64,000 nt of DNA from positions 992,001-1,056,000 of the forward strand of contig NZ_JASVWB010000002.1 in assembly GCF_030287445.1 (NCBI RefSeq). The letters are read 5' to 3'. A model generated the notes under the pieces. It was not told where the DNA came from and searched no databases. It worked only from the letters and a program-made list of their open reading frames with translations. Positions 1 through 64,000 of this stretch are shown one piece after another. Within the stretch, counting starts at the first letter, position 1, and each line of letters begins with the position of its first letter. The position numbers and the translations under genes are program-made. The DNA is from Streptomyces sp. ALI-76-A (GTDB lineage Bacteria; Actinomycetota; Actinomycetes; Streptomycetales; Streptomycetaceae).

Positions 1-155
1 CCCTCGTACCGCCGGTCATCGACAAGTGCGATGTTGGCCAAGAAGCCGTCCCTGCTGGGCGAGTACAGCGCCGCCCGCAAGGTGTCCCAAGCACCGTCTG
101 CTGAGAAGTCGGTGCGCACAACGAGGGCTTCCAAAGTACAGGGGAGCTGATTCAT
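1..155 (-). CDS. DUF6924-like protein, 3' end cut by window edge
   Basis: The minus-strand frame opens at an ATG (complement of 153-155) and stays open to the window edge, giving about 51 residues. The visible part contains VVRTDFSADGAWDTL followed by ANIALVDDRRYEG. This is the pattern I associate with the small actinobacterial DUF6924 family, a domain of unknown function. The C-terminal part lies outside the window. A transposase remnant lies just upstream on the same strand, so the native promoter may have been replaced. The family call rests on motif memory only. Confidence 0.55.
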   Translation of the reverse strand, partial: MNQLPCTLEALVVRTDFSADGAWDTLRAALYSPSRDGFLANIALVDDRRYE

Positions 156-204
156 GCGCGGACAGTATCGCCAACCCGGTGAACCAATCCGGCCACAGCA
201 CTAG

Positions 205-300
205 CCATTGATGCTGGTGACGGTAGTCGTAGCCCTTGTCACCGTACAGCTTGGCGGGCTGCCAGCGTCGCGGGCCGCGACGTGAGCGGATGGGTGAGAA
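205..300 (-). pseudogene. IS5-type transposase remnant
   Basis: One minus-strand frame reads PAKLYGDKGYDYRHQHQWL, which matches the block around the second catalytic Asp (DKGYD) of IS5-family transposases. Neither the N-terminal part nor the final Glu region is present nearby, and the frame continues into non-transposase sequence. It is a scar of a former insertion between the DUF6924-like gene and the next gene. Confidence 0.5.
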
Positions 301-310
301 CCCCGTGGTG

Positions 311-1240
311 TCAGCCCTCGGGAGTGCTCGGCCCTGGCGGTCGTCGGGTTTTGGTTTGTTGTTGCGAGTCCCGGTGTAGGTCACGGATGGCGTCCGCCAG
401 GTCGGCGAGGTCGGACAGGTCAATGTTGCGCGGGTTGGCTCCATACCTGACTAGACCGAGGAGGCGGTGCAGGATGTCGGCTTCCTGTTGTTGCCGGTGC
501 CACTCCGGGCTGTCCAGGTCGCCGGCGTCGGGGGGCTGCGGCGGGGTGCTGCGGAACCGCTCATCCTCGGCTATGCAGTCCCGTAGGGCCGTTGGCCACA
601 CAAGTGGAACCGGCTCGGGGTTGCTCTTGGTTTCGGAGCCGCGGACCGCCAGGATGACCCGTGCCTCCTGTGACCGGTCGACGCGCTCTTGAAGGTCACT
701 GATGGCGGCCAGTTGGGCTGCAATGCGGCGGATTTGTTGCGCGTGTTGGCGGGCCCAGTCTCGTTCGGCGCGCCGACTTCGTCGCTCGCGGGCCTGTTCG
801 ACGCGCTCGCTCTGGGTGCGCGGCACCGTGCCGTCTGGTCGGGTGTAGGCCCGGCTGAGCTGGAGGTGTCGCCGCTCCGCTGCCTGGCGCCCGCTGAGTT
901 CCTGCCATTGGGCGATGCGCGCCCAGGTGATCTTTTTGGTGCGGGCGAGGGAGGTGAGTTTCAGTTCGTCGTGGTCGAGCTTTTCGCGCAGCATCCGGAT
1001 GGCCAGCAGCGCGGCGAGCAGGTCCGCGTCGGTGGCGTCGGGCAGCAGAGTGCCGTCGGCTCGCTGGCAGATGCGGTCGTAGTTCCGGGCGATGTCCATC
1101 AGTCGCCCCGGCGAGCTGCCGCTGCGTGAGGGAAGCCGGCGGCCGCCCGAGGGAGTCTGGGTCAGGCGTGCCCATGCCTGGTCCCGGTTGTGCTGGGCGT
1201 CCGGGTGCGGCTGCTCTCCAGAGTCGGATGTCGTCCTCAT
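311..1240 (-). CDS. hypothetical protein, basic and helical
   Basis: A 309-aa protein of unknown function. The region from about residue 45 to 200 is rich in Arg, Gln and Ala and looks helical. It includes KITWARIAQWQELSGRQAAE, which could be a helix-turn-helix recognition segment. The C-terminal third is Pro/Asp-rich. The gene overlaps its upstream neighbour by 4 nt (ATGA at 1237-1240), so the two are translationally coupled. A DNA-binding role is a guess from composition. I could not place it in a named family. Confidence 0.6.
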   Translation of the reverse strand: MRTTSDSGEQPHPDAQHNRDQAWARLTQTPSGGRRLPSRSGSSPGRLMDIARNYDRICQRADGTLLPDATDADLLAALLAIRMLREKLDHDELKLTSLARTKKITWARIAQWQELSGRQAAERRHLQLSRAYTRPDGTVPRTQSERVEQARERRSRRAERDWARQHAQQIRRIAAQLAAISDLQERVDRSQEARVILAVRGSETKSNPEPVPLVWPTALRDCIAEDERFRSTPPQPPDAGDLDSPEWHRQQQEADILHRLLGLVRYGANPRNIDLSDLADLADAIRDLHRDSQQQTKTRRPPGPSTPEG

Positions 1241-1485
1241 GACGACTCCTCGCGTCGTCTTGAGGACGACGTTTCCGTCCCCTGCGATGGGGCGGGATCT
1301 CGCTCTGTCCTCGCTCGGGCGGCTAAGATGGCGGCCTGCTGCGTCCGTACGGCCTGCTCCCGCTCCTGACGAGGGCGCCTGCGGCGCCAGGCGGTGCGGA
1401 CAGCGCCAGCGGTGGCAGCTGTGAGTGCGAACATCACGGCAGCGATGTATTGAGCGCTGACGTCATGGATGAAGGATGTCGACAT
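1237..1485 (-). CDS. small single-pass membrane protein
   Basis: An 82-aa product starting at the ATG at 1485, preferred over an upstream in-frame start because it leaves a normal N-terminus. Residues about 10-30 form a hydrophobic helix, followed by an Arg-rich segment (TAWRRRRPRQER) and a charged tail. The topology is that of a small membrane protein with a basic cytoplasmic tail. It overlaps the next gene by ATGA and probably forms a two-gene operon with it. Function is unknown. Confidence 0.5.
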   Translation of the reverse strand: MSTSFIHDVSAQYIAAVMFALTAATAGAVRTAWRRRRPRQEREQAVRTQQAAILAARARTERDPAPSQGTETSSSRRREESS

Positions 1486-2113
1486 GGCTGGATCGGCGCA
1501 CGTCATCCGTGTGCGCCTGGCTCCTCAGAAGAGTCGGAGGTACAGAGATTGTCACTTTGCATGTGCGAAGCCACCCCGACGGCGTCGCCCAGGCACTGCA
1601 AGAAAACGGCTTGAGACGGCCCCATGAGCGGCTCGTTCCCAGACGGAAGTCTGCCGGGCTCAGCCCGGCTGCATGTGCACTCTCGCCGCTCCGGCAATAA
1701 GCGCCACCGTGCGCCACCCCGCCTTAGGGTGCATACGTGACAAAAGGACGTCGAAATCCCGAAAGGAATGTCGTCCTCCGGCTGCTCTCAGGCCACCGCA
1801 CACATGCACATCCCGACCAACTTGGGCTTCTCTACGGCTTGTTGCGCGACTCCGTCGCTATCATGCCGCCGCATATGAGCCGGACCGGAGCCGGTTCGTC
1901 GTGGCCAGTCAGTTCGGGGCGATGCCCACCGACCTCTGCACGGGGGCGTCACAGTACCGGGAGGGCCGAGGTTCACTCGGTCACAAGCCGATCGCGTCCA
2001 CAGCCACAGACGACCCCGCCGTCATACTCGACGCAATCGAGGAGCCGGCTCCTCGCTCGACTACCTGGTCGGGGCCCACCGTCTGCCCCTCTCTGGCATC
2101 CAGCCGAAGAACA
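1486..2113. other. intergenic stretch, no supported gene
   Basis: About 630 bases separate the two minus-strand gene groups. The open frames here are short, mutually overlapping and without family signatures or good ribosome sites. I see no clear hairpin terminator. It presumably contains the promoter of the 1237-1485 / 311-1240 pair, but no convincing -35/-10 pair could be chosen. Confidence 0.4.
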
Positions 2114-3361
2114 TCAGGAATCGACCAGGTAGGCCTTCTCTCCCATCATCAGCGGTGCGCCGGCGGGACCTTTGATGTAGGGGCCGCGCCAGATCACCCG
2201 GTGTTCCTGGCGGCTGGGATACCACTGCCTCACCTTGTGCATCCGCACCGGCCACCGGTGGTGGTACACCCGCTTCGTCTCCCCCGCTGGATCCGACGGT
2301 CGCGGCGAGGGCGCGGCGAGCCGGATCACCCGCACATCGGGATCCTCCGGTACGGAGGCGTCACCACTGCCCGCCGCCGTGTTCCTTCCGGTGGCCCGGG
2401 ACGGGCCGGCGGCAGTGATGCCCTGGGTGATGAGACGGAAGAAGGCGAATATGTAGCGGGCCACGAAGTCGTCGTACGGGTCGTCCACCCGGCCGCCGCC
2501 CCATTCACCGGTTTCGGGCACCGGCTCGGCACGCCACTGGGATGCCTGGGTGCGCGCCTTCTCCATCTCCCGGTAGAGACGGGAGAGGTGCGCGAGCTTC
2601 TCGGGGCTCTCCTCCGCCAGGCAGGCGTCGCCGCGCATCCCGTACATGCCGTCCGGCATCAGCGGCGGCAGCGGGCTGCCCAGGGCGCGTGCCTGGGAGA
2701 CCGCCTGGCGCCATCCGGTGGGCTGCACCGGTCCGTCGCGGTCCATGAACGTCGTCACCTGTACGCCGGGGTACTGGGCGGTGGGCAGGATCTGGTGCTG
2801 GGTGATGAACTGCCAGCCGAAGGCCTTGATGTCCGACAGGGAGCCGGTGGGGTTGACGACCACGACCGGCTCGGGCAGCACCAGCAGTCCGGTCGGCACC
2901 AGGATGTCCCGGTCCCGGTCCAGGGTGCTGACGTCGGCCGGCTCCAGGGTGGCGGCCGCCGCCATCACCGCGGCGTGCGCGGCCGGGGAGATGACGAGGA
3001 CCTCTGCCCGCCGCAGTAGGCTGCCGATCTGTTGGACTTCCCACGCGGCAGCCGCCCCGGCCGACCGGGGCCACGGCGGCCGGTAACCCTGCTTGCCCAG
3101 CGTCATCGACCACGCCGCGTCCCGCTCGACGCCCTCGGGCCTGTCCGCCATGTTCGCCAGCCCGCTGTTCAGCACCACGGCATGCAGCTCCGAGACGACA
3201 TTGCGGATGTTGGAGGCGAGCATCGTCTGCACCGACGGGCCTACCAGATGCCGCTGAGTCTGCTCCCGCAGACGGTACGCGGCCCGCGCCGCGCCGGCCG
3301 CCGTCCATTGTCCGGCCTTGTCCCTGCTGCGCTCCCGTTTGCCCCGGCTCGCCTTCCCCAT
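2114..3361 (-). CDS. hypothetical protein (415 aa)
   Basis: The start is the ATG at 3361, preceded by GGAGG about 8 nt upstream; in-frame extension further upstream is Cys/Arg-rich shadow sequence. The N-terminus is very basic (MGKASRGKRERSRDK). The middle holds a region that may fold as alpha/beta (about residues 115-240, including VVVVNPTGSLSDIKAFGWQF). The C-terminus is rich in Arg and aromatic residues and ends MMGEKAYLVDS. No catalytic motif was recognised. It may be a plasmid- or island-specific protein. Confidence 0.65.
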   Translation of the reverse strand: MGKASRGKRERSRDKAGQWTAAGAARAAYRLREQTQRHLVGPSVQTMLASNIRNVVSELHAVVLNSGLANMADRPEGVERDAAWSMTLGKQGYRPPWPRSAGAAAAWEVQQIGSLLRRAEVLVISPAAHAAVMAAAATLEPADVSTLDRDRDILVPTGLLVLPEPVVVVNPTGSLSDIKAFGWQFITQHQILPTAQYPGVQVTTFMDRDGPVQPTGWRQAVSQARALGSPLPPLMPDGMYGMRGDACLAEESPEKLAHLSRLYREMEKARTQASQWRAEPVPETGEWGGGRVDDPYDDFVARYIFAFFRLITQGITAAGPSRATGRNTAAGSGDASVPEDPDVRVIRLAAPSPRPSDPAGETKRVYHHRWPVRMHKVRQWYPSRQEHRVIWRGPYIKGPAGAPLMMGEKAYLVDS

Positions 3362-3910
3362 CTCACGACCTCCCCTGCCGCGACGGCCAGTTGCCGAAAG
3401 CCGTACCCGACCGCAGCAGAGGCGACACGGCACGATCCGGCCGACAAGTACCGAGCCGTGTCCACCGCAGCAGGACGTCGGTGACCCACCAGACATCCCA
3501 CGCCGGGCTGCTGCTCCCCCGGGCAATGCGGCAGGAGAGGGTGCTCTCTGAGCCAGCGGCGGACTCCGTCAGCCTCAACCTGATGTCCGCGTGCACCAAG
3601 CACTCCGCCAGGTGCACCGACTCTCCGGCGGGGCGGCCTGGCGGGCAGCGGAAGAACCGAGCGGCCGTGATGTTCCCGCCTCTCGCTGGCGGGAGCAGGC
3701 CTTCCGTCCGGCCGGTACCACGGCACTCCCCGTGCCAAGGCCCTGCGTGGCAGGCGTTCTCTCTGCGGGAAGCGGCAGGCGTTCCCTCTCTGGGAAACGA
3801 CTGCGCTCGCCGAGCGTCTTCTCCTGCGATGAGCAGCCTGAACACCCAGGCCGCACGCGCCCCGTCGGCGGATGCAGGCCAGCGTGCGCTGTGGGTCGTG
3901 AATGAGGGGG
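3362..3910. other. intergenic stretch with an imperfect tandem repeat
   Basis: No gene is supported between the minus-strand gene ending upstream and the plus-strand trypco2 remnant. The clearest structure is two adjacent copies of a 23-bp unit at 3749-3771 and 3774-3796 beginning GGCAGGCGTTC and ending GGGAA, with a few substitutions. No promoter pair was convincing. Confidence 0.45.
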
Positions 3911-4248
3911 ATGTGGGTGGAGATCGAGCTGACGAAGGCCGTGGCCGCGGTCCGCAACGAGCTGCTGGAGGCGGCCGCGCAGGGCGCGGGTGAGGACTTG
4001 ACATTCAGGGTCGGTCCGGTGGAGCTGGAGTTCGCCGTCGAGCTGCGCGCGGATGCCAAGGCCAAGGCCGGATTCAAGGCGTGGGTGGTCTCCGGCGATG
4101 TCGAGGCGGGGGTGGGCAGGGCGAGGACGCACCGGAAGTGAAGCTCACGCTGACGCCTCAGCAGGCCAATGGTGGGGATCTGCTCGTGCACGGCCGGCCC
4201 GGTCAACAGGCCGAGCCGGGTGATGTGTCCGGGCATATCGAGCCCTGA
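3911..4248 (+). pseudogene. trypco2-domain protein, frameshifted
   Basis: The first frame gives VEIELTKAVAAVRNELLEAA, then FRVGPVELEFAVEL and GFKAWVVSGDVEAG. This is the layout of the small trypsin-co-occurring domain 2 found beside serine-protease/NTPase conflict proteins in Actinobacteria. After RTHR the frame stops at a TGA, but a neighbouring frame starting at GTG 4138 continues with VKLTLTPQQANGGDLL, the expected strand and tail, and stops at 4248. The family would normally be one reading frame across this point, so the gene carries a frameshift near 4135. The upstream ATG at 3902 is an alternative start. Confidence 0.6.
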
Positions 4249-4283
4249 CATCCAACACGGCGGACTGGTGCGGCTTTCGGGGG

Positions 4284-5978
4284 CTTGAGGGATGGAGCAG
4301 GAGCATCGCCGTCGACGGGTCTGGCGGGCCGGGGTCGGGGTATGTGATCGCGCCGCGGCTGGTGCTGGCCTCCGCTCACGTCGTCCCCGAGGCGGGGGCG
4401 CGGGTGTCGCTGTTTCGGCCGGGGCGGGCGGGTGTGTGGCAGGCGCGGGTGGTGTGGCGCGGTACACCCGGCGGCCGCGACGACGCCCTGCTGTATGTCG
4501 ACGATGCCACTTGGGCGCCGATGCCCGCGGCGGTGGTGCGGTGGGGCCGGCTGGCCACCACCCGGCCTGGCACTCCGTGCGAGACCTGGGGCCAGCCCGA
4601 CCTGGTGCAGCAGTCCGGCCGCGCGGTGGACACCGCGCACCGCACCGGGACCCTCAATCCCGGGGACCGGGTGGTGGGCAACCGGTACGTGATGCACCTC
4701 GCCCAGCACCCGCCCCAGGCCGGCGGGGACGGTTTATCGCCGTGGGGCGGGCTGTCCGGGGCGACCCTGTTCTGCGGCCCTCTGCTGACCGGGGTGATCG
4801 CCGCCGATCCGGCCGGTCACGCGCACGCCTCCCTCGAGGCAGTGCCCGCCTACGTGCTGCTGCACGATCCCGCTTTCCGTACCGCGCTCGCCGAACACGG
4901 GGGACCGGCCAGCAGCGTGCTGGAGCCGGTCGAATGGCACCACCTCGCCGAAGCCGCCGACCCCACCGGCCGCGGTAGGGTCCGCTCCCCCGCCGCCCTG
5001 CTGCGCGCCCGCCGCCAGACCGTGCCCTCCGCGGCCGCATCGCACAGCTTGAGCAACTCACCGCGTGGAGCGCGGAGCCGGGCTTCGGGGCGCTGCTGCT
5101 GCACGGGCCGGCGGGCAGGGCAAGACCCGCCTCGCCCAGCACCTGGCCAACACCCTCACCGCCGGCAAGTGGAGCGTGCTGTGGCTGCGGCCCGACACCC
5201 CACCGGAAACCCTGGCCGTCCTCGCGGATGCCGCGGTGCCGTTGCTGGTCATCGTCGACTACGCCGAAACCCGCACCCCGCAGCTGACCGCTCTGCTCGA
5301 GGCAGCCGCCCGCCACACCGGCAGCAGACCATTGAAGCTGCTGCTGGTGGCCCGCACCGCGGGCGACTGGTGGCACCAGCTCCAAGCGCAAACCGTGCTG
5401 GCTGAGGAACTCCTGGACAGTGCCCCCACCCTCGACCTGCCCCCGCTGGAACCCGACCCGGGCCACTCCCGCACCGACGCCTACCACCAGGCCATCCACG
5501 CCTACGCCGCCCAGCTCCCCGACGTCCAGGGCCTGCAGCACCACGACTGGCACGCCATCGCCGCCCACTTCACCCACAGCCCCGCCCCCGCGCCTGACCG
5601 GGATCGCGGTGCAGATGGCGGCAGCCGAAGCCTGCCCACCGCGCTGACCCTACACATGAGCGCCCTGGCTGACCTCCTCGACACTGCACCACTCCCCAGC
5701 GAGAACCCACCGGTCGGCCCGGCCAAAGCCCGCAACGACACCGCAGTCGAAGACCGGCTGCTCAAGCACGAGGAACGCTACTGGCTCACCAGCAGCACCC
5801 ACCTGCGCACCGTTTTTCTCGCCCAGACCACGCTCAACGACACTCTTGCCGCGGTGTTCCTCGCCGGAGCCGACACCACCGGGGAGGCGGACGACCTCCT
5901 GGCCAGCCTGCCGGCCCTGAAAGACCAGCCCCGCGACCGGCGCAACGCCGTACGCGACTGGATCGCCGCCCTTTACCC
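4284..5978 (+). pseudogene. trypsin-like protease / STAND NTPase fusion, broken
   Basis: The first segment encodes a trypsin-like domain: GSGYVIAPRLVLASAHVV supplies the His, RDDALLYVD the Asp and GLSGATLF the nucleophile Ser. About 250 residues later the sequence should enter an NTPase domain. It does so only through two frame changes, near 5025 and near 5115. After them the frame beginning QGKTRLAQHLANTL gives a P-loop remnant, and LLVIVDYAETR gives a Walker B-like strand. The gene then runs into an IS at 5979 and does not resume after 7194. Such fusions sit beside trypco2 proteins and are thought to act in NTP-regulated conflict or defence systems. I call it a dead gene because of the multiple lesions and the IS. 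Confidence 0.65.
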
Positions 5979-7117
5979 TGTTGGGTGCCAAAAGTCCCGC
6001 ACCTGCGCTGAGCTGGGCGTTCGCCAGACTGTCGTGATCTTCGTCGGGCTGTGTCGCGGTACTCGTGGATGAGTCCGCTGAGGACGTCGTGGCGCTGAAT
6101 GTGCTGGGCGGGGAAGGGGATGACGTCCGGATCGTCGGCTGGTGCGCGAAGGTGCAGGGCCCGGTGCGGCCTTCCGGAGTTGTAGTGCTCGGCGTATTCG
6201 GCGAGGACACGCCGTGCGTGTTGCTCGTTGTAGATCAGCATCCGGTCGGTGCACTCGGCCCGCACGCTGCGGATGAACCTCTCCACGTGGGCGTTCATCC
6301 GCGGTGTCTGTGGCGCGCTCTTCAGGATCTCGATGCCGTCGGCGGTGAAGACGGCGTTGAACGCCTGGGTGTAGCGGCTGTCGCGGTCGCGTAGCAGGTA
6401 GCGGAAGCCGGCGGCGCGGTCTGCGAGGTTGGCGAGGAGGTTCCTCGAGAGCTGGGTGGCCCAGGCTGCGGTCGGGTGGGCGGTGACGCCGAGGATGTGC
6501 ACGGTGCGGGTGCCGACCTCCATGACCACGAAGGCGTACAGCCTGGTCAGCGCGGCGGTGTCCACGTGGAAGAAGTCGGCGGCGAGCAGGCCGGAGGCCT
6601 GGGCGCGTACGAACTCGCGCCAAGTCGGGGCGCCGCGGCTTCGTCTGGGTGCGGGGCCGAGGCCGGCGCTGCGCAGGATGCGTCGGCTGGTGGAGGCGCC
6701 GACGCGGTGGCCCAGGCGCCGCAGCTCGCCCTGGATACGGGTTGAGCCCCAGGTCGGGTTCTCGCGGGCCAGGCGCAGGTTCAGGGCGGTGGGTTCCTCG
6801 GAGATCGGCGGGCGGTCGGTCCGTGCGGGTTTCTGCTTCCTCTTCCAGCGCAGTAGCCGCCGGTGCCAGGTGAGCAGGGTGCCGGGTGTGAACAGGCGGT
6901 GTCGGCGCAGCCGGGAGGGTAGGTGCCGGACGAGGGCGGCGAGCACTGCGCGGTCCGGCCAGGTGAGGTGTGGTCGGACGCCGAGCTGGCGGCGCAGCAC
7001 CGCGTTCTCGTGGCGCAGCGCGAGCAGCTCGGCGTCCTTGGTCTGCTGCGAGCGGGAGAGCAGCAGGAGCAGTCCGAGGAGTCGGAGGAAGACCAGGTAG
7101 AGCATGCGCTGTGCCAT
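5834..7117 (-). CDS. DDE transposase (integrase-core type)
   Basis: A 427-aa frame starting MAQRMLYLVFL. An N-terminal helical region is followed by a helix-turn-helix region (NPTWGSTRIQGELRRLGHRV) and an rve-type core. The core has Asp in FFHVDTAALTRLYAF, Asp in LLRDRDSRYTQ and Glu in MNAHVERFIRSVRAE, the DDE triad. Family transposases normally end near HEYR, here about 6050. The frame continues to 5834, beyond the left inverted repeat at 5979, so the native stop is lost and the tail is read-through sequence. It is probably transpositionally active or recently so. Confidence 0.75.
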   Translation of the reverse strand: MAQRMLYLVFLRLLGLLLLLSRSQQTKDAELLALRHENAVLRRQLGVRPHLTWPDRAVLAALVRHLPSRLRRHRLFTPGTLLTWHRRLLRWKRKQKPARTDRPPISEEPTALNLRLARENPTWGSTRIQGELRRLGHRVGASTSRRILRSAGLGPAPRRSRGAPTWREFVRAQASGLLAADFFHVDTAALTRLYAFVVMEVGTRTVHILGVTAHPTAAWATQLSRNLLANLADRAAGFRYLLRDRDSRYTQAFNAVFTADGIEILKSAPQTPRMNAHVERFIRSVRAECTDRMLIYNEQHARRVLAEYAEHYNSGRPHRALHLRAPADDPDVIPFPAQHIQRHDVLSGLIHEYRDTARRRSRQSGERPAQRRCGTFGTQQGKGRRSSRVRRCAGRGAGLSGPAGWPGGRPPPRWCRLRRGTPRQECR

Positions 7118-7194
7118 GGGGTCCGGCTTGTCGTGATCGCCCGGAGTTGCAAAGTGCCTGGTCAGATGCTGTACGTCACTTCTGGAACCCTACA
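5979..7194 (-). mobile_element. IS481/IS3-like insertion sequence
   Basis: The ends are imperfect terminal inverted repeats: TGTTGGGTGCCAAAAGT at the left, and TGTAGGGTTCCAGAAGT as the complement of the right end, 15 of 17 matching and giving TGT...ACA termini. The element is about 1.2 kb and carries one transposase on the minus strand. I could not see a clear target duplication. It interrupts the 3' half of the protease/NTPase gene and abuts a serine recombinase remnant. Confidence 0.7.
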
Positions 7195-7196
7195 GG

Positions 7197-7623
7197 TCTC
7201 GAGCAGCACCCCGACCGCCTTCGCCACCCCGCCCGCCGCCCGCTTCAGCTTCGGCAGGGCCTCCGGGATCGAGGACCCGGTCGCCTTCGAGGAGGACCCG
7301 GGCACCTCCAGCCGCCTCCACCCGCTCCAGCGACCGAAGTTCCGCCAGCTGCTCACGTACGCGCGGCCGGGCGACACCGTGCACATCTCCGAGATGTTCC
7401 GCCTCGTACGCGGGACCGGGCACATCCTCGACGTGCTCGACGTCCTGCACCGCGAGCAGGTAGCACTGCGCATCCACGACGGCGCGTTCTCCGCGATGGA
7501 CCTCACCGCCCGCCACCCGCGCACCGGCGAACTGCTGTCCACGGTGAAGTTCACGGTGCAGACCCTCGCCGCCGCCAGCGAACTCCAAGACCATGATCAA
7601 GGCATGTTTTATGTGCGTCGCTG
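7197..7623 (+). pseudogene. serine recombinase (resolvase/invertase) fragment
   Basis: The plus-strand frame starting at the right edge of the IS reads RPKFRQLLTYARPGDTVHIS, then HILDVLDVLHREQVALRI, then TGELLSTVKFTVQTLAAASEL. These correspond to the middle and end of a resolvase catalytic domain (family pattern GDTLVVWRLDRLGR..., then L.EFERDLIRER). The N-terminal catalytic Ser region is absent and the domain is cut after ASELQ, with no DNA-binding domain. It is a remnant that the IS may have truncated. Confidence 0.55.
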
Positions 7624-7932
7624 ACCTGCCGGGAGACCCCGCTCGACCAGTCTAGGCCGCGACCCTCTCCACGAGAACCGCAGCCACTCTTCCATCGAGT
7701 CCCAGGCATCGCCCGTGAGGTCGTCCGGCGCGCGGTTCTGGAACTGATGCTCCACCACGACCGTGCCGGTCCCGCTCACGGTGTCCAGTGCGACCGCGGC
7801 CGTCATGATGACCTCCGCGAGTTCCTTCGACACGCCCCCGGGTGAGGCGCCCTTCCGCGGGTTGGCGCCGAGCGCTCCGTGAAGGGCCTCCGCGACCTCG
7901 CCCAGCTCCTGACTGATCTTGAGCACACGCAC
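7609..7932 (-). CDS. MazG-like protein, probably 5'-truncated
   Basis: The product begins MRVLKISQELGEVAEALHGA, then LGANPRKGAS. This matches the conserved first half of small actinobacterial MazG-like (NTP pyrophosphohydrolase-fold) proteins, including the acidic ELGEVAEA helix. Family members normally have about 30 more N-terminal residues and a Trp-Asp-x-Val segment after the Ser. Here the start is a GTG and the segment reads PGGVSKELAEV. The missing N-terminus and the tail that departs from the family suggest a decayed copy. Confidence 0.5.
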   Translation of the reverse strand: MRVLKISQELGEVAEALHGALGANPRKGASPGGVSKELAEVIMTAAVALDTVSGTGTVVVEHQFQNRAPDDLTGDAWDSMEEWLRFSWRGSRPRLVERGLPAGQRRT

Positions 7933-8280
7933 CGGCTCCGCCGCACGCCACCCATCCCCTCAAGGCCCCTCCCCCAGACCGGTTCACGGACGCTCCTCGC
8001 CCGCCGTTCGGCCCATGAGATCTGCACCGCCCCGCGCTACCGCGCACGACGCCGTGGGCCAAGCCACACCTGATGGCGGCCCGAGGACCGGCACACCGGG
8101 ATATGACTGGCCGACGAGGACATCGTTCTGCGCTGAGGCCTGGCGGACCCTGCACGACTCGCGGTGTACACGGTCGCTCACAACGCCATCAATGCTGCGA
8201 GGCGATCTTTGAAGTTGATCGCACAGCTCGCGGTGAGTCAGATGTGGTGCCGAAATCGCAGCATCCACGCCAGAACCTGT
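7933..8280. other. intergenic stretch, no supported gene
   Basis: No frame here shows a family signature. The stretch separates the MazG-like remnant from the promoter of the small HTH gene. I see no strong hairpin or repeat. Confidence 0.35.
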
Positions 8281-8308
8281 TGCAATCGCAGGAAGATCGC
8301 GTAGTCTG
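8281..8308 (+). promoter_or_regulatory. probable sigma70-type promoter
   Basis: TTGCAA at 8281-8286 and TAGTCT at 8303-8308 are separated by 16 nt, fitting the actinomycete TTGNNN / TAGNNT pattern. It is correctly placed to drive the small HTH gene at 8464. Confidence 0.5.
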
Positions 8309-8317
8309 GGGATCAAG

Positions 8318-8340
8318 GCAGCACCCCGATGGTGCTGCCA
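8318..8340 (+). promoter_or_regulatory. perfect 9-bp inverted repeat in 5' leader
   Basis: GGCAGCACC and GGTGCTGCC flank a 5-nt CCGAT spacer. The palindrome begins 9 nt after the -10 box, so it covers or directly follows the transcription start. It could be an operator for the downstream HTH protein (autoregulation) or an RNA hairpin. Confidence 0.5.
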
Positions 8341-8463
8341 ATCCAGGCAGATGCCAGACCGTAAGACCCACAAGGGTCACGGGCCGAGGGACGGACTCGG
8401 TCAGAGCTCGCCGCGCAGGGCGTGGACGCACGAGACATCTCAGCGATGAACGAGAGGTCTCCG

Positions 8464-8814
8464 ATGCTGGCTCCATCGGCACTCGAGCGCCTGTGCGACA
8501 TGCGCGAGCTGCAGGACGCGAACGACGGTCACTCGATCGCGATCCGTAAGCGGATGACCGATGGCGAGATGCCTGCTGTCCGGGTCGGCGGCAAGCTGAA
8601 GACACGCGAGTCGGACCTGCAGCCGCCGGTCATGCCGGTCACCGCTTCCCGCCGCGATGAGCAGGTAGGGGAACAGGCCATAGACGACCTCAATGCATTG
8701 GCCGCGAAACTCGTCGCGAGCTGGCCGGAACTCCCCAAGGAGCGCAGGGTCGAGCTTGGTCGCCTCCTGGCTGCCCCTGATACGACTCCTGATGCAACGA
8801 AGACGCCCCGGTGA
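8464..8814 (+). CDS. excisionase/AlpA-like HTH protein
   Basis: The ATG at 8464 has GAGAGG 6 nt upstream and is chosen over earlier in-frame starts; the product is 116 aa. Residues about 7-45 contain RLCDMRELQDANDGHSIAIR, then DGEMPAVRVGGKLKTRESDL, the typical ending of a MerR/excisionase-type winged helix (AVRVGG..RxRxSDL). The C-terminal half is a charged helix. It has its own promoter, operator-like palindrome and terminator, so it is a complete single-gene unit. It may be a directionality factor or plasmid regulator left by a mobile element. Confidence 0.6.
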   Translation: MLAPSALERLCDMRELQDANDGHSIAIRKRMTDGEMPAVRVGGKLKTRESDLQPPVMPVTASRRDEQVGEQAIDDLNALAAKLVASWPELPKERRVELGRLLAAPDTTPDATKTPR

Positions 8815-8824
8815 GCCGGGGCGT
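8803..8824 (+). terminator. rho-independent terminator
   Basis: A 9-bp stem (ACGCCCCGG / CCGGGGCGT) with a TGAG loop is followed by a short T run (GTTTTCG). The stop codon of the HTH gene lies inside the hairpin. Confidence 0.75.
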
Positions 8825-8841
8825 TTTCGTGTGCACTCAGG

Positions 8842-9003
8842 TCAGCCCAGGCCGTCTGCGTCGTCGTGCTCTTCGCCGACTGGGAGTGGCCGACGGTCGT
8901 CCCCCGGGTCCTCGCTGTAGATGACCGCGGAGACCGCGCTGTCGTAGGCATCGTTGAGGCCGTTGCCGCTTGTGCCGAGCATGTTCTCCCAGTCGATTCC
9001 CAT
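8842..9003 (-). CDS. small acidic protein (53 aa)
   Basis: The minus-strand frame from the ATG at 9003 encodes MGIDWENMLGTSGNGLNDAY, continuing to a Glu/Asp-rich tail ending DDADGLG. The composition is plausible for a real small acidic protein and unlike the Arg-rich antisense frames nearby. The ribosome site is weak (AGG about 9 nt upstream). It converges on the terminator at 8803-8824. No family was recognised. Confidence 0.4.
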   Translation of the reverse strand: MGIDWENMLGTSGNGLNDAYDSAVSAVIYSEDPGDDRRPLPVGEEHDDADGLG

Positions 9004-9110
9004 GACTACGAGCCTAGACCGTATGGAGAACCGGCGCCTCGCTCGCAAGTTGGCGCGGGTTGCCGCCACTCTGAGTGGCGGTAGAGCCGCAATTGCGGGA
9101 GGTGTCGGTC

Positions 9111-9680
9111 ATGTTCGAGCGTACGTATGCCGGACTGGATGTTCACGCCCGTTCCGTCGTCGGAGCCGCGATCGATGGGGTTTCCGGGGAGATCCGGTGG
9201 CGGAGGCTGGCGCCGCAGACGGAGGCGGTGGGGGTCATCGAGCAGAATGGCCGCCGTCTCGTCGTTCGCGCCGGTGGTGGGGCGGCTGGGGTGCCTGCGC
9301 GGGGTCAGCGTACTGACTGCCTCCGGGCTGGCCGTCGACGTCGGCGACTGGCATCGCTTCACCGGCGCCACCATCAGCTCCTATCTGGTCCTGGTGCCGT
9401 CGGATGCCTCCAGATGCCAGCGCCGGGCGCAGGGTCCGATCACCAAAACCGGCAACAGCCACGCCCGCCGGCTACTACTGGTGGAGGCGTCCTGGCACCA
9501 CCGCAAGCGGTACCGTCCCAGCCGGGAGCTGATGCGCCGCCAGGCCAGTCAGCCGCCCGCCGTCCGGGACCGGGCCGAGCGGGGCAACCGGTGCCTTAAC
9601 CAGCCGTGGAAGCGATTCGACGCCCGCGACAAACGGCCCACCATCGCCGCTGTGGCCGTCGCCTGCCTCGGCCACCCCGC
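9111..9680 (+). pseudogene. IS110-family transposase, internally deleted
   Basis: The ATG at 9111 opens with MFERTYAGLDVHARSVVGAA, the IS110/IS1111 N-terminus with its DEDD-type first Asp (GLDVH). The frame then changes, and another frame continues with SGLAVDVGDWHRFTGATISS, then GPITKTGNSHARRLLLVEAS, the C-terminal Transposase_20 region with its serine-containing segment. The middle of the usual 350-400 aa protein is missing. The element is dead. Confidence 0.65.
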
Positions 9681-9795
9681 CGCCGGCGCGGAAGCGGTTG
9701 ATCTCGGACTGCGCCCTCTGCACGACCCGCAGGTAGCGCGGGTCTTGCAGCATCTCGGCCGAGCGGCGCTGGCTCTCCTCTTGTGTGTTGGGCAT
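9680..9795 (-). other. possible truncated gene start next to IS701
   Basis: On the minus strand an ATG at 9795 begins MPNTQEESQRRSAEMLQDPR, then YLRVVQRAQSEINRFRAGG, a natural-looking helical N-terminus. After about 38 residues it enters the IS110 remnant and loses sense. It is either the broken 5' end of an older gene or a chance frame. Its upstream side is the IS701 insertion point. Confidence 0.3.
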
Positions 9796-9808
9796 GGCCC
9801 GCGCCTAG

Positions 9809-11392
9809 TACTCCAGCAGCGTTTCGCTATCTGGCCTGGTCGGAGGCGTCGCCGGGAGTGTAGTGGCCAGGCGGCGGGCAGGTGGCGGACTCGAGGGAAG
9901 ACCCCACCAACGAGACCATCGGGGCACTGGCCGAGGCCCGGTGCGGGCAGTGCCCGAACATGAGCGACAGCGACGACACGGCGGACGCAACCTGGGCCCG
10001 GGAACTCGACGACCTCTTCCTCCGCATCGGCCACCACTTCGGGCGCGCGGATCTGCGCGCCCGGATGCGTGCCTACGTCCGTGGCCTGCTCGGCCCGGTC
10101 GGCCGCAAGAACGGCTGGCAACTGGCCGAGTTCGCCGGACACCGCACCCCCGACGGCCTTCAACGCCTGCTCAACGGGGCCCGCTGGAACGCCGACGACC
10201 TCCGGGACGACCTGCAGAGCTACGTCGCCGAACACCTCGGCCAAGACGACGGGGTGCTGATCATCGACGACACCGGCTTTCTCAAGAAGGGCACCACCTC
10301 CGCCGGGGTGCAGCGCCAGTACTCCGGCACCGCCGGCCGCACCGAGAACTGCCAGATCGGCGTCTTCGCCGCCTACGCCACCCGCACGGGCCGCGCTCTG
10401 GTGGACCGCGAGCTCTACCTTCCCAAATCCTGGACAGGCGACCGCGAACGCTGCCGGGAGGCGAAGATCCCCGACGAACGCGGCTTCGCCACCAAGGGCG
10501 ACCTGGCCAAACGCCTGGTCCTGCGCGCCTTGGCCTCCCCGCTCCCACTGGCCTGGGTGACGGCGGATGCTGCCTACGGACAGGAGGGACGCTTCTGCCG
10601 CCTGCTGGAGCAGTCCGGCCTCGGTTACGTTCTGGCCGTGCCGAAGTCGCAGCAGGTCTTCGGCCCGCGCGCTGATTACCTGTTCGCCCAGGCTCCCGAC
10701 GAGGCATGGGAGCCACTGTCCTGCGGAGACGGCGCCAAGGGACCGCGTCTCTACGACTGGGCGGCGGTGCAGCTGCATGCGGTGCGGGAGTTCGACTACC
10801 AGAAGGGCGAACAGGTCCGCCGACGGTGGGCACTGGCCCGCCGCAGCCGCAGCAAGCCCGAGGAGATCGCCTACTACCTGGCCTACGCTCCGATGGAGGC
10901 TGAGATCGTCGATCTGGTGCGGATCGCCGGGACGCGCTGGCAGATCGAGGAATGCTTCCAGGCCGCGAAGAACGAGTGCGGCCTGGATCAGTACGAAGTC
11001 CGCCGATACGTCGGCTGGTACCGGCACATCACCCTGGCGATGCTCGCCCACGCCTACCTCGCCGCGATGACGGCCGACGCGGCGGCAAAGGGGGGTGCAG
11101 AAACGGTTCCGGCACCCCGGGCCTGGCCCCGCTCACCGTGGCAGAGGTCCGCCGACTCCTGGCACCTCGCCTCATCCCACACCACCTCCACGGCCCGTCG
11201 CTTCGCCGGCACGCTCTGAACTGGTCGCGCTGGCGCCGACAGCACCAGGCGATCGCCCGGCACTGCCACTACCGACGCAGGGGAGCCTCGTTGGTGGGGT
11301 CTTCCCTCGAGTCCGCCACCTGCCCGCCGCCTGGCCACTACACTCCCGGCGACGCCTCCGACCAGGCCAGATAGCGAAACGCTGCTGGAGTA
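9809..11392 (+). mobile_element. IS701-type element with 106-bp perfect inverted repeats
   Basis: Positions 9809-9914 and 11287-11392 are exact reverse complements over 106 bp, beginning TACTCCAGCAGCG. The element is flanked by CTAG on both sides (9805-9808 and 11393-11396), as expected for a family that duplicates CTAG targets. It carries one transposase on the plus strand. Confidence 0.85.
9882..11219 (+). CDS. IS701-family transposase, C-terminus frameshifted
   Basis: The product carries the RKNGWQLAEFAGHRTPDGLQ block, the first catalytic Asp in GVLIIDDTGFLKKG, the second in LAWVTADAAYGQ and the Glu-containing RWQIEECFQAAKNECGLDQY, as in IS701/DUF4338-like transposases. After about residue 400 the frame turns into Ser/Thr-rich nonsense and stops at 11219. 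A neighbouring frame reads GTPGLAPLTVAEVRRLLAPR and WSRWRRQHQAIARHCHY, the expected C-terminus. A single base is therefore missing around 11090-11110, next to a run of six G. The ATG at 9960 is a plausible alternative start. Confidence 0.7.
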   Translation: MADSREDPTNETIGALAEARCGQCPNMSDSDDTADATWARELDDLFLRIGHHFGRADLRARMRAYVRGLLGPVGRKNGWQLAEFAGHRTPDGLQRLLNGARWNADDLRDDLQSYVAEHLGQDDGVLIIDDTGFLKKGTTSAGVQRQYSGTAGRTENCQIGVFAAYATRTGRALVDRELYLPKSWTGDRERCREAKIPDERGFATKGDLAKRLVLRALASPLPLAWVTADAAYGQEGRFCRLLEQSGLGYVLAVPKSQQVFGPRADYLFAQAPDEAWEPLSCGDGAKGPRLYDWAAVQLHAVREFDYQKGEQVRRRWALARRSRSKPEEIAYYLAYAPMEAEIVDLVRIAGTRWQIEECFQAAKNECGLDQYEVRRYVGWYRHITLAMLAHAYLAAMTADAAAKGGAETVPAPRAWPRSPWQRSADSWHLASSHTTSTARRFAGTL

Positions 11393-11396
11393 CTAG

Positions 11397-12292
11397 GCGG
11401 TTTCGTTTGGATCAGCGGGCGGACCAGAGGAAGATGCCCGCGACGTGAAGTCCGGCGAGGTAGATGGTCGCGGTCTTCTCGTAGCGGGTGGCGATGCCGC
11501 GCCACTGCTTCAGGCGGTTGATACACCGCTCGACGGTATTGCGTTGCTTGTATGCCTCGCGGTCGAAGGCAGGTGGTCTGCCGCCCGCCTGTCCGCGCTG
11601 CCGCCGGTTGGCCTGCTGGTCGGCCCGTTCCGGGATTACCGCACGGATGCCACGTCTGCGCAGGTGGTCGCGGATCGCGCGGGAGGAGTACGCCTTGTCA
11701 GCCAGGACCAGGTCCGGCCTGGTGCGGGGCCGTCCAAAAGGGCGGGGAACACGCAAGCAGGCCAAGACGTCCGTGAAGGCGGGTGCGTCGCCGGCCTGGC
11801 CGGCGGTGAGGACGAACGCGAGTGGCCGGCACCGGCCGTCGGCCGCGAGGTGGATCTTCGTGGTCAGTCCGCCGCGGGACCGGCCGATGGCGTGATCGTC
11901 CGGCTCGTCGGCCGGGGCCCCTTTTTGCGGGCCCCGGCCGCATGCTGGTGTGCCCGCACGATCGTGGAGTCTACCGAGACAGCCCAGCTGACGTCTTCGT
12001 TCGCGTCGGCCTGGGCCACCAGGGCGGTGAGCACCCGCTCCCACGTGCCATCGACGGCCCACATCCGCAGCCGGTTGTAGACGCCCCGCCAGTTGCCGTA
12101 CTTGTCCGGCAGGTGCACCCACTGGGTACCGGTCTGGAACTTAAAGGCGATCGCGTCGATCACCTCACGATGGTCCCGCCAGCGGCCACCCCGCTTCGGC
12201 GTCCGGTCCGGAAGCAACGGCTCGATCCGCGCCCACTGCGCATCAGTCAACGGCACACCCGAACCAACGACCGGCTGATCCAAACGAAATGG
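11397..12292 (-). mobile_element. IS5-type (IS427-like) element
   Basis: The ends share TTTCGTTTGGATCAGC in inverted orientation, and CTAG flanks both sides (11393-11396 and 12293-12296). The left CTAG is also the right target copy of the IS701 element, so the two insertions are nested at one site. One transposase lies on the minus strand in two overlapping frames. Confidence 0.75.
11412..12283 (-). CDS. IS5-family transposase made through a -1 frameshift
   Basis: Frame A (12283 to 11864) begins MDQPVVGSGVPLTDAQWARI with WVHLPDKYGNWRGVYNRLR, and has the first catalytic Asp in VSVDSTIVRAHQHAAGARKK. Frame B takes over near 11925 and supplies GRSRGGLTTKIHLAADG, the second Asp in LVLADKAYSSRAIRDHLRRR and the Glu in RNTVERCINRLKQWRG. 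The frames differ by -1 and overlap at a run of five A on the coding strand (GCAAAAAGGGG) flanked by GC-rich complementary arms. This is the layout expected for programmed frameshifting in the IS427 group. The coordinates span both frames. Confidence 0.75.
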
Positions 12293-13594
12293 CTAGTTCA
12301 ACCCGGCGTCCTGTAGCGGCGGTTCGGCTGCATTCCCGCTGGTCACAGAGGCAGTTAGCGGTCTTCCGAACAGCGGCACAGCGTCGAGCGGATCCTTCTT
12401 GCTGACGTCGATCGAGCCGTCGGGCCGGTTGTACACGTTGTCGGCGAGCTCGGACTTCTCGCTCCAGTCGCCGGCCGTGTTGCGGTCGGCGAGCGGGACC
12501 AGGGCCTGGGCCATGTCGGTGTTCGGTCCCGCGCGCAGGCTGTGGGAGGTGACCTTGAGTCCGTTGATCAGGGACACACCCGCGGCCTTGGCGCGTGCCT
12601 TGACCATCTCGTTGACGGCCCGGCCGGTGAGGAAGAGACCCCGCACGGTCGCGTTCTTCCGGCGCTTGAGGTTGCCCGTGGTCGTCAGGGCCCGGAAGAG
12701 CGGCTTGGTCGGCAGGTAGGCTGACTCGCCGACCGCAGGGTTCTGGTCGTGCTCGGTCGGCTCACACAGCTCGCGAAGATCAGCGAGCCAGGCCCGTACG
12801 CGGGCGACGAACTGAAGGTCGGCGCGGTCGCGGATGAAGCGCCACCGGCCCTTGCCCTTTCGCCGCGTCTTGCTCATGGCGGTCCACACCCACACGCCGT
12901 CGGTGTCGACACGGATCTGCTTGACCAGCAGGTTCGTGACCTCGATGGAGCGGTAGAGCATCCCGTACTGCAGGACGAGCATGGCCGCGTCGCGCCGCCC
13001 GATCCGAGTGCTCTCGTCGATCTTGGCGAGCACCTTGACCAGGTACTTGAGGGTGAGGCCGGCGGACTGTTCCTTCTCCCCGCCGGCCGGGATGAACTCC
13101 TCCAGTCGGTAGTCCTCGATCATCTCGCGGACGAGGGAGGCGTCCGGCCGCTCCCCCTTCGGGTACCAGGAGACGATCCGGGAGCAGTAGGCGAGCAGGC
13201 TGTCCGGGCTGTACTTGCTGCCGTCCTGCTTTCCCGTCTCCATGAGGTAGCCGAAGTACGCGGCAACGTTGGCCGTCGTGGTGGTGGGTTGGGCGATCCG
13301 GCCCTCCTTCGCGCACCACTGCTCGAAGCGCGTGCGCGTGGAGTCGCGGTTGACCCGGGTGTTGCGAGCGCCGCGCTCAGTGATCCGCTTCTTCACGCGG
13401 TCCGGGACCTTGAAGTCCTTGGCCGTGAAGGGCGGTTCCTCGTCGGCGCGTGGCGGCAGCTCACCCTCGGCGAGGATCGTGTGGCGGGTGATCCGGTAGG
13501 GAACCGGGGCGCCGGCCACGGGCAGCAGTCGTTCGTGGTCGTCGACAATCTCGGCGTCGACGATTTCCTCCAGTTCGGTCGCTTCGGTGCTCAA
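12293..13594 (-). CDS. tyrosine recombinase/integrase-like protein
   Basis: A 433-aa protein. The TTG start at 13594 is supported by a TTGA overlap with the upstream stop. An N-terminal SAM-like region (TRFEQWCAKEGRIAQPTTTT) precedes a catalytic part. Arg I is likely in YGMLYRSIEVTNLL, and the H-x-x-R box is SHSLRAG. A candidate catalytic Tyr is in NVYNRPDGSI. The layout fits a divergent phage-integrase-fold enzyme. The TAG stop lies within the CTAG target of the IS5 element, so the C-terminus may have been altered by that insertion. It is coupled to a HEPN/zinc-ribbon gene, which is not a usual partner. Confidence 0.65.
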   Translation of the reverse strand: MSTEATELEEIVDAEIVDDHERLLPVAGAPVPYRITRHTILAEGELPPRADEEPPFTAKDFKVPDRVKKRITERGARNTRVNRDSTRTRFEQWCAKEGRIAQPTTTTANVAAYFGYLMETGKQDGSKYSPDSLLAYCSRIVSWYPKGERPDASLVREMIEDYRLEEFIPAGGEKEQSAGLTLKYLVKVLAKIDESTRIGRRDAAMLVLQYGMLYRSIEVTNLLVKQIRVDTDGVWVWTAMSKTRRKGKGRWRFIRDRADLQFVARVRAWLADLRELCEPTEHDQNPAVGESAYLPTKPLFRALTTTGNLKRRKNATVRGLFLTGRAVNEMVKARAKAAGVSLINGLKVTSHSLRAGPNTDMAQALVPLADRNTAGDWSEKSELADNVYNRPDGSIDVSKKDPLDAVPLFGRPLTASVTSGNAAEPPLQDAGLN

Positions 13595-14547
13595 CCCAGG
13601 CTCCCCAGGCAGTCGTTGCAAATGGCGACGTGGTCCTCTCCCTGCTGGTAGAGCTGGCTGCAGCGCAGGCAGGACTCCAGTCCCTGAAACTCCCTCGAGC
13701 AGCCGAAGCAGTACTGCATGGCCTGCTCCGGCGCGGCAGCCAGGTACGCCTCGCCGATCAGTGCCTCTGCGCCGCACTCTGGGCAGGGGGGGGCGAGATC
13801 GGACTCCGTCCCGTCGTTGCTCCAGGAGTGCCCGAGCACCCCCGCCGCGTACTCCGACGGGAAGGCCTCGGCGTCCCAGTCGGTCTCGCAGAACAGACAG
13901 CGGACCTCGCCGCCCTCGGCGAGCAGGGCCCACGTGAGACAGTCCGGGCAGCGCAGGGTGTACCACTCCAGGCCGGCCAGCTCGGGCTTGATGCGGTCCA
14001 TGATGATCGAGGAGTAGCCGCGTATGCGGGGCAGCGCCTGCCGCACGTGGTACATCTGCTGGTCCAGGTGCTGCGCTTCGGCGCCGGTCAGGCCCGGCCG
14101 CAGGTGGTCGTTGACGAAGGCGATGAGGAAGTCCAGCACCTGCGCGGCACGGGCCTCGATGGCGGGCGCGGTGGCGGTCAGCCCGAAGTGCTGCAGGCGG
14201 TTGCGTTGCTTGGCCAGGGCGGTGATGTGCGCCTTGTCCTCCGGCGCGATCTCCACGCCCCGCGCGCGCAGCCGCTTGATCGCGTCGTCGATCTTGCAGC
14301 TGGTGAAGTCCCCCTGCCGGTAGGCGAGTTCGTCGGCCTCGTCCGGCTTGGTGAAGACCTGGCGCCAGTCGAAGGAGACCAGGAGCGCTTTGAGGAGCAC
14401 CTCGGTGGCCGCCTGGAGGTGCAGGACGCCGTACTTCAGATCCCGCTCGTCGGGCTCCTCGCGGTCCAGGTGGGCGACGACGCTGCGCAGGTAGTCCATG
14501 CCGTTGCGGACCGGCGGATAGTTCATCTCCGCCCCGGCCGCGCTCAC
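13591..14547 (-). CDS. HEPN-like domain plus zinc-ribbon protein
   Basis: A 318-aa protein. Residues about 35-150 are helical and contain AKQRNRLQHFG, an R-x4-H motif (Arg115...His120) typical of HEPN RNase domains. A preceding helix (LHLQAATEVLLKALL) also fits HEPN. Residues about 210-318 hold at least three Cys pairs (CPDC...CLFC, CPEC...CFGC, CLRC...CNDC), likely zinc ribbons. HEPN domains with this motif often cleave RNA in toxin or defence settings. The combination suggests RNA or nucleoprotein binding plus nuclease activity. It overlaps the recombinase gene and is co-transcribed. ATG 14526 is an alternative start. Confidence 0.6.
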   Translation of the reverse strand: MSAAGAEMNYPPVRNGMDYLRSVVAHLDREEPDERDLKYGVLHLQAATEVLLKALLVSFDWRQVFTKPDEADELAYRQGDFTSCKIDDAIKRLRARGVEIAPEDKAHITALAKQRNRLQHFGLTATAPAIEARAAQVLDFLIAFVNDHLRPGLTGAEAQHLDQQMYHVRQALPRIRGYSSIIMDRIKPELAGLEWYTLRCPDCLTWALLAEGGEVRCLFCETDWDAEAFPSEYAAGVLGHSWSNDGTESDLAPPCPECGAEALIGEAYLAAAPEQAMQYCFGCSREFQGLESCLRCSQLYQQGEDHVAICNDCLGSLG

Positions 14548-15042
14548 GCCGGTACGCCCGCGGCGGCATCGAGACGGTGGAGCGTCACCGTAGGACGGGC
14601 GGCGGCCGGGTGGCCGCGGGGTCGAACTCGGTCAGGGTCACGCGCGCGCTCCGCTCGTTCACACGGTCAACTTTCAAGGCACGAAACCTTGCTGGCGTCG
14701 GGTCTTCTGACCCCTCCTCAGTACCTCGTATTCTGCCACGAATAGGAGGTAAGGACAGCCTTAGTAGATGAGCTCGCACAAGGCAAGAGGGGTCGAAAGG
14801 CGCGGCCCCCTGGCGGTCTGTCGGGGCTCCAGAGATCTCGTCACCCCGGCGCTCCCGAGATTGGCAGCGCACGCCCCGTTCTGCGGGTCGCTTTTCTGAC
14901 GCTTCTCCTCCACCTCACCCTCCAGGCGGTTTACCCGTCTCGCCGATGGCGCGCAGCATCAGCGGCCGCGACATCGCCGGGGCGGCCCGCACCGCTGGAC
15001 GGTGAGGTGGAGAAGAAGCTGCTGGCCACAGGCGGCGCCTGG
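14548..15042. other. intergenic stretch with an inverted repeat
   Basis: No gene is well supported here. It presumably carries the promoter of the HEPN/recombinase pair and the 3' region of the nuclease gene. CTTCTCCTCCACCTCACC at 14902-14919 and the complement of 15001-15018 match at 17 of 18 positions, framing an 80-nt interior immediately downstream of the nuclease stop codon. This could be a long-looped terminator or old inverted ends. Confidence 0.4.
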
Positions 15043-18000
15043 TCACGGGGTCTCGGGCGGTCCGGCCGGCGCCCAGCCGGGCTCGGGGTCGTCGGGCTGG
15101 CTGAGGATGGCCGGGAGGTGATCGACGGTGGTGTAGGTGATGCCGGGATCGGTGAGGAACGCGGTCGGCTCGACGTTGCGGGTGACAAACAACGGCAGTA
15201 CCCGCCAGGGGTGTTCGCCGTGGACACCGCAGGCCGCTGCGGCCTGGGCCGCGTACTGGGCGATGGTGGCGGCTTTCCTGAGCAGCTTGTCCCGGTAGTC
15301 GGTGTTGAACTTCTTCATGTGCAGCTGCAGGGCGTGGGCTGCGACGGCGCGGGTGGGGTTCTTCGCCTCGATCACCCACAGTCGGTGGGTGTCGCGGTCG
15401 GCGACCAGGAGGTCGATCTCTCCGGTCAGGTCAGGGATGCCGAGCATGGCGGCGTTCTTCTTCAGGAGGCGGAAGCGGTGCGGCAGTCCGGCACGGCGGG
15501 CGGCATCCCGCACGTCGTTCTCCAGGCGCTGGTCGCGTTGCTGGCGGTGGCGCAGGAGGGCTTTGTCGACGGGGTCGGGGAGTTCGGGGTGCGGGAGGTG
15601 GCCGTCGTCGAGGTAGGCGGCGTACGTCTCCAGGGAGACGTGGGCGAGCCAGGGCAGGACGAGGAGCTGCTTGCCGTGGGCGATGAGGGGGTGGGTCAGT
15701 GGCCGGGTGCGGCGCTCGACCTCGGTGTAGGCGTGCTCGCCGGGGCCGTCGGCGTTGCCGGGGTGCAGGCGCAGACGGTCGACAGCCGCGTGGAGTTGGT
15801 CGGCGGGAAGCCCGGACCATGCGGCGCTCTCAGTGACCAGTTCCTCGGGGGTCGCGGTGATGGTGCCGCTCTCGCCGGTGGGCCAGTCGATGGCGGTGGC
15901 GAGGACTGCGACGATCGCGTCCAGACTGCATCCCCAGTGCTGGATGAGGAGCTGGTCGGCCTTGGCGAGTTCGCTGCCGGCGGGAATGGCCGCTTCCCTG
16001 AAGGCGACGGGCGTAGGCACGTTCGGGCGGGCGAGTACGCCGGCGTCGATGGCCTCGAGTTTGGTGTCGGCGGCGGTCGCGATCATCCGCTCGTGGCGGG
16101 CGTAGTGGTAGGCGCCGGCGTCGAACCCGAGATGGACCCCGGGTGCCGCGGTCTGGGCCGGGGCCGGGGTGTCGGGATCGGGGTCGACGCTGAGAGTGAA
16201 CAGCCCGCTGGGATCGATGGTCAGGACAAGGTCGTGCAGACGGCGCCCGGCGGCGACCGCTGTGTTGCCGGTGGTGAGGACGACTTCGGCGAGCGCGACG
16301 AGCTCGGCGACGGCAAGGACGTCGACGGGCCGGTGGCCGGCGGGCGGTGTGAGGAGCGCCTGCTGCAGCAGCAGGTGCAGCGCCGTGGTGGCGGTCATGG
16401 AGTCCTGCTGCTGGCGTCGGGACTCCTCCGCCCAGTTGTCCGCCCAGGGGGCCGCGAGGTTGATGGCGGTGGTGGTGTGCGAGCGGGTGCGGTGCGACCA
16501 CGCGGCGTTCAGGTGCCGGGCGAGTTCGCCGAACAGATCCGGATGGTAGGCGCTGATCTGGTCGGCGAGTTCGGCCTCCAGGGCGTGCAGGAGCTGCTCG
16601 GCGGGACCGCCGGGGCGGCATGCGTCGGCGCCGTGCCACGTGCCGGTCGGCACGCCCGTGCGGCGTACGGCGGCGGCCGCGGCACGCAGGGCGCGAACGT
16701 GGAGGTGCGGTGTGCGCGGCAGTGTGTAGGCAGGGCGGGTTGGGGGCCAGGAGTTGGTGATGCCGGCCAGGAGCAGGAGAGGGTGGCCGCTGTTCCACGC
16801 GTCGGTGAAGGTGTCGATGTCGGTGCCGGGCCCGGCGGCGCGGCCATCGCGGACTTGGGTGATGAGTTCGTGGACGAGCCGGCCCAGGATGCGGTGGCCC
16901 TGGTGGCCGTCGCCGGCGAAAGTGGCGAGGAGTGGCGGGTCGACGACGAGTCCGATCCGGGCGGTCTCGGGGTCGGCGCCGGCGCGCAGGAGGAGCCGCT
17001 CCCCCGCGTCGGCGTCATCGGCCGGCTCCGGTGCTGCGGTGGGCAGTTGGTGGGGTTCGTCGGAGACGGTCACGTCCACGATGAGGGGTGCGCCGTCGGG
17101 GAGTGTCGCGTGCGCGGCGACCGGCTCGATGGTGGTGAGCGTGGTGTGCAGGGCGTCGACCAGGTCGTCCATGCCCCGCGCGTCGAGTGGGCCGCCGTGC
17201 CGTTGAGAGGGGACAGCGACGATCACCATCGGCGGGACGGTCGATGTGCGGATCAGCATCGTGCCCTCGGAACTGTGGTACTCCAGGCAGGCTCTCGTCC
17301 CGTGGGCCCCGGGCTCGGGTGGGATCGGTGTGACGCGGGTGAACTCCCGTACGCCCGGCAGGCCGGCGGCATTCAGCACGTGGTCGGTGGCCGCGTGTAC
17401 GGCTGCGTGTTCCCAGACCTGGTCGTACGGCGTGACGGGGACGAGCGCGATGTCGTCGCGGTCGGGGCCGGGCAGCAGCAGGGTGGCGTTGCGGTGCCAG
17501 AGCGACCACGCGTCGAGGGCATCGAGGTAGGCCACGCCGTGCACGCCGGGGTGTTCGGTGAGTTCCAGGACGAACAGGGCCGGCAGGGTCGGGTCGCCGT
17601 TGGCCTGGTGGAGGATCTCGGCGAGTTCCTCGACGTGGAGGAAGGCGGTGTCGCGGATCACCTCGCGTGTCAGGACGTGGGGGCCGCCGTAGATGACGAG
17701 GCGGCCGCGGCCCGGCGGGGTGTCGGTGAGGGCGGCGCGGCCTTCCTCAATGCGGCCGCTCAGGGCGCCGTCCGCCAGCGCGCTGACGATGGCGATGTCG
17801 TAGCGGTGGGTGGGCGAGGTCATGCGGCACACCGGTCCGGGGCGGGCGGGGATGTGGTCCAGGCCGAGGAGTTGGGCGAGCCGGGAGACGGTCACCTCCT
17901 GCAGCCGTTCCTCGGCCGCGGCGAGTTCGTCCGGTGGCAGGAGGGCGAGCAGCCGGGTGGCGGCCGGGGCGATGGCGTCCGTCGCCGAGCCGGCGGGGAC

Positions 18001-18774
18001 GGGCAGCCGCCGGCCGTGCGCGGTGACGGCCAGGACGGGGCCGAGCAGCGGGGTGTCGGGGCGGTAGCGCAGCGGGAGGTCCTTGATCGGGTTGGTCAGC
18101 CAGGTCAGGGCGCGTCCGGCGCGCTGCGGATGCCGACAGGCGGGGACGAGGGCGGCCGGGTCGGCCGACGCGATCGCGGTGGCGGCGTCGACCTCGGCGG
18201 GGGTGAGACGGCAGGCGACCTGATACTCGGGATCGTCGTCCGTGCTGACGTAGGGCTCGGGCCACGCGGGGGTGAGCGCGCTCAGCGCCCGGTCGGTGAT
18301 CCGCAGGGCCAGGTCGAGGACGTCACTGATCCCGAAGCCGACCGCCTCGCACAGCGGTTCGTCGACGGCCAGGGCGGTGAGCTGGAGGCTGCGCAGCAGG
18401 AGCAGGGGGTGGGCGAGCTGCCCGGGGTGGACCAGCAGGCGCTCCCCCGCGACGGTGCTGGCCACTCCGGCGCGCAGGTCGCTGGGATCGCGGCCGGTGA
18501 GAGCCGCGCGTCCGGGGGCGGCGCGCGTGATGGCGTCGACCAGGCCGGGCAGGTCGTCGGCGCCGGCGGTCGCCCCGGTCCGGGAGGGGGTGCGCAGGAC
18601 TCGGGTGAGCATCAGCAGCAGGTGGTCCTGAAGGCGTTGGCAGTCCGGCGAGGTGAGGGTGGCCTGGAGCAGCACGAGGAGGGAGTCGGTGGAGTACGGG
18701 GCCAGGGCGCGGTCGAGGACCTTCCAGTCCACGCGGCGGTGTGTTGCGGTGGTGACGGGCGTGTTCGAGGGCAT
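15043..18774 (-). CDS. large protein with C-terminal PD-(D/E)XK nuclease domain
   Basis: A 1243-aa protein with no transmembrane segment. Most of its length is Leu/Ala-rich alpha-helical sequence without a recognisable domain, perhaps a scaffold or sensor. Near the C-terminus GEIDLLVADRDTHRLWVIEA is followed by KN. Asp1121 and Glu1136-x-Lys1138 form the D...ExK core of a restriction-endonuclease-like fold (Mrr/VRR-type arrangement), with a helix behind it (HALQLHMKKFNTDYRDKLLR). Single large proteins with a terminal nuclease of this kind occur in anti-phage islands. No ATPase or methylase partner is next to it. A defence role is inference from architecture and island context. Confidence 0.7.
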   Translation of the reverse strand: MPSNTPVTTATHRRVDWKVLDRALAPYSTDSLLVLLQATLTSPDCQRLQDHLLLMLTRVLRTPSRTGATAGADDLPGLVDAITRAAPGRAALTGRDPSDLRAGVASTVAGERLLVHPGQLAHPLLLLRSLQLTALAVDEPLCEAVGFGISDVLDLALRITDRALSALTPAWPEPYVSTDDDPEYQVACRLTPAEVDAATAIASADPAALVPACRHPQRAGRALTWLTNPIKDLPLRYRPDTPLLGPVLAVTAHGRRLPVPAGSATDAIAPAATRLLALLPPDELAAAEERLQEVTVSRLAQLLGLDHIPARPGPVCRMTSPTHRYDIAIVSALADGALSGRIEEGRAALTDTPPGRGRLVIYGGPHVLTREVIRDTAFLHVEELAEILHQANGDPTLPALFVLELTEHPGVHGVAYLDALDAWSLWHRNATLLLPGPDRDDIALVPVTPYDQVWEHAAVHAATDHVLNAAGLPGVREFTRVTPIPPEPGAHGTRACLEYHSSEGTMLIRTSTVPPMVIVAVPSQRHGGPLDARGMDDLVDALHTTLTTIEPVAAHATLPDGAPLIVDVTVSDEPHQLPTAAPEPADDADAGERLLLRAGADPETARIGLVVDPPLLATFAGDGHQGHRILGRLVHELITQVRDGRAAGPGTDIDTFTDAWNSGHPLLLLAGITNSWPPTRPAYTLPRTPHLHVRALRAAAAAVRRTGVPTGTWHGADACRPGGPAEQLLHALEAELADQISAYHPDLFGELARHLNAAWSHRTRSHTTTAINLAAPWADNWAEESRRQQQDSMTATTALHLLLQQALLTPPAGHRPVDVLAVAELVALAEVVLTTGNTAVAAGRRLHDLVLTIDPSGLFTLSVDPDPDTPAPAQTAAPGVHLGFDAGAYHYARHERMIATAADTKLEAIDAGVLARPNVPTPVAFREAAIPAGSELAKADQLLIQHWGCSLDAIVAVLATAIDWPTGESGTITATPEELVTESAAWSGLPADQLHAAVDRLRLHPGNADGPGEHAYTEVERRTRPLTHPLIAHGKQLLVLPWLAHVSLETYAAYLDDGHLPHPELPDPVDKALLRHRQQRDQRLENDVRDAARRAGLPHRFRLLKKNAAMLGIPDLTGEIDLLVADRDTHRLWVIEAKNPTRAVAAHALQLHMKKFNTDYRDKLLRKAATIAQYAAQAAAACGVHGEHPWRVLPLFVTRNVEPTAFLTDPGITYTTVDHLPAILSQPDDPEPGWAPAGPPETP

Positions 18775-18802
18775 GGTGCGCGTCCTGGTCTCGTACCGGG
18801 CT

Positions 18803-18829
18803 GATCCGACGGATCCGACGGATCCGACG
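18803..18829. repeat. three tandem copies of GATCCGACG
   Basis: Three perfect consecutive 9-bp units at 18803, 18812 and 18821 lie about 30 bases upstream of the nuclease gene start. They could be regulator sites or slippage products. Confidence 0.6.
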
Positions 18830-19156
18830 CGACAGCTTCGCAGGCGGGTGTCGGACCGCGCCGCAGATTTCAGGCGGCGCGAGTGTGCCAGCTACGCGCT
18901 TCGTCGTCTACCGCCAGCCAACTGGCCTGCCCGGGCTGCCTGTTGCCGCTGGTGGCGGACCTATCCAAGGTTGTCCACGTCCGCTGTGCCGCCGGAACTA
19001 TTCATGCGCTACGGCCAGTCACGCCGTGCCCCTCCGGTTGGGACCTGGTCAAGGGCCAGGTCGAGGCGCTGTTCGCCCCACCCAACTCCGTACGCCGCGC
19101 AGCCCCGAGGGGCAGGCGGCGCCGAGCGGCGCGAGGATGCTCTACCGTGTCTCGCC
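18830..19156. other. intergenic stretch between divergent genes
   Basis: It separates the divergently transcribed nuclease gene and reductase gene and must hold both promoters. No well-matched -35/-10 pair or strong hairpin stands out, and no gene-like frame is supported. Confidence 0.35.
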
Positions 19157-19984
19157 ATGACGGTCCTGATCATCGGCGGCAGCGGATTTCTGGGCGCCGA
19201 GCTAGTGCGCCAGGCGGTAGCGGCCGGCCGTACGACGGCCGCTACCTTCACGACCAGGCCCGTCAGCACCCCCGGGGCGACATGGCACGCCCTCGATCTT
19301 CGGGACCCCGAGCGTGTTTACGCAGTCGTCGCCGAGACTGCGCCGCGCCTTGTCGTCAACGCCACGAGCGGCAATGCGGACTGGGCGGTTACGGCCGAAG
19401 GTCCGATCCGCCTGGCGATGGCTACGGCACAGCACGGCAGCCGCTTCGTCCACGTGTCCAGCGACTCGGTGTTCTCGGGCACCCGAATCATCTACGACGA
19501 AACCGATCTTCCCGACCCGGTCACGCCCTACGGCGCGGCGAAGGCCGCGGCCGAGACAGGCATCCGATTCGTGCACCCAGACGCCGTCATCGCACGCACC
19601 TCACTGATCATCGGCGACCAACGGTCCGAGCACGTACGGGCGGTGCACGAACTTGCTGCCGGCACCCGGAACGGGGTGCTGTTCACCGACGACATCCGCT
19701 GCCCGGTGCATGTCGCTGACCTGGCTGCAGCCCTGTTGGAGCTCGGCTTCGGCGATACGCACGGGATTCAGCACCTCGCCGGAGCAGAAGCCCTGAGCCG
19801 ACACGACTTGGGCGTCCTCATCGCCGAGCGGGACGGGCTCGACGCCACCCGGCTGCCCGCGGGCTTGCGGGCCCACAGCGCGCTTCCCGGCGCGCTCGAC
19901 GTACGCCTCGACAGCCGCGCGACCCAGCTCAGGCTGCGCACCACGCTGCGCGGCGCCCGCCAGTTCCTCGCCGCGGGAGCGTGA
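19157..19984 (+). CDS. RmlD-like NAD(P)-dependent sugar reductase/epimerase
   Basis: A 275-aa protein opening MTVLIIGGSGFLGAELVRQA, a Rossmann GxxGxxG dinucleotide site. Later it has VHVSSDSVFSG and PYGAAKAAAE, the Ser and Tyr-x3-Lys of extended short-chain dehydrogenases, in the order seen in dTDP-4-dehydrorhamnose reductase (RmlD) relatives. The length is close to that family. Substrate cannot be assigned, since no other nucleotide-sugar gene is nearby. It appears to be a stand-alone gene. Confidence 0.75.
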   Translation: MTVLIIGGSGFLGAELVRQAVAAGRTTAATFTTRPVSTPGATWHALDLRDPERVYAVVAETAPRLVVNATSGNADWAVTAEGPIRLAMATAQHGSRFVHVSSDSVFSGTRIIYDETDLPDPVTPYGAAKAAAETGIRFVHPDAVIARTSLIIGDQRSEHVRAVHELAAGTRNGVLFTDDIRCPVHVADLAAALLELGFGDTHGIQHLAGAEALSRHDLGVLIAERDGLDATRLPAGLRAHSALPGALDVRLDSRATQLRLRTTLRGARQFLAAGA

Positions 19985-20056
19985 CGCTCCCTCCAGGCGC
20001 CGCGTCCACCCACGTTCCGCCGGGCCTCCGATGGAGCGCGCACGGCGCGAAGGGAC

Positions 20057-20362
20057 TCACCCGAGGCAGTCGTACCTCGTCAGGTTGCACAGGCGGCAGA
20101 GGGGGGCTCGGAGGTTGCCGAGGAGTTGTCCGAAACTGACCCGCTTGTCGGCGGGGCCGTAGTCGGGCCTCGAGGAGGGCCGTCCAGCGCACAGGCTCGG
20201 CGCCGCACTCGGCGAGAAGGTAAGGCAGGGCGATATCGGGGTCGTTGCGGCTACGTCCCATGCCGGCGGACCGTCGCAGTCGAGCCCGAACTCGGCTGCT
20301 GCGTGGTCGTGCGCCTTCTCCATACGGACCCGGGTGGGTCCGTCAGGTGGCGGTGAGGGCAT
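20057..20362 (-). pseudogene. decayed hypothetical gene
   Basis: The start gives MEKAHDHAAAEFGLDCDGPPAW, a natural-looking N-terminus downstream of a Pro-rich leader, after which the frame becomes low-complexity and ends in a Cys-containing tail. It overlaps the 3' end of the upstream small gene. The abrupt change in character suggests a frameshifted remnant of an actinobacterial hypothetical gene. Confidence 0.3.
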
Positions 20363-20552
20363 CGAGAACCTCCCGGAGTTCTCGGCCGTCGAGCGGCGTT
20401 GTCACGGCGGCCGCGGCCTCGTCCCAGTGCTGGCGGGTACTGGCTGCGACGAGCAGCACGTCGAGGCTAGGGCACGACGCGGCGGCGAGGAGGCATGCCG
20501 CCGCAGGTGACAGGCCGGGACGGATCAGATCGACGAGCTCGGGCGTCATCAT
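20343..20552 (-). CDS. small hypothetical protein (69 aa)
   Basis: It begins MMTPELVDLIRPGLSPAAAC and ends GRELREVLDALTAT, helical and Ala-rich, with normal amino-acid usage compared with the Arg/Pro-rich frames around it. It overlaps the downstream decayed gene, suggesting a former operon. Function is unknown. Confidence 0.4.
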   Translation of the reverse strand: MMTPELVDLIRPGLSPAAACLLAAASCPSLDVLLVAASTRQHWDEAAAAVTTPLDGRELREVLDALTAT

Positions 20553-20629
20553 CGCCGGTAGCGCACTCCTGATGCAGCGTGGTCAACGTCTTGACCGGAT
20601 TCCGGGGCGCCCTGGCCGGGCGGGTCGTA

Positions 20630-20830
20630 CTACCGGCCGCCGTAGCGGAACTGCGGGGTGCCGGTGAACTGCTCGTCGTACGCGTCCACGAGCTGCTGCA
20701 GCGTGGTGCCGAAGAAGTCGGTGTCGAGGTCCTGGACCTGCCAGTCCTTCGCCTTCGGCCACGGCCCCCTCGGCGGCCTTGAGGATTGAATGCGTCGGCG
20801 TACGGCTTCCACAGTCTGCGAGCTGGTCAC
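20630..20830 (-). pseudogene. C-terminal fragment of an unknown protein
   Basis: The last 40 residues of this frame (KDWQVQDLDTDFFGTTLQQL, then VDAYDEQFTGTPQFRYGGR) look like an ordinary protein C-terminus, while the upstream part is Arg/Ser-rich and overlaps an integrase remnant on the other strand. It is probably the broken 3' end of a gene lost when the neighbouring sequence arrived. Confidence 0.35.
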
Positions 20831-20971
20831 GTCACTCAGGCAAGGCGGAACGGCGCGAGCACCGAGGAGATCATGCCGGCCAGCCGGTGGCGGAAGCCCG
20901 AGACGGTGACGTCTACCACTGGGCGTTCAACCCGGCCGTCCGCAACAGCGTCATGCACCTGGGTCGGTGAC
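20786..20971 (+). pseudogene. tyrosine recombinase C-terminal remnant
   Basis: One plus frame reads GFHSLRAGHVTQARRNGAST, then EEIMPASRWRKPETV, matching the H-x-x-R box and following helix of tyrosine integrases. An adjacent frame then gives DVYHWAFNPAVRNSVMHLGR, which contains the expected catalytic Tyr and the C-terminus. The gene is reduced to its last 60 residues and carries a frameshift. It lies just outside the left end of the co-oriented conjugation-like array. Confidence 0.55.
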
Positions 20972-21460
20972 CTCTCCGGCCGATTTGTTGCGGACATCAC
21001 GCATCCGGGCGTCGAGAGCGGCCTGGGTATCAGGGTCGAGCTCGTAGTCGCCGGCGGTTTCCGGGTTGACGTCCAGCGCGTGAGAGCGGAATGCCTCCCG
21101 CTCGGCGGACAGATGCTGGATGGTCTGGGTGATCCGGTGGATCTTCTGGCGCAGCCTCTCCCATTCCTGCTCGGCGAGGGCGAGTTCGGCGAGCTGGTTC
21201 TGGATCTCGGCTTCGTTTTCGCGGGCGTAATTGTCGCTGACCAGTGTGATCAGAGGGACCCCGAGAGCTTCGGCAGCGGCGACCGCCTCGTCGAGCCTGA
21301 CCGCGCGGGTCTGCTGCTCGATGCGTGTGATGGCGGTGGAGTCAACGTTCGTGCCGAGCAGGGCGGCCATACGGCGCGCTAGTTCTGCCTGGCTGATGCC
21401 GAGGCGTTCGCGTTCTTGACGAAGTCGGCGGGCGAAAAGGTCGCCGGGCAGTGGGTTCAT
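20951..21460 (-). CDS. XRE-family HTH regulator
   Basis: A 169-aa product from the ATG at 21460. Residues about 10-65 form a Cro/CI-type helix-turn-helix (LRQERERLGISQAELARRMA, then STAITRIEQQTRAV), followed by a dimerisation coiled coil (EIQNQLAELALAEQEWERLR). It is divergently oriented from the core array with about 420 bp between the two start codons, the usual position for a master repressor or activator of a mobile element. I infer that it controls the array promoter at 21689-21716 and its own. Confidence 0.75.
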   Translation of the reverse strand: MNPLPGDLFARRLRQERERLGISQAELARRMAALLGTNVDSTAITRIEQQTRAVRLDEAVAAAEALGVPLITLVSDNYARENEAEIQNQLAELALAEQEWERLRQKIHRITQTIQHLSAEREAFRSHALDVNPETAGDYELDPDTQAALDARMRDVRNKSAGEVTDPGA

Positions 21461-21688
21461 GGCGGTTTGGCACTTCCTGGTCAAGATCGCGATCGGGCGT
21501 GTGAGGGTGGCCCGCCTCGAAATCGAGCAGGCCAGCGCCGCAGCAGTGCTGGAGCGGCACATTACACATCTCACACTGCGGATTCCACAGGCATCCGCCG
21601 CGACCCTGCGGTCGCGCGTCGCGATGCCGATTCGCCTCGCTTCCGAGCCCCTTTTGGATCTTTATCAATAGACCCTTTCACGCTCTAT

Positions 21689-21716
21689 GTGACTAGCCAT
21701 TCGAATGATGTAGATT
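21689..21716 (+). promoter_or_regulatory. probable promoter of the core array
   Basis: GTGACT at 21689-21694 and TAGATT at 21711-21716 are 16 nt apart, and the spacer contains ATTCGAATG. On the opposite strand the same intergenic region shows TCTATTGATAAAG near 21665, suitable for the divergent XRE gene. A second palindromic copy, CGAATGATTCG, lies at 21852-21862, just before the first gene. Confidence 0.5.
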
Positions 21717-21882
21717 AGTCACTGCAGATGCGCACGTATACGAGCCAGCGGGGGGAGCCGACAGCATGTCTACCGACCACCCCGGCTTCTATCACTGCCC
21801 GACCGGGCGGATGAGCTGCGCTTGTTGCCTTGTGACTCACTGTCATGCCACCGAATGATTCGAAAGGCGAGAGGAAAGATCC

Positions 21883-22275
21883 ATGACGAAGATCTACGAG
21901 GCAGCCGTCCTCACACAGGCTTCCCTGCCGAGTGCAGCCTGGGACCTGACCAGCTTCCTGCAGAACGCCAAGTCCCAGATCCAGCTCTGGGGCGGTCTTC
22001 TGCTCATGCTGCTCGGTGCTGCCGGCCTGGTCTGGGGCGGTGTGCTCCTGATCAAGAAGCTGATGGCCAACCCGCAGTCCGCGGGTCAGCAGCAGGGCTG
22101 GGGCACGATCGCGCTTCTCATTCTCGTCGGCGGAGCCCTGGGCACCGGCGGGTGGTCGCTGATCTCGACGATCGGTTCCGGCGGCCAGCAGACCATCACG
22201 GACCTCGGCGGCGGCACGGTGATCGCCCAGACCGCCGATCAGTTCAGCGGGTTCCTGAGCGGCCCTTCCAAGTAA
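21883..22275 (+). CDS. small two-TM protein, VirB2/pilin-like candidate
   Basis: A 130-aa protein preceded by GAGAGGAAAG. It has two hydrophobic segments (about 35-58, containing LLLMLLGAAGLVWGGVLLI, and 73-97) joined by a short polar loop, with a soluble C-terminal tail. The size and two-helix layout resemble VirB2/TrbC conjugative pilins and actinobacterial equivalents, and the gene opens a transfer-like cluster. There is no classical cleaved signal peptide. The pilin call is inference from topology and position. Confidence 0.6.
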   Translation: MTKIYEAAVLTQASLPSAAWDLTSFLQNAKSQIQLWGGLLLMLLGAAGLVWGGVLLIKKLMANPQSAGQQQGWGTIALLILVGGALGTGGWSLISTIGSGGQQTITDLGGGTVIAQTADQFSGFLSGPSK

Positions 22276-22319
22276 GAGGCCGTCACAGACGTGCACACGA
22301 CCGGGGACAGAGTCGTCGA

Positions 22320-22366
22320 GCGAACCGGGTCGGTTGAGGTGCAAGGCCTCCTCCGGCCCGGTTCGC
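22320..22366 (+). terminator. intercistronic hairpin
   Basis: GCGAACCGGGTCGG pairs with CCGGCCCGGTTCGC (one G-U pair) around a 19-nt loop. There is no T run, so it may reduce rather than stop transcription, setting a high level for the upstream small protein relative to the genes downstream. Confidence 0.5.
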
Positions 22367-22412
22367 CATATCCGGGCCCGCAGCACGGTGCAGGCACGAA
22401 AGAGAGCAGAAC

Positions 22413-23717
22413 ATGGGGATCAAGGACAAGGCACTGGCCTTCAGCAGGAAGTTCAAGCTCGACTCGCACCACGCGATCGAGCGGTTTGGGGTGTTCTTCG
22501 GCATCTTTGCGGTCACGGGCGCGATCGTGATCAGCGCATCGGGTGCCTCGGCGTACCAGGCGGGGCGTGACTCGCTGTCGCAGACGGCGCTGTACACCAG
22601 CGACTTCAAGACGTCGAAGACGAATCTCGACGGCACCGTCGACGGGGTCTACACCAACGAGAGCGGCAACAAGGCGCTCGTGATGATGCACTTCAGTCCG
22701 ACCGCTCAGATCTCGTACAACGCCGCGGACTACAGGGCGTTCCTGCTCGGGTCGGACACCTCGCTGAACAGCGAGCCGGTCAGCACCAGCGGGATCAAAG
22801 GCTCCTTCTACGCCTTCGGTTCGACCGGCTACGTCGGGGTCCTCCTCAACGCCGACCGGCCCTTCGACCGCCAGGTGTTGAACCTGACGGTCCGTGCGAA
22901 TGCCGAACTCACCACGCCCGGAGCGGAGCAGGCGCACAGCAGCGGCAAGCTGGCCGGCGACGAGACCTTCTCCAAGTACGACCAGTGGCGGGTCTTCTTC
23001 AACCCCGGCGCGTCCGGGGTCCAAAAGATCGCGGCGCTCGACGCTCTGACCTTCGACCCTGCGCAGGCCTACTACGAGGTCGCGCTCAAGGAGATGGAGG
23101 CCGAGGCCAGGGATGCCCTGGACCAGAAGCTCGTCGAGATGCGCACGAATCTGACGCAGATTCAGTCGTACACCTCCGACCTGCAGACGACGAAGATCGA
23201 CGGCCTGTTCCTGCGTCCGCCGACCGTCCCGGTCTCGATTGCCACCGACAAGATCACGGGCGTCTCCGCGGCCGCGGCCAAGGACGGCGTCTCGACGCTG
23301 GCGCTGCAGACCAAGCATGTCGTCCCCGGCGGCTTCGACCTCAACTGGCGTGCAGGCAACGTCTACGACGGCTACCTCGACGCCCTGGTGCCGGCCGGTC
23401 AGAGCTACGCCCAGTTCTTCACCAAGAAGCGTGACGAGGGCTCGGATCCGACGAGCCAGCAGATCTCGGACATGCAGTGGATCCTCTCGGACGGCACCAG
23501 CCTCACCAAGGACTACCAGTCCTCTGACGTGACGATGCGCCCGCTCATGAACATCATGAACAACCTTTCACAGGCGTATCAGGACTACTCCCGAAACAAG
23601 TCACAGTACGAGTCTGATCTGTCGCTCGATCTGCTCCGACTTGACGTGAGTCTGCGGGACGTGCAGTCCAACAGCATCATTCGCGACGACAAGGACTTCC
23701 TCACCACGCTCCATTGA
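22413..23717 (+). CDS. membrane-anchored exported protein of the array
   Basis: A 434-aa protein with a short basic N-terminus, one hydrophobic helix at about 26-47 (FGVFFGIFAVTGAIVISASG), then a large hydrophilic domain. This predicts a type II membrane protein with an outward-facing domain. The domain has alternating strands (SGIKGSFYAFGSTGYVGVLL) and a helical region (EVALKEMEAEARDALDQKLV). Position between the pilin-like and hydrolase genes suggests a structural part of the transfer channel. I do not recognise a family. Confidence 0.65.
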   Translation: MGIKDKALAFSRKFKLDSHHAIERFGVFFGIFAVTGAIVISASGASAYQAGRDSLSQTALYTSDFKTSKTNLDGTVDGVYTNESGNKALVMMHFSPTAQISYNAADYRAFLLGSDTSLNSEPVSTSGIKGSFYAFGSTGYVGVLLNADRPFDRQVLNLTVRANAELTTPGAEQAHSSGKLAGDETFSKYDQWRVFFNPGASGVQKIAALDALTFDPAQAYYEVALKEMEAEARDALDQKLVEMRTNLTQIQSYTSDLQTTKIDGLFLRPPTVPVSIATDKITGVSAAAAKDGVSTLALQTKHVVPGGFDLNWRAGNVYDGYLDALVPAGQSYAQFFTKKRDEGSDPTSQQISDMQWILSDGTSLTKDYQSSDVTMRPLMNIMNNLSQAYQDYSRNKSQYESDLSLDLLRLDVSLRDVQSNSIIRDDKDFLTTLH

Positions 23718-23775
23718 GTACGGCGATGAAGTGACGCATCCCGCTGCCTGGCATTGGCCCGGAAAGGAAAACGAC

Positions 23776-25965
23776 ATGGCCACCGACAAGCCGAATCGGA
23801 GTCCCAAGAAGGGGACGACGAAGGACCAGCCGAGCACGTCGGTGAGTCAGGGGATGCCCCGGCAAGGTCGCGGGACCAAGAGCCTCGGCCCTGAGGAGGG
23901 CATCGAGAAGCCTCCCGAGGGCAAGGCCGGCGTGCCCAAGCAGCTCCCGGCCCCGGGAGCTGCTTCTTCTGGTCCTTCTGGCGCGGCAAACACTGCGCCG
24001 AAGATGCCGGACGCGGCAGACACCACAGAAACCGCAGGCAAGGCAGCCGGTGCCGCGAATACTGGGTCGAAGATCAAGCAGGGCATGAACGGCGTTGCCG
24101 GGAACATGGCCGGAGGCGCGGCCCAGAAGGCGATCGAGGGAGACGGCAGCAGCGCGACCCGCCGTAACGCCGGGCGTTACGCGGGAGCTGCCGTCTCCGG
24201 TGCCGTGGCCGGCGCACAGGCTGGCGGGCTTCCGGGAGCTGCCGTTGGCGCAGCGAAGAACGCCGGCGTCGAAGGGGCCCAGGACGCGGTCAAGGGCGTG
24301 TCCAAGGTCACCGGTGGCAGCCCGGACGCCAAGCCGGCCGACCAGCGCATGCTGGGTGCCGGCGGCACGGGCTACGAGCACGGTGCGCCGAAGGACGACG
24401 AGGGCCTGGGCTCGAAGGCGGCCAAGGGCGTCGCCGTCGGCGGTGGCGCGGCTGCTGTTCCGCCTGCCATGGGTGTGGTCATGGCCATGGCCTTCCTGAA
24501 CTGGCTCAAGTCCATGTTCTTCGCCGCCATGGCGATGGCCGTCAACGCCGGGAAGCTGCTGTGGACGCTCATCGTCAGCATTGTCAAGGCGGTTGGTCAT
24601 GCGATCGCTGCGCCGTTCATGGCGATCGGCAGCTTTATAGCCAAGGGGGCCGGCGCGGTCCTGGGCGTCACTGTCACGGCGACGATGGCCCCTGTAGCGG
24701 CAGCGATGTCGGGTGCGGTCGCGATGACCGCCACCGTGGCCCTGCTGGGCACGGTCTTGACCGGCGTCCTCAACTCGACGGCGCTGACCGAAGGCAGCAT
24801 CAACACGAACGGGACGGCGTGCGTCGTCAACGCGGGTAGCGTCGGCAACGGTTCCGGGGCCACCATCCCGGCGGACGTGGAGAAGAACGCCAAGGAGATC
24901 TACTCGGTACTCAGCAGCTGGGGGATGCCGAAGGCGAACATCGCGGGCATCCTCGGCAACTGGTCGCAGGAGTCTGGGATCGACCCGACGAGCGTGCAGA
25001 ACTTCCCCTCGGGGACGTATGCCATGACCGCCGAGAAGGCCAGCGCCGCACAGAACACGGACAACGGCATCGGTCTCGGGCAGTGGACGTTCGGCCGCAA
25101 CACGTTGCTGCGCCAGTACGCGAAGAGCAAGGGCGTCGACTGGTTCACGATCAAGGCCCAGCTGGCCTTCATGGTCGATGGTGACAACCCCGGCGATGTC
25201 ACGGTCTTCAAGGACATGCTCAAGACGTCGCAGGGCTCGCCGCGTACGGCGGCGCTGCACTTCCACGAGAACTGGGAGCGTTCCACTGACGGCGCGGCCG
25301 GGCTCACCGCACGAGGCGACAACGCCGAGATGTGGTTCGGCAAGATGAGCGGCTGGTCGGTCGACAGCTCGATCGTGGGCGACGTCAAGGACATCGTCGG
25401 CGGGATCATCGAGAACATCGTCAACGGCATCAACACGATCCTGGGCAACTGTCCCTCCAAGGGCGGCAGTTCCGTCTCGCTGAAGGACGGCGGGATGACC
25501 CAGGAAGAGGCTCAGGCCCTCGTCGACCTCTTCAACAAGGAGGGTGACAAGTTCCTCGACGACCGCTACGGCGACCAGGGTGGTCCTGGCTCGTGCGGGA
25601 GCAATCACGCTGAGAACTGCGTGTCGTTCTCGACCTACTTCGTGAACAAGTACACGACGTTCCAGACCTACCCGGCCGGTGACGGCAAGGAGACGGCGTA
25701 CACGATCGCGGGGGAGACCGGCAAGCAGTTGTCTTCGACTCCGACGGCGTATTCGGTGGGTTCCGGCCCGGGCTCCGGTCCTGCCGGCCACACCCTCGTG
25801 GTGCTCGGCGTCCAGGGCGACAAGGTCATCCTCGGCGAGGCCGGCTACTGCGCCTTCATGGGCCGGATCCGTGTCGACAGCGCGGCGCGGATGGCGGCCG
25901 AGGGCTGGAAGTTCGTGGACATGTCGGATTCGATGCTCCCCTCCGGCAAGATCAAGACGGTCTGA
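23776..25965 (+). CDS. membrane-tethered peptidoglycan hydrolase (lysozyme + CHAP)
   Basis: A 729-aa protein starting at the ATG at 23776 behind GGAAAGGAAAACG. Residues 1-220 are Ala/Gly/Pro-rich and low-complexity. A long hydrophobic region at about 230-345 gives several membrane passes. Residues about 370-540 resemble phage-tail lysozyme domains, with ILGNWSQESGIDP placing the likely catalytic Glu at 399 and GIGLGQWTFGRN after it. Residues about 590-715 form a CHAP amidase/peptidase, with Cys615 in ENCVSFSTYF and His672 in AGHTLVVLG. Two-domain hydrolases of this type act as VirB1/TcpG-like wall-opening enzymes in Gram-positive conjugation. Confidence 0.8.
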   Translation: MATDKPNRSPKKGTTKDQPSTSVSQGMPRQGRGTKSLGPEEGIEKPPEGKAGVPKQLPAPGAASSGPSGAANTAPKMPDAADTTETAGKAAGAANTGSKIKQGMNGVAGNMAGGAAQKAIEGDGSSATRRNAGRYAGAAVSGAVAGAQAGGLPGAAVGAAKNAGVEGAQDAVKGVSKVTGGSPDAKPADQRMLGAGGTGYEHGAPKDDEGLGSKAAKGVAVGGGAAAVPPAMGVVMAMAFLNWLKSMFFAAMAMAVNAGKLLWTLIVSIVKAVGHAIAAPFMAIGSFIAKGAGAVLGVTVTATMAPVAAAMSGAVAMTATVALLGTVLTGVLNSTALTEGSINTNGTACVVNAGSVGNGSGATIPADVEKNAKEIYSVLSSWGMPKANIAGILGNWSQESGIDPTSVQNFPSGTYAMTAEKASAAQNTDNGIGLGQWTFGRNTLLRQYAKSKGVDWFTIKAQLAFMVDGDNPGDVTVFKDMLKTSQGSPRTAALHFHENWERSTDGAAGLTARGDNAEMWFGKMSGWSVDSSIVGDVKDIVGGIIENIVNGINTILGNCPSKGGSSVSLKDGGMTQEEAQALVDLFNKEGDKFLDDRYGDQGGPGSCGSNHAENCVSFSTYFVNKYTTFQTYPAGDGKETAYTIAGETGKQLSSTPTAYSVGSGPGSGPAGHTLVVLGVQGDKVILGEAGYCAFMGRIRVDSAARMAAEGWKFVDMSDSMLPSGKIKTV

Positions 25966-25990
25966 TGCGCTGCATCTGATCTGGGAGTGA

Positions 25991-26024
25991 GAAGCCGGTG
26001 CCGGGCGATCTGGGCACCGGCTTC
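25991..26024 (+). terminator. stem-loop terminator after the hydrolase gene
   Basis: GAAGCCGGTGCC at 25991-26002 is perfectly complementary to GGCACCGGCTTC at 26013-26024, followed by TTCATG. It separates the first operon from the promoter-like region at 26077-26122. Confidence 0.75.
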
Positions 26025-26076
26025 TTCATGTCCGGAGCAGGCCATGCGTGCCGGCTTCACTTTTGGGGAAGCCCTT

Positions 26077-26122
26077 ATCGAATGGATTCAAGGTCTATTC
26101 CGAATGCCTTTCGAGATAGACT
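26077..26122 (+). promoter_or_regulatory. array promoter region with ATCGAATG / CCGAATG / GATAG motifs
   Basis: An AT-rich island contains ATCGAATG (26077-26084), TTCCGAATG (26098-26106) and GATAGACT (26115-26122). TAGACT (26117-26122) fits an actinomycete -10 box. The same words recur before other array operons. It precedes the GTG start at 26165. Confidence 0.45.
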
Positions 26123-26164
26123 TGAGTCGTTTATGAGGGCAACGTGGAGTGAGGAGTGTGTTCC

Positions 26165-27148
26165 GTGACGACAGTCCATGACGAGTCCGAGAGCTCGGGC
26201 CCCGATCAGGAGACCGGGTCGATACCCGAGGAGAAGCCCGCGGCACCGAAGACGCGCAAGAAGGTCACCGGAGCCGAGCTCGAGGAGCGCTTCGCGGGCT
26301 GGACGATGCGCCAGCGCGAGAAGGTCCAGGTGCGCACCCCTGAGGACAACGCACGTTTGATCCGGCGCAGCGTGACCGCGGTGATGGGCGTGGGGATCCT
26401 CGCCCTGGTCGTCGCCACGGGCGTGGTCGGCGAGAGCTTCAAGGCGAGCACGGCGGACAACGACGCCCAGATTGTCCAGCTCAAGGGGCAGCTGGACGAT
26501 GCCCAGTCCACGCCCGTAAAGGCGGACGCCGGCGCGCAGTTGTCCAAGCTCACCGAGGCGGCAGCCGCTGATGCGAAGAAGGTCGCGTCCGGGGAGCAGA
26601 CTTTCGCCACGTTGTACCACCAAGCCGGCGTCCAGCCCAGCCCGGACAACGGGTCCCCGAACAAGGCCACGCTGGAGATCATCAAGCACCGCCGAGACAT
26701 GGCACCGCTGTTCAGCAAGGACTCCTTCCTGGTCAGTGACAAGGAGGCGTACAGCACCTCGTCGCTGACGCCGTTCGATGCGACCACCGAGATCGATCCG
26801 CGCCACGCCTGGTACATCCGCTACGACGGCCAGAACGCGGCTGCCCCGAGCACGTACGCATGGAAGGTCGAGACGGTGATGCCCGATCTGAGCGTGAAGG
26901 ACGGCTCGGGCGCGACGAACCAGGCAAAGGTCGTCTGGCTGTGCCGGGACACGAAGAGCGGTGAGGTGCTCGCCTGGGCGAGCGCGCGCTACGTGCGCAA
27001 CGGCTCGACGGGGGCCTTCAGCGACCTGGCGCTCGTGGTGACGGCCACCGGTGCTCAGTACGAGAACCCCGCGATCAAGCAGCCGGCCGGGTCCGAAGTC
27101 CCCGAACTCAGCGGCACGGGCGCCCAGAAGAAGAGCGGGAAGCGATGA
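26165..27148 (+). CDS. membrane-anchored exported protein, paralogue 1
   Basis: The GTG at 26165 is chosen because GAGGAG ends 8 nt before it; the product is 327 aa. About 75 charged cytoplasmic residues (KTRKKVTGAELEERFAGWTM) precede one membrane helix (MGVGILALVVATGVVG), then an outward domain of about 230 residues with a stalk-like segment (DAQIVQLKGQLDDAQ) and a beta-rich end (GEVLAWASARYVRN). It shares this layout with the next three genes. VirB8/TcpC-like channel proteins have a comparable topology, but no sequence match is claimed. Confidence 0.65.
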   Translation: MTTVHDESESSGPDQETGSIPEEKPAAPKTRKKVTGAELEERFAGWTMRQREKVQVRTPEDNARLIRRSVTAVMGVGILALVVATGVVGESFKASTADNDAQIVQLKGQLDDAQSTPVKADAGAQLSKLTEAAAADAKKVASGEQTFATLYHQAGVQPSPDNGSPNKATLEIIKHRRDMAPLFSKDSFLVSDKEAYSTSSLTPFDATTEIDPRHAWYIRYDGQNAAAPSTYAWKVETVMPDLSVKDGSGATNQAKVVWLCRDTKSGEVLAWASARYVRNGSTGAFSDLALVVTATGAQYENPAIKQPAGSEVPELSGTGAQKKSGKR

Positions 27149-27843
27149 CGGAGCAGACGGCAGCACCCACGCGGCGGGGGTTCTTCCGGCGCAATCTCTC
27201 GGTCCTGGTGACGGCAGCGGTCCTCGCGGTTGCCGCGACGGTTGTCGGCGCGACCTGGAGCGGCCAGCACGCGGCCCTGGCTGAGCAGGAAACCCAGATC
27301 AGCGACGTCGAGGGACATCTGGCAGGCGTCCAGAAGAAGAACGCCGAGCAGGTGAACGCGGACGTTATGGCGGCCCTGGGTGTCAGCCAGAACCGGCTGA
27401 GCACCGACGGCGAGCGCATCAAGTCGCTGCTTTCGATGGCCTTCACGTGGGACTCGGGACAGAGCTACGAGGCGGCGCGCGAGAGCCTGAAGAGCCGGTT
27501 CGGCCTCGACGAGAACGAGACGTTCCTGAAGTCGTTCATGCCTCCGTCGAGGTTCAGCGAGGACTCCCAGGGGCGGCGTTACTACTACATCGACACGGTC
27601 GGCCTGAACTCGGCTCTGGGCGAGGATCCGGGCATCGAGGTCGTCGATGTCAAGGCGGGCGTCTACACCTACGCCGTCCTGGCCGATGTCGAGGTCACCT
27701 CCGACGCGGTGTCCCAGAACAAGGCGAGCAAAGCCAGCACGGCGCACCGGCGCGCGCTGCTCTTCGTCACGGTCGACGCCCAGGGCAAGGTCTCGAATCT
27801 CTCCGGCGTCCCGGCGAGTGGCGAGACTCGCTATTCCGGATGA
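27145..27843 (+). CDS. membrane-anchored exported protein, paralogue 2
   Basis: A 232-aa protein overlapping the previous stop (ATGA). Basic N-terminus TRRGFFRRNLSV, one membrane helix at about 18-38, a stalk region (EQETQISDVEGHLAGVQKKN) and a compact extracytoplasmic domain whose strands include YYYIDTVGLNSALG and GVYTYAVLADVEV, ending AHRRALLFVTVDAQGKVSNL. The pattern of the final strands resembles NTF2-like folds such as VirB8, which is a structural guess. It is translationally coupled to paralogue 1, so the two likely form a complex. Confidence 0.65.
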   Translation: MTEQTAAPTRRGFFRRNLSVLVTAAVLAVAATVVGATWSGQHAALAEQETQISDVEGHLAGVQKKNAEQVNADVMAALGVSQNRLSTDGERIKSLLSMAFTWDSGQSYEAARESLKSRFGLDENETFLKSFMPPSRFSEDSQGRRYYYIDTVGLNSALGEDPGIEVVDVKAGVYTYAVLADVEVTSDAVSQNKASKASTAHRRALLFVTVDAQGKVSNLSGVPASGETRYSG

Positions 27844-27866
27844 CTCACACCACCTTTTGACTCGTC

Positions 27867-27880
27867 TTATTGATAGAGTT
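27867..27880 (+). promoter_or_regulatory. TTATTGATAGAGTT motif upstream of paralogue 3
   Basis: This AT-rich word lies in a 74-bp gap before the ATG at 27918 and matches GATAG words in front of other array operons. TTGACT lies a little upstream but the spacing to TAGAGT is short (11 nt), so the architecture is not a standard sigma70 promoter. Confidence 0.4.
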
Positions 27881-27917
27881 GTCCTGGTATTCGAGTGAAA
27901 CGGCAAGTTGAGGACTA

Positions 27918-28706
27918 ATGGCATCGACACAGACCGATGAGTCGGGTGGGGGCGCAGTGCGCAAGACGCGCTTCGTCGCGACGTCCGCGTCCTCGCAGGA
28001 GGGCGCGGACACTCCTGAGCAGACGGAGCCCGCGGGCGGCCTGCGCAAGCGCACCCTCGTGGCCGGCGTGAGCATGGGTGTGGGCGCACTGCTGTGCTTC
28101 GTACTCTCCGCGGGGTTCTCCGGCGGTCAGAGCGCGGTGAGCGATACGGCTGGGCCGGAGATCCCCTCTCTGCAGGAGCAGATCAGGATCACCGAGGCGA
28201 AGACGGCGGCGCTGCCGAAGGCCGACGACGCCGAGCGTGGTCTGACCGCGGCCCTGACGGCGGCTGGTCAGGTCGCGAAGCTGCAGAACGACTACCGCTA
28301 CCTGACGCCCAGCGTGGCGGCAGACGGCGGCTCGCTCGACACGGCGACGTCTCAGCCGACGCTGCGCAACCTCATCCCCTACTTCGCCCCCTCGGTGCAC
28401 CAGGCGGACCTGGGGCCGTGGTACCTGCTCGCCAGTGACAAGGACGTGGCGGCCGGCGTCGGGATCCCGATGAGCTTCAGCTCCGGCTTTGAGTGGGTCG
28501 CCCAGGTGCCCTACCTGGTCAACGACGACAGCACCATCACGGTGACCTGGCTGGCAATGGAGACCAGGACCGGTGCGGGCGAGAGGCCGGCGGTGCTGGC
28601 CTGGGCCCGCGCCGATTACGACCAGGTCCGCAAGGCGTTCGTGAACATCCAGACCGGCACGACGGCCACCGGCGAGGCCCTGAAGCAGGAGGTGAAGACA
28701 CCGTGA
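27918..28706 (+). CDS. membrane-anchored exported protein, paralogue 3
   Basis: A 262-aa protein. A 45-residue charged cytoplasmic segment precedes a hydrophobic helix (VSMGVGALLCFVLSAGFSGG), then a stalk (IPSLQEQIRITEAKTAALPK) and an outward domain (SSGFEWVAQVPYLVNDDSTI, then VTWLAMETRTGAGERPAVLA). It ends at the TGA overlapping the GTG of the next gene. Same architecture as its neighbours. Function is inferred to be a channel or envelope component. Confidence 0.65.
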   Translation: MASTQTDESGGGAVRKTRFVATSASSQEGADTPEQTEPAGGLRKRTLVAGVSMGVGALLCFVLSAGFSGGQSAVSDTAGPEIPSLQEQIRITEAKTAALPKADDAERGLTAALTAAGQVAKLQNDYRYLTPSVAADGGSLDTATSQPTLRNLIPYFAPSVHQADLGPWYLLASDKDVAAGVGIPMSFSSGFEWVAQVPYLVNDDSTITVTWLAMETRTGAGERPAVLAWARADYDQVRKAFVNIQTGTTATGEALKQEVKTP

Positions 28707-29413
28707 ACGAGGAGATCAAGGACAAGCTGCGCCAGCACGCCGGGAAGATCCTGCTCGGCGGCACCGGGGCGCTGCTCGCGCTCTCGGTGGTCACGCTCGG
28801 AGCCAGCCTGCTCAGCGACGGCCCGGCCGTGTCGGACACCCAGGCCGATGCGGTTGTTCACAAGCTCGAAGGCAACCTCGGCGACGCCCGGGCCAAGCTC
28901 GCAACACAGCACACGGCGCTGCTGGCTCAGCTGCCGGGCATGGACATCGAGCGGGTGAACCGTGACAGGGCGACGGGCCGGTCCCTCCTGCTCAGCCTCA
29001 CCGACAGCTCGGCGTCGGCCCGGACCGTCAAGGAGCAGCAGGTACTCCTCGACGCGCGCTACGCCTTCCTCGACCACAAGTCCCGGGTGCTCACCGAGTT
29101 CGTACCGGAGTGGATGACGGCGACCAGAGCCACGAAGGGCGCTGGGACGACGTACACGCTCGCTGATCTGGACATCGATGTGAGTCGGGTGCAGGGCCTG
29201 AACTACTCCTACACGGGGGTGGCCCGGTTCGATCCGGTCCGCGTCGGACCGGATCAGAACAGCGCTATCAAGAGCGAGTTCGTGGTCTTCACCTACGCCA
29301 CCTCTCAGGACGGCACGGCGACGTCGCTGGACGCCTACCGGGCCTCCAGCAAGACCCGCGACGCCCTCGCTGCCGCCAGCGAGGAACAGCCCTCCCCCAA
29401 GCCGACCGGGTGA
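28703..29413 (+). CDS. membrane-anchored exported protein, paralogue 4
   Basis: The start is a GTG overlapping the upstream stop (GTGA at 28703-28706), giving 236 aa. The N-terminus VNEEIKDKLRQHAGKILLGG leads into a membrane helix, then a stalk (VVHKLEGNLGDARAKLATQH) and an outward domain with LADLDIDVSRVQGLNYSYTG and KSEFVVFTYATSQDG. The tail is Pro/Ser-rich. It completes a run of four similarly organised proteins. Confidence 0.65.
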   Translation: MNEEIKDKLRQHAGKILLGGTGALLALSVVTLGASLLSDGPAVSDTQADAVVHKLEGNLGDARAKLATQHTALLAQLPGMDIERVNRDRATGRSLLLSLTDSSASARTVKEQQVLLDARYAFLDHKSRVLTEFVPEWMTATRATKGAGTTYTLADLDIDVSRVQGLNYSYTGVARFDPVRVGPDQNSAIKSEFVVFTYATSQDGTATSLDAYRASSKTRDALAAASEEQPSPKPTG

Positions 29414-29476
29414 GCGAAGCGCCCACCGCTTCAGCACGCACCAAAGAAGACCCCGACGAGACGTAAGGACACGAAC

Positions 29477-30001
29477 ATGTCGACCCAGACCCTGGAGAAG
29501 ACCGAGACGACCGCCCCGACGAGCACGGCCGCGACGGCGAAGAAGACCAGGGCGAAGCCCGCGAAGGAGCAGAAGGACTCGAAGCTGCGCACCGGATGGC
29601 GGCGTCTGGCCCCGAAGAAGGAGACCGGCAGGTTCTCCGTCGTGGTGTGGGCGGGGTTCTTCCGGGTCATCGTCCTTCTCGCCGACTGCCTGCTGGCGTT
29701 CATCACGGCCATGGTCATCATCCCGCTGCTGGGCGCATGGCTGCACCAGCAGTCGGGCGCATCCAGGGGTGCGCTCAGTGCGGACGGAACCATCGCCATG
29801 TGGCTGATGCCGCTCCTCTTCCTGGTCGCAGTGCTCGCCGCGGGCGAGATCGTCGTGATGCGCGGCATGTGGCGCTGGGCAACGCGGATGATCGCGAAGA
29901 TCCGGGACGCCCGGGGCGAGGCGACCGGGGCCGACGTCACACCGAAGTCCACGACCAGGACCACCAACCAGAGCAAGACCAACCGCAAGAGGAGCACGTG
30001 A
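29477..30001 (+). CDS. two-TM membrane protein with charged tails
   Basis: A 174-aa protein. A 55-residue Lys/Thr/Ala-rich basic N-terminus precedes two hydrophobic segments (FFRVIVLLADCLLAFITAMV and MWLMPLLFLVAVLAAGEIVV) and a basic C-terminus. Its stop overlaps the next ATG at 30001, indicating coupling. It could be an inner-membrane scaffold of the transfer complex. No family recognised. Confidence 0.6.
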   Translation: MSTQTLEKTETTAPTSTAATAKKTRAKPAKEQKDSKLRTGWRRLAPKKETGRFSVVVWAGFFRVIVLLADCLLAFITAMVIIPLLGAWLHQQSGASRGALSADGTIAMWLMPLLFLVAVLAAGEIVVMRGMWRWATRMIAKIRDARGEATGADVTPKSTTRTTNQSKTNRKRST

Positions 30002-31050
30002 TGCGCACCGCAGGACTGACGATGAACGACGTGTGGGCCCACCGTGTCCTGCGTGAACGGGGAGTGGAGACGTACCGGCTGGAGGGGGTGACCGCCGAGC
30101 TCGGCGTCATGGTCGAATCGCTCGATCTCAAGCACCGGGGCAAGGAGGAGAACTACCGCCCGTATCTGCACATGACGGGCGAGCTGCGCTCGGTCACCCC
30201 GGCCAGGGCCCTGCCGTTCGGCATCTCCCAGGTGACCTACTCCCCCGGCCAGGGCGAGAAGGTAGACGCCTTCTACGAGTTCGACGACCAGCAGCTGGTC
30301 GCGCTCGCCAGCAAGGGCTACTTCACGAGCGGCTTCGCCGTGCCCGAGCAGGTCACCGGGATCGAGTGGGAGCTGCCGGCCACGGCGGACATGCTCGTGC
30401 TCGCTCCGTCGGGGGCGCAGACCGAAGGCGATGCGCCCGTGGTCTTCACCCAGATCCACGACATCGGGGGCCTGGAGATCGATCTCGAGTCCAGCGGCTA
30501 CGACCTCGCGGGCTACTTCGCCGACCATTCCAAGGACGGCGTCCCGCGGGCTGAGGCTGTGGTCGATGCGCGCGGGCTGAAGGCACGTTCGGACGCGATC
30601 AACTCGCTGTTCACCGAGGACGAGCTGAGCCTGGACACCGAGGTCAAGCAGGTCGTTGGAGCGCCTGTGCCTGAGGCAGCGCCGGTCGCTGACGGCATGA
30701 GCGCGCGTCTGCAGCAGATCGAGGCGGAGATCGCCGCCGAACGGGAGCAGTACCAGACCGAGCGCGCGAGCACCGAGGGCACCACGGAAAACCTCTACCG
30801 GGAGCGCGTGGCGGCAGCGTTGCAGACGGCTGAGGAGCAGGAGGAGCCGTTCGCTCCCCCGGTTCCGGCCCATGAGGCGCAGCGCGACCTGAACCTGGAT
30901 CTCGACCTGGAGCTGGAGGAGCAGGAGCAGGAGACCCGACGACGTGAGGTCAAGCCCGTCCCGAGCCTGGACGAGCGCAAGCGCCAGGTGGCCCAGCATG
31001 CGGCCGATCTGGACTTCGGCGAGGACGGCGAGCAGAGCCTGGGGTCCTGA
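30001..31050 (+). CDS. acidic cytoplasmic protein of the array
   Basis: A 349-aa soluble protein coupled to the preceding membrane gene. Residues 1-170 look like a mixed alpha/beta domain (DQQLVALASKGYFTSGFAVP, WELPATADMLVLAPSG), while residues about 235-349 are strongly acidic and predicted coiled coil (QQIEAEIAAEREQYQTERAS, LDLDLELEEQEQETRRREV). It sits directly before the relaxase-like gene, so an accessory role in DNA processing or docking is plausible but unproven. Confidence 0.55.
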   Translation: MRTAGLTMNDVWAHRVLRERGVETYRLEGVTAELGVMVESLDLKHRGKEENYRPYLHMTGELRSVTPARALPFGISQVTYSPGQGEKVDAFYEFDDQQLVALASKGYFTSGFAVPEQVTGIEWELPATADMLVLAPSGAQTEGDAPVVFTQIHDIGGLEIDLESSGYDLAGYFADHSKDGVPRAEAVVDARGLKARSDAINSLFTEDELSLDTEVKQVVGAPVPEAAPVADGMSARLQQIEAEIAAEREQYQTERASTEGTTENLYRERVAAALQTAEEQEEPFAPPVPAHEAQRDLNLDLDLELEEQEQETRRREVKPVPSLDERKRQVAQHAADLDFGEDGEQSLGS

Positions 31051-31073
31051 GGACGGACCAGGCATGACGAGCG

Positions 31074-31108
31074 CGGCCCCGGTTGCTGGCGGACAGCAGC
31101 CGGGGCCG
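31074..31108 (+). terminator. GC-rich hairpin upstream of the relaxase-like gene
   Basis: CGGCCCCGGTTGCTG pairs with CAGCAGCCGGGGCCG (one G-U pair) around a 5-nt loop. No T run follows, so it may be a weak terminator, an mRNA stabiliser, or a transfer-origin-associated structure next to the relaxase. Confidence 0.5.
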
Positions 31109-31144
31109 TAGTGCATCGGTACCGAGACAGGAGGGAGAGCGACG

Positions 31145-33433
31145 ATGGGCCTGAAGCAGGACATCATCGTGGTCAACGAGTTCAGCGTGCCGCTGCCCGG
31201 CGGCGGGGGATCGCGCGGTGCGACGCCGGGCGACTACGTCACTCGGTACATGGCCCGCGAGCAGGCGACCGAGTCGCTGGCTCCCATCCAGCGCCTGCGC
31301 ACCGACGACTTCATCATGCGCTACATGGCGCGGGAGTCTGCCGTTGAGCGCGCCGGTATCTCGCGGGGCGCGGCGAAGCATGAGATGCGCCAGGCCCAGG
31401 GCGACGGCGGCGTGGCCTTCGGCTACGGCTCGGTCTCACTCTCCGACGAGCAGCTGCGCGCGGCCGGCAACGACATCCAGCAGCACTTCGAGAACGGCAA
31501 GACCGTGCTCAAGACGGTGCTGTCCTTCGACGAGGAGTACCTGAGGAAGCACCGCATCGTCGATCAGGACTTCCACTGCGAGGCACGCGGCGACTACCGC
31601 GGCCACATCGACCAGATGAAGCTGCGCATGGCGATCATGCACGGTCTGGAGCGGATGAGCTCGGGCACCAGCGGCTTCGACGACCTGCGCTACGTCGGGG
31701 TCATCCAGGCCGACACCGAGCACGTGCACTGCCACCTGGCCATGGTCGACGGCGGCCGGGGCCAGGTGACGAAGAACGGTACGCAGCGCGGCAAGCTCCT
31801 GGACCGGCACAAGTCCAGGCTCCGCCGCGGTGTTGACGCCTGGCTCGATGAGAAGCAGGCGGTGGCTCATCTCGCCAGCGCTGTCGGCTACGAGCGGCGC
31901 AACGTCACCACCTTCATCAAGCGGTGGGCGCACGAGCGGATCCGTGCCGAGTCCCTGCCGCAGTTCCTGCTCGCCTGCCTGCCGGCAGACCGAACGTTGT
32001 GGCGCGCCGGCTCGAATGACGCCCGTATGCGCAAGGCGAACCAACTGGTGACCGAGCTCGTGAAGGAGCAACTCGACCGTGCAGGGTCCCCGATGCCGGA
32101 GGCCATGGAACGCATCGTCGACTACGCCAACGAGCGCCGCGCGAAGGAGTCTCTGAGCACGGAGGAATGGCAGAAGCTGGTCGAGCAGGGACGTATGCAG
32201 ATCATGGAGCGCGCCGTCAACGGCGTCTACCAGATGCTGCGGGCCATGCCGGAGTCGGAGTTGCGGGTGCGCACGCCGATGCTCGAAGTCATGGGGATGG
32301 ACTACCAGCAGATGGCGGTGCTCGCCGCGGACCGGCAGGGCGAAGACCAGAATGCTGAGGCCGACTTGGTCTCCTTCGGCTTCCGACTGCGCAGCTACGC
32401 CTCACGCCTGCAGCATCATCGGGAGAAGGCCGGGGTCTACCGCGACCTCGCGCACCAGTGGGAACAGGCCGAGAAGGCCGACGTCGCCGCCGAGGACTCG
32501 CGCCCGCTCTACGACTTCTACCGCTTCGAGGAGAACTACCACCGGCGGCTGATGAGCAAGTACCAGCACTTCCTGCCCTTCCTCGGGGACGCCGGCCAGT
32601 GGTACGAGCAGCAGCAGGACGTGGCGACCTACGGCCAGCGGCTGCTCTCGCTCATGGCGCTGCGCGCGGATGCCTCCCTGCAGCGGATGAAGGACCCCGA
32701 GGAAGCCGAGAACCTGGGCCGGACAATCTACGATCAGCCGGGCGGCCGGCTTCTGACTGAGGGCAAGCGCGGCCGGGCGGTGCTGGACGCGCGCATCCGG
32801 ACGATGAAGCAGTCCTATGACCAGAAGCTGGACGGCCTGCGGGCTGATCTCGCTTCCTCCGGCCTGGTGCTGCGCGTGGGGTCGAGCGCCGAGGACCAGG
32901 CGAGTACGGAGACCGACGCGGTCAGCACGGACTTCAAGATCGTCGCCGGTGCCGCGTATGACTTCGACGAGGTCAAGGCCCTGGACCTGCACCACCTGGG
33001 ACACGACTTCGTCACCGACGTCGAGATCGGGCCGCACGCGCGCCAGACCTTCGTCGAGATGACCAGGGATCGCCGGCGGCTGCTGCTGGCGGCGATGGAC
33101 TACCTGGACCAGTCCGGCCAGGCCGAGGCAATTCCTGATCTGCCGGTGGACGATGTCGCGGCGATGACACGGGCCTCCCGGGAGCTGACGCTTCAGCAGA
33201 CGGACGAGGAAACCGGCACGCTCGTGTTGCGTTCCCGGATCGCGGAACTGCGCGCCGAGCGCGGGCAGGCCGAGCGGATGCGGCGGTCCAAGGCCTCGTC
33301 GCTGGACGCCGGCCTCGTCGTGCGGGTCCAGGCCCAGGTCGATCAGGCTGTGACCACAGCGGATGCCAGGATGGCATTCGACTCGCAGTCACCTTCCACC
33401 TCGACTGACTTTGGACGTGAACAGAAAGACTAG
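31145..33433 (+). CDS. relaxase-like mobilisation protein (HVHCH motif)
   Basis: A 762-aa protein with GGAGGGAGAG before the ATG. Residues 30-90 contain YVTRYMAREQATES and DDFIMRYMARESAVER, in the region where related MobL-type relaxases carry their N-terminal Tyr motif. His193-Val-His195-Cys-His197 in TEHVHCHLAMVDGG matches the metal-binding three-His motif of HUH relaxases. A fused helical C-terminal half of about 450 residues has no helicase motif. I infer that it nicks the transfer origin and stays bound to the 5' end, docking on the coupling ATPase at 40832. Family placement as MobL-like is tentative. Confidence 0.65.
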   Translation: MGLKQDIIVVNEFSVPLPGGGGSRGATPGDYVTRYMAREQATESLAPIQRLRTDDFIMRYMARESAVERAGISRGAAKHEMRQAQGDGGVAFGYGSVSLSDEQLRAAGNDIQQHFENGKTVLKTVLSFDEEYLRKHRIVDQDFHCEARGDYRGHIDQMKLRMAIMHGLERMSSGTSGFDDLRYVGVIQADTEHVHCHLAMVDGGRGQVTKNGTQRGKLLDRHKSRLRRGVDAWLDEKQAVAHLASAVGYERRNVTTFIKRWAHERIRAESLPQFLLACLPADRTLWRAGSNDARMRKANQLVTELVKEQLDRAGSPMPEAMERIVDYANERRAKESLSTEEWQKLVEQGRMQIMERAVNGVYQMLRAMPESELRVRTPMLEVMGMDYQQMAVLAADRQGEDQNAEADLVSFGFRLRSYASRLQHHREKAGVYRDLAHQWEQAEKADVAAEDSRPLYDFYRFEENYHRRLMSKYQHFLPFLGDAGQWYEQQQDVATYGQRLLSLMALRADASLQRMKDPEEAENLGRTIYDQPGGRLLTEGKRGRAVLDARIRTMKQSYDQKLDGLRADLASSGLVLRVGSSAEDQASTETDAVSTDFKIVAGAAYDFDEVKALDLHHLGHDFVTDVEIGPHARQTFVEMTRDRRRLLLAAMDYLDQSGQAEAIPDLPVDDVAAMTRASRELTLQQTDEETGTLVLRSRIAELRAERGQAERMRRSKASSLDAGLVVRVQAQVDQAVTTADARMAFDSQSPSTSTDFGREQKD

Positions 33434-33441
33434 TTGCAGCC

Positions 33442-33471
33442 TTGTCGAATGCTCTATGAGAGTATTAGCGT
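33442..33471 (+). promoter_or_regulatory. probable promoter TTGTCG-18-TAGCGT
   Basis: TTGTCG (33442-33447) and TAGCGT (33466-33471) are separated by 18 nt, with TCGAATG overlapping the -35 edge. It follows the relaxase stop and precedes the ATG at 33570. Confidence 0.5.
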
Positions 33472-33569
33472 GAAGAGCGTTCGGCGGGACTCAATACCTT
33501 GTCCGGACGATGTGACTGATCGCGGCCGACTTGTCAGAGGGCAGTCGGAACGAACGGAAGGAAGAGATC

Positions 33570-34118
33570 ATGGCACTTCTCAAGGGCAAGGGCGCGATGA
33601 CCGGAGTCAACCTCATCGCGAAGGTCTACAAGAACGGCGTCACCAAGGACGGCAAGTCCCAGTACGCCGACGTCCAGCTCGACGCTCGAGATCCGCGCGG
33701 TCCGGAGCAGACGAACCTGCATCTGAAGTCCGATCGGGTTCAGGGTGAGGACGGCAAGGTCCGCTACAACAACGGCGCTCCGTACTCCACCGGTCAGATG
33801 GAGGAGATTGTCAAGGCTGCGGGTCCGAACACCGAGCCGATCCTGAACAAGGACGGCACTGAGGTCGGCACCATCTACGGCTTCAAGGGCAACGTGATGC
33901 CCGCGACGCGCGGCACTGGCCTGGTGGTTAACACCAAGTCCGTCGAGGCCTCCGAGTTCAAGGTCGACGACAAGACGCTGGACAACCAGTTCGCGTCCAT
34001 GCGCGCCGCCCGCGAGGCACGGGCGGCGGCCAAGGAGTCGCAGGCTCAGGCCCCGGCTCCCGAGGCCAAGCAGGAGCAGGCAGCTGAGGTCGAGGTCGAC
34101 GAGCCGGCGGTCGGCTGA
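33570..34118 (+). CDS. small basic/acidic array protein, unknown
   Basis: The ATG at 33570 follows GGAAGGAAGAG; the product is 182 aa. The N-terminal 130 residues look like a compact beta-rich domain (GVNLIAKVYKNGVTKDGKSQ, YADVQLDARDP, LHLKSDRVQGEDGKVRYNNG), which could be a nucleic-acid-binding fold. The tail is Ala/Glu/Gln-rich and acidic, as in ssDNA-binding proteins whose acidic ends recruit partners. That comparison is only by shape. Its own promoter suggests high expression. Confidence 0.55.
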   Translation: MALLKGKGAMTGVNLIAKVYKNGVTKDGKSQYADVQLDARDPRGPEQTNLHLKSDRVQGEDGKVRYNNGAPYSTGQMEEIVKAAGPNTEPILNKDGTEVGTIYGFKGNVMPATRGTGLVVNTKSVEASEFKVDDKTLDNQFASMRAAREARAAAKESQAQAPAPEAKQEQAAEVEVDEPAVG

Positions 34119-34157
34119 GACCGAGGTCGAGTTAAGCCCTATTCGAAAAGCCCCTGG

Positions 34158-34283
34158 ATGTCACTTGGTGAACTCGCCGTCGTCGCAAGCGGAATGCTCG
34201 CTGTCGGCCTCGCTGCCGTGGGTGCCTCGACGTACTCACGGCGCCGCTCCCGTCAGGGCGATCAGCCAGCTTCGCACGGCTGA
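34158..34283 (+). CDS. 41-aa single-pass membrane peptide
   Basis: The ATG at 34158 opens MSLGELAVVASGMLAVGLAA, then VGASTYSRRRSRQ, a hydrophobic helix followed by a positive-inside basic tail. An ATTCGAAAAG word lies just upstream at 34141-34150 and a hairpin follows. It is small but has the sequence character of a genuine membrane micropeptide. Confidence 0.4.
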   Translation: MSLGELAVVASGMLAVGLAAVGASTYSRRRSRQGDQPASHG

Positions 34284-34293
34284 TCCACAGATC

Positions 34294-34316
34294 CCCAGCG
34301 CGTCCGCCGCGCTGGG
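34294..34316 (+). terminator. hairpin after the micropeptide gene
   Basis: CCCAGCGCG and CGCGCTGGG form a 9-bp perfect stem with a 5-nt loop. No T run follows. Confidence 0.5.
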
Positions 34317-34380
34317 CGGGGGCCGCGTCTCCAGCGTCCCCCGCACCTCGACGAACACCTCCAACCGAAGGTTTCTTCTC

Positions 34381-34719
34381 ATGCGATCCGCCATCCGCAA
34401 CGCCGTCATGACGACGACGGCCACCGCGGTCCTGCTCGGCGGCCTCGCCGCCGTCGCCACGCCCGCGTCCGCCGTCGGCTCGTCCGCCTGCACCCGCAAC
34501 GACCGCAACCACTCCGTGTGGGGCCCCAACCTGGAGTGGCCGAACATCCGCACCGGCCCCGGCGTGGCCTACAAGTCCAAGGGCCACCTCGACTCCGCCG
34601 GCGAGTTCTGGGTGGAGTGCTCCGCCGTCAACAAGTACGGCAACCGCTGGTACTACGGGGAGAGCCTCTCCTCCAGCTCGTACGGCACGAAGGGCTGGGT
34701 CGCCGCCAGCTGGTTCTAG
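34381..34719 (+). CDS. secreted SH3-like protein A
   Basis: A 112-aa protein with a classic signal peptide (MRSAIRNAVMTTTATAVLLG, cleavage after TPASA). The mature part has WPNIRTGPGVAYKSKGHLDS, then NRWYYGE and GTKGWVAASWF, the layout of bacterial SH3 (SH3b) domains; Cys residues near the N-terminus and middle may form a disulphide. Streptomyces secretes many such small SH3b proteins. It is an odd passenger inside a transfer cluster and may bind the cell wall. Confidence 0.7.
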   Translation: MRSAIRNAVMTTTATAVLLGGLAAVATPASAVGSSACTRNDRNHSVWGPNLEWPNIRTGPGVAYKSKGHLDSAGEFWVECSAVNKYGNRWYYGESLSSSSYGTKGWVAASWF

Positions 34720-34925
34720 CACCACCGCGCGACGCCGACGCGACGCGCCCCCACACCGCTCCCTCCTGGAGCGACCGGGCAGAAACGCCCTGACCTGACC
34801 ACGGCCAGGCCCGCCTTCCAGGCCCCGGCGACGCCGGTGACACGACACCCCGCCAGCGCCTGCCCACCGACCTCTCGCCGAGGCACACCCCTACCCAACC
34901 ACACCCCTTTTATGGAGGTTTGCAC

Positions 34926-35285
34926 ATGTATGCACGTCACATAGCCGTACTCGCAGCCACCGCGGCCGCCGTCGCCCTGCCGCTGCTGTCCGCCCCGGCG
35001 GCCACCGCCGCGCCGCAGTCGGTCGCCACCGCGGTGCCCGCCTCGTCCTGCACCACCAACCCCTACCTTCCGTGGGCGGTGCACGGCACCAGCGCGGTGA
35101 CCATCCGCTCGAAGGCGACCACCAAGTCGACCGCGGTCGGGGTCCTCTACAAGTCGCACAAGTTCACGGTGCACAAGACCACCAAGGGCGCGACCTGGGT
35201 GTACATCACCGACAAGAACACCAAGAAGACGGGCTGGGTCTCCGGCAAGTACGTCTACCGCGACGTGCGCATGTGCCTGGACTGA
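34926..35285 (+). CDS. secreted SH3-like protein B
   Basis: The ATG at 34926 has GGAGG 8 nt upstream; the product is 119 aa. The signal peptide runs to about AATAA. The mature region has AVTIRSKATTKSTAVGVLYK, KFTVHKTTKGATWVYI and KKTGWVSGKYVY, again an SH3b pattern, with two Cys. It lies 206 bp after protein A and ends before a strong terminator, so A and B form a cargo cassette separate from the flanking operons. Confidence 0.7.
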   Translation: MYARHIAVLAATAAAVALPLLSAPAATAAPQSVATAVPASSCTTNPYLPWAVHGTSAVTIRSKATTKSTAVGVLYKSHKFTVHKTTKGATWVYITDKNTKKTGWVSGKYVYRDVRMCLD

Positions 35286-35445
35286 GGCACCGCCTCACTT
35301 CCGTGCCCCGGGCCGCCCGGCCCGGGGCACCTCCGCCTGGCCTGCCCCCTCGGCGCCGCGCTTCCACTCCAGCCCTCACCCCAGTCCGGCAGGGTTCCGC
35401 GAGTCCGAATACGGCGGGTGAGCGACCCGCGACCAGTGCATGGAA

Positions 35446-35479
35446 CGAAAGGCCCCGGAGTCCACTCCGGGGCCTTTCG
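35446..35479 (+). terminator. strong rho-independent-type terminator
   Basis: CGAAAGGCCCCGGAGT and ACTCCGGGGCCTTTCG form a 16-bp perfect stem with a 2-nt loop, followed by TATTCT. It isolates the SH3 cassette from the Clp-like gene. Confidence 0.85.
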
Positions 35480-35487
35480 TATTCTCC

Positions 35488-35523
35488 ATTCAATGCCCTA
35501 TTGAATGCTACCGGTGATAGGAT
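35488..35523 (+). promoter_or_regulatory. inverted repeat plus GATAGGAT before the Clp-like gene
   Basis: ATTCAAT and ATTGAAT are a 7-bp inverted repeat around GCCCT (35488-35506). TAGGAT (35518-35523) is a good -10 box 11 nt after TTGAAT, the same odd spacing as at 27867. It likely combines an operator and a promoter. Confidence 0.5.
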
Positions 35524-35576
35524 TTCGACTGATTTTCCAGTTAAATCTTCAGTCCAGTCGAGAGGTCTTGCGCGGC

Positions 35577-38486
35577 ATGTTCCACGAGGCACAGCTCAAC
35601 GAGCGCTACCCACTCCTGTCCAAGCTCTCGGAGCCACTGAAGAAGGCCGAGCGCGACATCGTCGGCCGTGAGCACGAGACGATGCAGCTGCTGGCCTCGA
35701 TGAGCCGCCCTGAGCTGTGCAATGCGCTTCTACTGGCCGAGGCCGGAACGGGAAAGACCGCATTGGTCCAGGCCACGATGCTCGTGGATCCGGGCCGCCT
35801 CTACCTGGAGGTGGACCCGGCGCGCATGATCTCCGAGGCGGGCAACGCCGAGAACATGGCCTCGAAGCTCAAGGGTTTCTTCGACGAGGCCGAGGACTTC
35901 GTCAAGGACGAGAAGCACGAAGTGGTGCTCTTCATCGACGAGTTCCACCAGATCATCCAGCTCTCCGACGCCGCTGTCGAGGCCATCAAGCCGGTCCTCG
36001 CGGCTTCGGGAACCCGAGGCATCAGGATCATCGCGGCGACGACCTACGAGGAGTTCCACAAGCACATCTCGCCGAACCAGCCGCTCGTCGAGCGCCTGCA
36101 GCGCATCAACCTCAACCCGCCGGACCAGGCGACGACCATCAAGATCCTGCAGGGCATGGCCGAACGGTACGGGGTGGCCGACGAGTTCTACGACGACCAC
36201 GTCTTCCGGCAGATCTACGAGTACACCCAGCGCTACATGCCGGCCAGCGCCCAGCCGCGCAAGTCGATCCTCGTGCTCGACTCCATGGTCGGCTGGCATC
36301 GCCTGACGCACCGGCCGATGGACCGGGACCTGCTCTCGGACGTGCTCATGGAGTCCCTGAACGTGAACGTCGCATTCCGGGTCGACGGCGCGAAGATCAA
36401 GAAGCAGCTGGACGCCAAGGTGTTCAGCCAGGACTGGGCGACCGGCGCGGTGGCGCGTCGTCTGCAGTTGTCGGTGGCGGACCTCAACGACAAGGGAAAG
36501 CCGATGGCGAGCCTGCTGTTCACGGGATCGACGGGAACGGGGAAATTCTGCATCGACTCGACGCAGGTTCCTGTCTACTCGAGCGACGGCGAGACCACCT
36601 GGAAGCTGCACGGCGACCTGGTCCCGGGCGACAGAGTGTTCGGTCGCCAAGGTCACCCGGTCGAGGTGCTCGGACACTTCCCGCAGGGCATGCAGGACGT
36701 CTACCGGGTCACGCTCTGGGACGGCCGGACTCTCGACGTTGGAGGACCGCACTTGTGGACGGTCTACACAGCCAAGCAGCGGTCGAAGAAGCATGCGGGC
36801 AAGGACGTCGCGCCGATGGTCCTGAGCACGCAGGAAATGGTCGAGCGTGGCGTCGTGCGGACCTACCCCGGCGACTCTCGGGAAGATCTGAAGTTCTTCA
36901 TCCCGGCGAACGGACCGGTGCACTGGCCGGAGCAGGACTTCGACGTCGATCCGTACGTCTTGGGCGTCCTCATCGGTAACGGGTGCCTCACTGAGAGGCA
37001 GCTGACGCTCTCGTCTGACGGGGACGACGCCGACCACACCGTGTGGATGGTGGGCGAATGGCTGGGGTCGGCACCGAAGTCGTACGGACACAACTACAGC
37101 TGGGTCTTCCCTGTCGGTGTTGGCCCGGTGGAGGACTGCCGCGATTCGCTGTACCAGACGAAGGACGTGCTTGCCTCGGTTCCCGATCTGATCGGTGCGC
37201 GCTCGGCGGAGCGCCGTATCCCGGAGAGGTACAAACACGGATCGGTACAGCAGCGGTGGGCGCTGGTGCGGGGCCTTTTCGACACCGACGGATCGATCGG
37301 TGCCTCGAACGACCGCTTCAACGTCTCGTACTCGACGTTCTCCAAGGGGCTCACGGAGGACCTTAGGGAGGTGCTGTTCTCGCTTGGCGTCTCGAACACG
37401 ATCAAGTCGTGGACACGCACGAAGGAGGGCGGGCGCGAACTGGTCGAGTACGGCGTGCACGTGAAGGTCGGCAACGAGGATAAGGCCCGGTTCTTCTCCC
37501 TCCCCCGCAAGCACGAGATCGCACGGTGCGCGGCCATCGAGACCTCGGGTCGTAAGCGCGTGAAGAAGTTCGACATGGTCGGCATCGCGTCGATCGAGAA
37601 GCTGCCGGAGCAGCAGAGCTCGTCGTGCATCTACGTCAACGACGAGGAGCACCTCTACCAGGCTGGTCAGTTCGTGGTCACGCACAACACGGAGCTCACG
37701 AAGCAGCTGGCACGACTACTGTTCGGTGACGACCAGCGGCACCTGATCCGGTTCGACATGACGGAGTACGCCGAGGACTCGTCGTTCGCGGCGTTCCGTT
37801 CTGAGCTCACCAAGCGCGTGTGGGCCCTCTCCCACGCTGTGCTGCTTTTCGACGAGGTCGAGAAGGCCTCGGCGATGGTGACACGCGTGCTGCTGCAGGT
37901 GCTCGACGACGGCCGGCTCAACGACGCCAACAACCGCGAGGTGAGCTTCCTCAACACCTACATCGTGCTGACGACGAACGCCGGCTCGGAGATCTACAAG
38001 GACATCGCGCAGTACGCGGCGGACGACACCGGGTCGGGCAAGCAGCTGCTGGAGTACGAGAAGCTCATCCGCCGCTCGATCTCCTCGACGACGGGCAACA
38101 ACCGGTTTCCGCCCGAGCTGCTGGGCCGTATCGACGCGATCGTGCCTTTCCAGCCGCTGTCGCTGCTGACGCAACAAAAGATCGTGTGGAAGAAGCTGCG
38201 CCAGATGGTGCAGGAGGTGTTCGTCAAGCACAACGTGCGCATCGACGTCGATGCGAGGGTCCTGCAGTACCTCATCGAGGACAAGGGCGATACCGCCTCT
38301 GATGCCGGCGGTGCGCGTGCGGCTGTGGCGAGGCTGACCGACGAGGTCACCACCGCGGTGGCGACCTTCCTCAACGAGCACCCCTCGGAACGGCGTATCC
38401 GCATCGACGTCGTCGGCGACCTGGTCAGCGACGACAAGAACCTGCTGAGTTCCGACGCCTACGTCGAGGTCAGCGCGGTGCGATGA
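35577..38486 (+). CDS. Hsp100/Clp-type double AAA+ ATPase with intein
   Basis: A 969-aa precursor from the ATG at 35577 with GAGAGG 11 nt upstream. AAA+ domain 1 has Walker A EAGTGKT (Lys60) and Walker B VVLFIDEF (Asp121, Glu122). Domain 2 has Walker A GSTGTGK (Lys323), interrupted by an intein at 325-704, and Walker B AVLLFDEVEKA (Asp759, Glu760), then NRFPPELLGRIDAIVPFQPL, typical of ClpA/B/C D2. The spliced product would be 589 aa, without the usual Clp N-domain or ClpB middle domain. In this array it may remodel transfer-complex proteins or take the place of a missing motor ATPase. The predicted splice leaves an extra Phe324 between the P-loop Lys and Thr. Confidence 0.85.
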   Translation: MFHEAQLNERYPLLSKLSEPLKKAERDIVGREHETMQLLASMSRPELCNALLLAEAGTGKTALVQATMLVDPGRLYLEVDPARMISEAGNAENMASKLKGFFDEAEDFVKDEKHEVVLFIDEFHQIIQLSDAAVEAIKPVLAASGTRGIRIIAATTYEEFHKHISPNQPLVERLQRINLNPPDQATTIKILQGMAERYGVADEFYDDHVFRQIYEYTQRYMPASAQPRKSILVLDSMVGWHRLTHRPMDRDLLSDVLMESLNVNVAFRVDGAKIKKQLDAKVFSQDWATGAVARRLQLSVADLNDKGKPMASLLFTGSTGTGKFCIDSTQVPVYSSDGETTWKLHGDLVPGDRVFGRQGHPVEVLGHFPQGMQDVYRVTLWDGRTLDVGGPHLWTVYTAKQRSKKHAGKDVAPMVLSTQEMVERGVVRTYPGDSREDLKFFIPANGPVHWPEQDFDVDPYVLGVLIGNGCLTERQLTLSSDGDDADHTVWMVGEWLGSAPKSYGHNYSWVFPVGVGPVEDCRDSLYQTKDVLASVPDLIGARSAERRIPERYKHGSVQQRWALVRGLFDTDGSIGASNDRFNVSYSTFSKGLTEDLREVLFSLGVSNTIKSWTRTKEGGRELVEYGVHVKVGNEDKARFFSLPRKHEIARCAAIETSGRKRVKKFDMVGIASIEKLPEQQSSSCIYVNDEEHLYQAGQFVVTHNTELTKQLARLLFGDDQRHLIRFDMTEYAEDSSFAAFRSELTKRVWALSHAVLLFDEVEKASAMVTRVLLQVLDDGRLNDANNREVSFLNTYIVLTTNAGSEIYKDIAQYAADDTGSGKQLLEYEKLIRRSISSTTGNNRFPPELLGRIDAIVPFQPLSLLTQQKIVWKKLRQMVQEVFVKHNVRIDVDARVLQYLIEDKGDTASDAGGARAAVARLTDEVTTAVATFLNEHPSERRIRIDVVGDLVSDDKNLLSSDAYVEVSAVR
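36549..37688 (+). other. LAGLIDADG intein within the Clp-like gene
   Basis: 380 residues start at Cys325 (CIDSTQVPVYSSDGE, block A) and end at His703-Asn704 (FVVTHN), with Thr as the +1 residue. A block-B-like DVGGPHLWTV is present. The endonuclease part has two LAGLIDADG helices, YVLGVLIGNGCL and WALVRGLFDTDGSIG, each with its acidic residue, so homing activity may be intact. It sits in the second P-loop, a favoured intein position in ATPases. Confidence 0.88.
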
Positions 38487-38549
38487 ACCGGTCCGAGGAC
38501 GGCGGGAACGAGTCGACTCATGAGTCGATAGCCCATCCATGCCCCGTGA

Positions 38550-38579
38550 TTGCCTATCGCGATAGAGAGGCGATAAGAT
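38550..38579 (+). promoter_or_regulatory. probable promoter TTGCCT-18-TAAGAT with palindrome
   Basis: TTGCCT (38550-38555) and TAAGAT (38574-38579) are 18 nt apart. The 12-bp perfect palindrome CTATCGCGATAG (38554-38565) lies between them, and a second perfect palindrome, GACTCATGAGTC, lies about 40 bp upstream. This is a good candidate regulated promoter for the coiled-coil gene. Confidence 0.6.
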
Positions 38580-38629
38580 ACCCATAAACTAGGTGAACTG
38601 TGTTTTATTAACGGAGGGATCGCGCATCA

Positions 38630-40696
38630 ATGGGCATTCTGGGTACGGCAACGGGAAGCCGCAGGAAGGAGCGGAAGAAGAAGCCCGACGAGCTTCTGGC
38701 CTCCGTGGTGAGAGAAACGGCGATCCCGGCGGCGGTAGAGCTGCTGCGGTCGAACACGCAGTTCGTCTTTCCCAGCGGTACGGCCTGGGTGATGCTCGTG
38801 CTCGCAGCCGACTCGATCGGTGGCTTGAGCAAGCGGCACGGCCGGAACGAGGCGAAGGGCTCGATCATCGAGCTCATCAGCTCCGACCAGATCCGCACGG
38901 TGGCCACGGCGGAGATGCTCGAAGAGGAGGTCTTCGGCATCATCCCCACCGACGAGACTCTCGCGCGCATGGAGGAGTACTCGCTGCTCACCGGTGCCAC
39001 CTACGCCTGGGCCGTCGTGTGGCAGAAGCCCAGCGGCGATCTGCTCGTCGATCTCGTGAACGATGCGACCTTCGCGCAGGCACGCTTTGTCGCTGCAGGT
39101 ACCACGAGCCTCGAAGAAGCCGTGGGCAAGAAGGCATGGGAAGAGCACAGCGGCCTGGCCGCCGAGGCTGGAGCCACTGCCCCCGCGGTCCTCGGGGAGG
39201 ACGAGGGGGATGCGATCTTCGAGGGAATCCCCGGTGACGAGGGGGCTGCCAAGGGCCTGGACGACGAGCCGCTCTTCAGCGACGTCGTCGACGCGGATGA
39301 AGGGGCGGACGCACCCATGCTCGGCGAGGACGCCGCAGGTATCGACGACGCGGGCGCCGTCCCGGTCGAGTCGGAGCCGGACTACGACGGCGACGAGGTG
39401 GCCGGCTACGAGGGTTTCGACGAGACCGACGCCGGCTACGGCGTCGAGGGCGACTACCAGGAGGCCGGCGACACTGTGCTGCTGGCCGATCAGGCCCAGG
39501 TGCGCGACGTCATCGCCCGTCGGTTCCTCTCCGAGGAGCTGGACCTGGACGTCCGGCTCGATGAGTTCAACGCAACCTTCGCCATCGGCGCGCCGGTCGT
39601 GCAGATCGCTGTGCCCGAGGGCGCGACGAAGTGGCTCGGGGACCAGGTCGCCCAGCTCAACCGGCAGGCCAACGCAGACCTGATGCAGCTCCGTTCCGCG
39701 CATGAGGATGAGCTGCGTGCGCTCTACGTCAACCTCATGTCGGCGCACACCGAGCAGGTCATCCGCGATGTGGCCACCGACCGCGCGGGCTCCCGGTACA
39801 AGCTGCTGAAGGACGCCGCCGAGGCCGAGCACCAGCAGCGGCAGACGGAGAAGGATGAGAAGATCCGGGCCCGCCGGGCGGAGATCGCCAAGGACTACGA
39901 GTCTCAGGCCTCCAAGGTGGCCCAGCAGGCGGCGCTCTCGGCGGAACTGCAGTACAAGGAGCGCAACCGCTCGAAGATGGAGCGCGAGCAGACCGACTCC
40001 ATCGCCGGGATCGAGCGGGACATCGAGGACACCCACGCGCACAACCAGCAGGAGATCCTGCGGGTCCGGCGTTCGGACGCGACGCTGAAGATGCAGACCG
40101 GGCAGACGCGGATCTTCGAGGTGCTGGCCGAGCGGCAGTCAAAATACCTGGCGGCCGAGGAAGAGCGCCTGAACCAGTGGAAGTCCGAGATCCAGCGGAT
40201 CGTCGACGACAACCGCAAGGCCGACATCGCCCAGTCCGAGGCGCTGGCCGAGCACCTGCGGACCACGGACGAGATCGGCGCCCTGCGCCGGGAGCAGCAG
40301 GACCTCCTGGAGTCGGTGCGCTCTGAGCACGCCGACCGGATCCGCCGGATGGAGGACGAGCTCGAACGCAACCGCAAGGACGCCATCACGCAGATGACGG
40401 CTCGGGACGCCGAGTGGCAGCACAACCTCGACCTGGAGAAGGAGAAGACCAACTCCCAGGTGGCACGGGTCACCGACCTGCTCCAGCAGCTGTCGACGGT
40501 CGAGGATTCAGTGGCCAGGCGGTATGAGGTGCGCCTGGCGGAGATGCAGGCCGACAAGGAGTCCTACGCCAACGAGCTGGCGCGGGCCTCCGAGATGCAA
40601 AGCCGCTCGAACAAGATCCTCGTCGTCATGATCGTCACGCTCTCGCTCCTGATGGGCGCGGCCGGCTTCATCGTCGGGGTGGTCTTGACCCGTTGA
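38630..40696 (+). CDS. tail-anchored coiled-coil protein
   Basis: A 688-aa protein with GGAGGG upstream. Residues 1-150 are globular. Residues about 180-270 are extremely acidic (GEDEGDAIFEGIPGDEGAAK). Residues about 345-650 form a long charged coiled coil (RRAEIAKDYESQASKVAQQA, IERDIEDTHAHNQQEILRVR, SVRSEHADRIRRMEDELERN). The last 27 residues are a hydrophobic anchor (ILVVMIVTLSLLMGAAGFIV) leaving almost nothing outside. It resembles a cytoplasmic spacer or tether at the membrane. It is placed immediately before the coupling ATPase. Confidence 0.7.
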   Translation: MGILGTATGSRRKERKKKPDELLASVVRETAIPAAVELLRSNTQFVFPSGTAWVMLVLAADSIGGLSKRHGRNEAKGSIIELISSDQIRTVATAEMLEEEVFGIIPTDETLARMEEYSLLTGATYAWAVVWQKPSGDLLVDLVNDATFAQARFVAAGTTSLEEAVGKKAWEEHSGLAAEAGATAPAVLGEDEGDAIFEGIPGDEGAAKGLDDEPLFSDVVDADEGADAPMLGEDAAGIDDAGAVPVESEPDYDGDEVAGYEGFDETDAGYGVEGDYQEAGDTVLLADQAQVRDVIARRFLSEELDLDVRLDEFNATFAIGAPVVQIAVPEGATKWLGDQVAQLNRQANADLMQLRSAHEDELRALYVNLMSAHTEQVIRDVATDRAGSRYKLLKDAAEAEHQQRQTEKDEKIRARRAEIAKDYESQASKVAQQAALSAELQYKERNRSKMEREQTDSIAGIERDIEDTHAHNQQEILRVRRSDATLKMQTGQTRIFEVLAERQSKYLAAEEERLNQWKSEIQRIVDDNRKADIAQSEALAEHLRTTDEIGALRREQQDLLESVRSEHADRIRRMEDELERNRKDAITQMTARDAEWQHNLDLEKEKTNSQVARVTDLLQQLSTVEDSVARRYEVRLAEMQADKESYANELARASEMQSRSNKILVVMIVTLSLLMGAAGFIVGVVLTR

Positions 40697-40727
40697 GCGG
40701 ACCGGTCATGACCGACGGGGTGATCTG

Positions 40728-40758
40728 ACGGCGCATGGGCGCATTCCCCATGCGCCGT
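40728..40758 (+). terminator. stem-loop between coiled-coil and coupling genes
   Basis: ACGGCGCATGGG and CCCATGCGCCGT form a 12-bp perfect stem around CGCATTC. No T run follows. Read-through into the coupling gene is likely partial. Confidence 0.6.
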
Positions 40759-40831
40759 CGTCGTCTGCCCAGGCAGGCGCACTGGACAGCAGGACAGCAG
40801 GACGAGCGAGGCTCGAGATTAAGGGATCACG

Positions 40832-43800
40832 ATGGCCACGAACAGGCGGAAGGCAACACGGCCGAAGGCGAGCAGCTGGGACAAGATCTCGGCGCGGACG
40901 CCCGGCGAGACGCTGACGAACCGAGACGTCCACGACAACCAGCAGCTGGACCGCAGCACGTTCCTGACTCTGAGGTCGACCAGACCGGGCATCGTCGTCG
41001 CGGTGATTACCGGCGTGCTGGTGACGATCGTCGCCTGGGTCTTCTACTCGCTCATCGCCACGGCGGTGCTCTCGGTGGGCGCGTCCGTGGGTTCGGGCGT
41101 GCCCGGCAACGGCACCGGCAAGCCGAGCGTGTACTACGTCCAGGACACCACGACGGGTGCGGGCGGCTCGGTCGTGAAGTGCTACCGGCCCCTGGCCAAG
41201 GACGGCAACCCGGACGTGAAGGCGAAGTGCTACCACAGCGCTGAGGCTGTTCCGGTCCCCAGCTGGTACACCGCGGCGAAGGACGGCAAGCCCAGCGCCG
41301 AGAAGCCGGCTGAGCCCAAGAAGAGCGCGACGACGGTCGGCGAGCAGCTGGCCGACGTCTCGGGGTTCAAGCTCTTCATCACGCTCGGCTCGGGTCTGAT
41401 GGTCGCCCTCATCATCGGTACGTGGTTCTCGCGGAAGGTCGCCGCGGCGAACCTGATGAACACCACGAGCGACATCAACCAGTACCAGAACGACCAGCAC
41501 ATCTCCCTGCCAGAAGAGATCCAGCAGAACTACGACTGGTTCCCTGACGCCGGTGCTCACTCAAGCGTGCAGGTCAGCTCGATGCTCAGCCACATGATGC
41601 TCAAGAAGAAGGGCCTGGGCACCGTCGAGGTCGCCCAGCGCGCCAAGAAGGACGTCATCGATGAGGAGGGGAACCTCGTCTACTACGCCGGCGAGGTCAT
41701 GGACGACGACGAGGGCGATTCGCTGACGCAGACCCTGCCGATCATCGACGAAGACTTCGGCAACGAGCTGTTCGAGGCATCCGGGCTCCCCGATGACAAG
41801 ACGCTGCGGCAGAAGTACGACACGGCACGGATCCCGTACAACCCTGACGGCAAGAACCGGGACAAGCTCGGCTTCGGATCGGACACGTACAAGACCGTCG
41901 CTGACCTGATCAAGAAGGACTGGGAGTTCCCGGCGTACGAGGTCCAGCGCCCGGCCGGGGCGTACGTGGTCGATACCGCGCCGGTGAACACCATGGTGCT
42001 GGCCATCACCCGAGCCGGTAAGGGCCAGACGTACATCGAGCCGATCATCGACATGTGGTCGCGGGAGAAGAAGCCCTCGAACATGGTCATCAACGACCCC
42101 AAGGGCGAGTTGTTGGTGAAGAACTACGTGCCCCTGGTCACACGCGGGTTCGAGCCGGTGCAGTTCAACCTGATCAACTCCATGAAGACCGACATCTACA
42201 ACCCCCTGGGACTGGCGGCCGACGCGGCGCGTGAGGGCAACTTCACCAAGTGCGCGCTGTACGTGGAGAACATCGCCGGGATCTTCTTTCCGCTCGACGG
42301 CGGCGAGGACCCGGTCTGGCCCAACGCCGCCAACAACGCCTTCAAGCGCGCGGCCTACGGACTCATCGACTTCTATCTGGAGGAGGAGCGGGAGCTGCGC
42401 AGCGCCGCAGCCGTGCTGAATATGGACCCGGCGCTGCTGGAGCAGAAGCTCGATGACCTCTGGGGCAAGGCCACGCTCTACAACTGCTACCAGCTCTTCG
42501 TGCAGATGAGCTCGAAGAAGATCAAGAACCCTGAGGCCGAGCTGGAGAAGCGGGTCAAGGCCGGCGAGTTCGAGAACAACGAGGACGCCCTGGCCGAGGA
42601 GCAGAAGAAGGCTGCGGCCCAGGCCTTCATGTGGGAGGGCAAGGCCGATCAGGACATGCTCAGCCTGTACTTCAACGCGAGCGAGGAGCTGCCCCGCAAC
42701 AACATGCGCACGCTGGTGGGCAACGCCCACAACGCGCTGCGCTCGATGGCCGGGGCGGAGAAGATGCTGGCCTCGGTGTACGGAATCGCGATCACCGCCA
42801 TGTCGTTCTTCACCGACCCCACGATCTCGACGCTGACCTCGGGCAAGCCCTCGCAGAACACCGACCTGGCCGGCCTGAGCTTCCCGCGTCGCCTCGGCGT
42901 GCGCTTCGCGCCGAACTACGTCAAGCGCGACCACCTCGTCGGTCAGCAGGCCGTGTGGTCGGCCTACGCGGACCCGATGTTCACCGAGAACCTGGGTGAG
43001 GACTTCGAGCACGAGGAGATCGTCGGCCGCGAGGGTTGGGCCCGGTACAACTTCAAGGGCAAGTTCCCTGACGACGAGGCCTGGCTCAAGCTGGAACTGG
43101 TCAACCCGCAGACAAAGATGCTGGTGCGCACCTTCTACTTCAGCTTCACGAAGAACTACCAGGTCTCGCTCAACGGCCGGCACTACGTGGTCGAGCCGGT
43201 GACGGGCAATAAGATCGTGAAGAACGGCGTGATGCGTGAGCTGAAGCCGGTGCGTGAGGGCGGCACCCGGGACGGGAAGATCCTGTCCTTCCAGCCCGGG
43301 GACACGCTCTACCCGGACACACGACTCGACTTCTCCGGCGTCGGCAACCCGGAGAAGGTCTCGTACCAGGCACGGGCGATCACGCAGACGCTGTCGCGCT
43401 ACTCGGAGTCCCCCAAGGCGCTGTTCCTGGTGGCTCCACCCCACCTGATGAAGTACGCGAAGCTGATCCTGATCCTGGTCAAGCAGCTGTTCGACGTGAG
43501 CGCCGACCAGGCGTACATGACGAAGTCGAACCAGAAGCCGCTCTATCGCACGCGGTTCATGCTCGACGAGCTCGGCAACCTGCAGTCCGAGGGCAAAGGC
43601 ATCGACGGCTTCGAGACGATGCTCTCCATCGGCCTGGGCCAGGAGCAGCAGTTCACGCTCATCCTGCAGACCCTGCAGCAGCTGCGCGACGTCTACGGCG
43701 AGAGCGTCGACAAGATCGTGCAGGGCAACACCTCGAACATCGTCTTCTTGAAGTCCACGGACGATTCGATGATCGAGACGCTGGAGAAGATGAGCGGCAA

Positions 43801-44878
43801 GACGCACCGGTCGTACCGTGACAGCAAGCAGATCAGCCAGGATCTCGACAAGGTCATCGGCGGCAAGACCGAGGGCCGGGTCTCCTACACGATGAACACC
43901 AAGGAAGAGCCGCTGATCAGCTACAACGACATGGCATTCCTCTCGCCGCGCAACTCGATCGTCTTCCGGGCCGGCGACGCGCCGATCTGGAACCGCAACC
44001 AGACGATCCTGCCGATGTCGTTCCGGCTGCTGGGCAACACGATCAAGCACCCGGGGCACACGTACTCGCTGCAGACGATCCCGACGCTGTCCAGTGCCAT
44101 GGACTTCGACGTGCGGATGAACCAGCCGGACTTCGTGAAGATGCTGGAGAAGCGCATGCGGCAGGCAGTCAAGGCCGCAGACGCGAAGGCGCAGTACAAG
44201 GAGATCTACGGCTACCAGGAAGTCGACATCGAGCGCCTGGATCCCGATGTCTACGCCGACGAGGTCATGGAGGTCATCACGACGATGACCACGGTCGACG
44301 AGGGCCAGGACCCCAACGCTCCGGTGGTCGTCGACCCCGACGCGTACGAGGGGATGAGCATGTTCGACGAGGACCAGTTCATCGAGAACGTCGAGGTCGG
44401 GGTTGCGGTCGCCGAGAGTCAGGCGGTCAGCGTCGAGCGGCAGCGTCTGCTCTACGCCGAGGGGACGATCAGCAAGGAGATGCTGGTCAACCCCGACGGC
44501 TCGGCGAAGGTCAAGAGCCTGGACATCGAGATCGGTGAGGCCTACAAGTCGGCGCAGACCGAGTTGGAACAGGATCGCGAGCACTTCTCGGTCGGCGGCG
44601 ACGGCGAGCTGCGCAGCGCCGACGGGTCTCAGACGTACATCAGCCAGATCCGCTCGGACGCGTACGCCCATGCGGCCCGCCGGATCAACGGCCATGTGAA
44701 CGACGAGGACTCGCGGGTGTTCGCGGAGGGGGACGTCACCGAGGAGGACCTGAAGTCCCTGGCGACGGTGATGGTCCACTCGGCCTTCTACCAGTACCTG
44801 GCCTCACTGCCGAGCTGGGAGGTGCTGGCCGACGGCCGGTTCGACCGGGCCATGGCCATCGAGATGAACTCGAAGTAG
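40832..44878 (+). CDS. VirD4/TraG-type coupling ATPase, very large
   Basis: A 1348-aa protein. Two membrane helices (about 53-83 and 178-203) flank an extracytoplasmic loop of about 95 residues. Walker A is AITRAGKGQT (391-400, Lys397), followed by MVINDPKGELLVKNYVPLVT and FNLINSMKTDIYNPLGLAAD, both typical of VirD4/TraG. Walker B is RFMLDELGNL (Asp912, Glu913), followed by SIGLGQEQQFTLILQTLQQL. Most coupling proteins are 500-700 aa; this one has about 250 extra residues between the motifs (470-860) and a 300-residue C-terminal extension. It should bind the relaxase-DNA complex and power DNA export. It is the only clear transfer motor in the window. Confidence 0.85.
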   Translation: MATNRRKATRPKASSWDKISARTPGETLTNRDVHDNQQLDRSTFLTLRSTRPGIVVAVITGVLVTIVAWVFYSLIATAVLSVGASVGSGVPGNGTGKPSVYYVQDTTTGAGGSVVKCYRPLAKDGNPDVKAKCYHSAEAVPVPSWYTAAKDGKPSAEKPAEPKKSATTVGEQLADVSGFKLFITLGSGLMVALIIGTWFSRKVAAANLMNTTSDINQYQNDQHISLPEEIQQNYDWFPDAGAHSSVQVSSMLSHMMLKKKGLGTVEVAQRAKKDVIDEEGNLVYYAGEVMDDDEGDSLTQTLPIIDEDFGNELFEASGLPDDKTLRQKYDTARIPYNPDGKNRDKLGFGSDTYKTVADLIKKDWEFPAYEVQRPAGAYVVDTAPVNTMVLAITRAGKGQTYIEPIIDMWSREKKPSNMVINDPKGELLVKNYVPLVTRGFEPVQFNLINSMKTDIYNPLGLAADAAREGNFTKCALYVENIAGIFFPLDGGEDPVWPNAANNAFKRAAYGLIDFYLEEERELRSAAAVLNMDPALLEQKLDDLWGKATLYNCYQLFVQMSSKKIKNPEAELEKRVKAGEFENNEDALAEEQKKAAAQAFMWEGKADQDMLSLYFNASEELPRNNMRTLVGNAHNALRSMAGAEKMLASVYGIAITAMSFFTDPTISTLTSGKPSQNTDLAGLSFPRRLGVRFAPNYVKRDHLVGQQAVWSAYADPMFTENLGEDFEHEEIVGREGWARYNFKGKFPDDEAWLKLELVNPQTKMLVRTFYFSFTKNYQVSLNGRHYVVEPVTGNKIVKNGVMRELKPVREGGTRDGKILSFQPGDTLYPDTRLDFSGVGNPEKVSYQARAITQTLSRYSESPKALFLVAPPHLMKYAKLILILVKQLFDVSADQAYMTKSNQKPLYRTRFMLDELGNLQSEGKGIDGFETMLSIGLGQEQQFTLILQTLQQLRDVYGESVDKIVQGNTSNIVFLKSTDDSMIETLEKMSGKTHRSYRDSKQISQDLDKVIGGKTEGRVSYTMNTKEEPLISYNDMAFLSPRNSIVFRAGDAPIWNRNQTILPMSFRLLGNTIKHPGHTYSLQTIPTLSSAMDFDVRMNQPDFVKMLEKRMRQAVKAADAKAQYKEIYGYQEVDIERLDPDVYADEVMEVITTMTTVDEGQDPNAPVVVDPDAYEGMSMFDEDQFIENVEVGVAVAESQAVSVERQRLLYAEGTISKEMLVNPDGSAKVKSLDIEIGEAYKSAQTELEQDREHFSVGGDGELRSADGSQTYISQIRSDAYAHAARRINGHVNDEDSRVFAEGDVTEEDLKSLATVMVHSAFYQYLASLPSWEVLADGRFDRAMAIEMNSK

Positions 44879-44911
44879 CCGACGGCCACTTGGGGGCCAG
44901 TCAAGGATCAC

Positions 44912-44963
44912 GGCCAGTGCCGAGGTCGTCTCTCGACTAAGGGAGACTGCCTCGGCACTGGCC
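44912..44963 (+). terminator. long stem terminator after the coupling gene
   Basis: GGCCAGTGCCGAGG (44912-44925) pairs perfectly with CCTCGGCACTGGCC (44950-44963), with an inner GTCTC/GAGAC pairing in the loop, followed by TTTCC. It separates the coupling ATPase and RNA polymerase transcripts. Confidence 0.8.
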
Positions 44964-44981
44964 TTTCCGGATGACCTCTCA

Positions 44982-44999
44982 CTTCCTTTCGATAGGAAG
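44982..44999 (+). promoter_or_regulatory. CTTCC-TTTCGATA-GGAAG operator/promoter element
   Basis: CTTCC and GGAAG form an inverted repeat around TTTCGATA. It is followed by TAGGCT and TATACAT, either of which could serve as a -10 for the polymerase gene at 45056. It belongs to the recurring GATAG set. Confidence 0.45.
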
Positions 45000-45055
45000 A
45001 GTAGGCTCTATACATACTTATGTAACCCCGAGCGTCCACAGGAGGCTGATTGACT

Positions 45056-48000
45056 ATGAAGAAGGCACACGGACTGCGCAGGTACTTCTATGAGCACGTC
45101 TACTACAAGGCAGTCGAGCAGGCCCGGGATCAGACCGGACAGGTCATCCCGATCTCCCAGGCCAAGGCGATCCGCGCCCGGGTCGACGAGATCCTCGGAC
45201 AGCGGGGCACCGCGCTGGCCGACCCGCGGCTGGGCGTCACGGACTGCCTCACCGCCATCGACCAGGCATTCGCGGAGAAGGTGTCCGACTACGAGCCGCA
45301 GTTCGGTGACCATTCCCCGCAGAACGAGAGCTACCAGCAGTCGCAGCGGGAGTTCATCCGTGCCACCGGCGTCGGTGCCCAGGCCGACCCAAAGTCGGCC
45401 CGGCTGCCGATCAGCCCCTACGACCCCGACTGGTCCGAACGCGCGACCGTGAAGCGCGCCGGGACTGCGCTGGTGTACCTGCCGGACGAGACGATCGCAC
45501 GCGTGGCCGGCGGCGAGGTGGAGACCCTGGCCGATCCCCATCGCGGAAACATGGTGCTCTGGCGCATCGACGACGAAGGCAAACCTTTCGAGGCCGGCCG
45601 AGCGATGACGAACGATGACGCCGCTGGGCTCACCGCGCTGATGGACAAGATGAGCCAGCAGGAGTACGACCAGGTCCGCGAGTGGGTCATCGACGGCGGC
45701 CGGGATCCCCAGACGAACCGTGTCGACCGCAACCGCTTCATGTCCCGGCGCGCCGTGGCACGCTCGGCAGCACTGCTCGAAGAGCTGAAGGCCCAGGGCG
45801 TGTCCTACGAGGTGATGCGCGACCGCGAGCCCGGTCAGATCAAGGCGAAGATCGCCCAGACCGGCATGGAGATCCGCCTCACCGACACGCGCCAGGAGGA
45901 GTACGCCGGAGCCCGGATCTATGACAACGGCACCGTGCTGCGCTACTCGACGAACTACCGGGTCCCCGGCGGCATGGCGGTCTACTCCCCCTCGCCGGCG
46001 GAAGCCGTTCAGCTGCTGCGCTTCGCCCAGGGCCACCGCATCGAGCGCACGGATCTGCCGGGGCACGCCGCCGGCGAGATCGGCACGACGCACCAGGAGC
46101 GCGGCCGTGGCCGCACGCTGGTGGATGTGCCCGACAGCTACCACGTCGACCGGGAGTCGATGTTCGTGGTCGGCGACTACGTGGCGCCCGGCGAGTCCGG
46201 TCCCCGGCCCGGGTCGAAGGTGATGCTGCGCCGGGACGCGAAGAACCGCTCCCTGCCGACCTTCTTCATCGACGCCGAGCCCGCTGAGGCCTACGCGAAG
46301 GCCGCCGTCGAGAGCGCGCGGGAGAATCTGCAGGCAGCTCTTGGCGTCGAAGACCTGATCGCTCGCGCTGAGGCCGAGCTGGAGCGAACCGGCGGACAGC
46401 TGGATGCGATCGAACCGCCGGAGTACTCGGCTGACTCCGAGGTCGCTGCGATCCAGCGCTCCTACTGGGACGTGCTCACCGGCGCGCACAGCGATCTGCT
46501 GCGCCCGGGCGCGACCGAAGAGATGTACCAGGAACGGCTGGAGGAGATTGGCGAGCTGCAGGCCGAGGAGGTGCCCGAGATGGGCAACCTCGTCTACGGC
46601 GGCACCGCCGTCGAGAAGGTCCGGCAGCACGCCGAGGACGTCCCCTTCGAACTCATCGGGACGTGGGAGGCGGAGCCCCACGACGTCGACGGCGAGTGGG
46701 TCGACCAGCGCTTCAACCCGGACCGGGTGGCGCGGTACATGACCAGCCCCACCGGGCAGTGGTCGAACCTCGACAACCTCGCCTCGGCGCTTCGTCGTTG
46801 CGGAATCTCCCCCGACGAGATGATGGGCTCGACCTTCCAAACGACCCGGTTCAAGGACCGGCTCGTCCGCTTCGACGCCGAGCGCTCCATGCCGATCGCC
46901 GATCACGAATCTGCGTTCATGCGGCGCATCGGGGCCACCGTGCGCGAGAGCATCGAGCGCAACGCGGCGACGGTCTCCGAGATCCTGGTCGACGAGCAGG
47001 GCGTCATCCGCTGGAGCGGCGAGAAGCAGCGCCGTGACGGCAAGGAGACTCCGATCTCGGGCGAGATCGGCCAGGTCTTCGATGTCGGCGAGTACGGCGA
47101 GATCACCACCGCCTTCGCCAGCGGGGATAACGCCCTGGTCGTGCCGGGCTACGAGGCCACGATCACGGCCCAGACTCCGGGCGAGGCTCCGACCTCGGTC
47201 GAGGAACGCACGCGCCTGCGCGGCTACGAGCAGCTCATGCACGAGCGCATCCAGTACCAGATCGCCGGCGACCTCATCGCCGGGCGCAGCGAGACCGGCG
47301 AGCCCTCCTCGCTCAACGCGCTCTACTCGCAGCTGTACGGCACGAAGCACCCGATCGACTTCATCGAGCGCGCCACCACGTACCAGCTCGACGAGTCCAC
47401 CGGCGAGATCAAGGAGCACCTGGACGAGTGGACGGCCGCGATCCTGCAGACCGAGGCGCGCCGTGTGCGCTATTCCAACGAGATCAAGGCCGGCTCGACG
47501 ATCTACGCCGAGTACCGGGCCCAGCGCGACCGGACTGACCCGGCTGACGACAACCGCTTCGACGCCTGGCGGCTCACCGGCGGGCGGAACATGACGGTAC
47601 TCACCGGCAAGGACCGGAACAACGTCGCTGCGCCCAGCGGCTACTTCGACCCGGTGATGACCGGAGGCGCGACCAACCAGGGCATCGTGCGGTACCTGAC
47701 CACTCAGGCCCAGGTCGACGCCGACGGCCGGATCGTGCCGGGCGACGAGAGCGTGGCCGGGCAGCGTGCGCCGCTCATGGCTCTCCCCGAGCTCAAGACG
47801 CTGCGGTACGACCCGTTCGACCGCCAGCAGATGACGGCTTCGACGATCATGCAGTCTTCTGAGGTCACCGCGCCGGCGAAGACGGCGCTGATGACCTTCG
47901 GCGGCTGGACGGCTGATGACCCGATCGTGGTGTCGAAGGAGTTCGCCGAGCGCCACCGCATCCGCGGAGCCGGCGGCCGGGAGCGCGATCTCGTCGTGGG

Positions 48001-50602
48001 CGACAAGATCTCGGATCTGCACGGCAACAAGGGCGTGATCTCGCTGATCGTCGACCGGGACATGCCGCTGCAGGACGCGCAGGAGCAGGATGTCGTCGAA
48101 GAGGTCAACTGGTTCCGGGCCAACCCGGGCCTGGACGTGGTGATGAGCCCGTTCAGCCTGATCTCCCGGCGCAACGCGGGCTCGGCGCGCGAGCTGATGA
48201 GCGGGAACGTCTCCGACCTGCGCTCCCCCAACGGAGAACTGCGGCCAAGTGCCCTGGGCGAGATGCGCTTCGTGGTCACCCACATGGCCGTCGACGAGAA
48301 GACGAAGATCTACAACGACGAGCAGGTGCGTGCTGGCAAGGGCCGCAAAGCCTCCTCGCAGCTGGCCTGGGCGCTGCAGTCTCAGGACTGCCCGGCGATC
48401 ATGCGCGAGTTCTACGGCCACAACAGCGGGGCCGAGTCGAACCTGCGCGAGTACCTGCTGGTGACCGGCATGGACATGGAGGCTGACGGCACGCTGCGGG
48501 TGGTCGGCCACGCCGAGGGCCTCGACGAGCGCCCCGAGCGCCGGTTCATCCCGATGCCCGAGCTGCTGCGCACTCAGCCGCGCAAGGAGGGCCAGCTCCC
48601 AGGGCTGAACACCACGGCGATGCGCAAGTCCTTCGGCGATCTCATCGGCGACCGCGGCGGCGACATGGAGATCCCGTTCCCGCTCACGTATCCGACCGGT
48701 GAGCAGACCGAGACGGTGAGCGCGAGCTCGTGGAAGCTGCCGGTGATGTCCTCGCATCTGCGCAGTGGCCAGGAGTTCGAGGACGGGTCCTCCGTCACAC
48801 ACGACTACACCCGCAGCTACCAGGACGTCTTCGTCGAGGCCTGCCGCTACCGCTACATGACCGAGCAGCTGGACGGCCAGGGCCTGTCCGCGGAGAAGCG
48901 CGCCGAGGTGCGCCGCAGCATGAGCGAGTCGGTCTCGCGCGCTCAGCGCGCCTTCGAGGCGATCACGACCGACATGCAGAACCGGGTGCTCACGGGCAAG
49001 AACAACATCTTCAAAACCGGGCTGATGGCCTCGCGGCTGACCGACTCGGCGACGATGGTGTGGACTGCGGACCCGCGGCTGGACGTCGACCAGGTTGCGC
49101 TGAGCTCGGTCAAGGCCGAGCAGCTGGGGCTGGCCGAGGGTGACCACGCGCTGGTGTGGCGTGACCCGGTGCTCCGTGACGCCGGCGTGCGTTACATGCG
49201 GGTCGCGATCGACGACCGGCTCACCGGTGCCGCGATCAACCCGGTGATGGACGCCTGCTTCGACGGCGACTTCGACGGCGACGCGGTCGCCGTGGTGAAG
49301 CTGCACAGCGAGGCCGCCAAGGGGGAAGCCCTGGCGAAGCTCTCGGTGCCGGCCAACCTGCTGGACACCGGCGTGGTCAAGGGCGACGGCTCGCACCCGC
49401 TGGCCATGCAGGTCTCGCTGGACACCCAGGTCGCGCTCTCCAAGGACACTGCTCTGGCTGAGGAGCTGGAGAGCTCGCGCAGCGAGGCGAACCGGCTCCG
49501 GCTGCAGTCGCTCACGGGCGCAGAGTCGCCTGAGGACATCAAGCTCGACCAGCAGGTCGTGACGGAGGAGCTGAGCGCGCTGTACCGCCAGGCGCAGCGT
49601 GGCGAGTTCGGCGCGGCACTGACGTTCTCGGACCGCGAGGCGCACCTGCAGAGCGTGCGCGAGGTCTGCGTCGAGACCGGTGCCAAGGGCAGCGAGAAGA
49701 AGCTCACCGACTACGCCCGGAACCTGGGCGATGCGCAGGGCACGCCCGGCATCACGCAGGCCGACCAGGAAGCCTCGATGTTCGCCACGGCAATCAAGGC
49801 TCACGGCACCGGCCTGGGCGGCTCGTTCAGCCAGCGCGCCGTGCGCGCGCTGCGCGGCGAAGACCTCAAGGCCGTCCTGGAGGTCACCTACCCGGTGACC
49901 CAGTCGATCCTGCAGGCCAAGCACGACGCCGCCGAGGCCCGGCATAAGTACGCGATGCTCCAGGGCCCCGGCCGCGAGCTCTGGAGGGGCCGCAGCATCG
50001 AACACGTCGGCCCCGGTCAGTGGCGCACGGCATTCCTCGACGGTGAGCCCGTCCAGGCCACGGCCGAGGAGTGGGAGAAGAAGTTCATCGAGTTCTACGA
50101 GTCCAAGGAGGGCTTCGGCGTCACGGTCAACCCGGACTACGTGGCCCGCGTGGCCAGTTCGCTGGAGGACCCGAAAACCGGGCTCATCCGCAACCTCGAA
50201 GAGGACCCGTCGCTGCGGGGCACCGTGATGGACCGGATGGCCTACGGCGGTGGCTTTGAGGCGCTCGTGCAGGCGGCCAAGAACCGCGAGAGCGTCTACG
50301 ACGGCGAGAAGAACGAGCAGTTCGCGTCCTCGGGGACCCGGAAGGCCCGGGCGGAGATGTCCCGGCAGCTCGATCAGCTGAGCTCCGCCGAGGCGCAGGG
50401 CCTGGACAGCGCTGCGATCGCCGTCGATGACTCGGCGGTCAAGCGCGACGTGATCTCTCAGGACGCGGGGACCGCCCGCACCCGCGGCTCGCACCGCCGC
50501 TCTGCGCATGCCGTGGGCGTGGGCGCGTCGCGCCCGGTCTACACGCCGAGCATCGAGATCGATCAGCCGCAGGGCGACGACGACTACGGGGCGGGCTACT
50601 GA
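45056..50602 (+). CDS. single-chain multisubunit-type RNA polymerase (beta/beta' fusion homologue)
   Basis: The ATG at 45056 lies 10 nt after AGGAGG (a TTG at 45050 is possible); the product is 1848 aa. The beta-like part has GGWTADDPIVVSK (949-961), matching the beta motif GYNFEDAIVIS, then GDKISDLHGNKGV (982-994). Lys984 and Lys992 have the 8-residue spacing of the two catalytic-site lysines of beta. The beta'-like part has WRDPVL (Arg1369), aligning with NRAPTL, and DFDGD with Asp1405, 1407 and 1409, the Mg-binding triad. Both double-psi barrels are therefore present in one chain, in beta-beta' order. Cellular beta plus beta' is about 2700 aa, so this is a compact form. It should make RNA from DNA. 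Sigma dependence is unknown and no sigma gene was recognised nearby. Confidence 0.9.
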   Translation: MKKAHGLRRYFYEHVYYKAVEQARDQTGQVIPISQAKAIRARVDEILGQRGTALADPRLGVTDCLTAIDQAFAEKVSDYEPQFGDHSPQNESYQQSQREFIRATGVGAQADPKSARLPISPYDPDWSERATVKRAGTALVYLPDETIARVAGGEVETLADPHRGNMVLWRIDDEGKPFEAGRAMTNDDAAGLTALMDKMSQQEYDQVREWVIDGGRDPQTNRVDRNRFMSRRAVARSAALLEELKAQGVSYEVMRDREPGQIKAKIAQTGMEIRLTDTRQEEYAGARIYDNGTVLRYSTNYRVPGGMAVYSPSPAEAVQLLRFAQGHRIERTDLPGHAAGEIGTTHQERGRGRTLVDVPDSYHVDRESMFVVGDYVAPGESGPRPGSKVMLRRDAKNRSLPTFFIDAEPAEAYAKAAVESARENLQAALGVEDLIARAEAELERTGGQLDAIEPPEYSADSEVAAIQRSYWDVLTGAHSDLLRPGATEEMYQERLEEIGELQAEEVPEMGNLVYGGTAVEKVRQHAEDVPFELIGTWEAEPHDVDGEWVDQRFNPDRVARYMTSPTGQWSNLDNLASALRRCGISPDEMMGSTFQTTRFKDRLVRFDAERSMPIADHESAFMRRIGATVRESIERNAATVSEILVDEQGVIRWSGEKQRRDGKETPISGEIGQVFDVGEYGEITTAFASGDNALVVPGYEATITAQTPGEAPTSVEERTRLRGYEQLMHERIQYQIAGDLIAGRSETGEPSSLNALYSQLYGTKHPIDFIERATTYQLDESTGEIKEHLDEWTAAILQTEARRVRYSNEIKAGSTIYAEYRAQRDRTDPADDNRFDAWRLTGGRNMTVLTGKDRNNVAAPSGYFDPVMTGGATNQGIVRYLTTQAQVDADGRIVPGDESVAGQRAPLMALPELKTLRYDPFDRQQMTASTIMQSSEVTAPAKTALMTFGGWTADDPIVVSKEFAERHRIRGAGGRERDLVVGDKISDLHGNKGVISLIVDRDMPLQDAQEQDVVEEVNWFRANPGLDVVMSPFSLISRRNAGSARELMSGNVSDLRSPNGELRPSALGEMRFVVTHMAVDEKTKIYNDEQVRAGKGRKASSQLAWALQSQDCPAIMREFYGHNSGAESNLREYLLVTGMDMEADGTLRVVGHAEGLDERPERRFIPMPELLRTQPRKEGQLPGLNTTAMRKSFGDLIGDRGGDMEIPFPLTYPTGEQTETVSASSWKLPVMSSHLRSGQEFEDGSSVTHDYTRSYQDVFVEACRYRYMTEQLDGQGLSAEKRAEVRRSMSESVSRAQRAFEAITTDMQNRVLTGKNNIFKTGLMASRLTDSATMVWTADPRLDVDQVALSSVKAEQLGLAEGDHALVWRDPVLRDAGVRYMRVAIDDRLTGAAINPVMDACFDGDFDGDAVAVVKLHSEAAKGEALAKLSVPANLLDTGVVKGDGSHPLAMQVSLDTQVALSKDTALAEELESSRSEANRLRLQSLTGAESPEDIKLDQQVVTEELSALYRQAQRGEFGAALTFSDREAHLQSVREVCVETGAKGSEKKLTDYARNLGDAQGTPGITQADQEASMFATAIKAHGTGLGGSFSQRAVRALRGEDLKAVLEVTYPVTQSILQAKHDAAEARHKYAMLQGPGRELWRGRSIEHVGPGQWRTAFLDGEPVQATAEEWEKKFIEFYESKEGFGVTVNPDYVARVASSLEDPKTGLIRNLEEDPSLRGTVMDRMAYGGGFEALVQAAKNRESVYDGEKNEQFASSGTRKARAEMSRQLDQLSSAEAQGLDSAAIAVDDSAVKRDVISQDAGTARTRGSHRRSAHAVGVGASRPVYTPSIEIDQPQGDDDYGAGY

Positions 50603-50603
50603 G

Positions 50604-52343
50604 ATGGCACAGCACAAGGAACTGGGAACGGGCCCTGCGGGCCGCCCGCGCGCGGCCAAGGAGCTTCCGGTGGACGACGATCGGCAGCAGGCCGACGAGC
50701 CGCAGAGCAGCGCATACGCCTACTGGGAATCGCGCTCGAACGAGCCGATCGACGCCGAGGTGATCGACGAGCCCGGACCGGAGGACGCAGACGGTTCGCG
50801 CGCCTGGCGCGAGCGGCTCCGGGACCGCGCCCGCGGGTTCTTCGGCGCGAAGACACAGGAGCAGATGGCCGACCGCGAGCGCGTGCACTGGATCGACGTC
50901 GACCGGGCAGAGGACGAGACCGAGGGCCTGGACCAGCGCGAGCAGCTGCTCAAGCTCCGGGCGGAGACGCGGCTGGCCGGCGAGAAGTACATGGCCTCGC
51001 TGCGTGACTCGAAGCTGCTGGTGCCCGGCTTCAACGACGAGGAACGGACGCAGGAGCTCGGCGTCATGCACCACGTCTACATGCAGATGATGATGCAGTC
51101 GTGTCTCAAGCCGCTCTCGCGCGGGGTGAATGCCAACTCGATCATCCAGGCCGTCGGCATGGTGATGACGATGCGGATGCTCGCCCCGGACTTCAGGAAG
51201 GAGATGGACAGCTACCTTCAGCCCCTCAAGGACAAGATCCAGGAACGCATCGACACCAGGACCCGCGGCATGATCGCCTCTGCCGAGAGCGGCATCGCGC
51301 ACCGGCAGAGGATCTTCAAGGACGTGCCGAGCGACGCCCGGCGCGAGCGCCTCATCGGCAGCACCGATCCGCGTGACCACCTGACGAAGAAGTGGCGCAA
51401 GCGCTTCGACGCCATGCAGCACCGTGAGCGCGGCCACCGGGAGATGTTCACCCCGGACTCGGCAGCCATGACCGAGGTGGCGCTCATGGAGAACGCCTTC
51501 TGGAAGATGCGTGAGCCGGGCGCGGATGCCGGCCTGATCCGCGACAGCTACCAGGCGATGCGCAAGCGGCTGCACGAGCAGATGCGCGAAGACGGCCTGG
51601 AACGCCAGGAGGTCGTCCAGCGCGCGCGAATGATCATCGGCGAGCGGATGGAGTACGAGCCCGAGCTGCGCACGATGTTCAACGGCGTGGCCCACGGCCG
51701 GATCGTCAAGGCTCCCGCGCACGAGGAGCGGATCGCAGGCTCCGACCGGGTCCGCACGGTCTGGAGCGGGGAGTTCGACGACCAGCTGGGTCAGCGTCTG
51801 CCCGAGGACGGGATGTTCACGCTGCGCCGGCCCATGGACGCGGACGCCCACCAGGTCCAGCTCGCCGAGACGATGAAGACCTCGCTGCTCGACGCGCTGG
51901 GCCGCGGCGACCAAGAGGGCTACGGGGGCAACATGCTCGGCTACCTGGTCGGCTTCGCGGCACAGAAGCAGGGCCTGGACACCAGCGGACTGCCCGACAC
52001 GCTCCAGCACCGCCTGGACCAGTCCGAGGTGATGATCGCGAGCATGGACATCGACGGCCTGCCGCCCGAGGAGCAGCAGCGGGTCTACTCCAACGCTTAC
52101 GTCGACGCGATGGAGGCGGTGAACGAGAAGTACCCGGATCTTGAGACCGAGCTGAAGCGGAGCCTCGGGGAGAACTGGCAGCAGACGCTGCAGACGGCGG
52201 TCGACGACCCGGGTGCCTTCTTCGAGGAGCAGCGGCTCAAGCCGCGGTCGCGCCCTACGGGTCCGTCGTCCGAGCAGGAGGCCGGCCCGCAGAACGAGAG
52301 CCCGAACGCTGAGGCCGATTCCGAGGACTACCAGCCCGCCTGA
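50604..52343 (+). CDS. unknown protein encoded with the RNA polymerase
   Basis: A 579-aa protein beginning 1 nt after the polymerase stop, so almost certainly co-translated with it. The N-terminal 85 residues are acidic and disordered. Residues about 95-400 are helical with a Met-rich stretch (MHHVYMQMMMQSCLKPLSRG, AVGMVMTMRMLAPDFRKEMD). The C-terminus is helical then Pro/Glu-rich. No known polymerase-associated domain (sigma, alpha, omega) was recognised. Tight coupling suggests a partner, loader or specificity factor of the polymerase. Confidence 0.65.
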   Translation: MAQHKELGTGPAGRPRAAKELPVDDDRQQADEPQSSAYAYWESRSNEPIDAEVIDEPGPEDADGSRAWRERLRDRARGFFGAKTQEQMADRERVHWIDVDRAEDETEGLDQREQLLKLRAETRLAGEKYMASLRDSKLLVPGFNDEERTQELGVMHHVYMQMMMQSCLKPLSRGVNANSIIQAVGMVMTMRMLAPDFRKEMDSYLQPLKDKIQERIDTRTRGMIASAESGIAHRQRIFKDVPSDARRERLIGSTDPRDHLTKKWRKRFDAMQHRERGHREMFTPDSAAMTEVALMENAFWKMREPGADAGLIRDSYQAMRKRLHEQMREDGLERQEVVQRARMIIGERMEYEPELRTMFNGVAHGRIVKAPAHEERIAGSDRVRTVWSGEFDDQLGQRLPEDGMFTLRRPMDADAHQVQLAETMKTSLLDALGRGDQEGYGGNMLGYLVGFAAQKQGLDTSGLPDTLQHRLDQSEVMIASMDIDGLPPEEQQRVYSNAYVDAMEAVNEKYPDLETELKRSLGENWQQTLQTAVDDPGAFFEEQRLKPRSRPTGPSSEQEAGPQNESPNAEADSEDYQPA

Positions 52344-52384
52344 GGGCGATCCGAGAACACGAACAAGGAGCAGGAGGAAGGGCC

Positions 52385-52750
52385 ATGAGCCAGGAACAGA
52401 ATGAGGGACAGCAGGTCAGGTTCGGCTCACGTTTTGCGCGGATGTTCGGCTACGTCACGCCGGAGGACCGGAGCCGATGGGAGCAGCAGCGGGCGCAGAA
52501 CAAGCCGAGCGTCAACGCGACCAAGCAGGGCACGAAGTCATTGCTGGGCTCGATGATGGAGTTCGGGGAGCGCAACATCGGCGCGAAGCTCGATGCGGCC
52601 CACCGCGTGGCAGCGCAGCAACGGTTCGAGGAGTCCCACGACAAGGTCGTGAATCAGCGCCGCGATCCGAACACGCGGAACATCATCGAGTCGGTCGACT
52701 ACGAGCCCAAGGACGACCGGGAGGAGATCGAGCCGGATCTGGAGCTCTAG
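52385..52750 (+). CDS. small charged array protein (121 aa)
   Basis: AGGAGGAAGG precedes the ATG at 52385. The product is hydrophilic, with a basic first half (GSRFARMFGYVTPEDRSRWE) and an acidic tail (DREEIEPDLEL). It is the last gene before a new promoter-like region. No family recognised. Co-transcription with the polymerase operon is likely from the 41-bp spacing. Confidence 0.55.
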   Translation: MSQEQNEGQQVRFGSRFARMFGYVTPEDRSRWEQQRAQNKPSVNATKQGTKSLLGSMMEFGERNIGAKLDAAHRVAAQQRFEESHDKVVNQRRDPNTRNIIESVDYEPKDDREEIEPDLEL

Positions 52751-52817
52751 CCGAATGGGCAATGACAAGCGTAGCCAGCGGCACTCCATAAGATCGCCTC
52801 TCCTTCTCGACTCGCGA

Positions 52818-52833
52818 CTATCTTCGATAGACT
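52818..52833 (+). promoter_or_regulatory. CTATC-TTC-GATAG element with TAGACT box
   Basis: A 5-bp inverted repeat around TTC (52818-52830) overlaps TAGACT (52828-52833), a good -10 box. It lies about 50 bp upstream of the HU-like start and belongs to the recurring GATAG set. Confidence 0.5.
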
Positions 52834-52883
52834 GGATTCTAAGCGAAACCGTGACATGAAGGACGACAAGACAGGGTGTGGGT

Positions 52884-53268
52884 ATGGAGACGACGACGAA
52901 TCCGCGTGTCAGTAAGCGCGAGTTCATCTCTCGGGTCGCGACTCGCAGCGGGTTGCCGGTCCGAGTGGTGAACAAGGTGTACGAGTCGTTTGCTCGGTGA
53001 ACTCACGGGCGCGGTCAGCTGTGGGGAGACGGTCGTGCTCACGAGCTTCGGCCGCTTCTACCGACAGGATCACAAGGGCCACAAGGTGCGCTTCGGCAAG
53101 AGCGACGTCGACAACTACGTGGTGCTGAAGTTCTCCGCGTCGAGCAGCTTCAACCGCCGGCTCGGGGGCAACGAGGACGAGATCTCACCGGAGAACTACG
53201 GGATGATCGAGGATGCCGACGAGTTCGAGAACGTCATTGAGGATCGTGAGTTACGGGCCGCATCGTAG
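52884..53268 (+). pseudogene. HU/IHF-like DNA-binding protein with an apparent frameshift
   Basis: The frame from ATG 52884 gives NPRVSKREFISRVATRSGLP, then VRVVNKVYESFAR and a stop. The frame one base over continues with GELTGAVSCGETVVLTSFGR, then FYRQDHKGHKVRF. Joined, these reproduce the HU fold: two N-terminal helices, the GExVxLxxFGxF strand and the arm region. Removing one T from TTT at 52989-52991 would restore the frame as VYESLLGELTG. Possibilities are a sequencing error, a real null mutation, or a +1 programmed shift. HU-type proteins bend DNA at transfer origins and replication sites. Confidence 0.7.
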
Positions 53269-53290
53269 GCAACGAGGAGCCAGCAGAAAA

Positions 53291-53330
53291 AGAGAACCCC
53301 CGTGATGCACAGGCATCACGGGGGTTCTCT
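53291..53330 (+). terminator. 18-bp perfect stem terminator
   Basis: AGAGAACCCCCGTGATGC and GCATCACGGGGGTTCTCT form an 18-bp perfect stem with a 4-nt loop, followed by TTTATG and preceded by an A run. It works in both directions between the convergent HU-like gene and the minus-strand membrane genes, and marks the end of the co-oriented core. Confidence 0.92.
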
Positions 53331-53359
53331 TTATGGCGGGACGAGCCCAGTTGCGAGGC

Positions 53360-53602
53360 TCAGCCGTCGACGATGGCAAAGATCAGCACGAGCACGATGA
53401 CCGGGACGATGAGCACGCCAGCCCCTGCGAGGAGGTGCTCCCACCCCAGCGGCGAGTTGATCCAGCCCATGAAGTCGTTCCACAGGCCGCCGACGGTGTC
53501 TGCGATCGAGCTGAAGAAGCCGGTGACCCATCCGATGATGGCTGCCAGGCTGACGCCGCCGATCAGGCTGAGGGCGATGACGAGGCGGGTTCTCTTGAAC
53601 AT
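53360..53602 (-). CDS. small two-TM membrane protein
   Basis: An 80-aa protein with hydrophobic segments at about 7-28 (LVIALSLIGGVSLAAIIGWV) and 58-80, and a loop containing WNDFMGWINSPLGWEHLLAG. The Phe-x-Gly-Trp-Ile segment also occurs in the neighbouring gene (KDFIGWVIEDPGRAW), so the two proteins are distant relatives made by duplication. It is 11 bp downstream of that gene and probably co-transcribed. Function unknown. Confidence 0.6.
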   Translation of the reverse strand: MFKRTRLVIALSLIGGVSLAAIIGWVTGFFSSIADTVGGLWNDFMGWINSPLGWEHLLAGAGVLIVPVIVLVLIFAIVDG

Positions 53603-53613
53603 GGTGCCCCGCC

Positions 53614-53946
53614 CTACTTCGGGTCCTCGAAGAGCAGGTAGTACAGCCCGATGTGCGGGATGACGAGGGCCGCCAGCGCGATCCAGGCCCGACCTGGGTC
53701 CTCGATCACCCAGCCGATGAAGTCCTTGACGGGTCCGACGTAGGCCAGCACGGGGGCGAGCACCTCAGTGCGGAAGATGACGCGGAAGATTCCGTAGGCC
53801 ATGCCGAGGGCGATCGCCAGTCCGATGCCGCGCCGTACGAAGAGGGCAGAACGAGGACTGATCCGCCGGCGGCGTCCCGCGATTGTGCTGGACTGGGGTT
53901 CGACATCCAGAGCTGCCGCCTGGGTCACTGGCCCACAGTCGCACAT
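53614..53946 (-). CDS. membrane protein related to the downstream gene
   Basis: About 110 aa, with the ATG at 53946 preferred over 53955 because GGGGGAG lies 9 nt before it. A basic N-terminal region (RRRRISPRSALFVRRG) precedes two hydrophobic segments (IGLAIALGMAYGIFRVIF and IALAALVIPHIGLYYLLF) with KDFIGWVIEDPGRAW between them. It pairs with the gene at 53360 as a small membrane module bordering the transfer array. Function unknown. Confidence 0.55.
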   Translation of the reverse strand: MCDCGPVTQAAALDVEPQSSTIAGRRRRISPRSALFVRRGIGLAIALGMAYGIFRVIFRTEVLAPVLAYVGPVKDFIGWVIEDPGRAWIALAALVIPHIGLYYLLFEDPK

Positions 53947-54029
53947 CGTCACCATCTCCCCCTTGTCAAATCACCATTTCTTCCATTCCACGAGAAGTGA
54001 CAATGATGAACAGAATACTGGAGTATAGG

Positions 54030-54539
54030 TTACCCGAACTGGAGGTCAGGCTCATCCGCGGATGGCGTGTCGAAGCTGATCGCGCGCTGTCGAGGTCGTG
54101 AGGGACTCGCGATCGGCTCGCGCTGCGCGGCCAGCTCGGCGAGAGTGAAGCCCACGGGGCGACCGAGGCGCTGGCCGGCCATGTAGTAGGCCTGCCCGTT
54201 CGCACGTTCACCCAGGGCGATGATCTCGCGGGTGACGGGCTCACCCGGGCGCTGGGGCGCGCGCTCCCGCCAGACGATCCGGTGCGAGGGCTTCGTATTC
54301 GGATCCGCGCCGACGTACGTGGTCTCGCAATCAGAGAGGTCGGGATAACTGGGCATGTACTCCAGCGGGTGCGTGCTCGGCGCGCCCTGCTGGATCCGGC
54401 CCAGCTGGTTGAGGGCCACACGCAGGAGCCGGTCCTCCGGTCCATGAGGGCGCATCACCGCGGCGTCGTGGAGCGTCTGGAGGTCCTGCTTGAGACTGGT
54501 CGTCGGCAGGAGGCGGATGGGAGGCTGACGCTCACTCAT
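54030..54539 (-). CDS. probable type II toxin (RelE/ParE-like)
   Basis: A 169-aa protein starting at the ATG at 54539, overlapping the end of the upstream gene. Its middle reads DCETTYVGADPNTKPSHRIV, then WRERA and ITREIIALGERANGQAYYMA, reminiscent of actinobacterial RelE/ParE-type toxins in which a catalytic strand (RIVWRE) is followed by a conserved ALGxR segment. Antitoxin-first order with a small overlap fits a toxin-antitoxin operon. The N-terminal 60 residues are longer than in typical RelE. Confidence 0.5.
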   Translation of the reverse strand: MSERQPPIRLLPTTSLKQDLQTLHDAAVMRPHGPEDRLLRVALNQLGRIQQGAPSTHPLEYMPSYPDLSDCETTYVGADPNTKPSHRIVWRERAPQRPGEPVTREIIALGERANGQAYYMAGQRLGRPVGFTLAELAAQREPIASPSRPRQRAISFDTPSADEPDLQFG

Positions 54540-54939
54540 CACTCTTCTCCTGCTGGGCAGCACGGTGCTCATCGGCCCACTGCTGACCGAGCGGGCCGAG
54601 GCTCTCGGCGAGCTCCTCGATGGTCATGCCCGCCTCGCCGGAGGCGTCGGACTCCTGGATGCGGCGGGAGAGCTCGGCCTGGAAAGCAGCCTCAGCGTGG
54701 ACGTGGGCCGCGTGGTCGTACTTCATGAGGCGCACGAACGCGGCGAAGGGGATGATCACGGCCTCGGGCTTGTTGTCGTTCCCGAAGATCAGCGGCGTGA
54801 TTCCGCCGCGGCGATAAAGGTTCAGCATTGTGGCGAGGTCCTCGCGCCTGAGCTGGTCGGTCGGGACGACATTGACGGAGAACTTCGGGAGCTCGGCGTC
54901 GGGAGTGCCGTTGCCGTGAGCGTTGCTGTTGTGAGTCAT
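54532..54939 (-). CDS. probable Phd/YefM-like antitoxin
   Basis: A 135-aa protein with VPTDQLRREDLATMLNLYRR, then TPLIFGNDNKPEAVIIPFAA. This matches the Phd/YefM pattern in which an N-terminal DNA-binding domain ends with a strand-loop (PxxxGRNxKPxAVLVP) and a helix (FVRLMKYD). The acidic C-terminus would wrap the toxin. It likely represses its own promoter, which lies in an AT-rich region with GAGTCGATA and ATCGAATG words (55000-55020) also seen in the core array. Confidence 0.6.
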   Translation of the reverse strand: MTHNSNAHGNGTPDAELPKFSVNVVPTDQLRREDLATMLNLYRRGGITPLIFGNDNKPEAVIIPFAAFVRLMKYDHAAHVHAEAAFQAELSRRIQESDASGEAGMTIEELAESLGPLGQQWADEHRAAQQEKSDE

Positions 54940-55136
54940 AGCTTCAGCCTAATCAGTCGGGAATAGCTTGTCATCGACTCGCATACAACTTTGTTCACTG
55001 AGTCGATAAGGGCATCGAATGGTGGATCGCTCCGTCTTTAAGAGACGGGACAGGCAAGAGAAAGAGGAGACCCGTGCTCCATCCCCGCACGGTGCGGAGC
55101 CGGGGCACGGGCCCTGATGGATGGACGGTCGCGACT

Positions 55137-56126
55137 TCAGAAGTTCCCCTCGTCGGTGAGGTCGACGGTGAGGTCAGCGCCCCCGTCGGGGCGCAGCAGC
55201 CCGGCGAGAATGCCGAGCGCGGCGGACAGGACATCGTCGTCCAGGTCGCCGGTCGCAGGCCCGCCCTCGTCCTCGTGCCTGTCTTCGTCTTCGTCTTCGT
55301 GCAGCTCCACGTCGTGGAGGCGGTAGTCGGCATGGCCCATGCCCAGCTTGGAGTCATAGGCCGCGAAGACGGCATGCGTGTAGCGGGGGCCGTCGGCCGG
55401 CGTGAGCAAGCGGACCCGGCGGGCGATCGTGTCGCGCAGGGCGGCTTCCTCGGCCTCGGCGACGGTCTCCCGCAGCTCGGTCAGCATCACCGGGCCCACG
55501 GCGTCCAGGAGTGCCCGCAGGGCGGTCTTGCGGGCCCGTGCGTGGGCGTAGTCGGTGGCGACCTGGGCGCAGCACCGCGCGCGCCAGCACACGCAGCGGT
55601 GGCAGTCGAGGCAGTTCTGGGCCCGGTCGTAGCCGCACCGGCAGTCGAAGGGGCGGCAGTAGGCGCCGTGTTCCGTCTTCGGTGCGGTGGGGATGGCAGC
55701 CAGAGAGCAGGATATCTCGGTGAAGTCGCGGTTCTCGTCCACGAGATCGGCGGCCAGAACCTGGCCATCATTGCGGAGCTCCCCCGCAAGGTCATCGCAG
55801 ACCTGGTGCGGGTAGCAGCCGCAGGGCAGGGGCCGGTCCGCAGGCGGCGCGGCGGCAGGCGGGGCAGCTTGCGGCCTGCCGGTGACGAGTGCCAGCGACG
55901 CGCCGATCAACTCGGGGTCCGGGCGCGGGTCCTCCCGCCAGCGCAGGATCGAGCAGCCGGACACCGACCCTTCGTCGATCTCATGCAATGTCGGCTCCTG
56001 CGCCCACGCTCGGTCCTGCCAGCCGTCCGGTGGCGGCGTGGCCCCGCCGCGGTCGTTGTCAGGCCAGGTGACGCGCACGGCGCGCTCGGCGATGTCGGCG
56101 GTGAACACATTGGTCCGTTCGGTCAT
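55137..56126 (-). CDS. Cys-rich hypothetical protein
   Basis: A 329-aa protein. Residues about 100-195 contain a dense Cys/His cluster (CGCYPHQVCDD, YCRPFDCRCGYDRAQNCLDC, HRCVCWRARCCAQ) suggesting several zinc sites. The flanks are helical and acidic, with a Glu/Asp/His tract (HDVELHEDEDEDRHEDEGG) near the end. A metal-binding or protein-interaction role is possible. It opens a minus-strand series of poorly known genes. Confidence 0.55.
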   Translation of the reverse strand: MTERTNVFTADIAERAVRVTWPDNDRGGATPPPDGWQDRAWAQEPTLHEIDEGSVSGCSILRWREDPRPDPELIGASLALVTGRPQAAPPAAAPPADRPLPCGCYPHQVCDDLAGELRNDGQVLAADLVDENRDFTEISCSLAAIPTAPKTEHGAYCRPFDCRCGYDRAQNCLDCHRCVCWRARCCAQVATDYAHARARKTALRALLDAVGPVMLTELRETVAEAEEAALRDTIARRVRLLTPADGPRYTHAVFAAYDSKLGMGHADYRLHDVELHEDEDEDRHEDEGGPATGDLDDDVLSAALGILAGLLRPDGGADLTVDLTDEGNF

Positions 56127-56260
56127 CGGTGTGCTCCGGGTGTGTGGTGAGTGCTGATGCTTGCTGCCCAACCGGCGAGAGTGGCGAAGTCGTCCTCCGC
56201 CAGGGAGGAGAAGCGGGGCGCGGCATGGGTGCCGCGCCCCACCCGGCGGCGTGTACGGTC

Positions 56261-57016
56261 TCACAGCAGCGTGTCCCGCAAGTCTTCCTCCCAGCGCGGC
56301 GGGCAGAGTTCGGTCAGGGCGTCAAGGGCTGCAGTCGTCTCGGGGCTGTCGCCGAGGTCGAAGGTGCACAGCTCGCTGCCGTCCTCGGCCACGAGACGGA
56401 CGCCCGTGCCGTCCCAGAACGGCTCGCGCTTGCCGTCCACGGCCCAAAACCGTGCCAGAACCGGCACCATGGGGTACACCGGGTGCAGGTAGGCCGGATG
56501 ACGGCGGATCTTGTCGGCCAGGACTTCCTCCCACGCGGCCTCGGCGGCATCCCGCGTCTGCCGCCACCGCTGAACGAGATCCTCCGCCATACGGCGGCGC
56601 GCCATGTGCCATAGAGCCAGGTGGACCTCTGTTCCCAGAAGGGCAGGGCCCCGGGCGGCGAGCCACTCCCGGACGGTCATGGCGGGCGGTGCTTCGGTGA
56701 GCAGTTCGGCGAGGTAGCTCGTGCTTGACGGCGTGGCCGGAGGGAACTTGCGCACGACGGAGACCAGGAGTGGCACGAGGGTGTCGAACGGGCCTGCGGG
56801 GTGCTGTGTTCCGTGCGAGGAGGCGAGGGTGACAGGGTCCTTCGGCAAGGTCCCGGACTCGCTGCACTCGGGGCGCGCCCAGGTCCAGCCGACGACGGGA
56901 GCGTGGACGAGCTGGCCGTCTTGGATGATCCAGTCGAAGCGGTCGGCCAGGCTGTGCTCGTCGGCGGCGACGAGGTCGGCGTCGAACGGCTCATCGGGCA
57001 CGGTGAGTTCAGACAT
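56261..57016 (-). CDS. hypothetical protein (251 aa)
   Basis: The ATG at 57016 overlaps the end of the upstream gene by 8 bp, supporting the start and an operon. The product is helical with WTWARPECSESG and LAELLTEAPPAMTVREWLAA, and ends with a beta-rich region (VRLVAEDGSELCTFDLGDSP). No family recognised. Confidence 0.55.
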   Translation of the reverse strand: MSELTVPDEPFDADLVAADEHSLADRFDWIIQDGQLVHAPVVGWTWARPECSESGTLPKDPVTLASSHGTQHPAGPFDTLVPLLVSVVRKFPPATPSSTSYLAELLTEAPPAMTVREWLAARGPALLGTEVHLALWHMARRRMAEDLVQRWRQTRDAAEAAWEEVLADKIRRHPAYLHPVYPMVPVLARFWAVDGKREPFWDGTGVRLVAEDGSELCTFDLGDSPETTAALDALTELCPPRWEEDLRDTLL

Positions 57017-57719
57017 CGGTGGGCTCCTCTCGGCTGGTAGCTGGTCCAGGCAGCGCCGGGGCATCGAATGACGAGGTTTCGATGGAGGGCTCGGCACCTG
57101 TCAGCCGGACAACCTCCAGGACGTGGGCCTCGATGTCGGCGCGGGCCTGGGCAACGACCTGCTCGCCGGCCTCCACGAGCGAGTCGACGGTGAACTGGGC
57201 GTTGTTACCTGCGCTGGCGACGGCGCGCTCCAGTGCGTTGAGCGCTTCCTTGGTGGCCCTCACGCCCTTCTTCTCGTGGATTGCCTCGTGCAGTGCCGCG
57301 GTGGCGGCCCTGACTTCGGCGTACATCCGGTCGGTGACCTCGCGGACCTCCCTCAGGCTCTCGGCGGTGCGGGGCTCATGAGGGATCTCGGGCACGAAGG
57401 CGTCGTGCTCGGTACGCCGGATGGTTACCGGCACTCCGCTGCCGAGACCCATGGAGGACACGAGCGAGCCCCACTGCGCGAGGCTCATCTCGATCTCCAC
57501 GAGCTCCCGGCCTGGATAGACCCAGTCGTGGTTGAGGTCGCGTCTGCGCGTGGCCTGGTGGACGGAGAGCGAGATGGTTTCGTTGTGGAGCAGGTCGGAC
57601 TGGAACAGCGAACGGCCTCGTCCGCTTCGTCGCGTCACGACCGCGACGCCGAAGGCGGGGTGGATCTCATCGCCGTGCTCCGCGTCGATCGCTGGGTCCT
57701 GGGTTGGACGGCGGCTCAT
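57009..57719 (-). CDS. hypothetical coiled-coil protein (236 aa)
   Basis: The N-terminal half has beta-type sequence with SLFQSDLLHNETISLSVHQA and WVYPGRELVEIEMSLAQWGS. The second half is a long helix (ESLREVREVTDRMYAEVRAA, TKEALNALERAVASAGNNAQ). Its start overlaps the 35-aa upstream peptide and its end overlaps the next gene, so three genes are coupled. Function unknown. Confidence 0.55.
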   Translation of the reverse strand: MSRRPTQDPAIDAEHGDEIHPAFGVAVVTRRSGRGRSLFQSDLLHNETISLSVHQATRRRDLNHDWVYPGRELVEIEMSLAQWGSLVSSMGLGSGVPVTIRRTEHDAFVPEIPHEPRTAESLREVREVTDRMYAEVRAATAALHEAIHEKKGVRATKEALNALERAVASAGNNAQFTVDSLVEAGEQVVAQARADIEAHVLEVVRLTGAEPSIETSSFDAPALPGPATSREEPTDV

Positions 57720-57823
57720 GCTGGCACCGCCTCAGGGGTCTCAGCCTGCTGGGCCTGGTGCTCGGCGGTTTCGCGCAGGAAGTCCGCGTAGGCGTGGGCG
57801 TAGGGGTTGGTCGGCTTGGTCAT
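57716..57823 (-). CDS. 35-aa peptide at the head of the operon
   Basis: It starts at the ATG at 57823 and encodes MTKPTNPYAHAYADFLRETA, with a Gln/Glu-rich end, stopping 4 nt into the next start. The tight overlap and ordinary composition support a real small gene, possibly for translational coupling. Confidence 0.5.
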   Translation of the reverse strand: MTKPTNPYAHAYADFLRETAEHQAQQAETPEAVPA

Positions 57824-57897
57824 GATGAGTGTGCTGCGCTTTCTCTGATGTGCGGTGGGATGTTGTGGGGAGGCGGCGAGCACGACGGCATGACGAA

Positions 57898-57928
57898 GCG
57901 GGGGCCTCCGTGGAACGGAGACCCCCGC
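57898..57928 (-). terminator. GC-rich hairpin
   Basis: GCGGGGGCCTCCGT and ACGGAGACCCCCGC pair with one mismatch around GGA. It lies between the 111-aa gene downstream of it on the minus strand and the 35-aa peptide gene, matching a transcript boundary. Confidence 0.55.
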
Positions 57929-57942
57929 TTGCCGTACGGGGC

Positions 57943-58278
57943 TCAGCTGACCAGCACGCTCTGCTTCTCCTGGGCCGGGAGCGTGGCGAGGACGGTGTCG
58001 GTCACTTCCTTCGCGGGGGTGTCGAGCGGCATCTCGCGCTCGTACCCGTGGCCCCATGAGAAGTCCTGGAACTCCGCGGTGTGTCGGTGAGCGTGGTCGC
58101 CTCGATGGGATACGAGCCGTCCGGGGGCCAGGCGTTCACAGTGGCGCTGTGAAACTGGCAGCCGCCGCACCGTGCCCGCCGGCGCAGCGGCTGGGTACTC
58201 GTCGTCGGGCCGCCGGATTTCGACGAGGCGGACCGGGCGCTCGGTGCTGTCTGCGGGCGCCAGGTTGTTAGGCGTCAC
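57943..58278 (-). CDS. hypothetical protein, start abuts transposon end
   Basis: A 111-aa frame with VRLVEIRRPDDEYPAAAPAG and a C-terminal EVTDTVLATLPAQEKQSVLV. Its GTG start at 58278 lies exactly beside the transposon terminal repeat, so the original start or promoter may have been cut off. Function unknown. Confidence 0.45.
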   Translation of the reverse strand: MTPNNLAPADSTERPVRLVEIRRPDDEYPAAAPAGTVRRLPVSQRHCERLAPGRLVSHRGDHAHRHTAEFQDFSWGHGYEREMPLDTPAKEVTDTVLATLPAQEKQSVLVS

Positions 58279-58457
58279 TGAAAATGCCTACAGGTGCGAC
58301 AGTTTGGGCAGCTTCGTGCCGACAAGATTGGTAAACGTGCCTGCCGACGAAGAGGTGCAGATTTAGGGCGGCACCTTGCCGACGAAGGGCATGTGAAAGG
58401 CCCTCCCGGTATCTCTTGGCCGAGCGCCGGGAGGGCCGTGTAACGCGCGGAGGCGCT

Positions 58458-59063
58458 GTGCTCACGGTAGAGGCTGACCCGGCTCGGGTCGAAGTTCGTC
58501 TGACACGGGGCGAGTTGTTCTGCCCGGGGTGCGGTGGCCCGCTGAGGCCGTGGGGGTGGGCACGTTCGCGTGTACTGCGCGACGCCGCTGGCTGGCCGGT
58601 GACGGTACGTCCTCGGCGGACGAGGTGTGTGGGCTGTGGTCTGTCGCATGTGCTTCTTCCGGTGTTTGCGCTGTTCAGGCGGGCTGATCTGGCTGAGGTG
58701 ATCGGTTCGGCCCTGGCCGCGAAGGCGGCGGGGGCGGGTGCCCGGGTGATTGCGGGGAGGCTGGGTCGCCCGGTTGAGACGGTCCGTGGCTGGTTGCGTC
58801 GGTTCGCCTCCCGAGCGGAGGGGATCCGGCGGTTCTTCACGGTGTTGCTGGTTGATGCCGGGGTTGACCCGGCTGTTCCTGGCCCGTCCCGCACGTTGTT
58901 CGCAGACGCGGTCAACGCGGTCGTGGGGGCTTGGTGGTCGGTCGCGTCCCGGTGGCCGAACGTCGGCAAGGTGTCGCCCTGGGCGGTGGCTTGCGCCGCG
59001 TCTGGCGGCATACTGCTGGCGCCTTCTTGGCCGCTGGAAACGATCAACACGAACAGACTCTGA
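58458..59063 (+). CDS. zinc-finger/HTH protein (DUF6431-like)
   Basis: The GTG at 58458 has GGAGG 4 nt upstream; the product is 201 aa. Residues about 20-65 hold CPGCGG and CVGCGL, a zinc ribbon. Then come helices including RVIAGRLGRPVETVRGWLRR, a helix-turn-helix. Such proteins precede DDE transposase/ATPase pairs in actinobacterial transposons and may help recognise the ends. It is followed by the transposase after 69 bp. Confidence 0.6.
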   Translation: MLTVEADPARVEVRLTRGELFCPGCGGPLRPWGWARSRVLRDAAGWPVTVRPRRTRCVGCGLSHVLLPVFALFRRADLAEVIGSALAAKAAGAGARVIAGRLGRPVETVRGWLRRFASRAEGIRRFFTVLLVDAGVDPAVPGPSRTLFADAVNAVVGAWWSVASRWPNVGKVSPWAVACAASGGILLAPSWPLETINTNRL

Positions 59064-59132
59064 CGGCACGCCGATACTGGCTGTCACCGTCACGCGTGTG
59101 TGTTCACGCTGCGTGAGAGGGCTGGTGGTCAG

Positions 59133-60518
59133 ATGCCAGGTCATGAGGACCAGACACGGCTGGAGCGGGCTCAGGCGATCGGCCTGTTCCGCTACATGCT
59201 GATCAGGGAAGCGGCTGATCCGACGCTGTCGCGTCGCCAGCGCGGGGCCTTGGTGCGGCAGCTGGCGTCGATGACGCACGTCGATCCCGACGGCCGGCCG
59301 GTGAGGATCACCCGGTGGACGCTGGACCGGTGGATCTACGAGTGGAAGCGGGCCGGGTTCGAGGCGCTGGTTCCCTCACCGAGGCAGTCCCGGCCCCACA
59401 CCCCGCAGGAGATCCTGGACCTGGCCGCGGCGCTGAAGAAGGAGAATCCGTCGCGGTCGGCGGCACAGATCCGGCGGATCATCGGCGCTCAGCGGGGCTG
59501 GGCCCCGGATGAACGCACCATCCAGCGGATGCTCATACGCGAAGGGCTGAACGCCCTGAACGTCCCGGCGACGCCCGCTGTTTTCGGCCGGTTCGAGGCG
59601 GACGGCCCCAACGAGTTGTGGACCGGGGACGCTCTGCACGGGCCGATGGTCGCCGGCCGCAAGACCTATCTGTTCGCGTTCATCGACGACCATTCGCGGG
59701 CCGTGATGGGACACCGCTGGGGCTTCGCGGAGGATACTGTCCGCCTTGCCGCAGCCCTGCGGCCAGCCCTCGCCTCGCGAGGCATTCCGCGCTACATCTA
59801 CGTCGACAACGGCTCCGCGTTCGTCGACTCCTGGCTCCTGCGGGCCTGCGCGAAACTCGGCATCAAGCTCGTGCACTCCGTACCAGGACGGCCGCAGGGC
59901 AGGGGCAAGATCGAACGGTTCTTCCGCGCGGTGAACAGCGAGTTCGTCGTCGAGATCGCCTCCGGCGACGGCAAGCCGGGACGACAGATCGACAGCCTGC
60001 TGGAGATGAACCGGCTGTTCACGGCCTGGACCGAGAACGTCTACCACCGCCGGGTGCACTCCGAGACCGCAGCAGCACCGCTGGCCCGCTGGATGGGCGA
60101 CCGGCCACTGACTGTCCCCAACCCGTCCGACCTCGCGGAAGCCTTCCGCTGGTCAGAACACCGCACCGTGTCCAAGACGGCGCTGGTCTCCCTGCACGGA
60201 AACCGCTACCAGGTCGACCCGCTGTTGGTCGGACAAAGAGTCGAGCTGGTCTTCGACCCCTTCGACCTGTCCTTCCTGCGGGTGCGTGTCCAAGGCCAGG
60301 ACGCCGGGACCGCGCTGCCGTTCCAGGCCAGCCGCCATTCCCATCCCAAAGCCCGACCCGAGACCCCGGCCGAGGAACCTCGACCGACGACCGGCATCGA
60401 CTACCTCGCATTGATCGACACCACCCATAAGGCCGACATCGCCGACAAGGTCAATTACGCGGCCCTGGGCGAACTGACGCCGCCCGTGTTCGACCTCACC
60501 GAACTGCCCAGCGAGTAA
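59133..60518 (+). CDS. DDE transposase (TniA/IstA-like)
   Basis: A 461-aa protein from the ATG at 59133. N-terminal HTH regions (ITRWTLDRWIYEWKRAGFEA, SAAQIRRIIGAQRGWAPDE) precede an rve-type core with Asp in LWTGDALHGPMV, Asp in RYIYVDNGSAFVDSW and Glu in RGKIERFFRAVNSE. A C-terminal Mu-transposase-like beta domain (LVSLHGNRYQVDPLLVGQRV) follows. It would act with the downstream ATPase, as in Tn5053/IS21-type systems. Confidence 0.8.
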   Translation: MPGHEDQTRLERAQAIGLFRYMLIREAADPTLSRRQRGALVRQLASMTHVDPDGRPVRITRWTLDRWIYEWKRAGFEALVPSPRQSRPHTPQEILDLAAALKKENPSRSAAQIRRIIGAQRGWAPDERTIQRMLIREGLNALNVPATPAVFGRFEADGPNELWTGDALHGPMVAGRKTYLFAFIDDHSRAVMGHRWGFAEDTVRLAAALRPALASRGIPRYIYVDNGSAFVDSWLLRACAKLGIKLVHSVPGRPQGRGKIERFFRAVNSEFVVEIASGDGKPGRQIDSLLEMNRLFTAWTENVYHRRVHSETAAAPLARWMGDRPLTVPNPSDLAEAFRWSEHRTVSKTALVSLHGNRYQVDPLLVGQRVELVFDPFDLSFLRVRVQGQDAGTALPFQASRHSHPKARPETPAEEPRPTTGIDYLALIDTTHKADIADKVNYAALGELTPPVFDLTELPSE

Positions 60519-60547
60519 CCCAGGCCGCAACCTCTCGGAGGAAAAGC

Positions 60548-61358
60548 ATGATCGACAAGCTCCAGGCCCACTACGGATTCAACCGAATGCCCTTCGGCCG
60601 AGACCTCGCCCCAGGCATGCTGCACCGGCACGCGTCACACAACGAGGCCGTCGCCCGCATCACCTGGTGCATCGCCGAACGCTCCATTGGCGTCGTCACC
60701 GGCGAGGTCGGCGCGGGCAAGACCGTCTCCGTCCGCACCGTCCTGCACAGCATCGATCCGTCGAAACACACCGTGATCTACCTGCCCAACCCCCATGATC
60801 GGGGTCCGCGGCATCCACGAGGCCATCGTCACCGCCTTCGGACAGCAGCCCTCCCACCTCGGCTCCCGCCTCACCGCCCAGACCGGCCTCGCCCTCGCGG
60901 CCGAGCGCGAAGAACGCGGCCGGACCCCCGTCCACGTCATCGACGAGGCCCACCTGCTGTCCTACGAACAGCTCGAAGCCATCCGCATGCTCACCAACCA
61001 GGCCATGGACCAGGACTCGCCACTGTCCTGTCTGCTCGTCGGCCAGCCCACCCTCCGCCGGACGATGAAACTCGCCGTCCTGGCCGCCCTCGAACAGCGA
61101 ACCGCCCTGCGCTACACGATGCCCGGCATGACCTCCACCGAGACGGCCAGCTACATCAAGCACCACCTCGGCCTCGCCGGCCGCAGCGATCAGCTGTTCA
61201 CCGACGACGCGGTCACGTTGATCCACACCACCGCGCGAGGCTTCCCCCGCGCGGTCAACAACCTCTGCCTACAGTCTCTCGTCGCCACGTTCGCGGCAGG
61301 CAAATCCCTCGTCGACGAGAAGGCGGCACAGTCCGCCGTCACCGAAGTCCTCGACTAA
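60548..61358 (+). pseudogene. TniB/ExeA-like AAA ATPase, frameshifted
   Basis: GGAGG precedes the ATG at 60548. The first frame gives MIDKLQAHYGFNRMPFGRDL and the P-loop GEVGAGKT, reaching LPNP at about 60791. The frame one base over continues with MIGVRGIHEAIVTAFGQQPS, Walker B VHVIDEAHLL, and a C-terminus ending AAQSAVTEVLD at 61358. One extra C in a run of five at 60790-60794 separates them. Without it the protein would be an intact target-selection ATPase of about 270 aa. Sequencing error or an inactivating insertion are both possible. Confidence 0.75.
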
Positions 61359-61388
61359 CTGGCTGCGAGAGCAGAGGCAACACCACGG

Positions 61389-61688
61389 CTAACTGATCGT
61401 GTCAGGAAGGTCAGCGGACTTTGTATCGGCGACCAGCTCGGCAAGCTGGAAGAAGTACTCGAACTGAGAGAGACGCCCGTTGACCCGAACGAAGTAGGAC
61501 CGGTCCGAGCACTTGAACACCTCACGCCGCTTGACCTTCGTGACGTCCAGGTCATAGCTGTTCACCTCCTTCGCGAACCTGGCCATCGCCTCTTCCGCAC
61601 TGCCTTCGAACTCGGCCAGGGTGCGGACACTGGACGCTTCGGCGGCGACCCCTCCAACCGGAGTGACGAGCACTATCCATCGCGACAT
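61389..61688 (-). CDS. small passenger protein of the transposon
   Basis: A 99-aa protein opening MSRWIVLVTPVGGVAAEASS with SYDLDVTKVKRREVFKCSDR and SYFVRVNGRLSQFEYFFQLA, a normal soluble composition. It lies inside the transposon, opposite in direction to the transposition genes. Function unknown. Confidence 0.55.
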   Translation of the reverse strand: MSRWIVLVTPVGGVAAEASSVRTLAEFEGSAEEAMARFAKEVNSYDLDVTKVKRREVFKCSDRSYFVRVNGRLSQFEYFFQLAELVADTKSADLPDTIS

Positions 61689-61914
61689 AACTGAACCCGA
61701 CTCTCCTAATCCGACTGGTCAATGACTGTCACGATCTTGGCACCCCCACGGCGCGACTGTCCGGCACCTTGCCGACCCAACCGGCACCTCGCCGACGATC
61801 GCCCTGCCGGAATCACCCCGGCAGGGCGATCGCTCTTTCATTCGTCGGCACGCTCAATGCCGCGCCGGTCGGCATTTTCAGCGCCGCCCAACAGCCAGGT
61901 GCGGGAGAGGGGCG

Positions 61915-62367
61915 TCAACGGTCGTCATCCAGGGGCTCCAGGACGTCGGCCGCCGTGATGTCGCCCCGGATCAGCAGGAGGGCGACAGCGTGGGCCCGGT
62001 CGTGCGTGCCAGTCTTCTTGTAGATGCGCCGCAGGTGGGTCTTGATCGTGTCCTCGGAGAGGAACAGGTCCGCGCCGGTCTTCGCGTTGGACATGCCGCG
62101 CGCCACGCGGACGATGACCTGCTTCTCGCGGGCGGTGAGCGGGTGCGTCAGCGAGGGCGGGAGCATCCCCAGGTCGCGCAGGTGGCCGCGCCTGCCCCGG
62201 TGGAACGCCGCCTCCAAGTGGGGCATGACGGCCCGCAGGTAGGTGGCGACGACGTTGCGCTGCGACAGCCAGGCCGCCCGCGTCTTCTCTGTGGCGTCGG
62301 CCAGGTCGTGGGTCAGTTCCTCGCGCCAGGTCGGGGGGCGCGTCTCGGTGGGTTGGGCTGAGGACAT
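61915..62367 (-). CDS. LuxR-type HTH regulator (150 aa)
   Basis: Residues about 75-135 read PLTAREKQVIVRVARGMSNA, then SEDTIKTHLRRIYKKTGTHD, the LuxR/NarL C-terminal DNA-binding domain. The N-terminal 70 residues are helical and lack a receiver or ligand domain, so input is unclear. It lies just outside the transposon right end. The stop is 34 bp from that end, so the gene appears complete. Confidence 0.8.
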   Translation of the reverse strand: MSSAQPTETRPPTWREELTHDLADATEKTRAAWLSQRNVVATYLRAVMPHLEAAFHRGRRGHLRDLGMLPPSLTHPLTAREKQVIVRVARGMSNAKTGADLFLSEDTIKTHLRRIYKKTGTHDRAHAVALLLIRGDITAADVLEPLDDDR

Positions 62368-63082
62368 GTCAGCGCTCCTTGCGCTTACGGAACTTCAAGA
62401 ATTGCTGGCCGCGCGGAGCATCGGTTCGGCCAGGGCTTGGCCCGCCTCGGGGCGGCAGTTGGGAGACGGGCGCGTCGTCTGGTGGGTGACGGGCGCGTCG
62501 TCCCGGGAACGGGGTCGGCCGTCGGCGCCCCGCTCGGGTCCTGCTCATCGGTGTCGATCAGCCCGCCACGCACGGAGGCTCGTGCGTGCACCTGCACTCG
62601 GCCCACGGGCACGGTGCCCGGCCAGCCGAAGTGGCGCTCTGCGGGCGGCGGGGCCGCTGGAGGCCGGGGCCGCGGACGTAGTCAGGGACGTCGCTCACCA
62701 CAGCACTCGTCCACTCCGCGGTCGTTGACCGAGGTGCCGGGATCGTCGACCGTGCGCGGCTGCCGCTCGAACGTCGGCGGCCCTTCCAGCTCACCGCAAG
62801 GTGCCGAGCGTCACGGGCTTGCCCGCCTCGGCGAGGGCCTTGAGGGGGGCGGGTGATGCGCGGTTCGTCGTAGCCCACCTGAATGGCGCGTGTGGCCATC
62901 GAGCGAACGCCGTGGAAGCTGTGCAGCGGGTACTAGTCGCAGAAGCCTTTGGCGACCTTCATGGCGCGCTGGCTCACGGTCGGCACGCTGCCGCCTGGGG
63001 CGGCAGAACCCGAAGGGTTCTCTATGTGGTTACCGTCTCTGTCTATGAGCGCCTGGTTTACCGGCGCCTGATTTCCCGTCCC
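62368..63082. other. weakly coding region, possibly decayed genes
   Basis: On the minus strand two frames look partly natural: 62558-62899 (start MATRAIQVGYDEPRITRPPQ) and 62385-62612 (MPVGRVQVHARASVRGGLID). They overlap in different frames, and each turns into Arg/Pro/Ser-rich sequence. This may be one gene with a frameshift. I do not call a CDS. Confidence 0.3.
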
Positions 63083-63301
63083 TCATGGCCCCGATTCCGG
63101 CGGATTCTCTGGCGCCGGATTATCAGGCGCTGGTTGCTCGCCCTGAAGCAGCTCCGCGTCATCACACACGACCTGCTCGTGCCGGAAGGTGCCCTTGTCG
63201 GTGCGCTCCCTGGTCCGCTCAGGTAGCCGAACTCCTCCAACGGCGGCCTGGGTGGTCTCGTATCCGGCCTCTTCGAGGTGGTGCTTGAGCTGGTTGACCA
63301 A
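63083..63301 (-). CDS. hypothetical small protein, start uncertain
   Basis: The frame reads VNQLKHHLEEAGYETTQAAV, then GGVRLPERTRERTDKGTFRH, an ordinary soluble sequence, from a TTG at 63301. In-frame sequence upstream (TDSARTTHNLQHL) is also natural-looking, but no standard start codon precedes it, so the true start may overlap the upstream gene or have been lost. Function unknown. Confidence 0.4.
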   Translation of the reverse strand: MVNQLKHHLEEAGYETTQAAVGGVRLPERTRERTDKGTFRHEQVVCDDAELLQGEQPAPDNPAPENPPESGP

Positions 63302-63332
63302 GTGCTGCAGGTTATGGGTCGTGCGAGCACTG

Positions 63333-64000
63333 TCAGTCCTCGTTCTCCTCTTCGCTGGCCCTGCCGATCTCTTCGTCGATGTACGCCGAGAGGAACTTGC
63401 TCGACAGCGGGTCGAAGCTGTACCGCCCTAACCAGCGCTTGAGGTACTCGACGGGCTCAGCGTTGCCGGGTTCGTCACGCACCTTGCCGATAGCCTCGGC
63501 GATCCACTTGGGGGTGTCCGTGCCGGGCCACTCCGGCGAGGTGCCCAGGCCGAGCGCGATCGCGTCGACCACGTCGGCGTCAGTGAGGGGCGTGCTGGCG
63601 CCGACCGGCGCATACGGGATCTCTCCGCCGAGCCGAGTGGCGACTTCATCCACCGAAGCCAGTTTACTGATCTGCTCTACCAGCGTTCCAATCTCATCCG
63701 GCTCACCCGTCAACGCGAGTTCTCCGAGGTCCTCCAGCTTGGTCACCAGGTCATACGACGGCTCCTCACGCAGCGCCAGGGCGAGAGCAACGAACGTTGC
63801 CGCCCGGCACTGGGCGTTGGCCGTCTTCAGCGCGGCGACTCGCTGGGTGAGGTCCTGACTCTGTGCCGGGCCTCGACTGAGTCGAGCCCGCAGCCGCTCC
63901 AGCTCGGCGATCTCGCTCGGTGCGAGCCAGGCCGCGACCTTCCGGCGCGTCTCTGGGTCGAAGCGCAGCGCCACGGGCCGCCCGTCCTCGGTGACCGCGC
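63333..64000 (-). CDS. hypothetical protein, 5' end beyond the window
   Basis: A GTG at 63974 could start a 213-aa product, but the same frame continues to the window edge as AVTEDGRPVALRFDPETRRK, which reads as a natural sequence, so the gene probably begins outside. The visible part is helical (IAELERLRARLSRGPAQSQD, AATFVALALALREEPSYDLV) and ends with an acidic tail (EIGRASEEENED). No family recognised. Confidence 0.55.
   Translation of the reverse strand, partial: AVTEDGRPVALRFDPETRRKVAAWLAPSEIAELERLRARLSRGPAQSQDLTQRVAALKTANAQCRAATFVALALALREEPSYDLVTKLEDLGELALTGEPDEIGTLVEQISKLASVDEVATRLGGEIPYAPVGASTPLTDADVVDAIALGLGTSPEWPGTDTPKWIAEAIGKVRDEPGNAEPVEYLKRWLGRYSFDPLSSKFLSAYIDEEIGRASEEENED

Follow-up and report, generated by a model that had tools for sequence, protein, structure and literature searches.

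A predicted single-chain, two-barrel RNA polymerase encoded in a conserved transfer module of Streptomyces

The window analyzed in this study, a 64,000-nucleotide stretch of the genome of Streptomyces sp. ALI-76-A, contains at positions 45056-50602 a gene for a single-chain, two-barrel RNA polymerase (RNAP) of 1848 amino acids, recognized by sequence profiles, AlphaFold2 models, and PDB searches (positions are those of the window, and features lie on the plus strand unless marked otherwise). The gene product is almost certainly a polymerase-type enzyme, real and conserved, encoded in a conserved transfer module. The presence of an own polymerase beside transfer genes, in an order repeated elsewhere, suggests that elements of this kind bring their own transcription enzyme for moving between cells. 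A single-chain two-barrel polymerase had been proposed from the DNA letters (the sequence-only reading), and the proposal is borne out by sequence profiles and two confident models.

The gene starts with an ATG at 45056, preceded by GGAGG and with an alternative TTG start six bases upstream, and is translated without internal stops. Translation confirmed that beta-order motifs are followed by beta'-order motifs in one 1848-aa frame, with GGWTADDPIVVSK, GDKISDLHGNKGV, and WRDPVL all located. The protein is composed of an N-terminal region (aa 1-618; 45056-46909), which is folded in the model, with pLDDT mostly around 90 over aa 10-480, an RpoB-like half (aa 619-1083, or 619-1141 when extended up to the second half; 46910-48478), and an RpoC/Rpb1-like half (aa 1142-1760; 48479-50335); PDB matches of the model begin at about aa 619, behind the approximately 600-aa N-terminal region. 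The gene is under purifying selection, having a dN/dS of 0.16-0.29 as a whole against four relatives and of 0.11-0.20 in the RpoC-like half. A minus-strand frame opposite the gene (45008-50659) is a high-GC mirror. A chance open reading frame or antisense artifact was rejected, as the plus-strand frame has homologs, a third-position GC of 0.92, and low dN/dS.

The Pfam model PF00562 (RNA_pol_Rpb2_6) matched aa 975-1055 above its cutoff (E 4.7e-8), and PF00623 (RNA_pol_Rpb1_2) matched aa 1357-1426 just below its own (E 1.9e-4; 22.1 bits against 25.3). Searching the PDB with a family HMM returned 183 distinct sequences at E <= 0.001, the best 60 of which were all RNA polymerase large subunits; RpoB chains were found at 2.8e-15 and RPB1-type chains at 1.5e-12. 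In profile-profile comparisons, aa 1213-1462 aligned with RpoC from 18 loci (98.0%, E 1.7e-13) and aa 969-1047 with an RpoB profile of only two sequences (96.6%, E 6.7e-10); three further RpoB blocks, weaker and singly not significant (aa 854-927, 913-934, and 943-965), were collinear. These profiles came from 29 loci in the genomes with short matches described below, loci that yielded 17 RpoC frames and 1 RpoB frame by motif, together with RpoC and RpoB of the window's own genome; the other 11 loci lacked a frame of at least 900 aa with an RpoC or RpoB motif in the stretch examined. Since PF00562 was matched above its cutoff and family-profile and profile-profile matches were also obtained, the similarity to polymerases is not a chance one. 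When AlphaFold2 models were compared with the PDB as whole halves, both aligned over most of RpoB and Rpb1, so that the predicted structures contain the fold of both large subunits. The sequence-only reading had staked its proposal on a polymerase fold and a profile hit; the whole-half matches of the models supply the former, and the Pfam, HMM-PDB, and profile-profile matches supply the latter. The fold-search matches listed did not include the QDE-1 or phi14:2 RNAPs, which is uninformative on relatedness.

The active-site residues are retained. The segment GDKISDLHGNKG (47999-48034; GDKISDLHGNKGV at aa 982-994) carries K984 and K992, the beta active-site lysines, at the spacing of 8 residues that had been claimed for them, and all 272 family proteins examined retain both (264 by a pattern allowing a spacing of 8 or 9 and 8 by reading). 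This set consists of 303 proteins minus 31 that are cellular type or doubtful (P0165-P0195), and includes the window's own protein. Upstream, GGWTADDPIVVSK (aa 949-961; 47900-47938) is the counterpart of RpoB '..EGHNYEDAIILSQ' in alternative RpoB alignment 2, which is weak alone and collinear. In the second half, WRDP (49157-49168; WRDPVL at aa 1368-1373) is the counterpart of RpoC NRAP(TLH), and DGDFDGD (49262-49282) holds the metal-binding residues D1405, D1407, and D1409, the three beta' aspartates seen in the sequence-only reading; its quoted DFDGDFDGD needs correcting to CFDGDFDGD (aa 1401-1409). DxDGD is present in 272 of 272 family proteins, a set formed without prior choice by DxDGD. 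In a 64-row alignment of aa 700-1760 with relatives from actinobacteria and from Bacillota (the Bacillota sequences share 25-29% identity with the window's protein), K984, K992, W1368-P1371, D1405, D1407, and D1409 are invariant, as are A1543-G1545, T1615, Q1616, and K1622, while H1623 is nearly so.

About 125 RpoB residues lie between the aligned blocks that are separated by 3 residues in the window's protein, and the RpoB flap is therefore missing. A gapless profile scan placed the GARG F-loop segment of RpoC on aa 1538-1555 (z 5.54) and the RpoC trigger-loop segment GEPGTQLTMRTFHTGG on TYPVTQSILQAKHDAA (aa 1611-1626; 49886-49933) with a z of 5.27 (next best, 3.13), a value between the 90th and 95th percentiles of the best scores of 300 random RpoC windows, true homologs among them. 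His1623 thereby falls where RpoC has its trigger-loop histidine (H936 in E. coli), and P.TQ.....[KR]H is found in 248 of the 272 family proteins; the trigger-loop call is made because of the scan and this conservation. With hhalign, the region past the RpoC barrel yielded no trigger loop and matched the F loop weakly (probability, 0.4%). The gapless scan did not locate the bridge helix, the best z values (3.2 to 3.4) falling at other places; a long predicted helix at aa 1568-1620 suggests where it may lie.

When about 5.8 billion proteins were searched with aa 880-1700, 547 of 7,991 scored candidates matched at E <= 0.001; among the 120 matches listed, those with names are mostly "hypothetical protein," and a few are "DNA-directed RNA polymerase" or "RNA polymerase Rpb2." A Staphylococcus seed retrieved 71 proteins, its weaker matches including annotated RNA polymerase subunits, and a Rhodococcus seed retrieved 460. 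The gene is present in 5 of 199 Streptomyces genomes, the window's own included. Among 396 genomes of the phylum, only the window's own had a full-length match to the Rhodococcus homolog, the other 45 matching genomes having short ones. These surveys, the short matches, and the RpoB and RpoC frames indicate a family that is sporadic and detectably related to cellular RpoB and RpoC. A phage origin of the gene was considered and set aside, phage carriage looking rare in the collections searched: four weak phage records and two IMG/VR contigs, of which one matches at 28% over almost all of the query and the other over a short piece. A 251-kb IMG/VR contig (L089) encodes a 27-28% relative in a 2037-aa frame, with a homolog of the partner protein Y (below) and a DUF11-repeat protein nearby; in the 23 kb examined there, no match to the window's transfer genes was found.

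The genes around the polymerase form a transfer module. A MobL relaxase (31145-33433; PF18555, E 7.6e-115) is followed by a ClpA/ClpB-like AAA+ ATPase with an intein-like LAGLIDADG insert (35505-38486), a conserved 688-aa partner, X, with a hydrophobic C terminus and no family match (38630-40696), and a VirD4/TraG-like coupling protein of 1348 aa, for which the nearest NCBIfam model, CD1115, is below its cutoff (40832-44878). Behind the polymerase lie a second conserved partner without a family match, Y, whose longest frame is 50508-52343 and which probably begins immediately after the RNAP stop codon, the start annotated in the Streptomyces plasmid locus L038; a small conserved protein ending in EPDLEL (52385-52750); and a small protein (52990-53268) whose syntenic gene in L038 is annotated as an HU-family DNA-binding protein. 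A phage-tail-lysozyme-type protein is encoded at 23731-25965. Comparison of X and Y with PDB sequences gave nothing convincing. Two relatives (G480 and G516) carry a further 1.38-kb insert in the Clp-like ATPase gene, at window position 35756, and a 1.08-kb insert inside the coupling-protein gene, at 43728; these extra inserts are probably inteins.

The order AAA-X-TraG-RNAP-Y is kept on one strand in 31 of 32 loci of a genome-contig scan, with RNAP identities of 48-99%; the scan is biased, because its patterns came from close relatives. The remaining locus, on a Clostridia contig whose start falls within the RNAP gene, still has Y. One of the 32 loci, L035, which is among those that keep the order, has a broken polymerase frame. 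The Rhodococcus plasmid pGS01 repeats the whole order and the Gordonia plasmid pGKT2 has the same one, X being matched over a short piece only in both and Y not being detected by BLAST in pGKT2. Three staphylococcal plasmids encode MobL, a Clp-type ATPase, a VirD4-type protein, and the polymerase in that order, with other genes between. In pAYP1020, SAP020A, and pHD75-1_1, a topoisomerase, annotated as type III in two of them, is encoded a few genes behind the polymerase. A Lactococcus member is on a plasmid, apart from transfer genes in the stretch examined, and no coupling protein was found on that plasmid with PF02534.

The conjugation-like setting described in the sequence-only reading is supported and strengthened by the relaxase, the coupling protein, and the conserved order, with one reservation: despite the relaxase and VirD4-type protein, both features of type IV conjugation, a VirB4 ATPase was not recognized in the window's element with PF12846, NF045971, or TIGR00929, nor in the complete plasmids pGKT2, pAYP1020, and pGS01 with PF12846 or TIGR00929. 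The missing match may reflect either sequence divergence or real absence. Transfer under laboratory conditions is reported for pGKT2 (PMC5640721). Because no VirB4 is recognizable, transfer by the module itself is unproven, and the Streptomyces element may need help for it.

A contiguous match to a relative, G519, extends over 20787-55254 and continues in patches to 76306, to the right of the window. Over 34 kb, the element and that of one relative are 97% identical in DNA, and the gene is absent from most sampled Streptomyces, as expected of mobile DNA. The polymerase gene is carried by plasmids; in Streptomyces it occurs sporadically, in synteny with transfer genes. Immediately to the left of the stretch common to relatives are a 758-aa tyrosine recombinase (12293-14569, minus strand), which lies outside it, and a 1243-aa protein without an assigned function (15043-18774, minus strand). 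An Rve/Mu-type transposase and an AAA ATPase at 59100-61396 are likely a transposon inside the element.

Gaps of 74-239 bp precede several module genes and contain a recurring GATAG, a k-mer chosen post hoc. As GATAG[AG], it recurs in the gaps 25966-26155, 27844-27917, 38487-38629, 44879-45055, and 52751-52989. The gap ahead of the polymerase gene has a conserved TATACAT-like stretch that resembles the host -10 box. A conserved TCTATACATA.TTATGT lies upstream of the polymerase, and CGATAGGATACTCATAAACCAGGCG, upstream of X, is conserved in several genera. From their sequences, these intergenic motifs are candidate promoters or regulator sites.

The polymerase ends in an acidic-hydrophobic tip, QPQGDDDYGAGY (50564-50599). 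Among 159 nonredundant members from both phyla, the last 6-8 residues are conserved behind a variable linker: positions -2 to -8 carry 0.85 bits, compared with 0.32 for -12 to -45, and 2.16 acidic residues in 7, compared with 0.55. Tips read DDYGMGY in many Streptomyces, GFELEM in Staphylococcus, and DDGFEL and DDYQL in others; the end of the Plantibacter RNAP (L033), EDFQP, is similar to EDYQP, in which Y terminates elsewhere. Relaxases of three related staphylococcal plasmids end in EYEIEL, DIELEL, and DIELDI, resembling the polymerase tip. They are homologous (76% and 47% identity to the pAYP1020 relaxase), and because the alignment at 47% ends before the tip, the relaxase tip recurs beyond the diverged stretch. 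Soluble neighbors in the window likewise terminate in acidic tips that are short and conserved: EDYQPA (50508-52343), EPDLEL (52385-52750), and VDEPAVG (33531-34118).

We scored proteins with the tips of the other phylum, ranking all 65 annotated in pAYP1020 and 26 of 31, 26 of 34, 33 of 35, and 32 of 36 in the pGS01, pGKT2, L038, and pJM4A stretches, where cut genes and some transposase and other genes were left out. The RNAP ranked 2 of 32 in pJM4A and 3 of 33 in L038, where its 121-aa neighbor (EPDLEL) was first, MobL, which lacks a tip in Streptomyces, was 21, and Y was 30; its score was unremarkable in Rhodococcus (8 of 26) and Gordonia (4 of 26). In pAYP1020, MobL ranked 4 and RNAP 6 of 65, and since two uncharacterized proteins and SSB scored ahead of both, the tip may be a general docking peptide. 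We read it, from sequence, as a putative docking or export signal, the partner of which could be the coupling protein, the Clp-like ATPase, or another protein.

Known systems frame the interpretation. Two-barrel RNAPs of mobile elements described earlier lack the flap insert, as does the window's protein. According to PMC5467207, YonO of Bacillus phage SPbeta is an active, processive single chain that needs its Asp triad, transcribes SPbeta late genes, and is described as without trigger-loop homology. The window's protein resembles it in being a single chain with a DxDGD triad (DNDGD in YonO) and, according to PMC7824862, in the absence of the flap; it differs in length (1848 aa against 839), in lying in a transfer module rather than a phage, and in having a trigger-loop-like segment at aa 1611-1626, unlike YonO as described. 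Between a single YonO sequence and the family profile, similarity was below detection (hmmsearch E 8.9; hhalign 0.2%). The tape-measure-fused virion RNAP of Thermus phage P23-45 and its kin (PMC10770324) is likewise a two-barrel RNAP tied to a DNA-delivery machine, whereas it is part of a 5,002-residue virion protein and the delivery of the window's protein is only hypothesized. The best phage matches of L089, both weak, are tape-measure proteins of G20c (E 0.02) and P74-26/P23-45 (0.04), while the phage search gave no direct match between the window's protein and P23-45-type phages. Cellular beta and beta' are alike in that the halves align over most of RpoB and Rpb1, and differ in that the window's protein lacks the flap, has an extra N-terminal region, and is one chain on mobile elements. 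Among the open-licence papers listed by literature searches, an RNAP in a conjugative module was not found apart from a label in PMC7824862, so that the earlier statement that none had been described was too strong; the finding is more than the sequence-only reading could show and less novel than it supposed.

We think it probable that the protein is a catalytically competent, single-chain, DNA-dependent two-barrel RNAP, the product of a core gene of a MobL-VirD4 module carried by mobile elements in Actinomycetota and Bacillota, and that it transcribes the element's own DNA without the host core polymerase. Such transcription could make expression of the element's genes sigma independent. That the polymerase has lost polymerization and plays a structural or regulatory role seems very improbable: the members read have D, G, or S in place of RpoC N458, which functions in 2'-OH recognition, and scores are far under the curated rpoB and rpoC cutoffs (20.7 bits against 896 and 18.5 against 801), but the catalytic residues stand in all 272 members examined and the RpoC-like half has a dN/dS of 0.11-0.20. 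A fused or decayed copy of host rpoB-rpoC, which collinearity with RpoB and then RpoC might recall, is scarcely credible and was rejected, as the host has both genes elsewhere and the family occurs in two phyla, with identities of 25-29% to the window's protein, an N-terminal region of its own, and no flap. An improbable alternative is that the enzyme acts like a primase, making short RNAs on the transferred single strand that start complementary-strand synthesis in the recipient, as has been suggested for SogL, the primase transferred by ColIb-P9. A location next to relaxase and coupling protein is in keeping with this, and SogL transfer is mentioned in PMC8406263; against it are the full span of the Rpb1-like half, the F-loop- and trigger-loop-like segments, and the failure of family profile searches to find a primase family in the protein.

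Where a transcribing polymerase would act divides the remaining readings. It might never leave the donor cell, the host transcribing its gene and the polymerase then transcribing the element's transfer genes. YonO provides a precedent in its transcription of late genes (PMC5467207), and the GATAG motifs before module genes and the -10-like TATACAT stretch before the polymerase gene fit, but GATAG, picked after looking, also reads as ordinary actinobacterial -10 boxes, and donor-only action alone leaves the conserved tip unexplained; we regard this reading as a serious one, if rather doubtful. Delivery into the recipient is possible, and delivery followed by action there, a role that the conserved tip supports indirectly even though the Streptomyces relaxase lacks one, we rate at somewhat under an even chance. 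More specifically, and on balance unlikely, the polymerase may be a protein substrate of the transfer machine: the short C-terminal tip would mark it for transfer, the Clp-like ATPase would unfold it, and it would cross into the recipient together with the relaxase-bound strand, much as phages inject a virion polymerase, and start transcribing the incoming element before the host polymerase can, by a machine that may work without a VirB4 ATPase. Counting against the main reading, delivery included, are the tipless Streptomyces MobL, the mixed tip ranks, the lack of a VirB4 match, the Lactococcus plasmid without a coupling-protein match, and the broken frame of L035.

If active, the protein would be a self-contained polymerase holding most of the core parts of RpoB and RpoC in one chain without a flap, and a compact model for the working and evolution of the multisubunit enzyme. 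Because its gene belongs to the core of transfer modules in two phyla, activity would also imply that conjugation-type elements can carry transcription that is independent of the host core polymerase, an independence that bears on their host range and on the first expression of incoming DNA.
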